Assembly: GCF_000003815.2 (NCBI RefSeq)
Contig: NC_049982.1
Span: forward strand, 22,917,835-22,981,834
Source: Branchiostoma floridae
Lineage: Eukaryota > Chordata > Leptocardii > Amphioxiformes > Branchiostomatidae
Direction: 5' to 3'
DNA length: 64,000 bases
Shown: piece after piece, positions 1-64,000 of the stretch
Numbering within the stretch: the first letter of the stretch is position 1
Layout of the letters: every line of letters starts with the position of its first letter
The notes under the pieces: generated by a model
The model's database searches: none
Told to the model about the DNA's origin: nothing
What the model saw: the letters and a program-made list of their open reading frames with translations, nothing else
Translations under genes and position numbers: made by a program

Positions 1-482
1 GACGGGCTTGTGGCTGTAACTCCCAGCCCTCTGTTCTGAACATCATCAATAATGTAACCGATGCGTTGAACTCCACATGTTGATTGAATCATATACTTGT
101 ACGTAGCCTAAATCCATTCGTATCCAGTTGTGTAGTCACTAGAACAGGTCCACTGGTAGTGATGTATGTGTTTAATTACCATGCGCTTTCCCAAATGCCA
201 AGTGCTAAGCAGAGAACACAGTATGCAAAATGTACCGTATCAAAAATCTTTTATGCGACTCCGTCAGGGTTCCAAGTCACGACCAAATACGATCATTGAT
301 CGGGTCTCCAAGATTGTGATAAGTGCTACAAATGCCTTATTAAAAAAAAACAACGCAGCAGTGTTTTTGATTCAAAGCACCGACAAAGCAGGCGTGATTG
401 AATGTCCCAATGACGGTAGGGCCTGATCCCTTTCACGCTGGCAGACAGCACGTTCCTGAGCCTGCAAAATCAGAGCAGACAG
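1..482. other. No recognised gene
   Basis: The short open frames here start at non-ATG codons and show no domain, splice or composition signal. I see nothing else. Confidence 0.5.
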
Positions 483-790
483 ATGGAGTCATTCTGTCCT
501 CAACCACATGACCAGAGGCGGTACCTATCTACACTATCGGTGGGCACCGGTACAGAAAATTCAAGTCCAGGTACGGTCCATGTTCAGAGGACCAGGTCCA
601 GTTCCAGTTCCGGACCTGAACCTGGACCTAACTATCTGTAAAAACTTGTGAAATGACCGGGGATGCGCGATACTGAAAACAATGGTCCATTTCGCTGCAA
701 AGGATCCTGTTTGTTGGCGTATCCCACGTCCAAAGGCATTTTGAAATCTGTCTATTCCACTTCTTGCACTGTTTGTATCAGTTTTATCGT
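483..790. repeat. Interspersed repeat fragment, GGTCCAGG-type
   Basis: A stretch rich in GGTCCAGG and GGACCTG words, followed by text matching 15360-15550. Shared words include TACAGAAAATTCA, GAACCTGGACCT and AAAACAATGGT. It is probably a decayed copy of the interior of the TIR element at 15115-15981. Confidence 0.55.
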
Positions 791-1533
791 GTTAAGTTTT
801 CCATCTCGATAGTTAACACGATATCGTTTTCAATTGACGTGAATGATTGGAAAATTGTTGTTTATCGCGAAGCCATTCTACCAAATTGAGTTTCGAGAGT
901 TTGGAGTGGATTGTAGCATGGTTGATAACCACGTGTAATGTAGTTACGCATTTTCCTTGTGAAGTTCCATTCATGTCAAACTGTTGCTCGGGACCACGAC
1001 ATTGAATTAATCTATTTTCCATCTCCGATGAACAGATATTAATGAATAGGAAGACATTCCAGGTCCTCTCACAGCGATTGAAAAGCTAGTGGTTGTAAAA
1101 AGATGGAAGAGTGCACTGTGGGTGTAGTAACGTGTTGTAGACTTAATACCTTCAATTGTTAACATGTACACGGAGGTTTTGTGGCCACTTGATGTGTTTG
1201 TTTGTGCCGTTGGTTGGTTGGTTTCTACACTTGCGCATTGGCATTTCAATGCTAGGCACTTCGAGAACACTAATATGTTTGGCACAGTTACTTACATGTA
1301 TAAGGTCCCAGAACGCCTAGGACCTTTAGTAACTGTGTCCAAGCTGTTAAGTAGCAGGCATTGGCTGGTGTCCAGAGTTTTCTCACCACGCGACAGGAAG
1401 TACTGTTGGCCCGTGCAAGGATGTTTTACCCATACCAGTATACTGAAGACAGTTTGGATGTCATTGAACATCAGCATAAACAATAGAAACCCCCAGAAGT
1501 AAAGCAAATTACCAAAAGCTCTAGTTTGACCTA
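791..1533. other. No recognised gene
   Basis: Overlapping short frames on both strands at 1007-1540 shadow one another and have no recognisable domain. Nothing else is seen. Confidence 0.45.
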
Positions 1534-1705
1534 CTCTCAAAGCAGAGGTTCGGCTTCGTTTTTACGCGCTTATATGCGTTTTTAGGCCTTTCTATTTTCT
1601 GCTGTTTCATTCCAAAGAGAAGTAAATTTTACAAATATTAAACCCGATTAAAAACGCATAAAACACATTAAAAAAAACGCCGGAGCCGAACCTCTGCTTG
1701 GAGAG
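1534..1705. mobile_element. Palindromic MITE, copy 1
   Basis: A 172-bp element with terminal inverted repeats: the left end CTCTCAAAGCAGAGGTTCGG is mirrored at the right end by CCGAACCTCTGCTTGGAGAG. A TA lies directly outside each end (1532-1533 and 1706-1707), as expected for a TA target-site duplication of the Tc1/mariner type. There is no coding capacity. A second copy lies at 3945-4121. Confidence 0.8.
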
Positions 1706-3495
1706 TAAGATGGACCGTAGTCGGTTATTTTTGTTTGTGCATACTTTAAAAAGTAAGATGGTAGTTTGGCTATATTTACGATACAGGGTACACATCATCG
1801 GCTACGACTTTATCTTTGATCAAACACCATGGAATAAACCCATTCAAAGCCACAGCCGCGGTGGTCTGTGGAATTTCCGGCTTGTTTTGTGGCTGTGAAT
1901 CATGTGGGAGCTTAAGTTAATACCGTTGTCACACAGAGCTCAGAGAAAAGACGACCCTTGACGTGACTTTATCAGATGAAGTTAATCTCACTTTGAAAAC
2001 GCACAGTGCGAACCAAATGCTGATTGATGACAACAAGAGGGGGATAAGTGCCTAGCGAGGCGGCTGTAATTGGACTTGCTCACCACTAAAGCAATTCGAT
2101 GCAAGGGGTATTTTGTTATCCCTGTAACAGGAAGCCGACAATTAACACCGTGTTCCAGTACAGATAAATCACCTTTTGAACACGTGGTCAAAGAGGCCGT
2201 TGGAACAATAAGTCCTGATATCCTTGTGTCGTCTCTCTGTCTGTCTGATAGACAGTAGCTACATGTACGGCCAGACTAGCAGGCACTGAAGCCGACTTAG
2301 AGTCTGACCTTCTATCGAATGTTGTTGACATAATATGGGCAAGGGGTGTGTGTATGAATACTTTTTTTCACAACTCTTTCTTTCTTTCCTTTTTTCTCTT
2401 TCCTTCTTCCTCCCTTCATTCCTTTCTTTCTTTCTTTCTTTCTTCCTCCCTTTCACTCGTGCGTCTTTCCCACCTTCCCAACTTCATTCCTTTCTCAAGT
2501 CATCTAACAGGTAACGTTATATCGGTTAACCCATATCGGAAGATTTATACAGCGGGAGTTTCTACAGCACACGCACACATCACACGTACATGTTTTGGTA
2601 CCCTCAGTAGAGCTCCGTCAAATCTATGCAGTTTGATATTATCAAAAGTATACCTAGGCTTTTTTTTTTACATTCTGGGTTTCAAATTAGCAAAAGTCCA
2701 CCATCACGTCTGAAACATGTTTGATAATATGTCTCTTTTGTTCACGCTTTTCAAAGACGTTACGGTCTATCAGTCATCCAGACAGCTTTATTGCCAATAA
2801 GGCCTTTTTGGCACTTATGGTGCAGATCTCCCGGCAAAGTAACCTACATTCTTATCGTCTACAATTCTTCCTGTTCGTCCGTCGGCATCGTCTACACCAG
2901 ATAAGTATGAAGCATGGGCGTTCGGTATAATCTGTAAAAGAGTCTGTTCGACACTGATACGCAGTCTGGCTCTACATGTGTCCAATTTGCACTATTTTTC
3001 CAGCAATTTGTGGAGCCTGGTAGAAGTTACAAGAAGGACAAGCGCCAAGTTTGACAGGAAAGGGGAATTCTGTGGGTACCTCACTGAAAACTGCGCAACG
3101 TTGGCGGTGTCGCTGCGTCCTGAATTGGATTGGTCTTACCCTTCATATTGCAAACAGCATGCAAAAGTACAAGTACGACAAAACACACAAAGCCTTTTTA
3201 TCAATGAAATTCGCTGAGCGCTCTGCCCAATCGCTCGGGCGCAGCGAAGTCATGCACCTGAGATACCCGCTTTACCGCCATAACGTGGTGGACGCATTCT
3301 ACAAGCAACGGGATTGCAAATTCAGCTGAGAAAATTATGCAGATACAGTTTTCTAACTAACGAGCTTAATTGAAGGATGGAAGCCTTGTGACACGCACGT
3401 CAGTAGTGATAGAGATTAGAATTTCCTCACGCAATGTGTATAGTAGATATGGATCTGGAAATGGATTCCTGACGCACATAGTTGCGGTATAGGTT
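1706..3495. other. No recognised gene; contains a pyrimidine tract
   Basis: Apart from the CTTT-rich tract at 2360-2460, I see no gene. Overlapping frames at 2978-3329 have no recognisable domain. Confidence 0.45.
2360..2460. repeat. Polypyrimidine CTTT/CCTT microsatellite
   Basis: About 100 bases almost purely C and T on the plus strand, with runs of TTTC and TTCC. Long homopyrimidine-homopurine tracts can form triplex DNA; no function is implied. Confidence 0.85.
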
Positions 3496-4880
3496 AGCGT
3501 CAGACGGCCATTATTCCGTTGCCTACTGCTGTGCTATGACGACCGGATCATTGAAAGGCCTGGTATTTTGTAAGGGGGCTATTATCGTGACGCAAAAACT
3601 CCACACGAATCTGACAATCTAAAATGGACTTTCAGGTAAATAGTATGTAATTTACGAGGATATACATCGAATGTATCTTCACATTTGCACTGATATTAGT
3701 GCTATCGCAAGCCAGTCATCTATTCATTTTTCCGTGCGGACTCACTGAAGTAACTGAAATTGCAGCGTGGGAGTAAAGGGAATGAACTGCATGTTCGGTC
3801 ACCTCAAAGCTCACGTCTCTAAGAATCGATGGCATTAATTGATTGGCTAAAAACCCTGTTATTAACCAGTCCCATCTAACTCATTTTATCCAGAAATCAC
3901 GACACGTTTTGGAGATGTTTTCAATACTGGGTGGGATTAAGCTACTCTCCAAGCAGAGGTTAAGCTCCGGCTGTTTTTTAACGTTTTTTTAATCGTGTGT
4001 ATCGGGATTTCTATTTTGTATTGTATCTTGCTGTGTTTTGACACAGCAAGATACAATACAAAATAGAAAGCCCGAAAAATCGACTAAAAAGCGTTAAAAA
4101 GCCGAAACTCTGCTTTGAGAGTAAGATTTAGCCTATAGCTAGTATCCAGTCTATCGTGTATTGGCTAGGTTCTCTACGGGTGGGGCGAAGCTTTCTGCTG
4201 CCGGGGTTATCTTTGGAACCCGGTAGAAGTTTTACGTGGTGGAACTTTTGCACAGCACCATTGGGTAGAAAGAACGTGTACTTCAGACACGATTTCTGGG
4301 TGGACTTTGCGCAGCACCTTTCAATATCCAGAGCTGTCGGACAAAAGTAGAGTTTTAGGTTACATCACATGTGGTAGCCTCATACATCATTCATCTTCAT
4401 TACCCTGCTCAGCTAGCTTCACACCGGATACAGCGCGCCGAACCCTCTCTCAGTGGTGCTTAAGTCGTGATCACGATTTTGGTCTGCTTCCAAATTGGAA
4501 CGCAACATGCATGGACATCTAGAATCTACAGACTGAAAACTTTACACAAGTGAACAAAAATAAGAGTATCCCAACCTACCAATTTCATTTTGTCGAACTT
4601 ATTTCTTGTCAGTATCTTAATCGTAAATACAACATCTAAGGCTTTAGGTGGGAAACGATCATCAATATGTTTACAAACATGACATACATTTTTTTGCATA
4701 CCAACATATAGCGAACCAGTGCTTTTCAGGAGAAATTGCATGTAATACATCAACCTTTGCTAGTGATAAGATTCAATTTAATGGCTTTGTTCACTTTGTT
4801 CAAGAGAATGCCATTTTATATTCAACCGTGTATATGGTATTACCGACCTTATTTCGCGAACACATCAGTCATATAAAGTA
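3496..4880. repeat. Tandem duplication, unit A
   Basis: The sequence from AGCGTCAGACGG at 3496 is repeated, diverged, from AGCGCCAGACGC at 4881. Matching blocks continue in order to the end of the unit: TGCTATGACGACCGGA, GAATGAACTGCATGTTCGGT, CCAGAGCTGTCGGACAAAA, GTCTGCTTCCAAATTGG. Unit A alone contains the MITE at 3945-4121. No gene is recognised. Confidence 0.85.
3945..4121. mobile_element. Palindromic MITE, copy 2
   Basis: A 177-bp relative of 1534-1705. The left end CTCTCCAAGCAGAGGTTAAG is mirrored by CTCTGCTTTGAGAG at the right, with TA outside both ends (3943-3944 and 4122-4123). Its centre is a perfect hairpin of two 29-base arms (4008-4036 and 4041-4069) around a TTTG loop. Unit B of the tandem duplication has no element at the matching point, so this copy inserted after the duplication. 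Confidence 0.85.
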
Positions 4881-6490
4881 AAGCGCCAGACGCCCGTTAT
4901 TGCGATGCCTACTGTCGTGCTATGACGACCGGAACATTGAAAGGCCTGGTATTTTGTATGGGGGCTATTGCCGTGACTCAGAAACTCCGCACCAATCGAT
5001 TTAAAGATATGGATTAATATAAGTCTTGTCGCAAGCCAGTTATCTGTTCATTTTTTTCCGTGCGGACTCACTGAAGGAAATGAAATTGCAGCGTGGGAGT
5101 AAAAGGAATGAACTGCATGTTCGGTCACTTCAAAGCTGACGTCTCTAAGAATCGATGGCATTCATTGATTAGCTAAAAGCCCTGTTCTTAATCAGTACCA
5201 TCTAAGTCATTTCATCCGGAAATCACGACACGCTTTGGAGATGTTCTCAATACTGGGTGGTATTTAGCCTGATATCCAGTCTATCGTGGATTTGCTAGGT
5301 TCTCTTTGGGCGGATGACGATTTCTGCCGCCGGGTAAATCTTTCGAACCCGTTAGAAGTTTTACATGGTTGGAGTTTTGGACAGCACCATTTGGTAGAAA
5401 AATGGCCGAGAACGTGCAGCGTACTTCGGACACAATTTCTTTGTGGATTTTGCGTAGTTGTTATAGTATCCTGCACGGCAATACACATTGGCATTATGAC
5501 CAACTTTCTACCAAATAACGCTGTCCAAATCAATCCCACGCACCCAGTGTTCAAAACACTCCGGAAACGTATCATAACCGGGAGCTCAGTAAAAGGTCTT
5601 CGACGTGGGTGTTAATGGAAATACAAAACTTTAGCATCTGTGAAAACTATTCAAACGGCACGATACTAGACAAAAACAGATTAGTGAAAGGTCTGCTTCC
5701 AAATTAGAACGCAACATGCCTATGTACATATATAGGCTAGAATCAACAGAAAAAAAAATATTTAAAAAATGGAGGAAATAGCAACCTAGCAATGTTACCA
5801 AATGCCTTTATGCTTGTTTCGTTGACTTTAAAAAGGCCTTTGATTGTGCATGGCAAGAATGTTTCTATGTAGCCAATGTCTGTCACAGGCCATTTTTCTT
5901 TCCGATGCCTTATTGTGTATTCATAGACAAACGATTCGCTCACGGTCTCCAGAGCTGTCGGACAAAAATAGAGCTTTAGGTTACATCACGGGTAGTAGCC
6001 TCATACATCTTCATTACCCAAATCAGATAATTTCGGCACAGTGTCAGCAGTGCTAAATGCGTGATCACGACTTTGGTCTGCTTCCAAATTGGTATGCAAC
6101 ATGAATTTACGTCTAGAATCTACAGAAAAAAATCTTTAGAAAATTGAGAAAAAATATACCCCCTACCGATTTTATTTTGTCGCTCTTACTTTTTTGTTAG
6201 CATCTTAAGCAATCTTAAGTAATCGGAAATGCAACTTTTGTTACATTTTTTCAAAGGCTTAAGGTGGGAAACGATCATTAAATGTGTGCACGTATAAAAT
6301 AACCTTTCTGTATACCAATAGATAGCTAAAGCTTTTCAGGAGAAATTACGTGTCATACATTCATCTTTGCTAGTGATAAGATTCAATTTTATGCCTTTAT
6401 TCACTTTGTTCGTGAGAATGCCTTTTAGATTCAACCGTGCATGGTGCTACCGACCTCATTTCGTGAACACAATATGCAGTCATATAACAT
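4881..6490. repeat. Tandem duplication, unit B, with internal rearrangement
   Basis: The second copy of unit A. It lacks the MITE but carries about 480 extra bases at 5459-5940. That extra part begins with an inverted partial copy of the unit's own sequence: TTTGGTAGAAA at 5390 is mirrored by TTTCTACCAAA at 5507, and the ACTGGGTG block is mirrored near 5540. It then contains a further copy of GTCTGCTTCCAAATT near 5689 and a reverse-transcriptase relic. Confidence 0.75.
5800..5865 (+). pseudogene. LINE reverse-transcriptase fragment
   Basis: The plus-strand frame from 5800 reads CFVDFKKAFDCAW. This matches the conserved FVDFKKAFD-x-x-W segment of non-LTR retrotransposon reverse transcriptase (fingers/palm region). 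The similarity stops within about 20 codons on either side, so this is a small relic inside duplication unit B. The clade cannot be told from so little. Confidence 0.65.
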
Positions 6491-7334
6491 TGGTCTGATG
6501 TCTCCTTGACCTTGTAACAGGAAGCAGATTGCGCGTAGATTGCCTTTTCACCGTCGGACGACCATTGCCGTGATGATTGTTGTGTCTAGTCCATATTGAA
6601 AGTTTCGATTGCTTCTAACTTGTATGACCTTTTGCTATTACTGCTGAGATTAGGTTCTTAGGGCGGGGGTCGCTTTTGCACTTCCTCGCTGACCTTGGTA
6701 CATCTCTATAAGGTGGTGTTGACAAGAACAATGTAAATGCTGGCTACAGGTTTCTTGGGGATAGAACAACCCATATTCTCAAAAAGAGGCATTTTATGTT
6801 ACCTTGCCTCCTAAACTCAGCGATGATTATCTTTTTGCTCTAAGTGGTAACGTTAAGACAAGGGCCGTTCTGAGTTGCCCACATACTTTGGAAGTTGGCA
6901 TGCATATTTCAGGATAGAGATTGCGATCTACCATGATCGCCTCTTCTGCCTTCAGGGCCTTTTCGACAGAACCTGTTAGGGTGGTCTCCCATTATAAATC
7001 ATTGATAATATTTCACGTCTATCCATTGATCAAAGAGGGCCTGGCTTCTTCAGCCAACAAATCATCAATTGTCACATTGCTTTTATTTTTATTTTTCATG
7101 TACTCTCAGGCGACAACTTCGTTTTTACAGAGTGGAACCTCGGCTATAGTTTCTTCCCAGCCATCAACTGTTACCATAAACAAGCTATTGTTATGATGTA
7201 TTTCTTAAAAAACACAATGAGTATTTTTGGGAAATAAGAAAACATTGATGCTGCCTATGAATTTGTAAAGACTGCAGTACTGGCGACAACTCTTCCGTGA
7301 AGGTAATCATAAAGAAATAAAAGAATAGACTTAC
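6491..7334. other. Presumed GPCR intron; nothing recognised
   Basis: This lies 3' of the GPCR exon on the minus strand. I searched for the next transmembrane segments (an E/DRY-type TM3 end) and found none. Confidence 0.4.
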
Positions 7335-7605
7335 ACATGAATCTCCCGAGCAGCCACGGTTTGGGGATCCAGGTCTCCAGCAGTGCCACGGGCATGGACA
7401 CCACCAGCAGCAGCAGGTCCGCGATACTCAGGTTCACCAGGAAGAAGTTGGTGGGTGTTCTCATGTCCACGTTCTTCCACACCACGATGCCCACCAGCAT
7501 GTTGCCGGACACTCCCACCACGAAGATGATGCAGTACACCACGGTGACCACCCAGAGGGAGATGGACGGGAGGTCCGGGTCACTCATGGTCATCTCAGAG
7601 GTCAT
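7335..7605 (-). CDS. Class A peptide GPCR, first coding exon (partial gene)
   Basis: Encodes the extracellular N-terminus, TM1, TM2 and first outer loop of a rhodopsin-family receptor. Visible marks: the TM1 GVSGN motif, basic-proline RTPTNFF in the first inner loop, the TM2 NLSIADLLLL motif with its conserved Asp, then PVALLETW and WLLGRFMC, the outer-loop Trp and the TM3 Cys that would form the usual disulphide. This pattern fits the peptide-receptor branch containing orexin, QRFP, NPFF and CCK receptors; I cannot choose among them. The start is the ATG at 7605-7603; the open frame upstream has only non-ATG starts. The exon ends inside the Cys codon at an excellent donor (T then GTAAGT, donor bases 7334-7333). 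A good acceptor (TTTTCTCAG) lies at 7646, so a 5' noncoding exon is likely further right. TM3-TM7 are not in the window and are presumably left of base 1. Confidence 0.85.
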
Positions 7606-10016
7606 GGTCGCCTTGACCACTGAGGTCAAGCTTCTTGGTCTGAACCTGAGAAAATGGGGAAGTAAGCTTTATTTACAGGTATTGGGAAATTACTGGATTT
7701 TCGTCATCAAAACGTATACTCTCTACCAGACTAACTACGCTGGTTATACGGAGAATATTTGCCAGGGGAGTTTGGCCTCCATAGTGTTTTTTCGGCTCAG
7801 TTAAGGGAAATGTTGACCCTATTTCTGCAAAATTGTACTCTCCGCACCTTCTCGTGGAAGCTAGTCAAAATGTACTTGACTGTTTAGTAAATGATAAGAT
7901 AGAATTGTTAAGTAATAGAAAAGAATTGATTTGGTATGATTTAAACGTTTTTATAGCAATAACGGTATAAGGATGTATAAGTTCCTATCAATAAGCCAGT
8001 AATATAACTTTTCACAGTAACTGGATATGATCGCATATCATGCCATCACCAACCACTCACAACACACACCCACTGTCACCAGCACCAGCACCACACTTGG
8101 AGACCTGTCCATATTGACTCCACAGTCGTGTCTTTTCTTGCCGCCCATGGGCCAGCTGCCAGTCAATTACAGACGTGGCAAGGCGCCTTTTCTTTCGGAA
8201 ATTCTTAGAATTCACTAACGCATCCTAGGTGAGTGATTAGATTTGGTCAATCGCGACAGAAGTACAAATCTAATAAACTTGCTTTCAGTCGCCACATCGG
8301 TGAAATGTAATTTTGCAAGGCTTGCAGAAAACGAAGATGAAGTAGTGCAGATTTGCAACATTGGTCGATCGTCTTGAAACGAAATGAGCACTGAATGAGC
8401 TAGAGTTTGGGCTCTCACATCCATGAAATACAATTTGGCAAGGTTTGTGTGGACTTAGCATCTTCCAGCATTGCAAAAAGCATCTCGTACAAAATTAGTT
8501 TAGTCCTTGAATCAGGACGAGTTGGATTCGTGTTTGCTTGAATGTAGAACAGAATTCCGGTCACAAATTTGAGGTGTTAAAAAAAATCGACGAGAAATTC
8601 GCGAAATCTTTCATTTTCTTTTACTTTTAAAGGCGATCAAAATCAGAGACTATCCAATTTAAATTGATTAAGAGAGAAAGGGCTGGTGTGGGAGGGATTG
8701 GTGAAAAATACAATACAGGGCTGACTTCTGAACACGAAACAAGATGTGCCTGCAAAACCAATGAACACAAACGCTCATCGATTGCTTCGTTGTTTCCCAA
8801 ATGTGGTTGTCGAAAATCGTACTGGTGATGTGAATTAGTACAAACCAGCACCAAATTTGATTCAATGATTGAAAAACGGAAATGACGGAGAAAGTCCTTT
8901 TCAAATTCCTTCGCGCCAACAACTGCCCGCTTTCGGTTCTCTCCTTTCTTTATAGTATCGTAAGCTTGACGAAAATCGGAGCTAAACCAATCTACATGCG
9001 GCCTAAAGATCCAGAAATGAAAATCGCTTAATAAATCATCCGGTTTTCGATCCTTTGTAACATTTCTGAACTGGAATTAGTTAAAATCGACTCGCGGTTT
9101 TGAACAATAGCTGTCCAAAAAAAACCTGCTACAAAAGTATTTAAAATGTACCCATGATTAGAGGCTACAGCAAATCTGCTAGTCAGCGAAGAACTTTCTT
9201 TCAGTGCGTTCCTAGTTCTCCCGATCGTTGGCGAAGAAAATGTGTTACGGAGACCTCCAATTAGCTTTGACCTAAAGCCAATTTCAGAGCCATGATGTTT
9301 TGAAGCGGTCGGGATGCTGGGGTGAGCCATTTCGTAATTTGCTACCTTCTGGGAATAATAATGAAGAAGTGTTGGCGTAGTAACTTCATTCATGGAGGAA
9401 CGGTTTGTACCGTTCGATATCTCAGCGGAGTTTCTACTGCGAAAACGCCCTTCGACATCTAAAGTGATTTCAACACCATACAAATGGAGCATACAGGTCA
9501 GAGTCAGATGATCTATAGTTTTTATAGATTTATAGTTTCGTGCTAAGGAAAAACAATATATATCTAGTACAAACGACTTGTGTCAGCGATCGTCTGGCCA
9601 AGCATTGCTCATACAAGTCATGGTACATGGTGTATGTCTGGCCGCAGTATTAGGGGACTGTCTATATACGGCAACAGAAATAACATCAACAGGAAAAACA
9701 AACGTAGACATATTCATCCCTAGCCTGTGCGCATACTAACATCACATTAAACACAAACCTGCAATCTCTTGTGGCATCTAAATTTTAGCTCAGTAGTTAT
9801 GAAATTGTTCCAATTTTAAGAGTATATAAATCTATTGGGAAACTTCGTTCGTAGTACAAAAAAATTCAGGCAGCCTGTTGCAAGGAAACCCACAAGTACT
9901 ACCCACTACGGTGAAATAGGCATTGTGTCTGTCGGAGGTGCTGAATTACTAGTAGGTCTTAGATCGTACAAGCGGTTATGTTTGTAATAAGTCATGGAGA
10001 AAGGGAACATACTTAC
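7606..10016. other. No recognised gene
   Basis: Probably GPCR 5' intron. A 154-codon ATG frame on the minus strand (9492-9028) has no recognisable domain, signal peptide or conserved motif and is not called as a gene. Confidence 0.4.
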
Positions 10017-10140
10017 ACGTCCGGTCTATTGTCCAGAGCTCACTGCTCGACGTGCGCTCCTCATTCAATGTCAGATATCGCTCTGGCTCTGGCTCGACAA
10101 ATGGGTAGCACTTTCTCAAGGTAAATCCCTGACGTCATCA
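10017..10140 (-). other. Candidate 5' noncoding exon and promoter of the GPCR
   Basis: On the minus strand a strong splice donor (ACGT then GTAAGTATG, donor at 10016) closes a GC-richer stretch than its surroundings. It pairs plausibly with the unused acceptor at 7646 on the same strand. This is inference only; there is no coding evidence. Confidence 0.25.
10130..10137. promoter_or_regulatory. Consensus CRE palindrome
   Basis: TGACGTCA, the full cAMP-response element bound by CREB/ATF factors, lies about 115 bases upstream (minus strand) of the candidate donor at 10016. A single 8-mer can occur by chance. Confidence 0.3.
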
Positions 10141-11485
10141 AGACCCACGTGAGTCTCCTCAACGTTAGCCCGACGCTGTTTAAGAAATTGATTGATGGAT
10201 GGCTCTCCTTGATTTCATGCCTTAGTAAGCATCTCCTAAAAAGACTTTGGGGAGTTAGCGAAATGCGCTTAGCCAGTGGAACGGACCGCCGCTGTTTTTC
10301 GTGCGTTGAGAGAAACGTTAGAGCCCGCAGACATCAAACCACAGTAACTGTACAGAGTTTGATCATGAGCTCTGTTCCATGTCCGGAATACAAATTACCT
10401 CGTTCCAACCCTCCGTTCCAAGAGCCCAAGGCGTAATGACTTAATCTATCTTAAAGATCCCGCGTGTTTTAGCATTCTTTTTTTGTGTGTAGATGTAACC
10501 TGCGCCCCTGACTGTGTGAAAACAATCAGCCATGGGACTTCTAGCCCTTCTGACATTTGATATCAATAACAAGTCGTAAATATTTGATTGACCTACTACT
10601 ATAGCATGTAAAAGACTAGAATAAAAGGCCATGTTTATGTTCAAGGATAATGTCAGCATACCGTTTAATTTCCTGGTCTGCTGTGCGGTTATGGAGTCTA
10701 CCGTGCTGGCATTTAACGAGGACATCGGCTTGAAGCGTTTTATTGTTTTACCCACAAATGACTTCATCTAGACAGAAAGAACCATAGGACAACCTATTCA
10801 GCTACCACATTTTAGCAGTATGCTCTTCCACGGACCGGGTCGATATGTGACTGAGGCACATGTCGCAGTCTCAAGCGAAGCAAAATATTACAAGCAGCCA
10901 AGCAGTTTACAACATCATTAATCAGACGATGCAATATCCTTAAAGTCGCTATTGCCAACAAGTCAAGCGTTTCAATTTTGCTTGTCAGGAAGCTCGAGCG
11001 TGCATGCCGTCCACGTTTATATATTTCATTTACGAATCTTGCTAATTGATTACATGAAGGAATTTCATTAACTTGATACTGTACAACATAATTGAATCAA
11101 TTTATGACGCTGTTAATTACTTGTGCTATAAAAGTCTAAGTTGAAATGCATAACTATTACACTGTGTTATAATATGTCATATCCGGCGTAGCATCAGCCT
11201 AAGGTGGTATTGTCAGAACAATATTTCTTACTTGCCTAAATGCCCATTAAATGCGACGTGCGATCATAATGAATCACAAGAGCTGACAGAATAGATAATA
11301 GACTATGAAAGCCTGAAAGCCATGGTGGATAATCTTGTTAGCTTTTGATCATATCATTGGTAATCAACAAGGACTGTATAGCATATAACAGCGAAACAGG
11401 TCAGCTAGCAACATGTAGGGGTCATGAAACAGGAAATGATCCATGGCCAGTGCAATGCTTATTGAACGTTGATATGAAATCTAAT
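10141..11485. other. No recognised gene
   Basis: Short frames at 10149-10436 (+) and 10441-10767 (-) show no domain. AT-rich; nothing else is seen. Confidence 0.4.
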
Positions 11486-11680
11486 GGTAATGGCCTTGTA
11501 GTAAGGGTTGTTCACCTTGAATCTAAGGGTTCTGGGTTCAAAGCCCTGGTAGATGCCAATGCTGTGTCCTTTGGAGAGGCGTTCTAAGCCTATTTCCTCG
11601 CTCCACTCAGTTGAAAATGAGTACATAATTTCGATTAGGGGACGTCTTTCGGGGTGCAATCTGCGTATACGAAGTCCACA
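11486..11680 (+). mobile_element. tRNA-derived SINE, partial and decayed
   Basis: A B-box-like GGGTTCAAAGCCC near 11535 is followed by the family's core words TGTGTCCTTTGGAGAGGCGT, CCACTCAGTTGAAAATGAGT and ATTAGGGGACGTC. It corresponds to the 5' half of the copy at 13407-13910. Confidence 0.6.
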
Positions 11681-11814
11681 TAAGCTCCGTAATAACATTT
11701 TTGTTTCAGGTAGTTTGTGGCCGAAGAATTCGATTTTTTTTGTTCGAGAAACAGGCCACACAACGGCAGGATAAAGTAAAAGCACAGCTTTACGGGATAG
11801 ATGTACGTACAAGT

Positions 11815-12030
11815 GGGGTCGTGTGGCGCAATCAGTAGGTGGTTCAGTTCAATACCGACTTTCCTCACTTCACTCGGTTAAAATCAGTAGCTAGCTTTGG
11901 AGAGGGCCGTCCCTCGGATAGGGAGTGAAATGGAGGTCCCGTGTTTCAGGGCACACGGTATAAGTTCCCACCGCACTTATCGAGTAAGGGTCCTTTCGGT
12001 GTGAGTGTTTTAAAACCTATATTTCTATGG
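11815..12030 (+). mobile_element. tRNA-derived SINE, partial
   Basis: A second decayed copy in tandem with the previous one. It carries GTGGCGCAATCAGTAGGTGG, ACTTTCCTCACTTCACTCGG, GGCCGTCCCTCGGATAGG and ATGGAGGTCCCGTGT, in the same order as the copy at 13407. Confidence 0.65.
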
Positions 12031-13406
12031 CCGCACCTGGGGGAATTGCTATCGTATTGAGGTCACCTAACTTAGTGCCGAATCGTAGCCGCTCCAGACC
12101 CTTACAGTTGTAAGCTTCTAGCAATTCAGCCCCTGGCTGCAAAGAGAGAGTAGTCAACCCACCCAATAACAAATGTGACAGGTCCCTTAAGCTGGAGGTA
12201 CCGTATTTGAGGAGATCCGAGCGTTGATCATATTAAAGAGCCACTGCACGTATATAAGATAGTATGGGGATCTTCCCATTATGAGTAGATAAAACCTTAC
12301 AGCCCGGTCTTACCCAGCTTATACGTACAGCTTATGTGAATTCGAATCAAAGAAATCATGATACATGTACAAATGATAGAAGACTACATTACAATAGCAT
12401 TGCAACAGTTGTGCGAAGAAAGAAGGCATGATCAAAGGACTGTGATCAAAGGATCATGACATGAGCCGCTAATAGGGTTAATAAGCACCTGCACTAGAAT
12501 GATTCGCCTCTACTATACCCTAACGTGTGAAGGATCCGGATTAAGATGGTCAAATGAAAAGAGGATAAAGTAATATGAAATCTCCGGAAAATGGTAAGCC
12601 GATTTACAAGTCTGTAGTATTATACTTCTACTACTCTAGAATTAACCTCGGCCTTACGTGATTTTTTATTACGTGACTGCAATCAAATTAGTATAAAGCA
12701 ATAAGAAGTAATAAATTCGCTGTTTTGTGAAACTATGTCTATGGTCTTTATTACTTATAATAGTTGCAGGGTCGACGTCTGTGTGGCTGGTTGTATGTTT
12801 GTATTTTCCCTCCTGTGTTAATTTTTTTCTCAAACATTGTGCATTGTGCATACTTTTTTTTTACTTATAATAGTTACAGGGTCGACGTCTTCATACATGT
12901 GGCTAGTTGTATGTTTATATTTTCCCTTAAGTGATAAATTTCTGCTCAAACATTCAGCTTTCAGTTTTGTTATGGTAATTCATCACGAAGTCTGTGGGTA
13001 CAAAGAGCTTGAACCGCTTTAACACGCGGCTGTCGCTTACTCAGTACTGGCGCCACCGATGTCAAAAGATCTTCGTTCCTGGAAAAGAGATTTTTGTGGT
13101 AATGAGCTTTGTCTCTCTTTGTGACATCAGGATCAGTGGTGGACCTAGTGTCTTTTATTTCAAGTTAAGCGTCAATATATATACAAACAACAGGAATGGA
13201 TGTCTACGTGTGAAGCCTACTGGCCTTTGGGATTCTGCCCTGCCAATGCGAGAGAACTTAAACCTCCTGTAGTCAAACTAAGAGGGTGGTTGGCTTATTT
13301 ACAGACAACTTTGTCTTTACTTCGTCTTCATTTGAACCATTTTAGAGTTGTTCTATCATATCGATTCAGAGTTGTGTTTAAGTACCTGGTAAGCTCCAAA
13401 CTCAGT
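12031..13406. other. No recognised gene; contains a local direct repeat
   Basis: Only the roughly 110-bp direct repeat at 12748-12957 stands out. Open frames here are short and domain-free. Confidence 0.4.
12748..12957. repeat. Two-unit direct repeat of about 110 bp
   Basis: TTACTTATAATAGTTGCAGG with GTCGACGTCT and TTGTATGTTTGTATTTTCCC near 12748-12838 recurs, slightly changed, at 12862-12957; both units end in CTCAAACATT. A recent local duplication of unknown role. Confidence 0.8.
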
Positions 13407-13910
13407 GGTACCGCGTAGCGCAGTGGTAGCATGTGCGGATCTGCACCGAAAGGTGGCGGGTTCGAATCCGCCTGCCGTGCCACCGATCTTGTGCCCTTGG
13501 GAAAGGCACTTTACACGACTTTCCCCACTTTACTCAGGTGAGAGTGAGTACCTGACTTCGGCTAGGGCCGTCCCTCGGATAGGACGTTGAATGGAGGTCC
13601 CGTGTATGGGGAGAGTCACACCCCATGCACGTTAAAGACCTCCCACACGTGCGATGGTGCGGTGTGGATGGAGCAAACCATTCTGTCTGGAGTTGGTGAT
13701 TCACTACAAATCACCCGGACGGAGGCCTGGCGAACCTTCGTGTCGTACCAGCCACACAGTGATTACATCATTCACCATGCCCCGGAGAGGAGATTGCGCC
13801 ACCAGGGGACTATGCCTATTGATGCAGCACAACATGTTGTGCTGCCCCTACGGCTGATTAATCAGCCTACGGCTGATTAAAAGGCTATGGGATGAATGAA
13901 TGAATGAATC
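13407..13910 (+). mobile_element. tRNA-derived SINE, full-length copy
   Basis: The head resembles a tRNA gene: A-box-like TAGCGCAGTGGTAGC at 13416 and B box GGGTTCGAATCC at 13458, the pol III internal promoter. A core follows (TTGGGAAAGGCACTTTACAC, CCCTCGGATAGGACGTT, GAGGTCCCGTGTATGGGGAG, CATGCACGTTAAAGA) and a tail ending in GATGAATGAATGAATGAATC. It is not a functional tRNA because the sequence runs on into the SINE body. Related copies: 20535-21033, 47934-48417 and several fragments. Confidence 0.85.
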
Positions 13911-15114
13911 TCCAAATTCTGTCTCAGTCTCTGGCAAAATGCCGTCTGAAACGTCTGACCGTTTACAACCAGTTCCTTGCGTAACTTTAATCTTGCGTGC
14001 ATTGATGTTATTCCAGAACTACGTTTGATAAAAGCAAACATGTTTGTGAAACTAGTGGCAGTTACTAACGTCCAACAACTCATATCCGGATCATTAATCC
14101 GGTCATCAGATGTCCTGAAAAATATAAAAGGTTGTTTTTATCATAAAGTTTACGTGCTGATATATCATACAGTATTACCAAAAAAGTTAGTTTCAAGTTT
14201 TATCAGATATCTATCATACTTTATAGATTATAGTTATGTCATCAGCTTGTAATCCGCTATCATAGTTATAGAAAGGGGCCAGACAGATAGGTCGGATGAT
14301 AATGGACCGAGTTAACGCTTGAAGAGACTCCCCTCTATGAGCAAGTCAGAAGGCCGACGTTGAAAAAACGTGCCAGAGCGACGTGTCAGACACACCCGAC
14401 ATCAATCCAATTAGATCTCTCCTAATATTCTATTAACATTGTAGACAATATGATAGCTGGGATGCGTGATGAATTTTATTTAATCTTATTCAGTTTTATA
14501 AATCAGTAGGGGTATAAATTTTATGCTATCCTATTTATACGCCTACTGTTCTAAATAGTTATCCTACTGGATGCCATTCAAACTCATCCGTGTAATCAAT
14601 TCTTACGCTATTGCCTCTCATTTAATTTTTTCATTATCAGCCAAAGGCGAGCTTAGGGTGCTGTTATCATCAGACATTAAAGACATGAAAGTTGTCTTAC
14701 ATGCTTAGATCCTAAAATAGGTTTCACGTCTTCAAAGACACTATTGGTATGATCCCCAGATGGCTTATAGCAGCAGTCCCAGGCGTGAAAATACTCAAAA
14801 GATAGACCTTACTGTAGTGCGATTAAACATGCACCACTCTGACGGGGATTTCAACAGTGGTAAAGAGCAGAAGACGATGTCTTTTGAGGAAAGTCGCCCT
14901 CGCAGTTAACTCCGGCTATCTCAACTTACTACAGCCACGACCGAAACGACTTCAATGTGCTCTAGACAAATCCATATGGATCTTTGATCGTCCGGGCAAG
15001 AGATATCATAACGTGTTATGCATGTGATTCGGGAGTCACTCAGTCAAAATTGCGGATGGTCACGTAAAAAAATAGTTGATTGCGAATTCTTGCCTGGGTG
15101 CTAATTGCCGGTAA
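13911..15114. other. No recognised gene
   Basis: AT-rich; overlapping short frames at 13877-14252 show no domain. Nothing recognised. Confidence 0.4.
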
Positions 15115-15981
15115 GGCCACGTTGATTTGATTATATGGATGACATCCGCGCTCGCACCAACTTTCGGCCATTTCCGAAAAAAAAAGTTTTCGACCACACA
15201 ATAAATTGTGCAAAGCAGCTGTAAAATGAGGACAAATATTCCGTAGATTGAAAAAAAGTATCAGAAAACAGATAAATAATGCCATAGAATGCCAAAATGA
15301 ATCGTAAGTCAAAGAATAAGATGTGAAAGGACAGAAAGAAAAAATCTATTGTTGGTTGGGGGAGGTATAAGTACAGAAAATTCAGGTCCAGAGGATCATT
15401 TCCAGGTCCGGACATGAACCTGGACCTGATTGTCTGTGGAAACTTGAGAACTGGCAATACTCAAAACAATGGTAATTGGGCAATTTTGCTACAAAGGAAT
15501 CTGTTTGGTGGATTATTGGACTCCCACACTGCATTTTAAAATCCCATCTCCATGTAATAAAGGCTAACTGTCTCTGTACCTTTGACTGTAGAAACTTGGT
15601 ACAATTGACTATAAACTCTACTTGACTTCGCTCTTGTTGTCTTCTTGGCCCCCGGTTAGACCCCAAATGGCTGCCGACATAGTGTGTCCATTTTGTAATT
15701 GGCGAAAACTTTTCCTCTGTTTTTTTTTTTTCAGGTCTGTTTTTTTCGGATTGGTCCAAGAAGAAAAAAATGTTTTGCACCCGTATGATGCACTGGTCCC
15801 TACACCTAACTGTTGGTATACCATACTATGTGTGTTTAGTCCTATGTTCAACCTTCCTGGCCACTTTGATTTCATACTGAAGGCAACTTTTTTTTTGGCC
15901 AAACTTTCTTTTTATTCGCTCGCTCGCATCAGTTTTGGAGTTCCCGGAGGATGTCATCCATATAATCAAATCAACATGGCC
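15115..15981. mobile_element. Non-autonomous TIR transposon, Harbinger-like
   Basis: Bases 15115-15147 and 15949-15981 are inverted copies of one another, starting GGCCACGTTGATTTGATTAT, with one mismatch over 33 bases. The immediate flanks read TAA on both sides, matching the 3-bp TWA target duplication of PIF/Harbinger elements. The 867-bp interior has no transposase frame but carries a GGTCCAGG-rich stretch and poly-T tracts also found at 483-790 and 35040-35260. Superfamily assignment rests only on the TSD. Confidence 0.7.
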
Positions 15982-16876
15982 TAACATGAAACGAGGCAAA
16001 TGAACACATTATAGAATGTGTCTACTCTAGTCTTGAGGACATGAAAGTTCATCTGCCTCGCTAGCCATCATCATGAATAATTCCTGAATTGCAATGTCTA
16101 ACACACAGCCTCCTGGAGTAAACTGGTGCTGTTCAGGCAAATCCTTTAAGAACTTCAACTCCTTAGAGTACAGACGCAGTTTAGGAATCGTTCGTTAACT
16201 GTGTTTGAGAGCAGTCACTGTGCGAAACATTCTACCAGACTGAACATGCTTCGCATACGCTTGATGAACATGAAATGTACATTCGAATTCCCTTCATGCT
16301 ACAGCTGAAATTGGAGTCTCTCTCCGTCCATTTTACGTTTGATGACCAGTTCAGGAGAAGGCTCATCGACAGAGATGTCCACGGCAAACCACTTAAGCGA
16401 GCTGCAGTATCCTCTCATCATCACCCAGACGTGACGAAGTCTCCAATTGCATCTTCCTTCCCCTGAATGGCTGCCCGTGCAGTCTGCATTAGTATCTACC
16501 AGTGGATATCTGGCAGCTCGTATCGCCGTATCTCTAGAGTTGAAGACGTTAACGTTATTTATCAATTATACATGAGGACTTTTACAAACATTTCACTATC
16601 AATGATAAAAACTTCATTACAAAATATGAAGGGAAAGCTTCAGAAGAAAACATTAGCTGGATACACCTGACAAACGGAGATGAGGTATAACATTGAAATA
16701 ATGATACAAAAGTTCGTATTTGAGAGCATTATGGGACAGGAGTCACCAGATTTTTTACTATTATTTTTGAAAATAGCTAAGCACCTGATTGCTCAGTGCA
16801 CGTTATTTGATGACAGTGTGACGTTAGCAAACGGTCAAACGACTGGTAATTGGTAGCGGCCCCCGTCTTAGCTTGA
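15982..16876. other. No recognised gene
   Basis: Overlapping frames on opposite strands at 16275-16565 shadow each other and show no domain. Confidence 0.4.
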
Positions 16877-17150
16877 TTAACTTGCTGAGTCCTGATATTT
16901 AGCTTTCTTTACTCCCCTTACGAAATAAACTTGTTCAGATCCAAATATCTTGAGTTTGTCTAGTGAGTGACACATGTGGAGATGTTGAGATACTTCTGAA
17001 GCCACAGATTTGAATCGTCTGTGCTCTAGAAACCTTGTTTTCAAGGACCATTTGGTGTCTCCATGGTATGAAACCTCGGTTGATGTTGCCTTGACACTGA
17101 ATGTGTCACAACACATTTATCTTCTTCAGAGTGTTTTGTCTTTCGGGGAT
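16877..17150 (-). pseudogene. Penelope-like element GIY-YIG endonuclease relic
   Basis: The minus-strand frame ending at 16877 contains WSLKTRFLEHRR, SEVSQHLHMCHSLDKLKI and FVRGVKKAKY. These match the C-terminal GIY-YIG nuclease of reverse-transcriptase elements (family pattern: YIGET..SLKTR..EHRR, SEVSQHIH, DKVKIL, RGVKEA). The YIG itself has decayed to YHGDT and the frame is broken upstream. No reverse-transcriptase core is seen beside it. Confidence 0.7.
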
Positions 17151-18767
17151 ACAACCAGGTTTCCCTGCAGGTTTGACAAATGTACTTCCTCTGTGTAAAG
17201 ATCCTCCTGAGCGGGTGGAAAAAGCCCTTTACCAACTCTTGTTTTTCCGCGGTGTCCCCCGATGCCCCTACTTGTACGTACTCAGGCGGTTAGAAACTTG
17301 TGAATGACCCGTCGAGGGTAACTAGACTGTTGATTTGAGGGCCTGAGTGACGTGGCTTTCCTGGCTACTCTGTCCAGAGGACTGTTGTTGATGGTGCTAA
17401 CTGTATGAATCAAGTATCACTCAGTTTGAATTGTTGAGGAAAGTTAGAGATAACTCTAACTACCAACATTGAGATCTCTATCCCTGTTAGTGTCCTGACA
17501 GTGGATCTTATCCTAATGTGATCCGTCTGCAGCAGTTTAAGTATCCAAAAAAAGTGACGATCTGTCCTATCTTTTTCATAACTGCTGTCAAGATCCTAAC
17601 ATTTAAATTAAATCTGCTGCATCTCTGATTGTTCTATTTCATGTTACATTTCGCAGCAGCCACCAGGTATAAATACCGATCGTAGCACAGCGTCTACCGT
17701 AATAAAGTTTGCTGAGATTCCTCCAAGAGATCTTCATCCAATTTTGCTGTTTGTTGTCAAAATTGTCCGTGATTTGCTATAAAGGAAACAAAGACGTGGT
17801 AATGGATCGTCTTTTTCCATCCATGAAGGATACAATGAATGTAGATATGAGAGCTAGTGAAGGCTGCCAAGCAGTTACAAACGATGATCCGATGTAATTT
17901 GTCTCTGATGTCTCAAACGCAATGCACCATCCAAAAATTCAGCTGATGGAACTGTTCAATGGAGTTTGAGAGACATGTCGATGCAATGTTTAGATTGCTG
18001 GTACAAATATATGCAGTCAGACATATGTGAACAAACAAGAATGAATGTGACTCATTCTCCATTAATAACGGACTCAAAACGACAGTTATGTAATTATAGC
18101 AACCTTAATCATGATAATAGTAACTCTACATTGTCCTAATTAATTTCCATGAAGTTATGAGTACGAAGTACAATTATACACAACAGAATTGATATGCTTA
18201 ATTGTATTTTCTCGCAAAACAATACGTTTAGAGTGTCTTTATATATTCATGGTTTATGAGATTACATTATTACCCTCCTTGAGCAGCAACAGACGCCATT
18301 TCTTAAAACTTAACCTTGTTTGACTCACCTTAGGGTACTATGCTGTACAAAACCGTAGCAAATGTTTCGTAGAAATGCCCATGCGGTATGACATTTGTTT
18401 CTGCAATCGATGTTACTGTACACGATTCACCTGACAGTATGGCCCTTGCTGCCCCTGGGCATTCATAACTACCAGCCTTTCCTGGAAGTACACACCAAAG
18501 TAATATTGATGAAGCTTGATTTTCCAGGAGAGACCAAGAGCATATTGAATGAATGGATGAACGAATTTATGAATGAATGCTTTATTTGATCCTTATGATC
18601 AGATAAAATTACGTCGCAGCAATAGGATGAATTGTATACTTTTTTACATTTTAAAACTTAATATCGGTGCATTAAGCAAATCACAGGTAATAATATTTAA
18701 AGTTACTGATGACGATATTTGTACTCTTAATATCAAAAGAAAATAATATCAGATATGAAATATTCAG
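17151..18767. other. No recognised gene
   Basis: A TATAAATA word occurs near 17668 with no gene attached. The ATGAATGAATGC stretch near 18570 resembles SINE or LINE tail sequence. Confidence 0.35.
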
Positions 18768-19290
18768 GATATATTTTCAGTAGCGTTTGTCCGTCTGTCA
18801 ACAAGATAACTCATGAACGGCTAGATGAATTGCTTTTGTGTTTTGGTAGGGTGTGACGAGAACTGAATATGATTAGATTTTGGGTCCTCCAGCAGCTTAC
18901 CTAGGTACTACAGCAGATCTTCTAATTTTTATATCTGTTGTTCTGGACATGCTATGCTCACACTTTTCGAATTAGATACATAATATGCAAATAAGGACCT
19001 CATTTCCATATTTCATAATGACATTCTATAATCTAATTGCTTTCCTAACTTAACTCTAATAGAGAAAATACGTGTAATTCGTGACATGGCAGGTGGAACA
19101 TAAACCAAACATGCAAATAAGGGACTGATTTGCAAAATAAGTACAAACTGGCAAAACCGATTGATGATAAATGATGGGAACTTGTGACGTGTGAGTTAGT
19201 TGAAGGTAACTTTCACCCTGTATAAATTATGTAAATGTATAAGTCATTTGCAACTGCATCAAATCTATTTCTTGAGGTCGCCGAACTCTA
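18768..19290. repeat. Interspersed repeat, AACAAGATAACTC family
   Basis: Shares ordered blocks with 42832-43885: AACAAGATAACTCA, AACGGCT-GATG, TTGGTAGGGTGTGA, GATTAGATTTTGGG, and a common right end GAGGTCGCCGAACTCTA. This copy is about half the length of the other. Confidence 0.75.
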
Positions 19291-19869
19291 TGTTTCTACA
19301 TTTTTCTTCTAACATTTGGTACAATTTTCTCCTATCGTAGTCTAACATCTATTATAATTTCCAGGGGCATATTTCCACCCAATGTCATTTCAGTTCACCT
19401 CTCCATAGTTTAACGTCGTGACAATCTCTCACTCGCATCCATATTTAGTAGTCGCCACGGCACTAAATGCAGCCATTTCCTAGAAAATGACGCGACCTTT
19501 TTGGTCAGTAGAGCTTCAAACGCCACAAACACGTACGTCAGTACGCCGTTGTGGATAGTTCCGATAATGGCAGTGTGTCTGGTAACCTCTGTGGGTCGGT
19601 CACGGTGAAATGTCATGCTCAGACTAAACTCACTGAAGTTTGATGAAGTTTGTAGCTGGCAAGTTGTAAAACACTTTCCAACACAAAAACACACAAAGGA
19701 ACGACTATACAAAACACTGTACGCATAGCAGTACATGGCCATGCAGAAGGGATAGGTTTAGGCCGGTGCACACGGAATGACACCTTCTCTTATCGTACAG
19801 AGTGTATTTTTCGGCCTTTAACGTGATTAATGTGTTGTCCTCCTTAAAAAGGCGGCCCCAGCAGGTTTC
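19291..19869. other. No recognised gene
   Basis: A 110-codon minus-strand frame (19742-19410) has no domain or signal and is not called. Confidence 0.4.
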
Positions 19870-19985
19870 TAATTTTCTTTTCCCCTCGCACAGTTGTTGA
19901 TTGGAATCGGCTACCGGGCCATATTACCCAGGACCCGACAGTTGATGCCTTTAAGGCCGGTTTGGCCTGCTTGCGCATGCCCTAA
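19870..19985 (+). pseudogene. Non-LTR retrotransposon, C-terminal end of reverse-transcriptase ORF
   Basis: The plus frame reads VVDWNRLPGHITQDPTVDAF, then KAGLACLRMP and a TAA at 19983-19985. The pattern (V-x-WN-x-LP...V-x-x-F-K...) is the usual last segment of CR1/Jockey-type LINE ORF2 proteins. Only the last 30-odd codons are recognisable, as expected of a 5'-truncated insertion. Confidence 0.75.
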
Positions 19986-20230
19986 TCCGCAAGCCGCACA
20001 CTTTTCGCTCCCGGCCGGGCCCCAGTTTGGAAATGTGACGTAGATTGGAAGACTCCGGTCCTATGCTGGGCACGGCATCTCGGTTGGGGCTGCACTCGTC
20101 GCCCGAAGGGACATAATATGGGGTACCGTGTTCGGGGTACCTCAAGCACGTTAAGGGGAGGGAGGGAGGTTCTTGTTCTTGTACTGGATAACACCCCTCA
20201 TTTGTGTTGGGGCAAACCATCCAGGGTGTA
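19986..20230 (+). mobile_element. LINE 3' untranslated region with SINE-like core
   Basis: Follows the LINE stop codon. GAAGGGACATAATATGGGGT, CCGTGTTCGGGG and AGCACGTTAAGGGGAG, then GGGGCAAACCATCC, line up in order with the SINE core (GGATAGGACGTTGAATGGAG, CCCGTGTATGGGGAG, GCACGTTAAAGA, GGAGCAAACCATTC). This fits SINEs that borrow a partner LINE's 3' region for priming. The alternative is a decayed SINE lying next to the LINE. Confidence 0.5.
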
Positions 20231-20532
20231 GTGCTGCTGTTTATTGACCGTTCCTCAGGTGTTGCAACACCTCTTCCTTAAATTTAACGGGATTAGCTTG
20301 AAGGGTGGTTGTATATGGCAGAGTATTCAAATCGATAGTGGTTCTTGGGAAATATGAATGTTTTAGACAGTCTTTATTAGTCAGATGGGACTGGCTACTT
20401 AAACAACAATAAAACTTGTTGCCCTATGTGTCACTAGGCACTACAGGGGTCCAAACGAACTTTGTTTCTTGAAGCTTAAGCCAAACACGACGTCTGAGTA
20501 GCGTCGTCAAGATGGTTCAGTGCCTCTCCTTT

Positions 20533-20534
<2 letters not shown>

Positions 20535-20565
<31 letters not shown>

Positions 20566-21033
20566 CAATGGTCACCTCGTAACAAGGCCTGAAGGCCACT
20601 CAATGTTACGGGTTACATGATTGGAACTGTAACAGCAACTCTTCGCCCTAGGTCAGAAACATCATGATTGAGACCAGCCCAATTGCTCACTATGAGTGAG
20701 GACTAACTGACCCAATAGGCGAAGCAGGGGTTACGAGGGCTGCTCGGGAGATTCCCTACCCCTATTTTGGCCGGGATGGTTTGATCCGCTCGGGTGGATG
20801 TTCGCACATGTGGCGGGTTCTTTAACGTGCATAGGGTATGACTCTCCCCATACACGGGACCTCCATTTAACGTCCTATCCGAGGGACGACTCATTTTTCA
20901 CTTGAGTAAAGTGAGGAAAGTCGTGTAAAGTGCCTTTCCCAAGGGCACAAGACCGGCAACACGGTATGCGGATTCGAACCGGCGACCTCTCGGTCACGGG
21001 CCGAATACACTACCACTGTGCTACGCGGCCCCA
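20535..21033 (-). mobile_element. tRNA-derived SINE with poly-A tail
   Basis: Read on the minus strand from 21033: a GGGGCCGCGTAGCACAGTGG head, B box GGTTCGAATCC, the shared core (CTTGGGAAAGGCACTTTACA, GTCCCTCGGATAGGACGTT), then a unique 3' part with the hairpin-like GGCCTTCAGGCC, ending in 28 A residues (plus-strand T run 20535-20562). The uninterrupted A tail suggests a fairly recent insertion. The 3' half differs from the copies at 13407 and 47934. Confidence 0.85.
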
Positions 21034-23039
21034 CTAGTTAGACGTGATCTAATTGTCCAGACGCTCGGTGAGTCATACAAGCTTTCAGAGAGTTTTTTGA
21101 TCATGAGTAGAGTCTCTTGTACTTTACAGGCTTAATTAGTTGGCGGGCGTGGCGTGAGTAATTTGTTTAAGAAGTTAGCCGGCCAAAGAAGCCTTAGTTG
21201 ACCCCGCCAAGTCTGGAAAACTCGGCAGCTTCTGTGACGTCCACAGTAGAGACGGGAAGATCCGGCATGTAGGAAGAGAACGCTGACTGCTCGGTGGTAA
21301 CCCCGTGTTTGGTCACGAGATTGTAAATAACTCTTGGCTTTATGAAAGGCTATTGACATTGAGAATAGCCTTACATCCTCCATAGTATGATCTAGCGATC
21401 TTTTGACCCGTATTTTCTTTTTTAGTCCTTCTATTGCTGACTGTTTGCATGATGAATCGATGATGCACGTTTGCATCGTCAAAAAGTCGTGCAATTCCAG
21501 GTTATAAACCTCTTCCGAATTGATTATGCTTCTCTTCGGACGAAAACATTGGAATTTTTATGAGGGCATTACAACATCAGATATGCTGTACGATATATCG
21601 TCACAAAGTTTGTCTCGCCATTGGAGGCAACGGCGTCTCTAAATTATACAGAAAAAAAGGAAAGTTATCTTTTCATGACAAGACTTTTAATTTCGGCTCC
21701 CACTAGTCCTACCGTATTTTGTTTGTAATTCATCACATACATCATTACAGTACAACGTTTTATAATAAGTTAAATTTATTTATTGATATTCCGTGCCACA
21801 AACCGGGTGATTATGGGGAAACCTCAACTGAAGGTCTTCGTCTGTATATAAAAGATACTCTTTAATGTGACAATATACCCGCTTCTGCTGTTGAGTATTC
21901 CTCTAGTACTATTCCATACTCATTCTGTTTGCCATACCGTGCACTACTACACAAACGATAAACATCCGATCAAGTACTTATAATAAATGCTGTGTTCCGT
22001 TTCGTTTTTCCTTTAAATTCTCAGCTTCGTTCGACTGACACATCACATCTTGACAGACTATTGTCAGTCACTGATGGATATGTGTACCTATACTTCGTGT
22101 ACACTCCAGGTGCATCGATTGTTGAGTTTGACTTCAAATGTACTGGGTAATGATTCTTGGGGGAGCGACAAGCTTAAGACGACTTTCCTAATCATTTGCC
22201 AAGCTACAAGCTTTGCAGCGGTCTCTAGCGAAATAAATCACGTTGACAGATTTGAGCCTGCAGATTTTCTAATTTGAAATATGCAAAACGCATCATATAC
22301 GCCGGGGATACATACATGTACAATGGCTGAAGCGTGCAAATCTAGCTGTTTAGCAATTTGACCGAATTTTCGAAATAATCTCAGTTAAAGATGACGTACC
22401 TTGTAGATATCTTAACGTTATATCTCTGCTTTGAATATTGTAGATAGTATTACGCCAGTATTCGCATCTCTGGCCAAGGCTTTGCTATCTTGTATTCTTC
22501 ACATGTCATCGGCATGATTTTAAATAAAAACTCACTCATGATCATGAGCTTAAGCTTGTTGTGGAGCATTGATCCCCGCCTGGACCACCTTGGAGCTTTT
22601 TTTGTTACTACAGGGGCTTATTTTGTTTCAGTGATTAAATGAGAATAGTTCAAGAGTGGCTCGACGGATTCTTTTTGTTCCTCTGTGTTACGTTCGTTCA
22701 TCTTCTGTCAGGGGGCGCTGTTGTCAGGGGCACCGATGATATATAACGGGTAACCAGAAAAGTACGCCGCTCTGAGGTGCGCTATATCTACAGGTGCAAT
22801 CAAATGCATGCAAACTTCAATCGCTCAGTGACCTTAGCCTCAATGAGTAATATCTCTCAACTCCAGGTTCGTTGATTTTGATCGTATCATTAATCATTAC
22901 TCGGTTACATGTTTGGGGACGAGCAGGAATGATTTTATTGCTTGCAAGTGGAGTGCTGATTCTTTAAGTTCGGAGATTTAACAAACCGCACGGGACTTTA
23001 AGCATGCTCATCAAATCTTCAGTGACGCTAAAAAATTTA
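21034..23039. other. No recognised gene
   Basis: Short frames at 21132-21494 (-) and 22050-22277 (+) have no domain. Nothing else is seen. Confidence 0.4.
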
Positions 23040-23640
23040 GGGCACAGGAAAAGGAACTCTGTAATGATATATCTGACTTCAAGTCAAAAGATCGCTTTTA
23101 GGGCATGTCAGATATAATGAGTAAATGTAAAGACAGCTGTAGTTGTACCAATTCGCTTGTCAGCAGAAAAAATCGACTGTACAATGATTATAAAATGTCC
23201 CTCTTTCGATGTTTATTGGTCTAATAACAACATGTCTGTGCCACTATAGTCACACGTTTTCGGTAATAATGAATAGTCTGTCGACCTAGGCGAGAGAATC
23301 TGGTTCTAATAGGAGTTAGATTAAAAGTCCTTCATTGTAGGCTGATGGGTCTACTACTGTATACGAAGTTTTATTATCAACAAATGTAATTTCATTGGTA
23401 ATTAGATTAGAAGTTCTTAATTCTAGGCTGATGGGTCTCCTGTATACAAAATTGATAACCAAACAATTGATTATGTTTCAAAATATAATTTCATTGGTAG
23501 TTAGATTAGAAGTCCACAATTCTAGGCTGATGGGTCTCCTGTATACAAAATTCATTACGAAGATATTGATTGTCTATCTTTGAAAATATTATTTCATTGG
23601 TTGTTGTATACAAAATTTCATTATGAAAACATTGGTTGTC
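23040..23640. repeat. Flanking duplication R1 with internal short repeats
   Basis: A block upstream of the plus-strand LRR gene that recurs in the same orientation downstream of it (26875-28060). Shared words include CCCTCTTTCGATGTTTATTG, GTCTGTCGACCTAGGCGAGA and TTATTATCAACAAA. It ends in three to four decayed units of roughly 110 bp built on TTAGATTAGAAGTCC, AATTCTAGGCTGATGGGTCT and GTATACAAAATT. Confidence 0.85.
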
Positions 23641-23860
23641 TGGTTTACAATCTGGTTTTTATGCTTGAGCACTCGTGTTTGGCTACTCGAAAGGTACAGG
23701 TAGTGTGTAAGCGGCCAATTCAGGAAAGCAGCTATTTGCTGGTGTTTATGTGTGTATCTATGTTGAAAACATTTAATACTAGGTTTTAGTTGACGGATAA
23801 AGCTTCTTCTGGGCACTAGCTTGTAACTGTTGACTGATTTGAGATTGTGATATTGTCATT

Positions 23861-26570
23861 ATGCCACTTTCATGGGCAGTAAGGCTGTATGTAGCGTTGG
23901 CTGTACGCCTGACAGTGCCTTGTGTAGAGGCAGTGGACTGGCAACACTGTCAGAAGGTATCGGCGCTGAGATGTAATGTTGGTAACAGTCTAAGTCGTGT
24001 TGATGGATCAAAGTACCGGTACGACATTGCAGGGTATAGTTCCAGATGGAGCAAACACGAATATTCTGTTCATGAGTACATGGGACCTTTCCATAAAATT
24101 CATTTGCTCCCAGCTTACGTGTCATGTTACGACTGTACAAGCTACGCAGGTGGGTCAAGTAGTTCTGTCACAGGTGAAGTCCATAGTGTCACTTTGAGTC
24201 CCTACCAAAAGGACTGGACAATAGCTTTGATGGTCGATCATGATATTGGTACCCTGAATACAGCTCATGCCACTGCTCTCTTAAAGATACCGTGCGGTAG
24301 ACAATGCAGTATATGGCTGGTGAATTGTAACGTGAGGACAATAGAAGTAGGAGCGCTAGCTCAGCTGTCACGTGTGAAAACCCTGGTCATCTGGCGGAAC
24401 AATCTTCAAACTGTGAGAAACGGCACGTTTGAAGGGATGGAGCGCCTTGAAAAGCTGCTGCTGTTGGGAAACAACATAACGCGTCTGGAGGTAAGACTAG
24501 AGAACACTCGAGTGTCTTGCAATATGTACATAACAAGTAACGTAAAGTTTATGATATTAAGACATCCAAGGAAACAATATCTAAAATGAAATCAATTTCT
24601 AAAACTGGATATGAAGATTTCTTTCGGACGTTTTGAGCGACAAATTCTGCTATTTCATTCTAGTGACACCGAAGAGGAGTGATGGATGTCACTCAAAACG
24701 CCTGAAGTAATCCCAGAATCTTATCAAGTTGTAAGAAGTAATATGAACATGTATCGCTTCGCGTTAAGAAAGCGGGACATTTTTTTTGTTCTTCTATCTT
24801 TTACATAATTCTTATAATTACAAATAAAAAAAAACATTCATATTGTTCATGAATATGAAGCCATCCCATTCTCCTTTTTCTTGCATGATGCGTAATATGG
24901 CTTAGTGACAGATTGGATGATTTGATTAACATTGTTCATTCAACCTCGCTACGTTTTCTATTAAATGCATCTTTACACCATAGAGTGGTGCCTTTGTTGA
25001 CCTACCTGCGCTTCGGTACCTTCTTCTCGTGGACAACCGAATCCTGACCATGGCACCCGACGTGATGTGTGAACTGCAGCTGCATTGGCTGGACATAAAT
25101 GCAAATCATCTCTCTTATATACCGTCTGGGGTACTCAAGAAGCGCGGTCAGTCAAATATATCTTTGTTGTGGATAACAAGCTTCGGTCAATCAGCGACAG
25201 TATGTTTGCTGGGCTGACACAGCTGAGGGAATTGTATCTGCAACAGAACGAAATCTCCTGGATTGCCGATGGTGCGTTTCATTCAAACAAACAATTGTTC
25301 ATGCTAAACCTGGCGAGTAACAAGCTAACTTATGTGTCTGGGCTTTGGTTTATGTTGTCCAAACGGATATCAGTGATTGTAGATAAAAACGTCATTGCAG
25401 CTGTATATCTAGGGAGAGAGGGGTTAAAACTAAACATGATGTTGCCGAAGAATCCCCTGTGCAATCAGCAGGTTCTATGAACATATATGGATGCACTACA
25501 AGTCTTTATTGCACGTTCCCTGGCACAAAATAGTATCCATTCAAAGCAGTTGTCCCGCCTCGTCCCTGGTGGCATCCCCTCCTGTGTTAGTTAACACCAG
25601 TGCACTGCCTTGTCCGACACCATTTGTCGAAATCATGAATGTGACACAAGATCACGTGGGCAAAGAGTACAAAGCAGTCGGTAACGTGTATTGGGAAGAT
25701 CAGCCCACAGTGTCTTGGATGTTTCCCGATGGTTCAGAACATTCTATGAACATAACGTACAATCCTAACACAAGAACGCACTCCAATCTTACAATCGGAA
25801 CCCTAACTGTGAGAGTGGTAACTAACTTAAGGGCTGAGGGCTGGACAAAATGTAAAGACCTCAAAGTGGAATCCGGGAAACAAAAGCTGTGTTTTAACTA
25901 CATGGCGAAGTCAAGATTCACTTTTTGGCTTGAGGGTTCTGGGACATTGGCTTTTTGGAAAAGTCTTTGTACTGTTTCCTCGGAAAGTGGGTCCTACACT
26001 ACAAACGTTGAGGTCATCAAACAAAAGGGATTTACTGACGTTCCTACGATGCATCGAACCATTGAACAGTCGAACTCACGTATGCCAACTGTATCACTCA
26101 CCACCAGGGAGCTTCTCGGTAAGACACACCTAACAACTGCCCCCTCACATGTTAGCACCGTCACTCCCAGGGACCTTCTGGATGAGACTGAAAATATCAA
26201 GCGGTATCTTGTATTTGCAGCAATTGCTGGTTTGGTGCTGGTCATGAGTGTAGTCTGTTGTTTGAAGGACAGAATCTGCCCATCCGATGAAAATGATTCT
26301 GTAGAGCAATCGAATGGTCCCCGAGAGATGACTCCGTGCGCAAAGTGGCCGTTTGAAGACCATGGTTCTACGAATGACTCTGTGATTAGTCCTTACGCAG
26401 AAGGTCGCTTTGAGGACCACGATAGTTTGAATGCATCAGACATTGGTCCTTACGCAGAGGGCAAACTTGAAGACCACGATAGTTTGAATGAATCAGACAT
26501 TAGTCCTTACGCAGAGGGCAAACTTGAAGACCACGATAGTTTGAATGAATCAGAGAATCAAATCATGTAG
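23861..26570 (+). pseudogene. LRR receptor with PYAEG-repeat tail, copy 1 (frame-disrupted)
   Basis: Predicted type I membrane receptor. Exon 1 (23861-24490) has an ATG, a hydrophobic signal peptide, a Cys-rich N-terminal region (DWQHC, SCYDC, PCGRQC) and LRRs (IWRNNLQTVRNGTFEGM), ending at the donor GAG/GTAAGA. Exon 2 starts after TAG at 24984 and continues the LRRs. Compared with the minus-strand paralogue, one base is missing near 25140 and 11 bases are missing in the LRR C-terminal cap near 25463; the latter removes two Cys codons and brings a stop at 25478-25480. From about 25491 the frame is open again: an Ig-like region (PCPTPFVEI, VSWMFPDGSEHS), a Thr-rich stalk, a TM helix (LVFAAIAGLVLVMSVVCCL), and a tail with 3.5 PYAEG units ending at TAG 26568-26570. 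Either a pseudogene or a draft-sequence error; the 11-base deletion argues for real decay. Family name unknown. Confidence 0.75.
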
Positions 26571-26625
26571 AGGGTGACCTTGAGGACTTCGATATTTGAA
26601 TGAATCTGACAACAGGTCATTAATC
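26401..26625 (+). repeat. 57-bp tail repeat of LRR copy 1
   Basis: Three units plus a partial one encoding PYAEG(R/K)(F/L)EDHDSLN-S-D. After the stop codon a further decayed unit can be read (GGTGACCTTGAGGACTTCGA), so the array was once longer. Confidence 0.85.
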
Positions 26626-26789
26626 CAACAAGAAAGAAAGCATTTTTACAGTTCTACAATAAATAATGTTAAAATGTCATTGTTTGATATGGTAACAGTT
26701 TGGTTATTGAGCCTGTGGATTCTGTGTTGGTAATTAAGAATAAAAAATACTGCATTATATTACAGTACAAGTCGGTCTGGTGGTTTTGG

Positions 26790-26860
26790 TTGTAGACTTA
26801 GAATCTTAAGGTTACAATTCCTAGCAGGGTCGATGTTGTGCCCTTGGGAAGGGCATTTAA
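26790..26860 (+). mobile_element. SINE fragment
   Basis: A short piece matching the SINE core: AATTCCTAGCAGGGTCGATG, then TTGTGCCCTTGGGAAGGGCA, comparable with the TTGTGCCCTTGGGAAAGGCA of the full copies. Confidence 0.5.
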
Positions 26861-26874
26861 AAACCTACAGACTA

Positions 26875-28060
26875 GATCGCTTTAAGAGCATGTAAGATAT
26901 GAAATGTTAATGTAAAGACAGCTGCAGTGTTACCAATCCGCCTGTTAGCAGACTGTACGATGATTACAAAAAAAATGTCCCTCTTTCGATGTTTATTGGT
27001 CTTATTATAACATGTCTGTGCCACTATAGTTACACGTTTTCGGTAATGATGAAAAGTCTGTCGACCTAGGCGAGAGCAAACCTGCTTCCAATAGTAGTTA
27101 CATTTATTTAGGAGTCCTTCATCGTAGGCTGGTGGGTCTACTGCATATGAATTCTTATTATCAACAAACCAGTCTATAGCGGCCACTCAAGGGACTGGAG
27201 AAATGTGGCCACTATAGACAGGTGGTCACTATAGAGAAAATGCTGATCTATTGACCACGAGCAATAAGTTACACATGATTTCAGTACCCTCGATCTTTCT
27301 CACCAAGTAACATTGTCTAGATCGTCCCAAAATTCAACTGACCCTGCCAAAATTCAATCTACCGAAAATGATTGATATTGTATCTGTACCTGTATTGCCA
27401 TGCGTAAATTCGCCTACAAAGTCAAAGACTTGCACTCTAATGTTCAAGGCACGCGTACCTTCCACCCAAACCCTGTCGGGTACTCCAGATCTTCGCAAAC
27501 TACTATTTTAAACCCGGCGCAGGGCGACATATGGCCGCTGTATGGTCGCATCAGGCAGTGTTTCTGTATCTACGGGACCGAAAATCGTGTGGCCGTGGCC
27601 GCATTGGACAGGTGGCCGCTATAGACTGTTTCTTAATGCTTAGGCCATTGTACAACATCCAAGTGACCGACAAAAAGTGGCTACTATGCAAAGGTGGACA
27701 CTAATACAGGTTTGACTGTAGTTAGATTAGAAGTCCATAATTCTAGGCTGATGCGTCTCCTATATACAAAATTCATTATGAAGATATTGATTGTGCTTAA
27801 AAATATGATCTTATTGGCAGTTTAGACTAGAAGTCTTTTATTGTAGGCTGATGGTTGTCCTATATACAAAGTTTTATTATCAAAAACGTAATTTCATTGG
27901 TAGTTAGATTAGAAGTCCTTAATTCTAGGATGATAGGTCTCCTGTATAAAAAATCCATCAAGATATTGATTATGTTTCAAAATCTGATTTTATTGGAAGT
28001 TAGATTAGAAATCCATAAATCTAGGCTGTCGTATACAAATTTCATTATGAAAACATTGGT
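26875..28060. repeat. Flanking duplication R1', interrupted by an insertion
   Basis: A copy of R1 (23040-23640). It matches up to TTATTATCAACAAA at about 27165, breaks off, and resumes at about 27720 with GTTAGATTAGAAGTCCATAA and the decayed units. The 555 bases between are absent from R1. Confidence 0.8.
27165..27722. mobile_element. Inserted repeat, CAGTCAAACCTG family
   Basis: The stretch present in R1' but absent from R1. It carries GGCCACTATAGACAGGTGG words and ends in AATACAGGTTTGACTGTA. The reverse complement of its right part recurs at 39043-39225. Probably a non-autonomous DNA transposon; I could not define both ends or a TSD. Confidence 0.6.
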
Positions 28061-28462
28061 TGTCTGATTTACGTCGTGTGTTACGTTTACATATCACAGC
28101 TAACATGTTCTAAACGAAACTTGCAGACATGAAAGGTAAAAAGACTATTAATGTCATAAAAGTTTCACTAGTGACAAAAATCATCACTTATTTCTAACTT
28201 ACAATCACCATAGGCATGTAGAAGTTATAACAAACCACAAAATATTCAACAAAGACAGACAATACCAAGAAAAGAATTGTGGTCTTTACTTCTATTTTCA
28301 TTCGATTATTTTTCGATTATTGGTAACGATGTTTTGAGCTGTTATCTGAATCCTTAAAACTACGTCTCTTCAATTAAGTTTGCTCTCTCTGTAAGTACCG
28401 ATGTCTGATTGATTCAAAGTATCGTGGACTCAACATTTACCATCTTCGTACTGGATGGTCTC

Positions 28463-28905
28463 CTATTCATTCAAACTATCATGGTCCTCAAGTTTCCCTT
28501 CTGCGTAAGGACTAATATCTGTCTCATTCAAACTATCGTGATCTTCAAGGTTACCCTCTGCGTAAGGAATAATATCTGTCTCATTCAAACTATCGTGGTC
28601 TTCAAGTTTGCCCTCTGCGTAAGGACTAATATCTGTCTCATTCAAACTATCGTGGTCTTCAAGTTTGCCTTCTGCGTAAGGACTTATGTCTGTCTCATTC
28701 AAACTATCATGGTCCTCAAGTTTCCCTTCTGCGTAAGGAATAATATCTGTCTCATTCAAACTATCGTGAAATTCAAGGTTACCCTCTGCGTAAGGAATAA
28801 TATCTGTCTCATTCAAACTATCGTGGTCTTCAAGTTTGCCTTCTGTGTAAGGACTCGTATCTGTCTCATTCAAGCTATCGTGGTCTTCAAAGCGACCTTC
28901 CGCGT
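28463..28905 (-). repeat. 57-bp minisatellite coding the receptor tail
   Basis: Eight in-frame units coding (S/I)PY(A/T)EG(K/N/R)LEDHDSLNETD. One unit has F for D in EFHDS. Decayed unit remains continue past the stop down to about 28395. The Tyr in each unit lies on the cytoplasmic side of the TM helix. Confidence 0.9.
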
Positions 28906-30489
28906 AAGGACTAATCACAGAGTCTGACACGTTCGTAGTATACGTAGTATAGCCACGACCTTCAAACGGCCACTTTGCGCACGGGGTCATCTCCCGGTTA
29001 CCATTCGATTGCTCTACAAAATAATTTTCATCGGATGGGCAACATCTGTGCGTCAAACACCAGACTACACTCATGACTAGTACCAAACCAGCACTTGCTG
29101 CAAGTACGAGATACCAGTTGGTATCTTTAGTCTCATCTGCAAGGTCCCTGGGAGTGACGGTGCTAACATGTGAGGGTGCAGTTGTTAAGTGTGTCTTACG
29201 GAGAAGCTCGCTGGTGGTGAGTGATACGGTGCTCACCCGTGAGGGTGCAGTTGTTAGGTGTGTCTTACCGAGAAGGTCTCTGGTGGTGAGTGATACTGTT
29301 GTCATACGTGAGTTCGAGGGTGCAATGGCTCGACGTGTTGTAGGAGGGCGAGTGTGTTTGATGCCCTCAAAGTTTATAGTGTAGGACCCACTTTCGAAGG
29401 AAACAGTACAAAGACTTTTTAAAAAATCTAAAGTTCTCGAACCCTCAAGCCAAAGAGTAAATCTTGACTTCGCCATGTAGTTAACACACAACTTTCGTTT
29501 CCCAGGTTCTACTTTAAGGTCACCCTCTTTACATTTTGTCCAGCCCTCAGCCCTAAGGTTGGTTACCACTCTCACAGTTAGGCTACCGATTGTCAGATTG
29601 TGGAGGGTGCTTATGTTAGGATTGTGCGTTATGTTCATTGAGTGTTCTGAACCATCGGGAAACATCCAAGACACTTTGATAGGTTGATTTTCCCAGTACA
29701 CGTTACCGACTGCTTTGTAATTTCCAGACACATGATTTTGTGTCACGTTCATGATTTCGACAAATGGTGTCGGACAAGGCAGTGCACCTGTGTTGACGGG
29801 CACAATGGGAGATTCCATCAGAGACGAGGCGGGGCAATCTTTTGGAATGGATACTATTGAGTGGCGGCCAACTTTAAATGAAGATTTCCAGCGCATCCAC
29901 AGGTGTTCATAGAGCCAGCTGTTTGCACACGTACAGCGCAGGGGATTGTTCGGCAACATGAATTCTAGCTGGAACACTCTCCCTGGATACACGGATGCCT
30001 CCTTCGCTGATATAGGTTTGGGCGATTTAAACCAAAGTCCAGACATATACGTCAGCTTGTTACTCGCCAGGTTTAACGTGAACAATTGTTTGTTTGAATG
30101 AAATGCACCATGTGCAATCCAGGAGATTTCATTATTTTGCAGATACAATTCCCTCAGCTGTGTCAGCCCAGCAAACATACTGTCGCTGACTGACCGAAGC
30201 TTGTTGTATCACACAAAGATATATATGACTGACCGCGCTTTCTGTAGTACCCCAGACGGTATAAAAGAGATGTGATCTGCACTTATGTCCAGCCATTTCA
30301 GCTGTAGTTCACACATCACGTCGGGTGCATCGTCAGGATTCGGTTGCCCACGAGAAGAAGGTACCGAAGCGCAGGTAAGTCAACAAAGGCGCCACTCTAT
30401 TATGTAAAAAATACATTGGTTAGGAAATGTAGCGAGGATGTGAACACATAGACCATGTCATTCGATCTCCCCCGGGGTTTAATTCCATG

Positions 30490-30720
30490 GTAGCCTCCTT
30501 TGCAGGGTTGGGGGGGGGCTTTTTTGGGGGAGTGATGGGGGGGGGGCTGTTTTGGGATTTTCAACGTGGGCGGGCTTTTTTTTTCCCGGGAAAGGAAGGG
30601 GGGGCAACTTTCCTTCCTGGGTTAATTTTTTTTCCCGGCATAAGGGACCCTGGCCAACTTTAAAAATGGGGAACAAGAGCCCCCCCCCCCCCCCCCCCCA
30701 CACACACACAAAATAAAATA
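30490..30720. repeat. G/C homopolymer-rich stretch in the LRR copy 2 intron
   Basis: Runs of 7-10 G, 6-9 T and a C run of about 19 followed by CACACA, within an otherwise ordinary intron. It looks either like a low-quality or mis-assembled segment or like a real G-quadruplex-prone tract. Confidence 0.6.
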
Positions 30721-32053
30721 TAAGCCAGCCCCGCTCGAAGTCTCCAACAGAGGCTAATTTCATATCATGCATTTGTAAAAAAAAGGGGAAGGTTCTAATT
30801 ATTGGTGACCTAAAATCAAAACAAACGTTGACCAATAATGACTATTTGATTTTTTTTCTTGGAAAATAAATCACAATAAGAGAAAAACAAATAGAAAGGC
30901 AACATTTGCGGGAAAATGCAGCATATTTCAACCATCTCCCAGTCAATACAAAAATGGACTGTTCTAAACATGAATCTAGATAAAGGCAACCCCATGCGGG
31001 AATGGACTCTTCGTGCACGTGTGGCAAATTCAGTTAAAATGGACCAGTTCAAAAAATGAACAACATGGACTTCGCATGTTATCACCTTGGGCCAAAATTC
31101 AATTTTTTTCAAAATTGTCAACTCCGTGCAAGAATCGTCTCTCCCATCGACACGCTTTTTTAAAGTGGTGTAATTCAAAAACACATCCAGTTCATTTCGC
31201 TCTAAAATGACGGAGATGAATCGATTTAACAGGAGAATACGTGAGAGAAGAAACATCAGGAAAAGAAATATATGGTATGTTGTGGTCTGGATGAAACAAA
31301 AATATCCAACTTTCATACATGTCACCTAGTATGTACATGTTACACGTCACACACACACATCATCATCTTGGGTGTTCTCTAGTCTTACCTGCAGACGCGT
31401 TATGTTGTTTTCCAATAGCAGCAGCTTTTCTAGGTGTCCCATCCCTTCAAACGTGCCGTTTCTCACAGCCTGAAGATTATTCCGCCAGATGACCAGGGTT
31501 TTCACCCGTGACAGCTTCGCCAGCGCCCCTGCTTCTATTGTCCTTATGTTACAATTCACTATCCATATACTACATAGTCTACCGCACGGTAGCTTTGAGA
31601 TAGAAGTGGTATAAGCAGTATTCAGGGTGCCAATGTTGTGGTCGACAATAACAAGTATATTGATGGCCTGTTGGGACGGGGTTAAAGCGGCACCCTGTAT
31701 TTCACCGGTAACAGAGCCATTGTGACGTGTACAGTCGTAGCAGGATATAAAGGTTGGGTAGAAATGGATTCTAATAAAAGGCCCTCTGTACTGATTGATA
31801 AAATAACTGTCTTTCCACCATCTAGATTCATACACGCCGATGTCGTACCGGTACTTTGATCCGTCGGAACGACTTCGACTGTCACCAACACTACAATTCA
31901 GCACAGATACCTTCCGACAGTGTTTCCAGTCCCCTGCCTCTACACACGCCACTGCCTGACGTACAACCAACACTAGACAGAATTGTAGTGACCACTTCAC
32001 TGACATGCTGGCGATATCACAGTTTCAAATCATTCACTATCAAAGAACAACAG

Positions 32054-33239
32054 CTAAAAAAGAAACGTGAGATGGTAGCATCTACGAAGTGAGAATCGAC
32101 TAACGCCCCAAAAAGCTAATATTTGGATCAACTTTAAGTTCTGAGTTTCGGCAAATATGGAAGGCATGAGTTGGGTGGATGGGAACAATGATAAAAAATG
32201 ATATTAACAGAAATTTTGCGATATACCAATCCAAAATCTCATAGAAATTTTAAAATCGTCACCGAGGACTCGCTGAATTTAAGGGCAACTTCCAGGGACC
32301 GGCGAACGTCGACCGAGCTGCTAAAATCGTCCGAAACCCGCGTAATCGTTCTCCGGCCGCAAATGCCCATCTAGAGCTCGCCAACGCGTCAGCCGAGCTA
32401 AATTCTTGATTTGTAAAGGGGCTTAAATAGTACTTCAACGCGAGAGCGCAACTGCGCAGATTACGCTCATTGTAGCAGAGAACGCAAAGACAGCCAATCA
32501 AAATATCTTTAAGCAATGAAACTTTGTGTACAGGAGACACATTAGTCTAGAATCATCTAACAACCAATAAATCCAGGATTGTTTTCGTGTATTGGCTGAT
32601 GCTTATAGTGACGGGAACAGACTCATCCGATACGATTATTTAACAGTCAGTAACCATAGTGACACACAAATATTAGTACCACGCAAAGACCAATCAACCT
32701 CAAAAGTTGGACTTTTTTGTAACCAGTTGTTAACCTCATTTTCTATTGGAATTACATGTACCTTCAGGGAAACCTTCGCATTATATATCTTATTTAAGAC
32801 GTCTTAAAAACGATATTTTCACTTTCACTGAATCAGTTATTTGTTCTATAATTTCTTTAACAATGATTTGACGTGCGTGCATCAAACTATTAATCTACGG
32901 TTGTGAAACATGGTATAGGGACCAGGCAAATGTCCAACCATCCGCCTTTGTAAAGATCATCAAATAGATGTACAACAAAAAGTAAGGTACGCTGCACAGT
33001 ATTAACGTCATGGCTGTACCTTATGACATTCCCTTCTATAGGAAATAAGGTAATGATAACTGTATACCTCATCAATTCTTCATTAAATTCTCGCCCATAA
33101 ATAGCTTATGACTGAAACGTGTAGACAAATCTTTATGTTCCATTTGTCAGTAAGGAGTAAGAAACGTACTTACACGTCTTCTGAGACTGCTATCAGTTGA
33201 ATAACTATCGGGATGAAATTAAAATTTGGTCTCAAGTTG
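32054..33239. other. Presumed 5' intron of LRR copy 2; possible LINE scrap
   Basis: A donor-like ACGT/GTAAGTACG on the minus strand (donor at 33173) could splice to the acceptor at 32054. Near 32876 a plus frame reads IKLLIYGCETW, resembling the LLYGCE-W segment of LINE ORF2 proteins; this is too short to be sure. No gene is recognised. Confidence 0.3.
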
Positions 33240-33440
33240 GCATCGGTGGTGAATTTGAAGTGGTTGGGTGTTTGGCCCAGCCATCTAGGTTTGAATCCCC
33301 AACATACTGTGTCCTTGGGAAGGCAATTACGTTAACACAAATCGTCTTACTTACTTGTTACTTGATGAGGCCTCCTCCAGATAGGACGTTAAATGTTTGA
33401 GGAGAGCCACACCTCATGCATATCAAAGAACACACCCCAA
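33240..33440 (+). mobile_element. SINE, partial and decayed
   Basis: B-box-like AGGTTTGAATCCCC, then TGTGTCCTTGGGAAGGCAAT, AGATAGGACGTTAAATG, GAGAGCCACACCTCATGCAT and CAAAGAACACACC follow the order of the SINE core. Confidence 0.65.
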
Positions 33441-34602
33441 TTATAGATCATCTGTCTGTGTATGCAGCATGTATTCTTTAGTATAAACCTGGCCTATTTA
33501 CCAGATACACAATACAAACAAGCTTAGGAAAATGGGACAATATCTAGACTCCATTTCAATTTTCTGTTAGCTAAAATCTAAATTTCACATATGATTCAAC
33601 ATAGAAGAAAGCTCAGTCACTTGCTATCTCAATACATTCTGAATACATTAATTTCCTACAAGAGGTAGAATATCCAATTTCCATGAGGGTGAATCTGGAG
33701 AACCACAGATAAATGAGGCACACTAATGTATATCTTGAGTCGTTTTCATTGCAATATCTCCGAGATCTTGTTTTTCTTGAGCTCTTTCCAACAATATCAA
33801 GACATTTAGTTATCTGTCTAGTGACCCCATTGTATTGTTACAGTTGCAATTCCAATAAAGAAGATATCAATATCTGACCAATAGTGAGAGTTGTTCCCAT
33901 TATTTCTGGTCATTTTTTCTATACATGATTATCAAAGGCATTATAGGTAAAGATCCCCATCTGAATTATACGTTTTTATAAAAACCATACCACAAAAGTG
34001 GTGTAACTTCAACAATATTCATGCATAAATTCTATTTTTCATACTTCAAACACAAAAAAAATGAGGATCCAACAACAAATATCTAATATACATGAACAAC
34101 ACTTCATTTTAAAACATCTCTTGATAAAACAATCTGATATTTCTGAATAAATTAATTCCACTTGCAGCAAAAAGAAAGCAGACTGAAAAACACACAAAAT
34201 ATTGTCACCTGTATGAGGGTTAAAGACCTCCAGATAAACAATGTCTAAAGACAATTCAATCTCTACAACTGGAAAGGCTAAGCTTCAGAGATTACTTCAT
34301 TTTTACTAGACTGAAATGTCAGAACAAATCAATACTAGTACAGTCTTGTACATGGGAGGTAACCGAAAAAACAGTAACTGTTGTACAAATGTGCATGATG
34401 ACACAAAAGGTTATGCAAGTTGTGTTTTTAGGATTGTTTCTATGGTAGGAAAACGCTGCTACTGCCCCTTGGCTGGTTATGCAGGGTCCCATTCTAGTGT
34501 CACTGAAGAAACATCATGGATGTCACTCAAAATCTCTGCAAGTTATCTCTGCATCTTATCCAATTCTAGAGATTCAATTTTCTTCAAATGCAACATTGTC
34601 CC
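33441..34602. other. No recognised gene
   Basis: AT-rich. At 34490-34590 CATTCTAGTGTCACTGAAGA with ATGGATGTCACTCAAAA resembles 24655-24700 (CATTCTAGTGACACCGAAGA, ATGGATGTCACTCAAAA), so both hold the same small interspersed repeat, possibly of Penelope-like origin. Confidence 0.4.
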
Positions 34603-34850
34603 TCAAAGCTTTGCTCTAAGCCTTCTGATTGGTCCGTATATCCACGTCTCCGTGAACCCTCCCTTCATTCTCTCCTCCTCCATCTTCTCCTGAAGCTGCT
34701 GCTCCGCGCTCTTCATGGAGGACTCGATCCTGCCCCTGGTCGCGGACAGGTGGGAGATGAGAGAGTCGACCATCCGGTGGGTCCGAGACACGGCAGTGGC
34801 CAGCCTGGTCAGGTCGGGCTGTGACCGGTAGTCTGCTACTGCCATCATAC
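34603..34850 (-). CDS. Coiled-coil protein exon 2
   Basis: Starts after TTTGTTGTAG and supplies the last 81 residues, a charged helical segment (SSMKSAEQQLQEKMEEERMK), then TGA. Confidence 0.7.
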
Positions 34851-36133
34851 CTACAACAAACATGTAACATGTAACAAACATGTCGTACATCTGACCTCTC
34901 TGGGACATCTCATTAGTGGTGATTTCATCTAAGGTAGCTTAAGGTCAATTCCGTCCTCTCTGACATACATCTATGGAGACTAAAAAAATTTCAGTGTGGA
35001 CTAAAAGTGGTCATTCTGAGACCAAGTTGAATGTGAAAATTGGGTAGAAATTATAAACTCTATGCCGGCCCCTTCGCTCTTGTTCCTTTATTGGACCAGT
35101 AATCCCCCAAATGTGTGAATGCCTAGTCTTCATTGTCATTGTCATATAGTCTGTTCATTTTCTAATTGGTTCAAAATCTAGTCCACTGATTTTTATCAGG
35201 TCTGTTTTCGTACCGGTCAAGGAAGAAAAATCGGTTTTGTACTGGTACACCGTACTGGTACCCACCCCTAGTTATTTTTATTTAAAGGATATCCTAAATA
35301 AACAAACCACAGGTTGCAGCGACTCCAGTGCAGAACTGTAAGAACCACCTGGTCCAGTCCTCCACCAGGAAACTCAACACTCCGGTGAGAGCGCCGACTG
35401 CCGCGTTCATCACAGCGAACCTCGCAACGCTCACACGCGTCTCCGCAACTTCCTCCCGACTCTTCGCCACGCCTTCCCGTAGATTTTCCACAGCGTCTTT
35501 GGCTACCTGCAACCGCTTGCCACACTCGTCGACTTTCAAAGACAACTTCTCTGTCTGTGCCAGGAACTTCTTGTATCCCTTTTCAGTCTCAATCTCCACC
35601 GAAAGACTCGCCACCTCCTCCAAGTGTTCTTGCAATGTTGGAAGAATGTCCCGGACTGCGGAGACAGAATCCTCAAGATTTCTCAAGTCCGTAGGGTCGA
35701 TGACAACTTCTTGAGATAGCTCGGTAATCTTCCTGACTTTGAGAAGCAGCTTGTGAACTAGTTCTATCACCCCCTCCCAGTCCATCTGCTGTGCATGCCC
35801 AGGGTGTCTCTGGGAACGCTTTCTACTCTGTCTGTAGGTGACGAAGTTGGCAAGGTTGATGACATTCTGACTTCTGTTGATGAGAGCTTCGCGGGACTGC
35901 TGGACAAAACTCGGGTACCTGTCTGGATGCTCGGCGATGTCTAATGTCCTCTCGATGATGATACGCGCTGCTGTGACATACGGGCTGGGCACAAGGAGAG
36001 AAGACACCTTCAGGAACTCCTTAAAGATAGAGACCGTCTTGGAGAAGTTGTCTGTGCTTTTTGGATCCGGATGGCCCGTTGGTAATGCCTGATCAGTATC
36101 ACCAATCTTCTCTTTCTGCACCTCTTCTTTCAT
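34603..36133 (-). CDS. Two-exon coiled-coil protein with hydrophobic pair, 357 aa
   Basis: Not recognised. Exon 1 is 36133-35308 (ATG at 36133; donor G/GTTTGT) and exon 2 is 34850-34603 (acceptor TTTGTTGTAG; stop TGA). The phase-1 junction joins VAATC to GMMAVADY. Residues 1-30 are polar. Residues 30-90 are helix-like (FSKTVSIFKEFLKV). About 115-237 form long charged heptad-rich helices (RKITELSQEVV, EEVASLSVEIETEK). About 239-282 are two hydrophobic stretches around EDWTRW. About 290-357 are again helical and charged, ending RRLRAKL. There is no signal peptide. The layout of long helices, hydrophobic hairpin and helix, at about 350 residues, recalls apolipoprotein-L-like or other helical membrane-inserting proteins, but I see no family signature. 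Both exons share codon character, and the splice sites and single stop support a real gene. Confidence 0.7.
35040..35260. repeat. Interspersed repeat fragment in the coiled-coil gene intron
   Basis: ATTATAAACTCTATGCCGGC, CTTCGCTCTTGTT, ATCAGGTCTGTTTTCGTACC and AAGGAAGAAAAA match, in order, the interior of the TIR element at 15600-15770. Confidence 0.5.
35308..36133 (-). CDS. Coiled-coil protein exon 1
   Basis: 275 codons plus one base; opens with the ATG at 36133-36131 and ends TGT G before GTTTGTTTATTT. Confidence 0.75.
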
Positions 36134-38025
36134 GACTTATTTTAGATCTGAAAAATAAAATAGTACATGACTTATCTTTTAACCTCTTAAGATTTATCAG
36201 GCCACATCAATTTCATTCGTTCATTTTTTGATTTGCTACAGAAATATAATGGTAGGCAGATAAAAGAAAATTTAAAAAAAATGAAACAGGTATCGTGCAA
36301 TAGACCAATGTTTGTTTAAAAAAATATGCTTTTTTTAGATAAAATGAAAACTGTAATAGCTAGGAAGACAAGGACTTTTTCCAATCGTTGTTACCAAAAA
36401 ATGAGCATCTGGGGTGTATTCATATCCAAATATTTTTTTCTCAAATAGACTAGAATGAAGTTCAGGAATGAAAACAAATTAGTGTGGTTTAATTGATTCA
36501 AATTCATGTATTAATTGGAAAGTGCTACAGTACACTACAGAGACACACAGGCACATCTGTAAGCTGACTCAGGTCTGTTGCAAAGTTCTTTAAAAAATTT
36601 GCTCCCAGCCTTTTGTTTTTTGTTTTTTACTCGCCAAGAGGAGAGGGCCCATAAAGCAAGGAACCAGAAATTCAATATAAATTGCAGCAGCCCCATTCAC
36701 ATCATCAAAAGAATGACTTCTTTTATATGAGGTGAATCATTGGCAATAACTAAAACGACACAAACAATTTCTTCAGGGGAAATATTTAGAATACTACAGT
36801 AACTATATAAATAACTAAAAGATTGTCTAATCTATTAAATGTTTTTGAATATTTCAAAAACACAAATGGCAAACTGTGGCAGTAAGCCAGGATATCATTC
36901 ATTACTTGCTAGCTCTGTGTCTGTCATGACCTATCTAGTAGAATTAAAGACAGCATGACTAACCTAACTGCATGCTGCTAAAGGTCGTTCTCTACTCTGG
37001 ATAATAAGCCAAGATAATTAGGTGGTCCAACAGGTTTCTCCCTCCACCACACCTTAGTTCACCTGTGACCTTATTACAACAGACATAGTTGGGAGTACGC
37101 ACCCACAAACGGTAAGGAAGTTCAACTTATTACCGCTTTATGATTGTAGAAATCTTAGTTTATCACGGAAATCTCACTAATTGCCTGTTCCCTATGGTAA
37201 TTACTACTGAACTATTACTTCTGAGCCTTTAACAATTACAACTGTAGTACTGTAGCAGGTTTGGACACAATGAGGAAGTAAGATTTGTCAAAAATACACA
37301 GAGAAGTATTGGATCACAGCTGTTAACAAAAGATGATAGACTGTTTAAAATTATTCAATTTTCCGACAAATTGCTCTAAAAGCAAGCTTTGTCAATAATT
37401 TACGACTCTACATGCAAATGAAGTTTTTGAATACAGTGTATTTAATATGCACATGTAAGTCACTCTATGATTTAATCTCTGTGGCATAAGTATTCTTTTG
37501 TTTAAGTGGTCAAAATGGGAGGTGAGTAAATACATGCACATGTATTGAGTCATGGATGTTTTTGGGACACTCCTATTTTGGAAGTCTTTGAAATGACTAC
37601 CTTTGAAGATAATTTTGAAATGGGAAGCTTTTGAAAACTTTTAGAGGTTGAATTCACTGTCAGGCCTTGTAGTACAGAACAACTGTCAATCAGCCAATCA
37701 TACTGTAACATTTCTGTCTACAGTTTACAGATTACAGATTACTACCTTTCCAGTTATTACACTGTCTTATTTTTGCTTTTTTTCTCATTTTATTTAATAA
37801 ATATGATATATTTGATACTTTAAGACTTTATGTCTCTTAATAAAATAATATCAAATATGAATATGTTACTATTTGAGTAGGATCATTTTTCATTACTAAA
37901 ATGGGTTGGAAAATGAGTTAGATGAGTCCATGTCAGCCAAGATGGCCATACAATTGTACCCCTGGTTTATGTCATTTTGCCTGATGGTATACTAGACCAC
38001 GGTCAAACTGTTCATGTGTCTGCAG
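36134..38025. other. Upstream flank of the RTK gene; no exon recognised
   Basis: The kinase gene needs an upstream exon with a signal peptide. I looked here on the plus strand and found no convincing one. AT-rich, with no repeats recognised. Confidence 0.35.
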
Positions 38026-45818
<7,793 letters not shown>

Positions 45819-47933
45819 ATGATGGCCATAATCATCACCAGATTGTATTCAGGATCATAATTAGGCAGTAAGGGGAAGGTTAAAGATAAAAAGAAGTATT
45901 ATGGTCTCATTCCACAATTTCACCGTCCCATAGAAATATATTAGGTTAAAACACACAACTTCTATGCCTGCAAATCCAATTGAAAAACAGCATTTCTGGA
46001 GATGTTTTGCTTTCTATTGCAAGTGCACTAGTTTGTTAGGCACTGAAAAAAACACTCAACTATAGTTATTGGATTTCAAACTGTGAGTACCTGAGAGCCG
46101 CTCGAGGGCCTTTTGAGCAGAGAAAGGCCTGGCCGCAGCACTCAAAACAAAGGAACGTACACGTCCGCAAATTGCTGGCATTACAAAACTTTCCGGCATG
46201 ATGGTAGCAGTAATATACAAGCTTTCATCTCAAAATCAAATCCTTCTGATTTCAAGTGGGGGCGATGAAAGGGAATCTATCATACACCTAAACACAAGCT
46301 TTTGATACCCAATCATTTTTTGGGGCACAGACTCTTGACGCGTCTTTGTGAGTGCACACTTGGAGTAATACAGGAATGAGACCTTAAACTACACTTCTAG
46401 AAGACTGTATATTGCTCTAATTTTAAGTTCCAACAAACCTTTGAGAAACAATTGATGTTGTTGTTTTTTTTACTTTATTTTACTTTATACTAGAGGAGAC
46501 GTATCGCCTATACTGGAGCTTGTCAATGTGCCCTGGGGGGTAGAGCCCAGAGACACATGTATATAATTTATAAACATCAAATAAAATAAAAAGGAACGTT
46601 ACAAGAAATAATAACCATTAATAATGAAAGCACCTACTCAATACAAACCATAGCAACTTAGGAATAACAAATGTATAATATTGTTTTACAATGTATAGGT
46701 AAATTAAGGATGTAAAATTAACACAATGTGACTTGAAAACATATTTATGAAAAAGAACTAGATGAAAAGGAAAATGAATTTTCATACCAATATGAAATAC
46801 AACCCAAATGACTTAATGGATAAGTTCAAAAACAACATTGTGATATTCCCTTGTGCATATTGTTTTAAAAGTACTTGATGTACATGTACATGTAGGTGCT
46901 CTTAAATGTGAGTTCCATGTGATAGCTGACCTTGGTTTAACCATTTATCATAACACGGCATGTGATAAGTCCAGACGTAAGTGCCTCTGGAAAAAAGGTT
47001 GCGAGTTCGAAATCCAGTCATTGTCGCTCACCCAACATGCATGCCAATGAAAGGGTCACAGTCCTTATTAGGACCTGGCGCTATTATGGTCGACTGTTCA
47101 TTGTATTAGAGCTAGGGGAATTTCCCCCGTGAATACTGTATAAAATGTCTGTCATCTACGTTGTATAACCAGTGAAAGATAAACATTTAGCTAAACTCGT
47201 GTGAGATTACTTGTCACCATGGTTACATGTAAGATATATTCCAATATTTGACTTTCACAGTTTTTCAAAAGTACTTGTTTTAGAACCTGACTGTGCTTGC
47301 ATTTGGTTTTGAACTGGCTGCTATGGCATGTTCACTATCACATCATTGGCACTCATCATTGGACTACATTCTGACAAAAGAACTCTGATTCGGAATCTTA
47401 GAATGATTTTTTGGATTCTGCAATGTTCAATAACAGGAAAAGAGTGTTTGCTTAGCGAAAACATGTAAATGTGTTATATATGCAGTCATGTACATTTTAC
47501 AAAATTTAATGTACTTGCAACTTACAGCAGTTATTGGTTTCAAAATATAATCAGGAAATGCTGTTTTTGGTGTAATACTGTCATTCTGTGGGTAGTTATA
47601 TATTTCATTGTAGTCTAAGAATAACAATAACTTGACCTTACACCTGGGTATCATTTCAAAAGAACAGTACAATAGGAACAAAAAATGCATAGGATGGTTC
47701 CTGTCATTGTGATGATACTTAATAGCTGGATGATTCTACGCTTTTTGTGTATGAAAATAAGTTGTACATTTTGTATATGCTGGACCAAAAACACCAGAAC
47801 TAAGCAATGTTACATGTATATATATGTATGGTACATATTTTCAAGGAGCTTGGTATTTTATAGGCTGAGACTATTGAAACTAGAAGAGAATTCGTTGTGT
47901 TGGAAAAAAAGTACCAAAGAATGTATGTAGTTT
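45819..47933. other. RTK 3' flank; possible MITE and SINE-like scrap, no gene
   Basis: TGGTCTCATTCC near 45902 is mirrored by GGAATGAGACC near 46373, so 45900-46386 may be a TIR element. A B-box-like GCGAGTTCGAAATCC near 47000 hints at a decayed SINE. Poly-A signals (AATAAA) near 46580 could serve the RTK gene. Otherwise AT-rich without features. Confidence 0.35.
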
Positions 47934-48417
47934 AATTTATTTTATTTTTTATTTATTGATCTTTAGGGTAGTCCCTTCAGTAGTAACTGATTTCCAAGGG
48001 AGCCCTATATACATGTTCGCACAACAACGGGTTATACCGCCCCTTACGGGGTGACACACCCGTCCGGGTGAATGATGTAGATCACCATGTGGCTGATACG
48101 AGACAGGTCGCCAGGCCTCCATCCGGGTGATTTGAAGTGAATCACCAACTTCCGACAGAAGGATTTGCACCAACGCACACCGCACCATCGCACGTGTGGG
48201 GGTTCTTTAACGTGCATGGGGTATGGCTCTCCCCATACACGGGACCTCGATTTAACGTCCTATCCGAGTGACGACTCATTTTTCACTTGAGTAAAGTGAG
48301 GAAAGTCCTGTAAAGTGCCTTTCCCAAGGGCACAAGACCGGCAACACGGCAGGCGGATTCGAACCGGCGACCTCTCGGTCACGGGCCAAATACACTACCA
48401 CTGTGCTACGCGGCCCC
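47934..48417 (-). mobile_element. tRNA-derived SINE, full-length, A-rich tail
   Basis: Read on the minus strand from 48417: a GGGGCCGCGTAGCACAGTGG head, B box GGTTCGAATCC, the shared core, then CGATGGTGCGGTGTGCG, GGCCTGGCGACC and a tail ending AAAGATCAATAAATAAAAA. Its head nearly equals that of 20535-21033, while its 3' half resembles 13407-13910. Confidence 0.85.
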
Positions 48418-48885
48418 ACGAGGAGCAACAGTTTAACAGTAGTTAGATTGACCATGACATCTGTACATACATTTGATTTTAATGTGATCTGTTGGTTTTA
48501 TCAATATATGTCTTACCTGTATGTCAATCTGAGTGATGTCACATCACTGATGTACAATACCCAGATCAGATATAACCTACCTAAGTGCATTGGGTCGTAC
48601 AAAACTGAAACAGGATTCAACTGTTTTTATACTGTACCATAGTATGCGACTATGCGTAGTGTGAAAATCTCTTAAGTTTCCAAATCTTTAACATGCAGAT
48701 CTAGATCTTTTGCCAAACCTAATTTTCCTTGTGCACGCACACTGTATTAGAATGTTAACGTTAATATAGAAAAGAACAACATTTTCAATCTCATTAAACT
48801 ATCATCCTTGGTCATTTTTCTATCTACGTACAACCCTTCTCCTCTGTACGTTGTCTATACTGCTTTGAATTTGCAAACTTTATAG

Positions 48886-48918
48886 CAAGGACGTTACATC
48901 GTTGATGTAACGTCCTTG
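48886..48918. repeat. Perfect short hairpin
   Basis: CAAGGACGTTACATC, a GTT loop, then GATGTAACGTCCTTG: 15-base perfect arms. Outer TATAG and CTATAA-like bases extend it partly. Likely a minimal MITE or the fused ends of a TIR element. Confidence 0.8.
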
Positions 48919-49029
48919 TTTATAGTAACCGTTACTTCTGTAACAAATTGTGATAGCAACACTGCCAAGTTGATTATGTAGATTAACTGACTACTTGAAA
49001 TAGTTTGACAGTGCTGTAGACGGCTTGTT

Positions 49030-49180
49030 TAAAGATATACTGAGACACATAAACATAACCGTTACACATACAGACACATGCACACATACAGACAGGCATA
49101 TATGATACAGACAAGCACACACACATACAGATGCACTGATGCACACAGTCATACAGATCAAGGACACACACACAGCCACA
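49030..49180. repeat. CA/CACATACAG-rich microsatellite
   Basis: An irregular array of ACACATACAGACA-type words immediately upstream of the LHPP promoter region. No gene is seen in 48419-49643 apart from this and the hairpin. Confidence 0.75.
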
Positions 49181-49643
49181 CACGCTCACGATCACATAAA
49201 CTTGTCGATGAAGCCAGGGAGGCCGGAGCGGAGGCACAGTGAAAGTAACGTAAAGCAGAACTTAGTTTTACTACGACAATTTCAAAAGCGTGATTAATAT
49301 ATTCCTTACCTCCACTGTGGTTGGAAAGTGTAGTCTTGTCCAGGACTTGTCTTCTTGACGACAAGCTGACTTCGCATTCCTCGACACCGGTGCCGGTGAT
49401 GAACTATGAACTATCATACGGGAACATACCACTCAAACATGGGTCAAACTTTTAATGTGTCTCAGTGGTATGCATGAAGTAACTTCAACATATAGTATCA
49501 GCGTCAATAACTTTCCTTTCCTGCTGCTTTTGTTCTAATATCACAGTGTATTAGATTTTTTATGACAGAATGTGGAGGAAATCCTAGAAAGTAATACCCC
49601 TCTTTTTTGAATGTACTAGTCTAGTAACCTTTGGCCGCCCAAG

Positions 49644-49777
49644 ATGGCTTCCTCTGGTAGTTGGTTCGACAGTTGCTCGGACATTCAGGGCGTTTTACTG
49701 GATATTTCTGGTGTTTTGTACGATAGTGGCGCGGAAGGGGGCGTGGCCATTCCTGGATCTGTGGAGGCCGTGAAAAA
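49644..49777 (+). CDS. LHPP exon 1
   Basis: Start codon and HAD motif I (GVLLDISGVLYDS), through SVEAVKK. Donor AAAAA/GTAGGC, phase 2. Confidence 0.95.
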
Positions 49778-52700
49778 GTAGGCACTTGAACTCTCTTGTA
49801 CTCTTTCTTGTATTTATGTAAAACCACCAGCAGGGGAACATGGTCCTAGAACAGACGACGCAGCTTCTGTATATGAATTCAACGTGATACGGTTGAAGTT
49901 TAGAGGAAAAAAATACGATATACAAAGTGTGCAGTACAAATATGTATTTTTAACTACAGAATTTGCTATTTTACATCATGGTCGCTATCATCCTCTCAGT
50001 TTTTTTTTTATTTCCCTCCAAACATAAAACCCCACTGATATTACATAAAATGGCACAAATTGTCTGAAGCTTTAGAAGTTGAAAGTCTGTAACGTTAGCA
50101 AATTGTCCTGGTTCAATTCAATGTTATGTATGGTATTGTATGATTGACTAATATATGTATATATTGAATTAGTTTTGAAAACCATGCTGACACATCTAGT
50201 TGTGAACCATTAATATTGTTTTAAATTATTCACATAACATTTACATTAATCTTGTATGAAGTTTATATTTCAAACTCATCACAGAACATGTCAACACACA
50301 ATCAGACATTTTAAAAGTTTTTATTGTGCTGATTAAAAGTTAACAAATACAAGTGTGCTGAACAAATACAAATGTACTATCAGCCTCAAAATTTCAATTC
50401 AATGTTCACTCCTTAATACATAAACATCAAGATATCATTTTCTTGAAAACCTTTCCACAAACATTTCTAGATCTTAATATATCATATTGGACTTCAAACT
50501 CCAGTAATACTCTTTTCCAATTATACATGTACATTGGATCAGGCCCATCTATTTAGTACAGAAAGCTGAAATCAAACTATAACGTTGCAACCTTAAACCA
50601 AAACAAATCTTAAGTCTTCACAATACAAAAGGATTAATTATCAGGTTTGCAAATGGTTAGATGCTTCACACAGCATCCACTATATCCTTAAATTTTCCCT
50701 GTCTGAAAACAATCTGAAGTCCAACAAGTATTTAACCACAACTATGAATTGATATCAATAAAACTATGAAATGATGTAAAATGTCTAGTATTTTTGAAGT
50801 CACAAACTGAAAATTAGTACAATTGTATTAACATTGTTATTGCATATTGAAAACAGGAGACATTACAGATACAACAATAAGTTGAAACCATATACAACTG
50901 ATAACTCAATTATTAATGCATTGGATTTACTCCAGAGAATGTTTTAATGAATCAGTTGTTAGCAATCTTCGTAGCAAATTCCAAGTAGAGTTCTAGAAAC
51001 ACTTTGTCGTATGATTTCATCTTAAATATAATCACCTATGAATAACATCAAGATCAAATGCAGTATCCATGTCACAGTAAGTTAGTACTTAAGCAAAAAT
51101 CATCAGAAAAGGATATTGGTTGTCTTAAAGTTTTTTCTTAATTTTTTTTAAACATTGCAATTGTGAACATTTTATTACATTAAATGTACAACAATTCATG
51201 TTCTAAGTAAGCATACTACTAGTAAGTTGATATGAAAAATGGTGACACAGCAATTATTTTTGTTTTCAATTCATTAAATCGAGAAATATCTTTTCCAACA
51301 AAAATGCACCTGACAGCATAATGTACATGCCAAATGCTATGCCTTCTTAGAAATTGAATCCTTCAGATTTCTGTCATTTAGAATGTTCTGAAGATGTTGT
51401 CATGAGAATCAAAATTACCATACAATTTTTAAAATCAATGACATACATTAAAATCTGCTAATTACCACCTATGGTCTATGTTGTTGCTACTAGTATTTGG
51501 TATTTGTCCTATTGCTAAAGCAATGACATACAGAATGTTTAATTGTAAACTGTGAACTACATGCACTTTTTAAGTATAGCACATTCAATGTTTTTATCAT
51601 TTGACAGTATGTGTAATGAGCAACTAACAAAGTACACAAAATGTATATACAAACTTATCATTAACTTTTCTGTGTACTTTTAACAACACTTGTGCTTGGA
51701 GTTCAGTCTGTATCCCAGGATACCACAATCATATGCATGTACATGACTTAAGGCAGTAAGGCAGTTACATGTATTTTGTGAGGTTTGAGAGACCCAGCTA
51801 AGTAATCTGATTACAACATTGCCTTAAGATTATTTTTTCCTTTTTTTCTTTTGTACCAATGATCTTGGAAGGATATCCCTTCAGCTACCAACTTCAACCT
51901 CTCTCTTTTGGTAAATTTTAGGGGAAAATAAAACATCATTTTAATTTTTGAAAAATTGCAAAAAAAAATTACTAAGTTAAACCCTATAACAGAAAATGAC
52001 TCAACCTCACCTACAACTTTACAGATCTTACTAATCAATAGGTTTTGGGTGATGTTTCCCCATAGTTGTACAGATGATGGCACTGATCAGAGACAGTTGT
52101 GCTGGAGCCATAATGTGGGTTTGTACCTGAGGATTTACTGCAAGACTGATAAACACCTGACATTGTTAACCTGGTTGTCACAGTAGCTGTGCTGCTTGTG
52201 GTTGGGAAAACATTAGAGTCTGGAACTGTAGGGCCTGTTGGGGTTGTATCTGCTGCTGATCTGGAGCCATGTTGTGGGTTTACCATGGATTTTGTGATAA
52301 ACTGGCACTCAGCCAATGCTGTCTGATTTTGGGTGGTTGTTACAGCAGCAGCTGCTGCATTATTGTTGGCGGTTGGGAAAACTGTAGAGCCTGTGATTTG
52401 GGACATATTATGCAAAACAGCAGATCTTGAGTCATATTGTGGGTTTATCAAGGATTTTGTGATAACCTTGGACTCCCCTAGTGCTGCCTGACCAAGGCTG
52501 GATGTTACAGTAGCTGCTGTGGTGTTTGTGAGTGTGCAGTCATCGGACTCTGGGTCTGTGGCAGCTACAGGTATAGGGCCTTTTGGGGTCATGTTCACAT
52601 CTTCATTTAGACCATTTGAGACAGCCGTCCCTGACTCATACTGTGGGTTTCTGACAAGGGATTTAACTGCAGCCATGGGTGAAGCCAATGGTGTCTGATC

Positions 52701-55700
52701 ATGGCTACATTTAGTTGTCACATTTGATGTGTTGCTTGTGGTGTTTGAAACAACACTGGGGTCTGGATATGGAGGGAGATTCTTGGCCCTCCTTTTGGAC
52801 CAAATCACAAAGACGATGGCACCAAAGAGGACAGCACTGGCTCCTGTACCACACACAGACCGAACAAGAACAGGCAGGAAGAATTTAGGAGCAGACTCCT
52901 TAAAACTCACCGTGCTTTCTGGATGGTCTGAGGTGTGGGGGATAGTAAGAGGTGAAGTTGACTGTTCTATACCAGATGTAAGAGTTGTGAGCTTGTCCAC
53001 TTGGAATTCTACAGACAGTGTGGCAAATGTGGAGCCAACAGGACTTGCTGCAACACAGACGTACAGACCAGCATCTGCTGCAGTTATGTTTATGGTCATG
53101 GTACCATTGGCATTCACCGTCTCTCTCCCTCCTGACTCAACAGTTTTGTTCAATCCAGATGGGAGAATGACTGTGATGTCTGGTGTGGGGATTCCTGAAG
53201 CCTCACAGACCAAACTCACTTCCTCTGTTGGCGTGTTACGTTTGTTTCTCTCAAATCTCACAATGTTTGGTTCTTCCTGATCACAGTACATCAGATCTAT
53301 AAGACTTATATCTTTAAGCTTTTGTCCAGAGATTTTGTCAGGCTGGGAACAAATGATCTGGTTTTCAAATGTATACGATCCAGTCATCTGTACCCTAAAG
53401 GGAAACATCCTACAGTCACAATGCCAGGGGTTGTTGCCAATGTAAACAACAGAGATTGATGCCAGCATCTTATGGGCCATCATGGGAAGTATTTCCATTT
53501 GGTTTTTAGAAAGGTAGAGTTTAGAAATGTGTCGAACTTTTGAGAGCTCTTCAATGGGAAACACTTTGATGTTGTTGTCCAGCAAGTCAATGTGAGACAG
53601 ACTTTTCAGGTCTGTGAAAGTTCCAGCCTGAATGTCTGTGATGCCGTTCAATACTAGCCCAAGTTTTTCCAACTTACCCAACCCTGTAAACATTCCAGCT
53701 CTGAGACTTGACAAATTCATGTTCATATTCAAGTCTAAAAAATTGAGTTCTGAAGTTTGATTAAAAGTTCCATCCTGAATGTTGCTGATAACATTATTGC
53801 TCAGGATAAGTCTGCGCAAATTTCCTAACCCTGCAAACATGCCAGATCTAAGCCTTGTTAGCTTGTTCTGATACAGGATCAACCTTGTTAGCTTCAATGT
53901 TGTATTAAAAGTTCCTGCCTGAATATCATTGATTTCATTGCCATGACACCACAGTTCTTGCAAATTTACCAATCCTGTAAATATGTCAGATCTGAGCCTT
54001 GTTAGCTTGTTCTGATACAGGATCAACATTGTTAGCTTCAATGTTGTATTAAAAGTTCCTGCCTGAATATCATTGATTTCATTGCAATGACACCACAGTT
54101 CTTGCAAATTTACCAAACCTGTAAACATGTCAGATCTGAGCCTTGTTAGCTTGTTCTTGTATAGGTACAACATTTTAAGTTTCTGCATTGTACCAAAAGT
54201 TCCTGCCTGGATATTGTTAATGCTGTTACAGCACAGATGAAGTTGGTGCAGGTTTTCTAACCCTGTAAACGTGTTTTTTTTAAGGATTGTAAGGTGGTTT
54301 CTGTTAAGACATAATAGTATCAAGATTGACAAGGAACTGAATGAGTGGTCATTGATTGTAGAGATATGATTAGTTGTCAAATCTAAAACTTTCAAGTTTT
54401 TGTATTTTGAGAAGTCAGACTGATCCAAAGTTGTAATCAGGTTATCTTTCAAGAACAAGTCCCTGATGTATGGATAAAGGTTTTGTGGAATGCTAGAGAT
54501 ATTCATACTGTTACAGCTGCAGAAAGGTGCTGGTGGGCAGCTGCAGGAAGCTTCTGTTGGCCCGCGCACCAGGATGACCAGAAGAAATATCAGCATACAT
54601 GCTAGCTTTGTCTCCATGATCCAGTCTCTGTACAGGTGTAAAATTTATGACCAATATAGTTATGATATAATGCTATTACTTGTACCATTAAAGTAGCAAA
54701 ATAGAAAAATATAACTACGTAGATAAAATGTGAAATTGTTTACGAGTATGTGGCTACGTCAGTGTTTATGTTGCTATCTATTATAACAGCATTGTTCAGA
54801 GTACAATTATGTGTATTTATCAATTCTATGCTATTCATTACAAATACTAGCTTTTTGAATAATCACAGGGAAGGACTCAATTTTGTGGGGTGTTGTGAAA
54901 AATTGTGAAATAAAAAAAGATATTTCAAAATAAGGCACAAATATTCGTGGAAAAAAACATGTACAAGAAAAGCAAAAATGTGAAGGCCTGACGATAAGTG
55001 TAAGATGGCTGTTCACTTAATTCAGTCCGTTTTACTGCAATGTTTAACAGGCTGCAATATTGTTCTAGTATATCCATGTACTAGAATTATGAATAAACCA
55101 TTCTATTATATTTAGTACAATTGATAATAGAAACAAATTGGACAATTCATTTAACTATGGGGATCTTTATGGGCATCTAATTGAATTTAGCTTTTAATTA
55201 CAAAAACACTTTGACAGATTTCTTAGTGTAGTGCACTAGACTAAAATGTGCTGTTATGTTATTCTGTGACGGCTCTATCATCAGTTATTACATGACATAT
55301 TATTTTTTGTCACATATCCCTTAGTACCAATCATTTGTCCAACCAACCAATTGCAAATTGTTACCGCTTGCCAACGACTCTCCTTAACACTGTTACCATG
55401 TTGAATAGGGAACAGAAAACAAACTAACCCAAGGCTTCTATAACTAAGTTAATAAAACTTAGAGATAAAAGGGAAATTTGTTCCTTAGTTTTCTAAAGAA
55501 TTTTATGACTGCATGACTTTTAAATCTGGCTGCATCCATGTTTGGGCTTAGCTGACTAAAACCACATTGATTGTGTAAGACTTGTATGTTAAATCTAGCT
55601 TAATAAAAATTTGAGACACAATTGGTATCGAATGTATGTATGACTCAGCAAAGTTTCACGTTTTGCTAACCTGACTTTGGAGGATGCTTTAAGCACAAAA

Positions 55701-58700
55701 AAGTTAAATGTATGTACCTGTTACATGTAGCTGAAAGTTACGTATGGACGAATTAAGTGTGGTCGTGTGGCATAACTGCAGGGTGTTTAGTCCAGAACCC
55801 AAAGGTACTGGGTTCAAATCCTGTCATGCTACGGTAACCAATCTTTTGCCGTTGGAGAAGGCACTTTACATGACTTTCCTTATCACTCCACCCAGGCATA
55901 GATATAGAATACAACACGGTGTATTCCGTATCTCCCGAGGTACCAGCCCGACCGCGGGAAGGATCACCCGACGGCTGATGACCGGAGGGTGATCCGACCA
56001 GCGGGAGGTCTGGGACCGAGGGTGATGCGGAATACACCGTGTTGTATTTTATTTATGTCATACCCACCTGGGAAAACACATATTTCGATGCAAAATGCAC
56101 CAGAACTGTTGAGAATATGTTGTGTCCTCGAACAAAAGATTATAACAACAGCAATTCTACCGTCCGAATCCAGTATTCAAATTTTTAACCGTGCCATATT
56201 CGGCCCGTTCAAAATCGTACGATTTACTTGAAGGAAGCCTGACAATGTGTGATACATCTTAGAAGCCATGTGATACGGAAAGTCATCACACGGTCCAGAA
56301 AACCCGTATCAATCGTTTTTGCATCACAGGTATGACATGAAAATGGTTACCTGACTTGGGTTGAGGGTTGGGCTCTGACTCCCAATACTGTGCAATAGAC
56401 GGTGGAGTTTCCTGTTCAGATAATGGTACTTTATGGAAGACTTACCTTCAAAATCTACCCAGAGAAGAATTGTTCTTGCCCGGACGTTGTGAAGGAGAGC
56501 TGTTGTTTGTGTGCTTGTGCCAAGACCTACACCTGTACGGTATGGGAAAAACAGTTTGTCTAACCCCTACTTGTATGCCATAGGTTGTTTTTAACATACT
56601 TGATTGTCTGGTCCGTTAATTGTCGAGGGGGTTTTATTGAAACGCCTTTATTACTCCTTGATTCATGTTGAGATTGACAAGCTCAACCTTTCTTTGAGAA
56701 AACAACCTGAAACAATATAATCTTATTTAATAGCTCATTTTCTTTCAAATGTTATTTCAAATTAGTGAATGTAGCATTGGGTAGCTTTACATGACGTTAA
56801 GTCATCTGGTTTCACTCTTTTGAACTTAGAAACCTCTGATGATTACATTTGAATTTCCAAGGAGAGCGATATATAATTGTCTAAGCATTCTCAAAAGTTG
56901 ATTCTGAATGTAGGCATTTCATACTTAAAATTATTATAGAAGTTAATGAAAGAAACTTGCCATTAGACTTAGAGACTGTCCCCAGGAAAACACCAGATGC
57001 ATTTTACAAGATAAATCAAATTGTATGAGTAACAAATATACAATATAAGTACCTTGCTGGGTGACTTTCATAAGCCTCCTCAAAACTTAGAAAATAAATT
57101 TTGGGTGCATCACATACAATAAAGTAAAATATCAGAAAAACCTAATTTTGATGAACCCAAATTCAAATTCTAAAACAAGTACTGCGACCAACATTTTATC
57201 ATCTTTCTAATGCTTAGGTGTCAAGAATATGGTGTATACTTAATATACTTTGATATCTTTACACATATATGTAAACCTACGAAAATGCTCAGCTCCAATT
57301 TTGGGTGCACCAAGGTGTACATGCACCCGGTATTTCGAGCCCTGAGACAGTGATGTGTAAGGTTTCTAGGTTTGTCCACACTGATGCTAGGTCACCCATT
57401 TCAGAATCGTGTTTTCACCTTCATAGCAAGGCTCATAGTAATTTAGGTGCGTAATATAAGATCTAATGACATCTGAAACCTTCATGCCAAAGGTGTTTTG
57501 AAAATTAGCCTAATGTAAAAAGCATCTTTGTTCAACATTTTTGTTTTACAATGTATAAAAACTATGCTTATGAATATTTGGTCTGAAATACCCCATATCT
57601 GAAATATAATTTTGCTCTGGAATATATTTCGTCTAAAATACAAATCCTGTAGCTACATATTTGGACTGAAACACAACTTTGTTCAATCTGATATATGTTT
57701 GGTCTGTAATATATTTTTGTTCTGTAATGTATTTTATTTTGTTCTGAAATATATATTGTTTGGTCTGAAATATATCTTTGGTCTAGAAATATGTCTTTGG
57801 TTTGAAATTTATCTTTGTTATGAAACATACCTGAAGTATATCTTTGATCTGACACTTATCTTCGGTCATATGTCCAGATTGAAACAGTCGGGGCTGAGTG
57901 TTCGGTTCTGCACCAATGAGACACAGTGCACCCGAGACCATCTGGTCACCAAGCTGTGTGGGCTGGGCTTCCCGGTACAGCGGGAGGAGGTGTTCGCTCC
58001 AGCTCCTGCAGCGTGCATCGTTCTGAGGGACAGGAACCTCCGACCCCACCTCCTCATCCATCCAGGTTAAACATGCCTCAAGAAATACCTCTAAATATTA
58101 CCTTTACCAATGCTAGAAGGTTAATATGTGTTTTTGGTGTGTCTGTCTGTCTCTCTGTGTGTGTTAACGGCATGACTCATGAAGCCATGGATGGATCCTG
58201 ATGATATTTCTAACGTTGGCCAGGGTCGGGAAAACAAACTTTTAAGGATAAGTCTGCTAATGGGACCCCTAGCAACTGCACTACAGCAGAACTAAGTCTT
58301 CCGTTTTTTATATCTTGAAAGTCTCTGTAATGCTTTGGTCGTGAGTGGTAGATAGCTCTTGTTATGGGCGCTGTAGCTTCCCACTAACAACTTTATAATG
58401 AATGTTTTCATACCAGCCAACACTAACTAACAAAAGGTACTCCTCTACCCTACTGCAGATTGTCGACCTGAGTTTGAGGGAGTGGACTGCTCCAGCCCCA
58501 ACTGTGTCCTGATCGGAGATGCAACTGATGAATTTTCCTATAAAAATCTCAACGAAGCCTTTAGAGTTCTGGTGGGGTTGCAGGATCCTATTTTAATATC
58601 TATGGGAAAAGGGTGAGTGATCTATCATTTTAGCAACAAAAGCTGTTGCATTTGCACTGTTTGAATTTGTATGTAATCTAAGATTTGAGGTGTTACCTTT

Positions 58701-61700
58701 CGACACAGGCATATCTAAGGATTGAAATCTTTGACCTCGGCATTTAGTTACATATCATGTATATGGTACAATGTTTATATTGATGCTAGGAAGGCCACAT
58801 TTTCCTGAAAATGCAGGATGTCTCCCTCCCAGTAGTTTGCCTTTTGTCAAGCTACTTGCATGCAATGCTACACCATTAGGCCTCGCTGCAACTTGATTCA
58901 GTCATCGAATTGCTGAGACTAAAAATGTTTTGTGAATCTTTTTGGTGTACAATTGAATATGTGCAATTTTTGGTGACAAAATCAGTTTCTTCTTGTTCAT
59001 TTTTTGATACAGAATAATAATATAAGGAAAGGTAGAGTCACATCACAAGTATATGACCTGCATAAGCACACAATACAATACCATTTGGCTTACTCCTGAG
59101 GGGTCGCCAAAAATTAACATAATCTATACATTCAACTGAATTCATACACGTGTTATGTTATAATTTATTATGTGTATTTATTAGTAGATGATTGCTTTTA
59201 CTGTTGTAAGCTGAAAGTACTTGCTGTACTGTAATACCATTTAAATCCTTGTATGAACCTCGCAATTCAGCCTTTTAGGCTGCAATGATTTTCGTTTTCA
59301 ATAAAAGTTGGAAACTTGGAGTGTAAATCAAATTAGATTTTCATGATCAATGAACTGCAGTTAAGCAAGGTATACTAGAAACTCTAAGTAGCTTATGGTG
59401 GCATGAGATCTAGGAACCCTTGTATTATTTCTAAACATTAAGTATTAAATGCCCACGGATGATACCAAGTTCAGCTCAAGATCTGTTCTTACAGCCGATA
59501 TTATAAAGAAACAGATGGCTTGACTTTGGACGTTGGTGTTTACATGAAAGCTTTGGAGGTGAGTACCAAATTGCTAATATCCATTGCTTTTATTGTATGG
59601 TCACACGCCAGTAACATATTGCTGTAATTTTGAAAAAAGACTTTTATCACAATGTCATAAGAATGAAGAAAATACTCATTAATTGTCATGAATCTGTCCA
59701 AAAAGAAGCATATTATAGAATCTGATATAATTGCAAAATACTATATCATACTTGCTTCGTCCTAATAATAGCATAATAGTCTTCAAACAAAATAATAAGT
59801 GGACTGAATAAATGAATGGTTTATACTGATCATTGTGATCAGCTATGAAAAGTGCGTTGCAGTGACAGGGCTGAATTGGATGTTTTTTTTATAAATTAGA
59901 CTTGAACGTCTTAGGCACTTTTACCATCTTAAAAATAAAATCTTTGCACAAAAAATATCACAAATGAAATCAAACCAGTTAAAACAGATATGCTTGGGTT
60001 TACAGCAGTATGCATGCAGTCAGCATTAACCCTATAAAACACTTTAAGGTTTGAACAAAGAAACAAAGATCTCCATGGTGGGAAACTGGGTATTGTTTAC
60101 AAGGTGCAGCAAAGATAATGTGATCTCCTACATGTATACATCTGTGGCAAATTTGCTGAGCAAAATACAAGATGTTTCCAGTTTCTGTGGATTTCTAAGA
60201 AAGATCAATCAGAGTCCACATGTGGTCAACATGCGCTCTGTTCTGTTTGTGCTCCAGTATGCCTGTGATGTGGAGGCAGAGGTGGTGGGGAAGCCGGCCA
60301 AGGCCTTCTTCTTAGCAGCCCTTCAGGACATGGGGGTCCAACCTCAACATGTAGGTACCACTTTCCCTGTAGGGACTGCTATTTGCCACCACAAGCCAAA
60401 TTCAAGTAAGGACAGTATCATCAAAGTTTGTCATACATTATGTTATTATTGGAGTTATACTTAAATTGGGAATGTTACACCCAACTCCGATAAGTCTTTC
60501 AATAGAGCAAGAGAACAGTGAGTTTTGTACCTCCAACATTATAGAAGGTAACGTTAAAGTGTATGAAATGATAGAAATATTTTTTCATAAGGCCACAGCA
60601 AATAAATTTTATGGATGACATCCTCTGCAGACTGTAAAAATAGTGTGATGGGGCGAAAAGGAAACAAGATGGGTTAAAAAAACAAAATGGCTACATTTTC
60701 AAAAATGGGCACCATAAAGTTGTGATGACTGTTGTAAAAATAATTAAAGGGACAAAACATGGTATCAGAGCCAACAAGGCATTCATTCCTGTATTACTAC
60801 TGGTGTTGTAAAAGTGACACTAGTGTGGTAGACTGGCATCACTGACAAAGTTGGCAACCACACTCATAGCTTCCATATTGGTGTCACTTTTACAACTATC
60901 CAGTAAGTTTCATTTCTACAACTACAGTCCTGGGTACCTCGCAAGTGTCACTTCTACTAGTACAATTATTAGGCTACATTACAATATATTTGCTCATTTT
61001 GGTACTTTATCGTCATGTTGACCATCCCTGCAGAAGAAAAAAATTCTTGTTTTTTCTGAAATCAGGCGAAAATTAATGCGTGCGCTGATGTCATCCATAA
61101 AATTTACTTGCTGTGGTCTAATGTAGAAAGTATATTGCCTGCCTTAAGTCCTATTGAGATGTACTTCATCATATTATTCCGTCCCAATACTGCAGCCAGT
61201 CCACGGCCTTTGTTTGCCTCTAGCAGGTCCCAATTGGAGGTGTTGGGGCCCAATACGCAGTCCCATGTAACATGTCTGATAGTTTGGGGAAGGTGGCTGC
61301 AATGACACTCAGCTGGGTTCACCCATCCCCCTTGAGTTGCACTGAAAAATTTGTATTACGCAATTGCATCTTGACAAACCAACTATTATAATAGCTAAAC
61401 CCATACAATACTACATGATTGTTCCTCATTGCCCAAAAGCAAGAAATAGCCCAACCTATATGCTAGAATATGAGTATGTTCATAAACATGTCTTTGTTTT
61501 GCCCTGTACTTAGTTCAGGTTGACAAAATATACAATAAAGGAATTTATTCAAAACACTACATGGAACTGCATATGAATTTTTATATCAGGAGTTCTATTT
61601 CACTCCAGTACTGTTTATTCTTCAGGCCCTGATGGTAGGAGACGATGTGATGAATGATATTGGTGGTGCCCAGAGTGTGGGGATGAGGGGCCTACAAGTT

Positions 61701-64000
61701 AGGACAGGGAAATACAGGTACGAGGGGCGTTCCAGAAGTAATCCACCTGACCCACTTCCAGTTGTCTGATCTAGATGAAATTTTGCATTTGTAATGATTC
61801 ATATCTCTATGGGTTATGTTGCAAAAAACAGCTCTGAACTAATTTTGGTTTTTGATTTAAAGGTGTTTGAACTGAGTCAGGTGTGAAATGGACCAGGTGT
61901 GAAATGGAGCCAGTTGAGTGTTGCGCAGTGATCCGGTTTTTGTATTTGAAAGGACGCATACCAAATGAGACTTTTGATGAAATAAAAGAAACTTATGGTG
62001 ATGATTCCCCATCATATGACCTTGTAAAACGCTGGCATTGTGAATTCAAACATGGCCGGAAGTCTGTGGAAACAGCTCCCAGACCTGGTCGTCCCTCTTC
62101 TGCCATTGATGAGGCATCTGTTGCAGGACCAACCTGGGGCGTCCTACAAAAACGGTGTACAGAGCTGCATCAAACGATGGTAGAAATGCATAACTCTGGG
62201 TGATTCCTATGAAGAGAAAGACTAATAACTGCACCAAGTTTCATTAATCTCCTCCTTTGGGAAATGGGTCAGGTGGATTACTTCTTGAACGCCCCTCGTA
62301 GGACAGCAATTACAGGTGTGTACAGTCACAAATTGGTCATAAAACACATGGTGTTAGTATTGGTACCAAGGACAGGACTGTTTGTGCTCCAATAGTGTTA
62401 GTGATTAGTACCAAGGACAGGGATGTTGGTTACCCCTTACCGTCAGCAATAAGTACATGTAGTTACACCTTGTAATTAGTGTATATCGGGGCGAAAAAAA
62501 AGAAGAAAAAATTTGCAAAAAGTCTTGGGTGAACATATATAACACAAAAACAAGGTTAGTAGTCAAGTTTTCAGCTTTTCATGGCATGATTTATCCAGTG
62601 AATCTCTTTCTTTGATTTGATACCACCGTTCTGATCATGTGACTGCAAAGAAGCTCTCTGATTGATTTATCAGCAGTATGTGCCCCTGGAATGTTTTTTA
62701 TAGCAAAGCCTATATTATTTTTCTTGGGACTAAATTTTTTCGGGAAAATCCGGAAAGCAACAAATTAAATTGGTGTGGCCTAAGTACATGTAGTTAGCCC
62801 TTAGTGTAAGTGACCAGTGCCAAGGACAGGGATGTTTATTTACCACATTGTTAATTATCAGTACCATTGACAGGGATGTTGGATACCCCTTACTGTTAGC
62901 AATAAGTGCATGTAGTTACACCTTAGTGTTAGTGATCAGTACCAAGGACAGGGATGTTGGTTATCCATTAGTGTTAGTGATCAGTACCAAGGACAGGAAT
63001 GTTGGTTATCCATTAGTGCTATAATCAGTACCAAGGACAGGAATGTTGGTTATCCATTAGTGTTAGTGATCAGTACCAAGGACAGGAATGTTGGTTATCC
63101 ATTAGTGTTAGTGATCAGTACCAAGGACAGGAATGTTGGTTATCCATTAGTGTTAGTGATCAGTACCAAGGACAGGAATGTTGGCTATCCATTAGTGTTA
63201 GTGATCAGTACCAAGAACAGGAATGTTGGTTATCCATTAGTGTTAGTGATCAGTACCAAGGACAGGAATGTTGGTTATCCATTAGTGTTAGTGATCAGTA
63301 CCAAGGACAGGAATGTTGGCTATCCATTAGTGTTAGTGATCAGTACCAAGAACAGGAATGTTGGTTATCCATTAGTGTTAGTGATCAGTACCAAGAACAG
63401 GAATGTTGGTTATCCATTAGTGTTAGTGATCAGTACCAAGGACAGGAATGTTGGTTATCCATTAGTGTTAGTGATCAGTACCAAGGACAGATGTTGGTCA
63501 TCCCTTAGTGCCAGTGATCAGTACCAAGGACAGATGTTGGTCATCCCTTAGTGCCAGTGATCAGTACCAAGGACAGATGTTGGTCATCCCTTAGTGCCAG
63601 TGTCAGTGATCAGTACCAAGGACAGATGTTGGTCATCCCTTAGTGCCAGTGATCAGTACCAAGGACAGATGTTGGTTATCTTTCATTGTGATCAGCACCA
63701 AGGACAGGGATGTTCAACTGGTTATCCCTTTGAGTCAGTGATTAGTACCAAGCACAGATGTTGGTTACAAATTAGTGTTAGTGATCAGTGCCTTGGACAG
63801 GAATGTTGGTTATCCATTACTGTAACTGACCAGTATGAAGGACAGGATAGTCAGAACGGCAGACCAAACGTGCATCCCTTTAAAGGAACAGAATAATGAT
63901 GCATTCCGTGATATTGTTAAAAACTTTTATTTTGCAGACCTGAAGATGAGCACCACCCCAGTGTTCATCCCGATGGTTTTGTGGATAACCTGAAGCAGGC
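49644..64000 (+). CDS. LHPP: phospholysine phosphohistidine inorganic pyrophosphate phosphatase (3' end off window)
   Basis: HAD-superfamily phosphatase of the cytosol that, in vertebrates, hydrolyses pyrophosphate and removes phosphate from His or Lys. Seven exons are in frame: 49644-49777, 57878-58065, 58459-58612, 59495-59558, 60258-60350, 61626-61717, 63938-64000, giving 262 codons; the vertebrate protein is about 270, so only a short C-terminus is missing. Recognised by GVLLDISGVLYDSGA, RFCTNET, APAPAACIVL, GKGRYYKET, VGKPAKAFF, MVGDDVMNDIGGAQ and RPEDEHHP, all close to known LHPP. HAD motif I is DIS (Asp20, Ser22), motif II Thr57, motif III Lys192, motif IV Asp217/Asp218. The start ATG sits in a strong context (CCCAAGATGG). 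Intron 1 (8.1 kb) contains a gene on the opposite strand. The intron 6 donor is made by a mariner remnant. Confidence 0.95.
49778..52034. other. LHPP intron 1, left part; 3' flank of the LRR-Ig gene
   Basis: AT-rich with no repeats recognised. Part of it must be the minus-strand 3' UTR of the LRR-Ig gene; TTTATT words (poly-A signals on the minus strand) occur near 51170 and 50320. Confidence 0.4.
52035..54617 (-). CDS. LRR-Ig transmembrane receptor with NPxY-repeat tail, 860 aa
   Basis: Intact single coding exon, ATG at 54617. Signal peptide 1-23; N-cap Cys 25-35 (CSCPPAPFCSC); about 14 LRRs 50-395; C-cap with Cys 400, 402, 423 and 445 (NPWHCDC); one Ig domain about 452-540 (Cys 471 and 521, DAGLYVCVA); Ser/Thr stalk; TM about 583-607; cytoplasmic tail 608-860. 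The order SP-LRR-Ig-TM matches LRR-Ig adhesion and immune-type receptors (LINGO/AMIGO/LRIG-like), which are many in amphioxus. The tail carries NPQY at 657 and 725, NPQH at 780 and NPHY at 833, each followed by a Gly/Ser-rich stretch; NPxY binds PTB domains and clathrin adaptors. LRRs at 139-283 are near-identical 48-residue units. It lies wholly within LHPP intron 1 on the opposite strand. Orthologue unknown. Confidence 0.9.
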   Translation of the reverse strand: METKLACMLIFLLVILVRGPTEASCSCPPAPFCSCNSMNISSIPQNLYPYIRDLFLKDNLITTLDQSDFSKYKNLKVLDLTTNHISTINDHSFSSLSILILLCLNRNHLTILKKNTFTGLENLHQLHLCCNSINNIQAGTFGTMQKLKMLYLYKNKLTRLRSDMFTGLVNLQELWCHCNEINDIQAGTFNTTLKLTMLILYQNKLTRLRSDIFTGLVNLQELWCHGNEINDIQAGTFNTTLKLTRLILYQNKLTRLRSGMFAGLGNLRRLILSNNVISNIQDGTFNQTSELNFLDLNMNMNLSSLRAGMFTGLGKLEKLGLVLNGITDIQAGTFTDLKSLSHIDLLDNNIKVFPIEELSKVRHISKLYLSKNQMEILPMMAHKMLASISVVYIGNNPWHCDCRMFPFRVQMTGSYTFENQIICSQPDKISGQKLKDISLIDLMYCDQEEPNIVRFERNKRNTPTEEVSLVCEASGIPTPDITVILPSGLNKTVESGGRETVNANGTMTINITAADAGLYVCVAASPVGSTFATLSVEFQVDKLTTLTSGIEQSTSPLTIPHTSDHPESTVSFKESAPKFFLPVLVRSVCGTGASAVLFGAIVFVIWSKRRAKNLPPYPDPSVVSNTTSNTSNVTTKCSHDQTPLASPMAAVKSLVRNPQYESGTAVSNGLNEDVNMTPKGPIPVAATDPESDDCTLTNTTAATVTSSLGQAALGESKVITKSLINPQYDSRSAVLHNMSQITGSTVFPTANNNAAAAAVTTTQNQTALAECQFITKSMVNPQHGSRSAADTTPTGPTVPDSNVFPTTSSTATVTTRLTMSGVYQSCSKSSGTNPHYGSSTTVSDQCHHLYNYGETSPKTY
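53790..54215 (-). repeat. 144-bp LRR-pair repeat inside the LRR-Ig gene
   Basis: Three units each code two LRRs (TLKLTxLILYQNKLTRLRS, then GLVNLQELWCHxNEINDIQA). The two middle units are almost identical at DNA level, the sign of recent duplication or gene conversion. Confidence 0.85.
54618..55749. other. LHPP intron 1; upstream flank of the LRR-Ig gene
   Basis: AT-rich; presumably contains the LRR-Ig promoter. No motif is strong enough to call. Confidence 0.35.
55750..55900 (+). mobile_element. SINE 5' fragment
   Basis: GTGGTCGTGTGGCATAACTG head, B box GGGTTCAAATCC at 55811, then CCGTTGGAGAAGGCACTTTA and CATGACTTTCCTTATCACTC, the family core. It breaks off at a palindromic element. Confidence 0.7.
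55908..56048. repeat. Palindromic element with 21-base perfect arms
   Basis: Bases 55908-55928 (AATACAACACGGTGTATTCC plus G) are perfectly mirrored at 56028-56048. The interior is GC-rich and itself partly palindromic (GGATCACCC / GGGTGATCC, CTCCCG / CGGGAG). A further pair, TATGTCATACC at 56053 and GGTATGACAT at 56329, may mark a larger nested TIR element (about 55905-56355). Confidence 0.75.
56049..57574. other. LHPP intron 1, right part; no gene
   Basis: A 71-codon frame at 56368-56583 has no domain. Otherwise AT-rich; the repeat at 57090-57344 is listed separately. Confidence 0.4.
57090..57344 (-). mobile_element. Partial copy of the TGCACCCA-rich TIR element
   Basis: Read on the minus strand: CAGGGCTCGAAATACCGGGT, TGGTGCACCCAAAATTGGAG, TGTAAAGATATCAAAGTATA, matching 44690-44830 in order. 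TGCACCCAAAAT recurs at its far end. Confidence 0.7.
57575..57862 (+). repeat. Degenerate 20-25 bp tandem repeat before LHPP exon 2
   Basis: A dozen loose repeats of TTTGGTCTGAAATATATCTT (variants TTTTGTTCTGTAATATATT and TTTGGTTTGAAATTTATCTT). The last units run to within about 16 bases of the exon 2 acceptor, so the repeat supplies its pyrimidine tract. Confidence 0.8.
57878..58065 (+). CDS. LHPP exon 2
   Basis: Encodes LKQSGLSVRFCTNETQ through LRPHLLIHPG; HAD motif II Thr lies in FCTNE. Acceptor ATGTCCAG, donor CCAG/GTTAAA, phase 1. Confidence 0.95.
58120..58420. repeat. Interspersed repeat fragment in LHPP intron 2
   Basis: GTGTGTCTGTCTGTCTCTCT, ATGACTCATGAAGCCATGGA and GTGGTAGATAGCTCTTGTTA echo blocks of the repeat at 42832-43885. 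Confidence 0.45.
58459..58612 (+). CDS. LHPP exon 3
   Basis: Encodes FEGVDCSSPNCVLIGDATDE through ILISMGKG, cap domain. Donor GG/GTGAGT, phase 2. Confidence 0.95.
58613..59494. other. LHPP intron 3; nothing recognised
   Basis: AT-rich intron with no repeat or frame of note. Confidence 0.5.
59495..59558 (+). CDS. LHPP exon 4
   Basis: Encodes RYYKETDGLTLDVGVYMKAL with a final E. Acceptor CTTACAG, donor GAG/GTGAGT. Confidence 0.95.
59559..60257. other. LHPP intron 4
   Basis: GAATAAATGAATGG with TTGCAGTGACAGGGCTGAATT near 59808-59880 resembles 18550-18635 (AATGAATGC..., GTCGCAGCAATAGGATGAATT), so a small shared repeat lies here. No gene. Confidence 0.4.
60258..60350 (+). CDS. LHPP exon 5
   Basis: Encodes YACDVEAEVVGKPAKAFF and LAALQDMGVQPQH, with motif III Lys in VGKP. 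Donor CAT/GTAGGT. Confidence 0.95.
60351..61625. other. LHPP intron 5; no gene
   Basis: AAATAAATTTTATGGATGAC at 60600 is mirrored by GTCATCCATAAAATTTACTT at 61090, with ATCCTCTGCAG and a GCGTGCGCTGATG stretch between, so 60590-61120 may be a TIR element. Frames at 61104-61322 on both strands shadow each other. Confidence 0.45.
61626..61717 (+). CDS. LHPP exon 6
   Basis: Encodes ALMVGDDVMNDIGGAQ, then MRGLQVRTGKY. Motif IV GDD binds Mg. The exon ends TACAG at a donor GTACGAGGGG; all donor bases from +4 on are transposon sequence. Confidence 0.95.
61721..62298 (+). mobile_element. Internally deleted mariner-family transposon
   Basis: A 578-bp element. The first 34 bases (starting CGAGGGGCGTTCCAGAAGTA) and the last 34 are inverted copies with one mismatch. 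TA flanks both ends (61719-61720 and 62299-62300). From the ATG at 61904 it encodes the transposase N-terminal helix-turn-helix region (IRFLYLKGRIPNETFDEIKE, PSYDLVKRWHCEFKHGRKSV, APRPGRPSS). After about 75 codons the frame jumps to what looks like the transposase C-terminus. The catalytic DDD core is absent, so it cannot move itself. Confidence 0.9.
62340..63850 (+). repeat. 45-bp minisatellite in LHPP intron 6
   Basis: The core 62930-63480 is about 12 units of 45 bp with very few changes (TAGTGTTAGTGATCAGTACC, then AAGGACAGGAATGTTGGTTA, then TCCAT). A 43-bp variant follows (GTGCCAGTGATCAGTACCAA, GGACAGATGTTGGTCATCCC). Decayed outlying units sit at 62340-62450 and 62800-62930 on the left and up to 63850 on the right. 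An AT-rich non-repeat stretch (62465-62790) splits the left part. The 15-codon unit keeps a frame open by arithmetic only. Confidence 0.9.
63938..64000 (+). CDS. LHPP exon 7 (truncated by window end)
   Basis: Encodes PEDEHHPSVHPDGFVDNLKQ and runs off the edge. Acceptor TTTATTTTGCAG lies about 88 bases beyond the minisatellite. Confidence 0.9.

Follow-up and report, generated by a model that had tools for sequence, protein, structure and literature searches.

Two genes converge tail to tail in a 64,000-nucleotide window of the Branchiostoma floridae genome (the whole stretch of DNA analysed here), and each appears to join an LRR ectodomain to a tail built almost only from one tyrosine-bearing 19-residue repeat, the PYAEG unit. 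The locus raises the question whether these are working receptors and what such a tail might do. In the open reading frame (ORF) list, gene 1 starts at ATG 23861 (+ strand, span 23861–26570) and gene 2 at ATG 32006 (− strand, span 32006–28463), in agreement with the tail-to-tail arrangement given by the first-pass annotation. The features are as follows.

23861..24490, + strand: gene 1 exon 1, with signal peptide, Cys-rich N-terminal domain and first LRRs (ORF)
24984..26570, + strand: gene 1 exon 2, with LRRs, cap, membrane-proximal domain, stalk, transmembrane (TM) stretch and tail (tblastn of relatives L021 and L022, ORF list)
26205..26264, + strand: gene 1 transmembrane stretch YLVFAAIAGLVLVMSVVCCL (read from translation)
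26385..26554, + strand: gene 1 PYAEG array, three whole 57-bp units (TRF, unit reading)
31392..32006, − strand: gene 2 exon 1, with signal peptide, Cys-rich domain and first LRRs (ORF; served as genome probe)
28463..30396, − strand: gene 2 exon 2, LRRs through stop (tblastn of relatives; ORF 28463–30208)
30209..30211, − strand: gene 2 exon 2, in-frame TGA among the LRRs (the stop bounding ORF 28463..30208)
29309..29857, − strand: gene 2 membrane-proximal domain, first annotated as an Ig-like region (genome probe, Pfam and PDB searches)
29054..29113, − strand: gene 2 transmembrane stretch YLVLAASAGLVLVMSVVWCL (read from translation)
28467..28915, − strand: gene 2 PYAEG array, eight units (TRF score 674, unit reading)
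28400..28462, − strand: decayed ninth unit past the gene 2 TAG stop (translation aligned by eye, indel-free)

Pieces of both window genes, and L026, match Pfam LRR_8 above cut-off; signal peptides and TM segments were assigned by reading (hydrophobic N termini and a TM-like stretch in the translations). These LRR matches, the 57-bp arrays and a TM stretch in frame with the tail uphold the original description of LRR receptors with a Tyr-bearing repeat tail. The LRR cap stands in part, being readable as RCTCA...WLYE in gene 2 and its relatives and broken in gene 1. The first exons of the two genes are 64% identical, and that of gene 1 ends in CTGGAG followed directly by GTAAG, a donor context whose boundary is the same in relatives. 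The proposed Ig-like region finds no support in sequence: none of 18 members matches a Pfam Ig model at E values up to 1, and the family profile retrieves no PDB sequence with E up to 10. An LRR-Ig (LRRIG) label is likewise unsupported by sequence, and the fold could still be Ig.

TRF finds a 57-bp tandem at 26385–26554 (3.0 copies, score 277) and at 28467–28915 (7.9 copies, score 674). In gene 1 this reads as three whole units and part of another, in gene 2 as eight units, the final one lacking two residues, and both tails have one Tyr per 19 residues; the first-pass annotation gave 3.5 and eight units with the same Tyr spacing. Tail and TM helix lie in a single open frame in the window pair, as do TM and PYAEG units in 24 of all 25 genes read. 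Pooled pairs of the ten full window units give pN 0.084 against pS 0.357, which together with recurrence in the genome shows that the repeat tail is more than chance. Across the family the Tyr is retained in 68 of 70 units, and since P−1 (70/70), G+3 (69/70), H+8 (69/70) and L+11 (68/70) are as conserved, the unit need not act through phosphotyrosine; these counts rest on a criterion of at least four of six core letters, a choice biased towards conserved units, and leave out L038. The unit fits none of ITIM, ITAM, ITSM, YxxP, YxN, YxxM or NPxY, and neither window gene contains an ITIM, ITAM or ITSM match. A text search with 'PYAEG' gave an unrelated match only, in line with the earlier view that the tail belongs to no described family; we found no description of the receptor family or its repeat in the open-licence literature searched, and the accessible part of a paper on amphioxus innate receptors (PMC2575513) mentions neither. 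An LRR receptor family with Tyr-ladder tails is apparently previously undescribed.

Other LRR receptor genes also carry the unit; probes from three parts of the gene converge on at least 29 loci. In the 513-Mb genome the exon-1 probe finds at least 29 at E 2e-21 or better (best 150 of 1063 candidates scored, pieces of one locus counted once), the membrane-proximal probe at least 29 strong loci plus 2 weak, and the PYAEG probe at least 25, the remaining four being found via their longer tails; these are lower bounds because only the best candidates were scored. Among matches scored at E ≤ 1e-3, a 370-aa tail query hits none outside the family loci. The members share a two-exon layout that runs from signal peptide, Cys-rich domain and LRRs through an unassigned membrane-proximal domain and a stalk to the TM helix and a tail rich in Tyr. 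An AG acceptor is present at 20 of 24 exon-2 ORFs, and in 18 of 21 exon-1 matches the conserved end of the exon is directly followed by GT. A single open exon spans LRRs to PYAEG units in 18 of the 25 genes read (absent in 7), and exon 1 breaks in 3 of those 18. The 25 are the window pair and 23 in loci L021–L043 (L025 and L044 gave none by the patterns used); L023, interrupted by a long stretch of N, was read only from TM to tail and in part of the membrane-proximal domain. The four loci at C10 (17.19, 18.485 and 19.13 Mb) and C6 (2.08 Mb) are represented by two part-read tails, L045 and L046. The tree has 24 rows, with L023 excluded, L040 represented by exon 2 only and exon 2 partial in both window genes, L027, L037 and L042. 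Unit number varies between genes from 2 to 8, with one in the diverged, part-read L045 and L046; two is typical, and the maximum is seven at other loci and eight in gene 2. PYAEG forms the juxtamembrane module of this family. Compared with phage records, the gene 2 ORF had no match, and nine viral-contig pattern matches yielded zero confirmed.

What follows the module differs between members. YxxP occurs 4–9 times in 16 of 24 tails, once or twice in four and never in four, the window pair included; the motif is more frequent than in shuffled tails at a fraction ≤0.05 in 12 of 24 (for example, 9 versus 2.53 expected) and misses this threshold in the other 12, and tandem copying inflates these counts and homogenizes units. 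The distal tandem arrays carry YQHP, YNSP and YICP, with YEN in the window's own clade. The window pair has zero YxxP and no YxN array, a search for distal Tyr-array remnants behind its genes gave none convincing, and its PYAEG-only tails without a distal tail are shared by L023 and L024. In the mid tail of the larger clade (clade B) six Tyr columns are invariant in 15 of 15 rows; Ser columns, too, are nearly invariant. Both Tyr codons are used in 6 of 11 tail contexts; the other five use a single codon, and no silent change can be read from them. For clade B, descriptive median dN/dS is 0.26 for the PYAEG core and 0.32 for the mid tail, versus 0.42 for LRRs and 0.39 for cap plus domain, the segments drawing on 16, 13, 17, 16 and 15 of 19 entries in which both anchors were found; the TM-segment median (0.41) is not used as evidence, its anchors being loose (219 columns). 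Four database matches were set aside: two designed proteins retrieved from the PDB by the tail profile (E 0.077 and 2.4, taken as chance), and Pfam Adeno_PV on L022 (2.1e-6, 27.6 bits, cut-off 27) and DUF3298 on the gene 2 tail (2.1e-5, 25.8, cut-off 24.1), both judged compositional, on repetitive or very short stretches.

We consider it somewhat probable that the pair is a decaying branch of this family of at least 29 loci, and that the intact tails are phosphotyrosine docking ladders. The window genes would be two decaying, inverted-duplicate members of a single-pass receptor family whose intact members, presumably expressed, would combine an ectodomain of LRRs turned towards the ligand with a single TM helix and a long, putatively cytoplasmic tail. 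The ladder would usually run from two juxtamembrane PYAEG units through conserved single Tyr to tandem Tyr arrays, with YQHP, YNSP and YICP as candidate Crk/Nck-type pYxxP sites and YEN as a candidate Grb2-type pYxN site. Once clustered by a putative ligand, the receptors would have their ladders phosphorylated by a Src-family kinase and would recruit SH2 adaptors, the number of units setting valency; the PYAEG tail may have a phosphotyrosine role of its own, each unit binding a putative reader. With so many strongly conserved Tyr, these receptors resemble a signalling socket for many plugs. A functional precedent is p130Cas, whose 15 YxxP, according to the accessible text of PMC2689226, are Crk SH2 sites once phosphorylated; the family resembles it in the 16 of 24 tails with 4–9 YxxP, but p130Cas is a non-enzymatic scaffold, whereas here the ladder forms the tail of a receptor, and YxxP is absent from the window pair. 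In amphioxus itself, BbLcLRR of Branchiostoma belcheri is a membrane LRR receptor with several tail Tyr phosphorylated by amphioxus or human Lck and bound by SH2 phosphatases (accessible part of PMC8211107); unlike the family, it places its three Tyr in ITIM or ITIM-like hexamers and has a WSC domain, with no repeat tail mentioned in that part. WSC has no match in the window genes, 18 family members or L026.

A point missing from the first-pass annotation is that both genes are broken as assembled (tblastn comparison with relatives, ORF list). Aligned to relatives, exon 2 of gene 1 splits into three segments in different frames (24984–25139, 25106–25459 and 25449–26141), with two frame changes in the LRR exon at about 25106–25139 and 25449–25459. 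Exon 2 of gene 2 splits into two (30396–30322, then from 30328), with the TGA in addition. We give even chances to the reading that the pair are plain pseudogenes whose PYAEG number reflects neutral minisatellite drift, the unit working, if at all, only in intact relatives. The frame changes in both genes and the stop in gene 2 suggest it, as do a decayed fourth unit past the lost frame of gene 1, the ninth past the end of gene 2 and the missing distal tail of the PYAEG-only genes; against it, gene 1–gene 2 dN/dS is below 1 (exon 1 0.52, domain 0.34, stalk/TM 0.70), the units differ far more at silent than at replacement sites, and L024 holds six units within an open exon 2.

It is unlikely that the breaks are assembly errors and that both genes yield functional receptors whose tail consists of PYAEG units alone. 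A homopolymer-rich, low-quality-looking stretch in the gene 2 intron (30500–30740) and isolated breaks at other family loci lend this some weight, but four lesions in two genes plus decayed units, with the lesions outside the homopolymer stretch, argue against it, and we infer that the lesions are real. The closest tail matches beyond the pair, among those scored, are 62–67% identical, so there is no second copy against which to check them.

A docking ladder in the intact tails also has to be weighed against a module for trafficking or scaffolding, acidic and rich in Ser, in which Tyr need not be phosphorylated; it might work, for example, through candidate CK2-type sites in DSLNE or through a peptide with PYA..(F)EDH.SL at its centre. 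The conservation of P, G, H and L alongside Tyr and the nearly invariant Ser columns are consistent with this doubtful alternative, but the invariance of six mid-tail Tyr columns and the repetition of SH2-type Tyr motifs in the distal arrays weigh against it. Very improbable is an ITIM-type inhibitory receptor like BbLcLRR: VPYAVV in L045 and L046 fits the ITIM consensus by reading and L022 has three S-x-Y-x-x-V, but PYAEG units have Gly at +3, the only other ITIM matches in the pattern search lie upstream in L042 (a stretch with 3 ITIM, 1 ITAM), and the BbLcLRR hexamers DDYATV (searched as DYATV), HDYSEV and HDYDDP appear in 0 of 26 ORFs.

Two further amphioxus LRR proteins are comparable in part. 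VLR-like Bf66946 (PDB 4xsq) is a short LRR protein whose LRRs match gene 2 weakly (E 2.6e-6), but its set, per the accessible part of PMC4731796, was chosen without other domains, whereas the window family adds N-terminal and membrane-proximal domains, a TM stretch and a long tail. FrLRR of B. belcheri, a surface protein found through Grb2, differs in its folate-receptor domain, Slit2-type LRR and predicted GPI anchor (accessible part of PMC10199209).

A possible source of the unit lies elsewhere in the same genome, where PYAEG aligns to a tandem IxPYAVxY module. A PYAVxY query recovers at least about 44 open frames at E ≤ 0.01, its own included (best 150 of 160 scored); the motif itself was read in L047 and L048 among these and in L049 from a separate search. 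The two share an Ile-x-Pro-Tyr-Ala core in tandem pairs, followed by EDH in the C16 copy, and differ in that the module's Tyr at +4 is replaced in PYAEG, which, judged by alignment, looks like a remodelled copy. Tyr-tailed receptors are already known; what would be new is a family of about 29 LRR receptor genes with tails under more constraint than their ectodomains, combining a private Tyr module with SH2-type arrays. More speculatively, and in our estimate rather improbably, cephalochordates may have a phosphotyrosine code of their own, a tandem PYA(V/E)x module that occurs in tens of proteins and is recognised by an SH2/PTB-type reader of its own; this family would have expanded the module to eight copies and fused it with Crk- and Grb2-type arrays, DNA repeat number tuning receptor output; any immune role is likewise conjectural. 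The family would offer a ready system for the evolution of multivalent Tyr tails outside vertebrates and for asking whether a lineage can invent a docking motif, with the related PYAVxY module as direct bait in a reader search. At candidate concave-face positions of the LRRs, on which we do not rely, mean entropy is 1.05 (12 positions) versus 0.70 (147).

Genes 1 (+, 23861–26570) and 2 (−, 32006–28463) are converging LRR receptor genes, whose last exons terminate in 57-bp tandem arrays:

26385–26554, tandem array of gene 1, coding for a 19-residue unit
28467–28915, tandem array of gene 2, coding for a 19-residue unit

The unit of the pair (PYAEG unit) has the consensus [I/T]-[S/G/I]-P-Y-[A/T]-E-G-x-[F/L]-E-[D/F]-H-D-S-L-N-[E/A]-[T/S]-[D/E], with three whole copies in gene 1 and eight in gene 2 (the final one lacking two residues). 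Across the 10 full units no variation occurs at P, Y, E, G, E, H, D, S, L or N, and silent sites vary (pN 0.084 versus pS 0.357, pooled over pairs). Identity between the two genes is 64% over exon 1 and 78% over the membrane-proximal domain. The unusual repeat tail reported in the first-pass annotation is real, but both gene copies that carry it are broken as assembled: comparison with relatives divides gene 1 exon 2 into three reading-frame segments, and shows that gene 2 exon 2 changes frame once and contains an in-frame TGA (30209–30211). A decayed fourth unit lies beyond the point where the gene 1 frame is lost, and a decayed ninth lies downstream of the gene 2 TAG. Part of the gene 2 intron (30500–30740) is homopolymer-rich, resembling low-quality sequence. 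Several copies of a ~99-bp repeat flank the pair (23300–23620, 27700–28050); TRF detects 2.2 copies at 23382–23605, the remainder being identified by eye.

The finding worth keeping is the receptor family and its tyrosine module. We searched the window's own B. floridae genome (513,431,437 bases, 431 contigs) with the gene 2 exon-1 protein, which matches at least 29 loci with E values no higher than 2e-21 (fragments of a single locus counted together; best 150 of 1063 candidates scored, weaker matches mainly in the LRR part). A search with the membrane-proximal domain identifies at least 29 strong loci (E no higher than 1.3e-29) plus two weak; of the 29, a PYAEG query recovers 25 at E ≤ 1e-3, and longer tail queries the remaining four. 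The two weak relatives of the membrane-proximal domain, in different open frames, occur at C4:30414889-30415209 (E 4.5e-6) and C8:13065226-13065648 (E 5.8e-4), and a diverged family-tail remnant with two stops at C10:19017976-19018257 (E 3.8e-14). Family exon 1 encodes a putative signal peptide, the Cys-rich domain and the start of the LRR series, and exon 2 the remainder; GT directly follows the conserved exon 1 end in 18/21 matches, and an acceptor AG precedes exon 2 in 20/24 ORFs. Among 25 genes read, pair included, 18 carry LRRs, a putative transmembrane stretch and PYAEG units in a single open frame; the latter two share a frame in all except L038 (24/25). Exon 1 is broken in three of those 18 (L030, L032 and L043), and that of a further one, L040, lies outside the sequence retrieved for it. 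Text searches of openly licensed literature found no description of the LRR family or tyrosine module.

PYAEG units number two in 17 of 24 ORFs, three in 3 and six in 2 (L021, L024), the highest counts being seven (L023) and eight (gene 2). The common longer family tail continues with VPYG, AAYAG, RPYST, AAYG, CYQHP and AYQQ, then an array whose unit has CYNSP and TYDQ in the larger clade of the family tree, and AYQQ, SYEN/SYED and CYQHP in the window's clade (L021, L022 and L027). Genes 1 and 2 are sisters (100/100) and group with these three loci (100/100); 19 other genes, L024 included, are separate. Given this placement of L024, the PYAEG-only tail would have arisen at least twice, if the ancestor possessed the distal part. 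L022 and L037 bear large arrays (33 tail tyrosines with 8 YxxP, and 28 with 9, respectively); the LRR part of L037 is not open.

In the larger clade, median dN/dS is lower for the tail (PYAEG core 0.26, 16 rows; mid tail 0.32, 15 rows) than for the ectodomain (LRR 0.42, 16 rows; cap plus domain 0.39, 13 rows), a comparison of medians only. All six mid-tail tyrosine columns are invariant there (15/15 rows). Of the 70 units counted across 24 ORFs, 68 retain Tyr, and Pro-1 (70), Gly+3 (69), His+8 (69) and Leu+11 (68) are retained alike; thus the entire unit core is conserved, not Tyr alone. Both tyrosine codons are used in 6/11 tail contexts and a single codon in 5/11.

Diverged family tails L045 and L046, partly read, have IVPYAVVYDN...IAPYAITYDVEDDEITPYAEGHLRDHDSL, and L021 has the intermediate SPYAVGHIEDH. 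Other open frames hold tandem copies: IRPYAVRYQ/VQPYAVAYD (contig C9), IQPYAVRYQEDH/IQPYAVKYQEH (C16) and IRPYAVAYN/IQPYAVTYD (C18). Used as a genome query at E ≤ 0.01, the C16 copy yields at least 59 matches, distributed over ~44 open frames and 13 contigs, its own frame included (best 150 of 160 candidates scored; module read in two of the ~44). When this copy is aligned to PYAEG unit pairs of L030, L021 and gene 2, its score is reached by 0, 0 and 2 of 3000 shuffles; the C18 copy gives a weaker result (15, 1 and 107). The PYAEG unit thus probably arose by remodelling of a tail module that is spread across the B. floridae genome. The tandem IxPYAVxY module was read in L047, L048 and L049, and many matches cluster on C16 near 17.0–17.8 Mb.

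YxN is preferred by Grb2 and YxHP by Crk. Compared with ITIM, ITAM, ITSM, YxxP, YxN, YxxM and NPxY, PYAEG fits none. YxxP exceeds shuffled tails (fraction ≤0.05) in 12/24 tails, where tandem copying inflates the excess, and does not in the other 12; of the 24 scanned, L023, L024 and both window genes have zero. The pair differs in this from p130Cas, where a series of YxxP motifs provides sites for Crk SH2; three or more YxxP within one protein are reported as rare (PMC2689226). An amphioxus LRR receptor has its tail tyrosines phosphorylated by Lck and binds SH2 phosphatases (PMC8211107). By analogy with these two systems, intact family members would most likely act as phosphotyrosine docking receptors.

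Other features of the window are as follows:

7255–7668 (−), Rhodopsin-type GPCR exon (Pfam 7tm_1, 5.5e-16)
37985–41184 (+), candidate receptor-type tyrosine kinase exons, read as separate open frames, ~6 kb past the pair
52035–54644 (−), a further LRR gene, with one frame open throughout and a genuine Ig domain (Pfam Ig_3, 1.5e-8)
61871–62203 (+), Mos1-type transposase HTH fragment (Pfam HTH_48)
62923–63847, minisatellite with 20.7 copies of a 45-bp unit, more than one reading frame being open

The closest PDB chains to one kinase piece belong to the insulin-receptor family. The LRR gene at 52035–54644 has a different tyrosine repeat tail (NPQYESGTAV, NPQYDSRSAV and NPHYGSSTTV), with NPQH in one copy.
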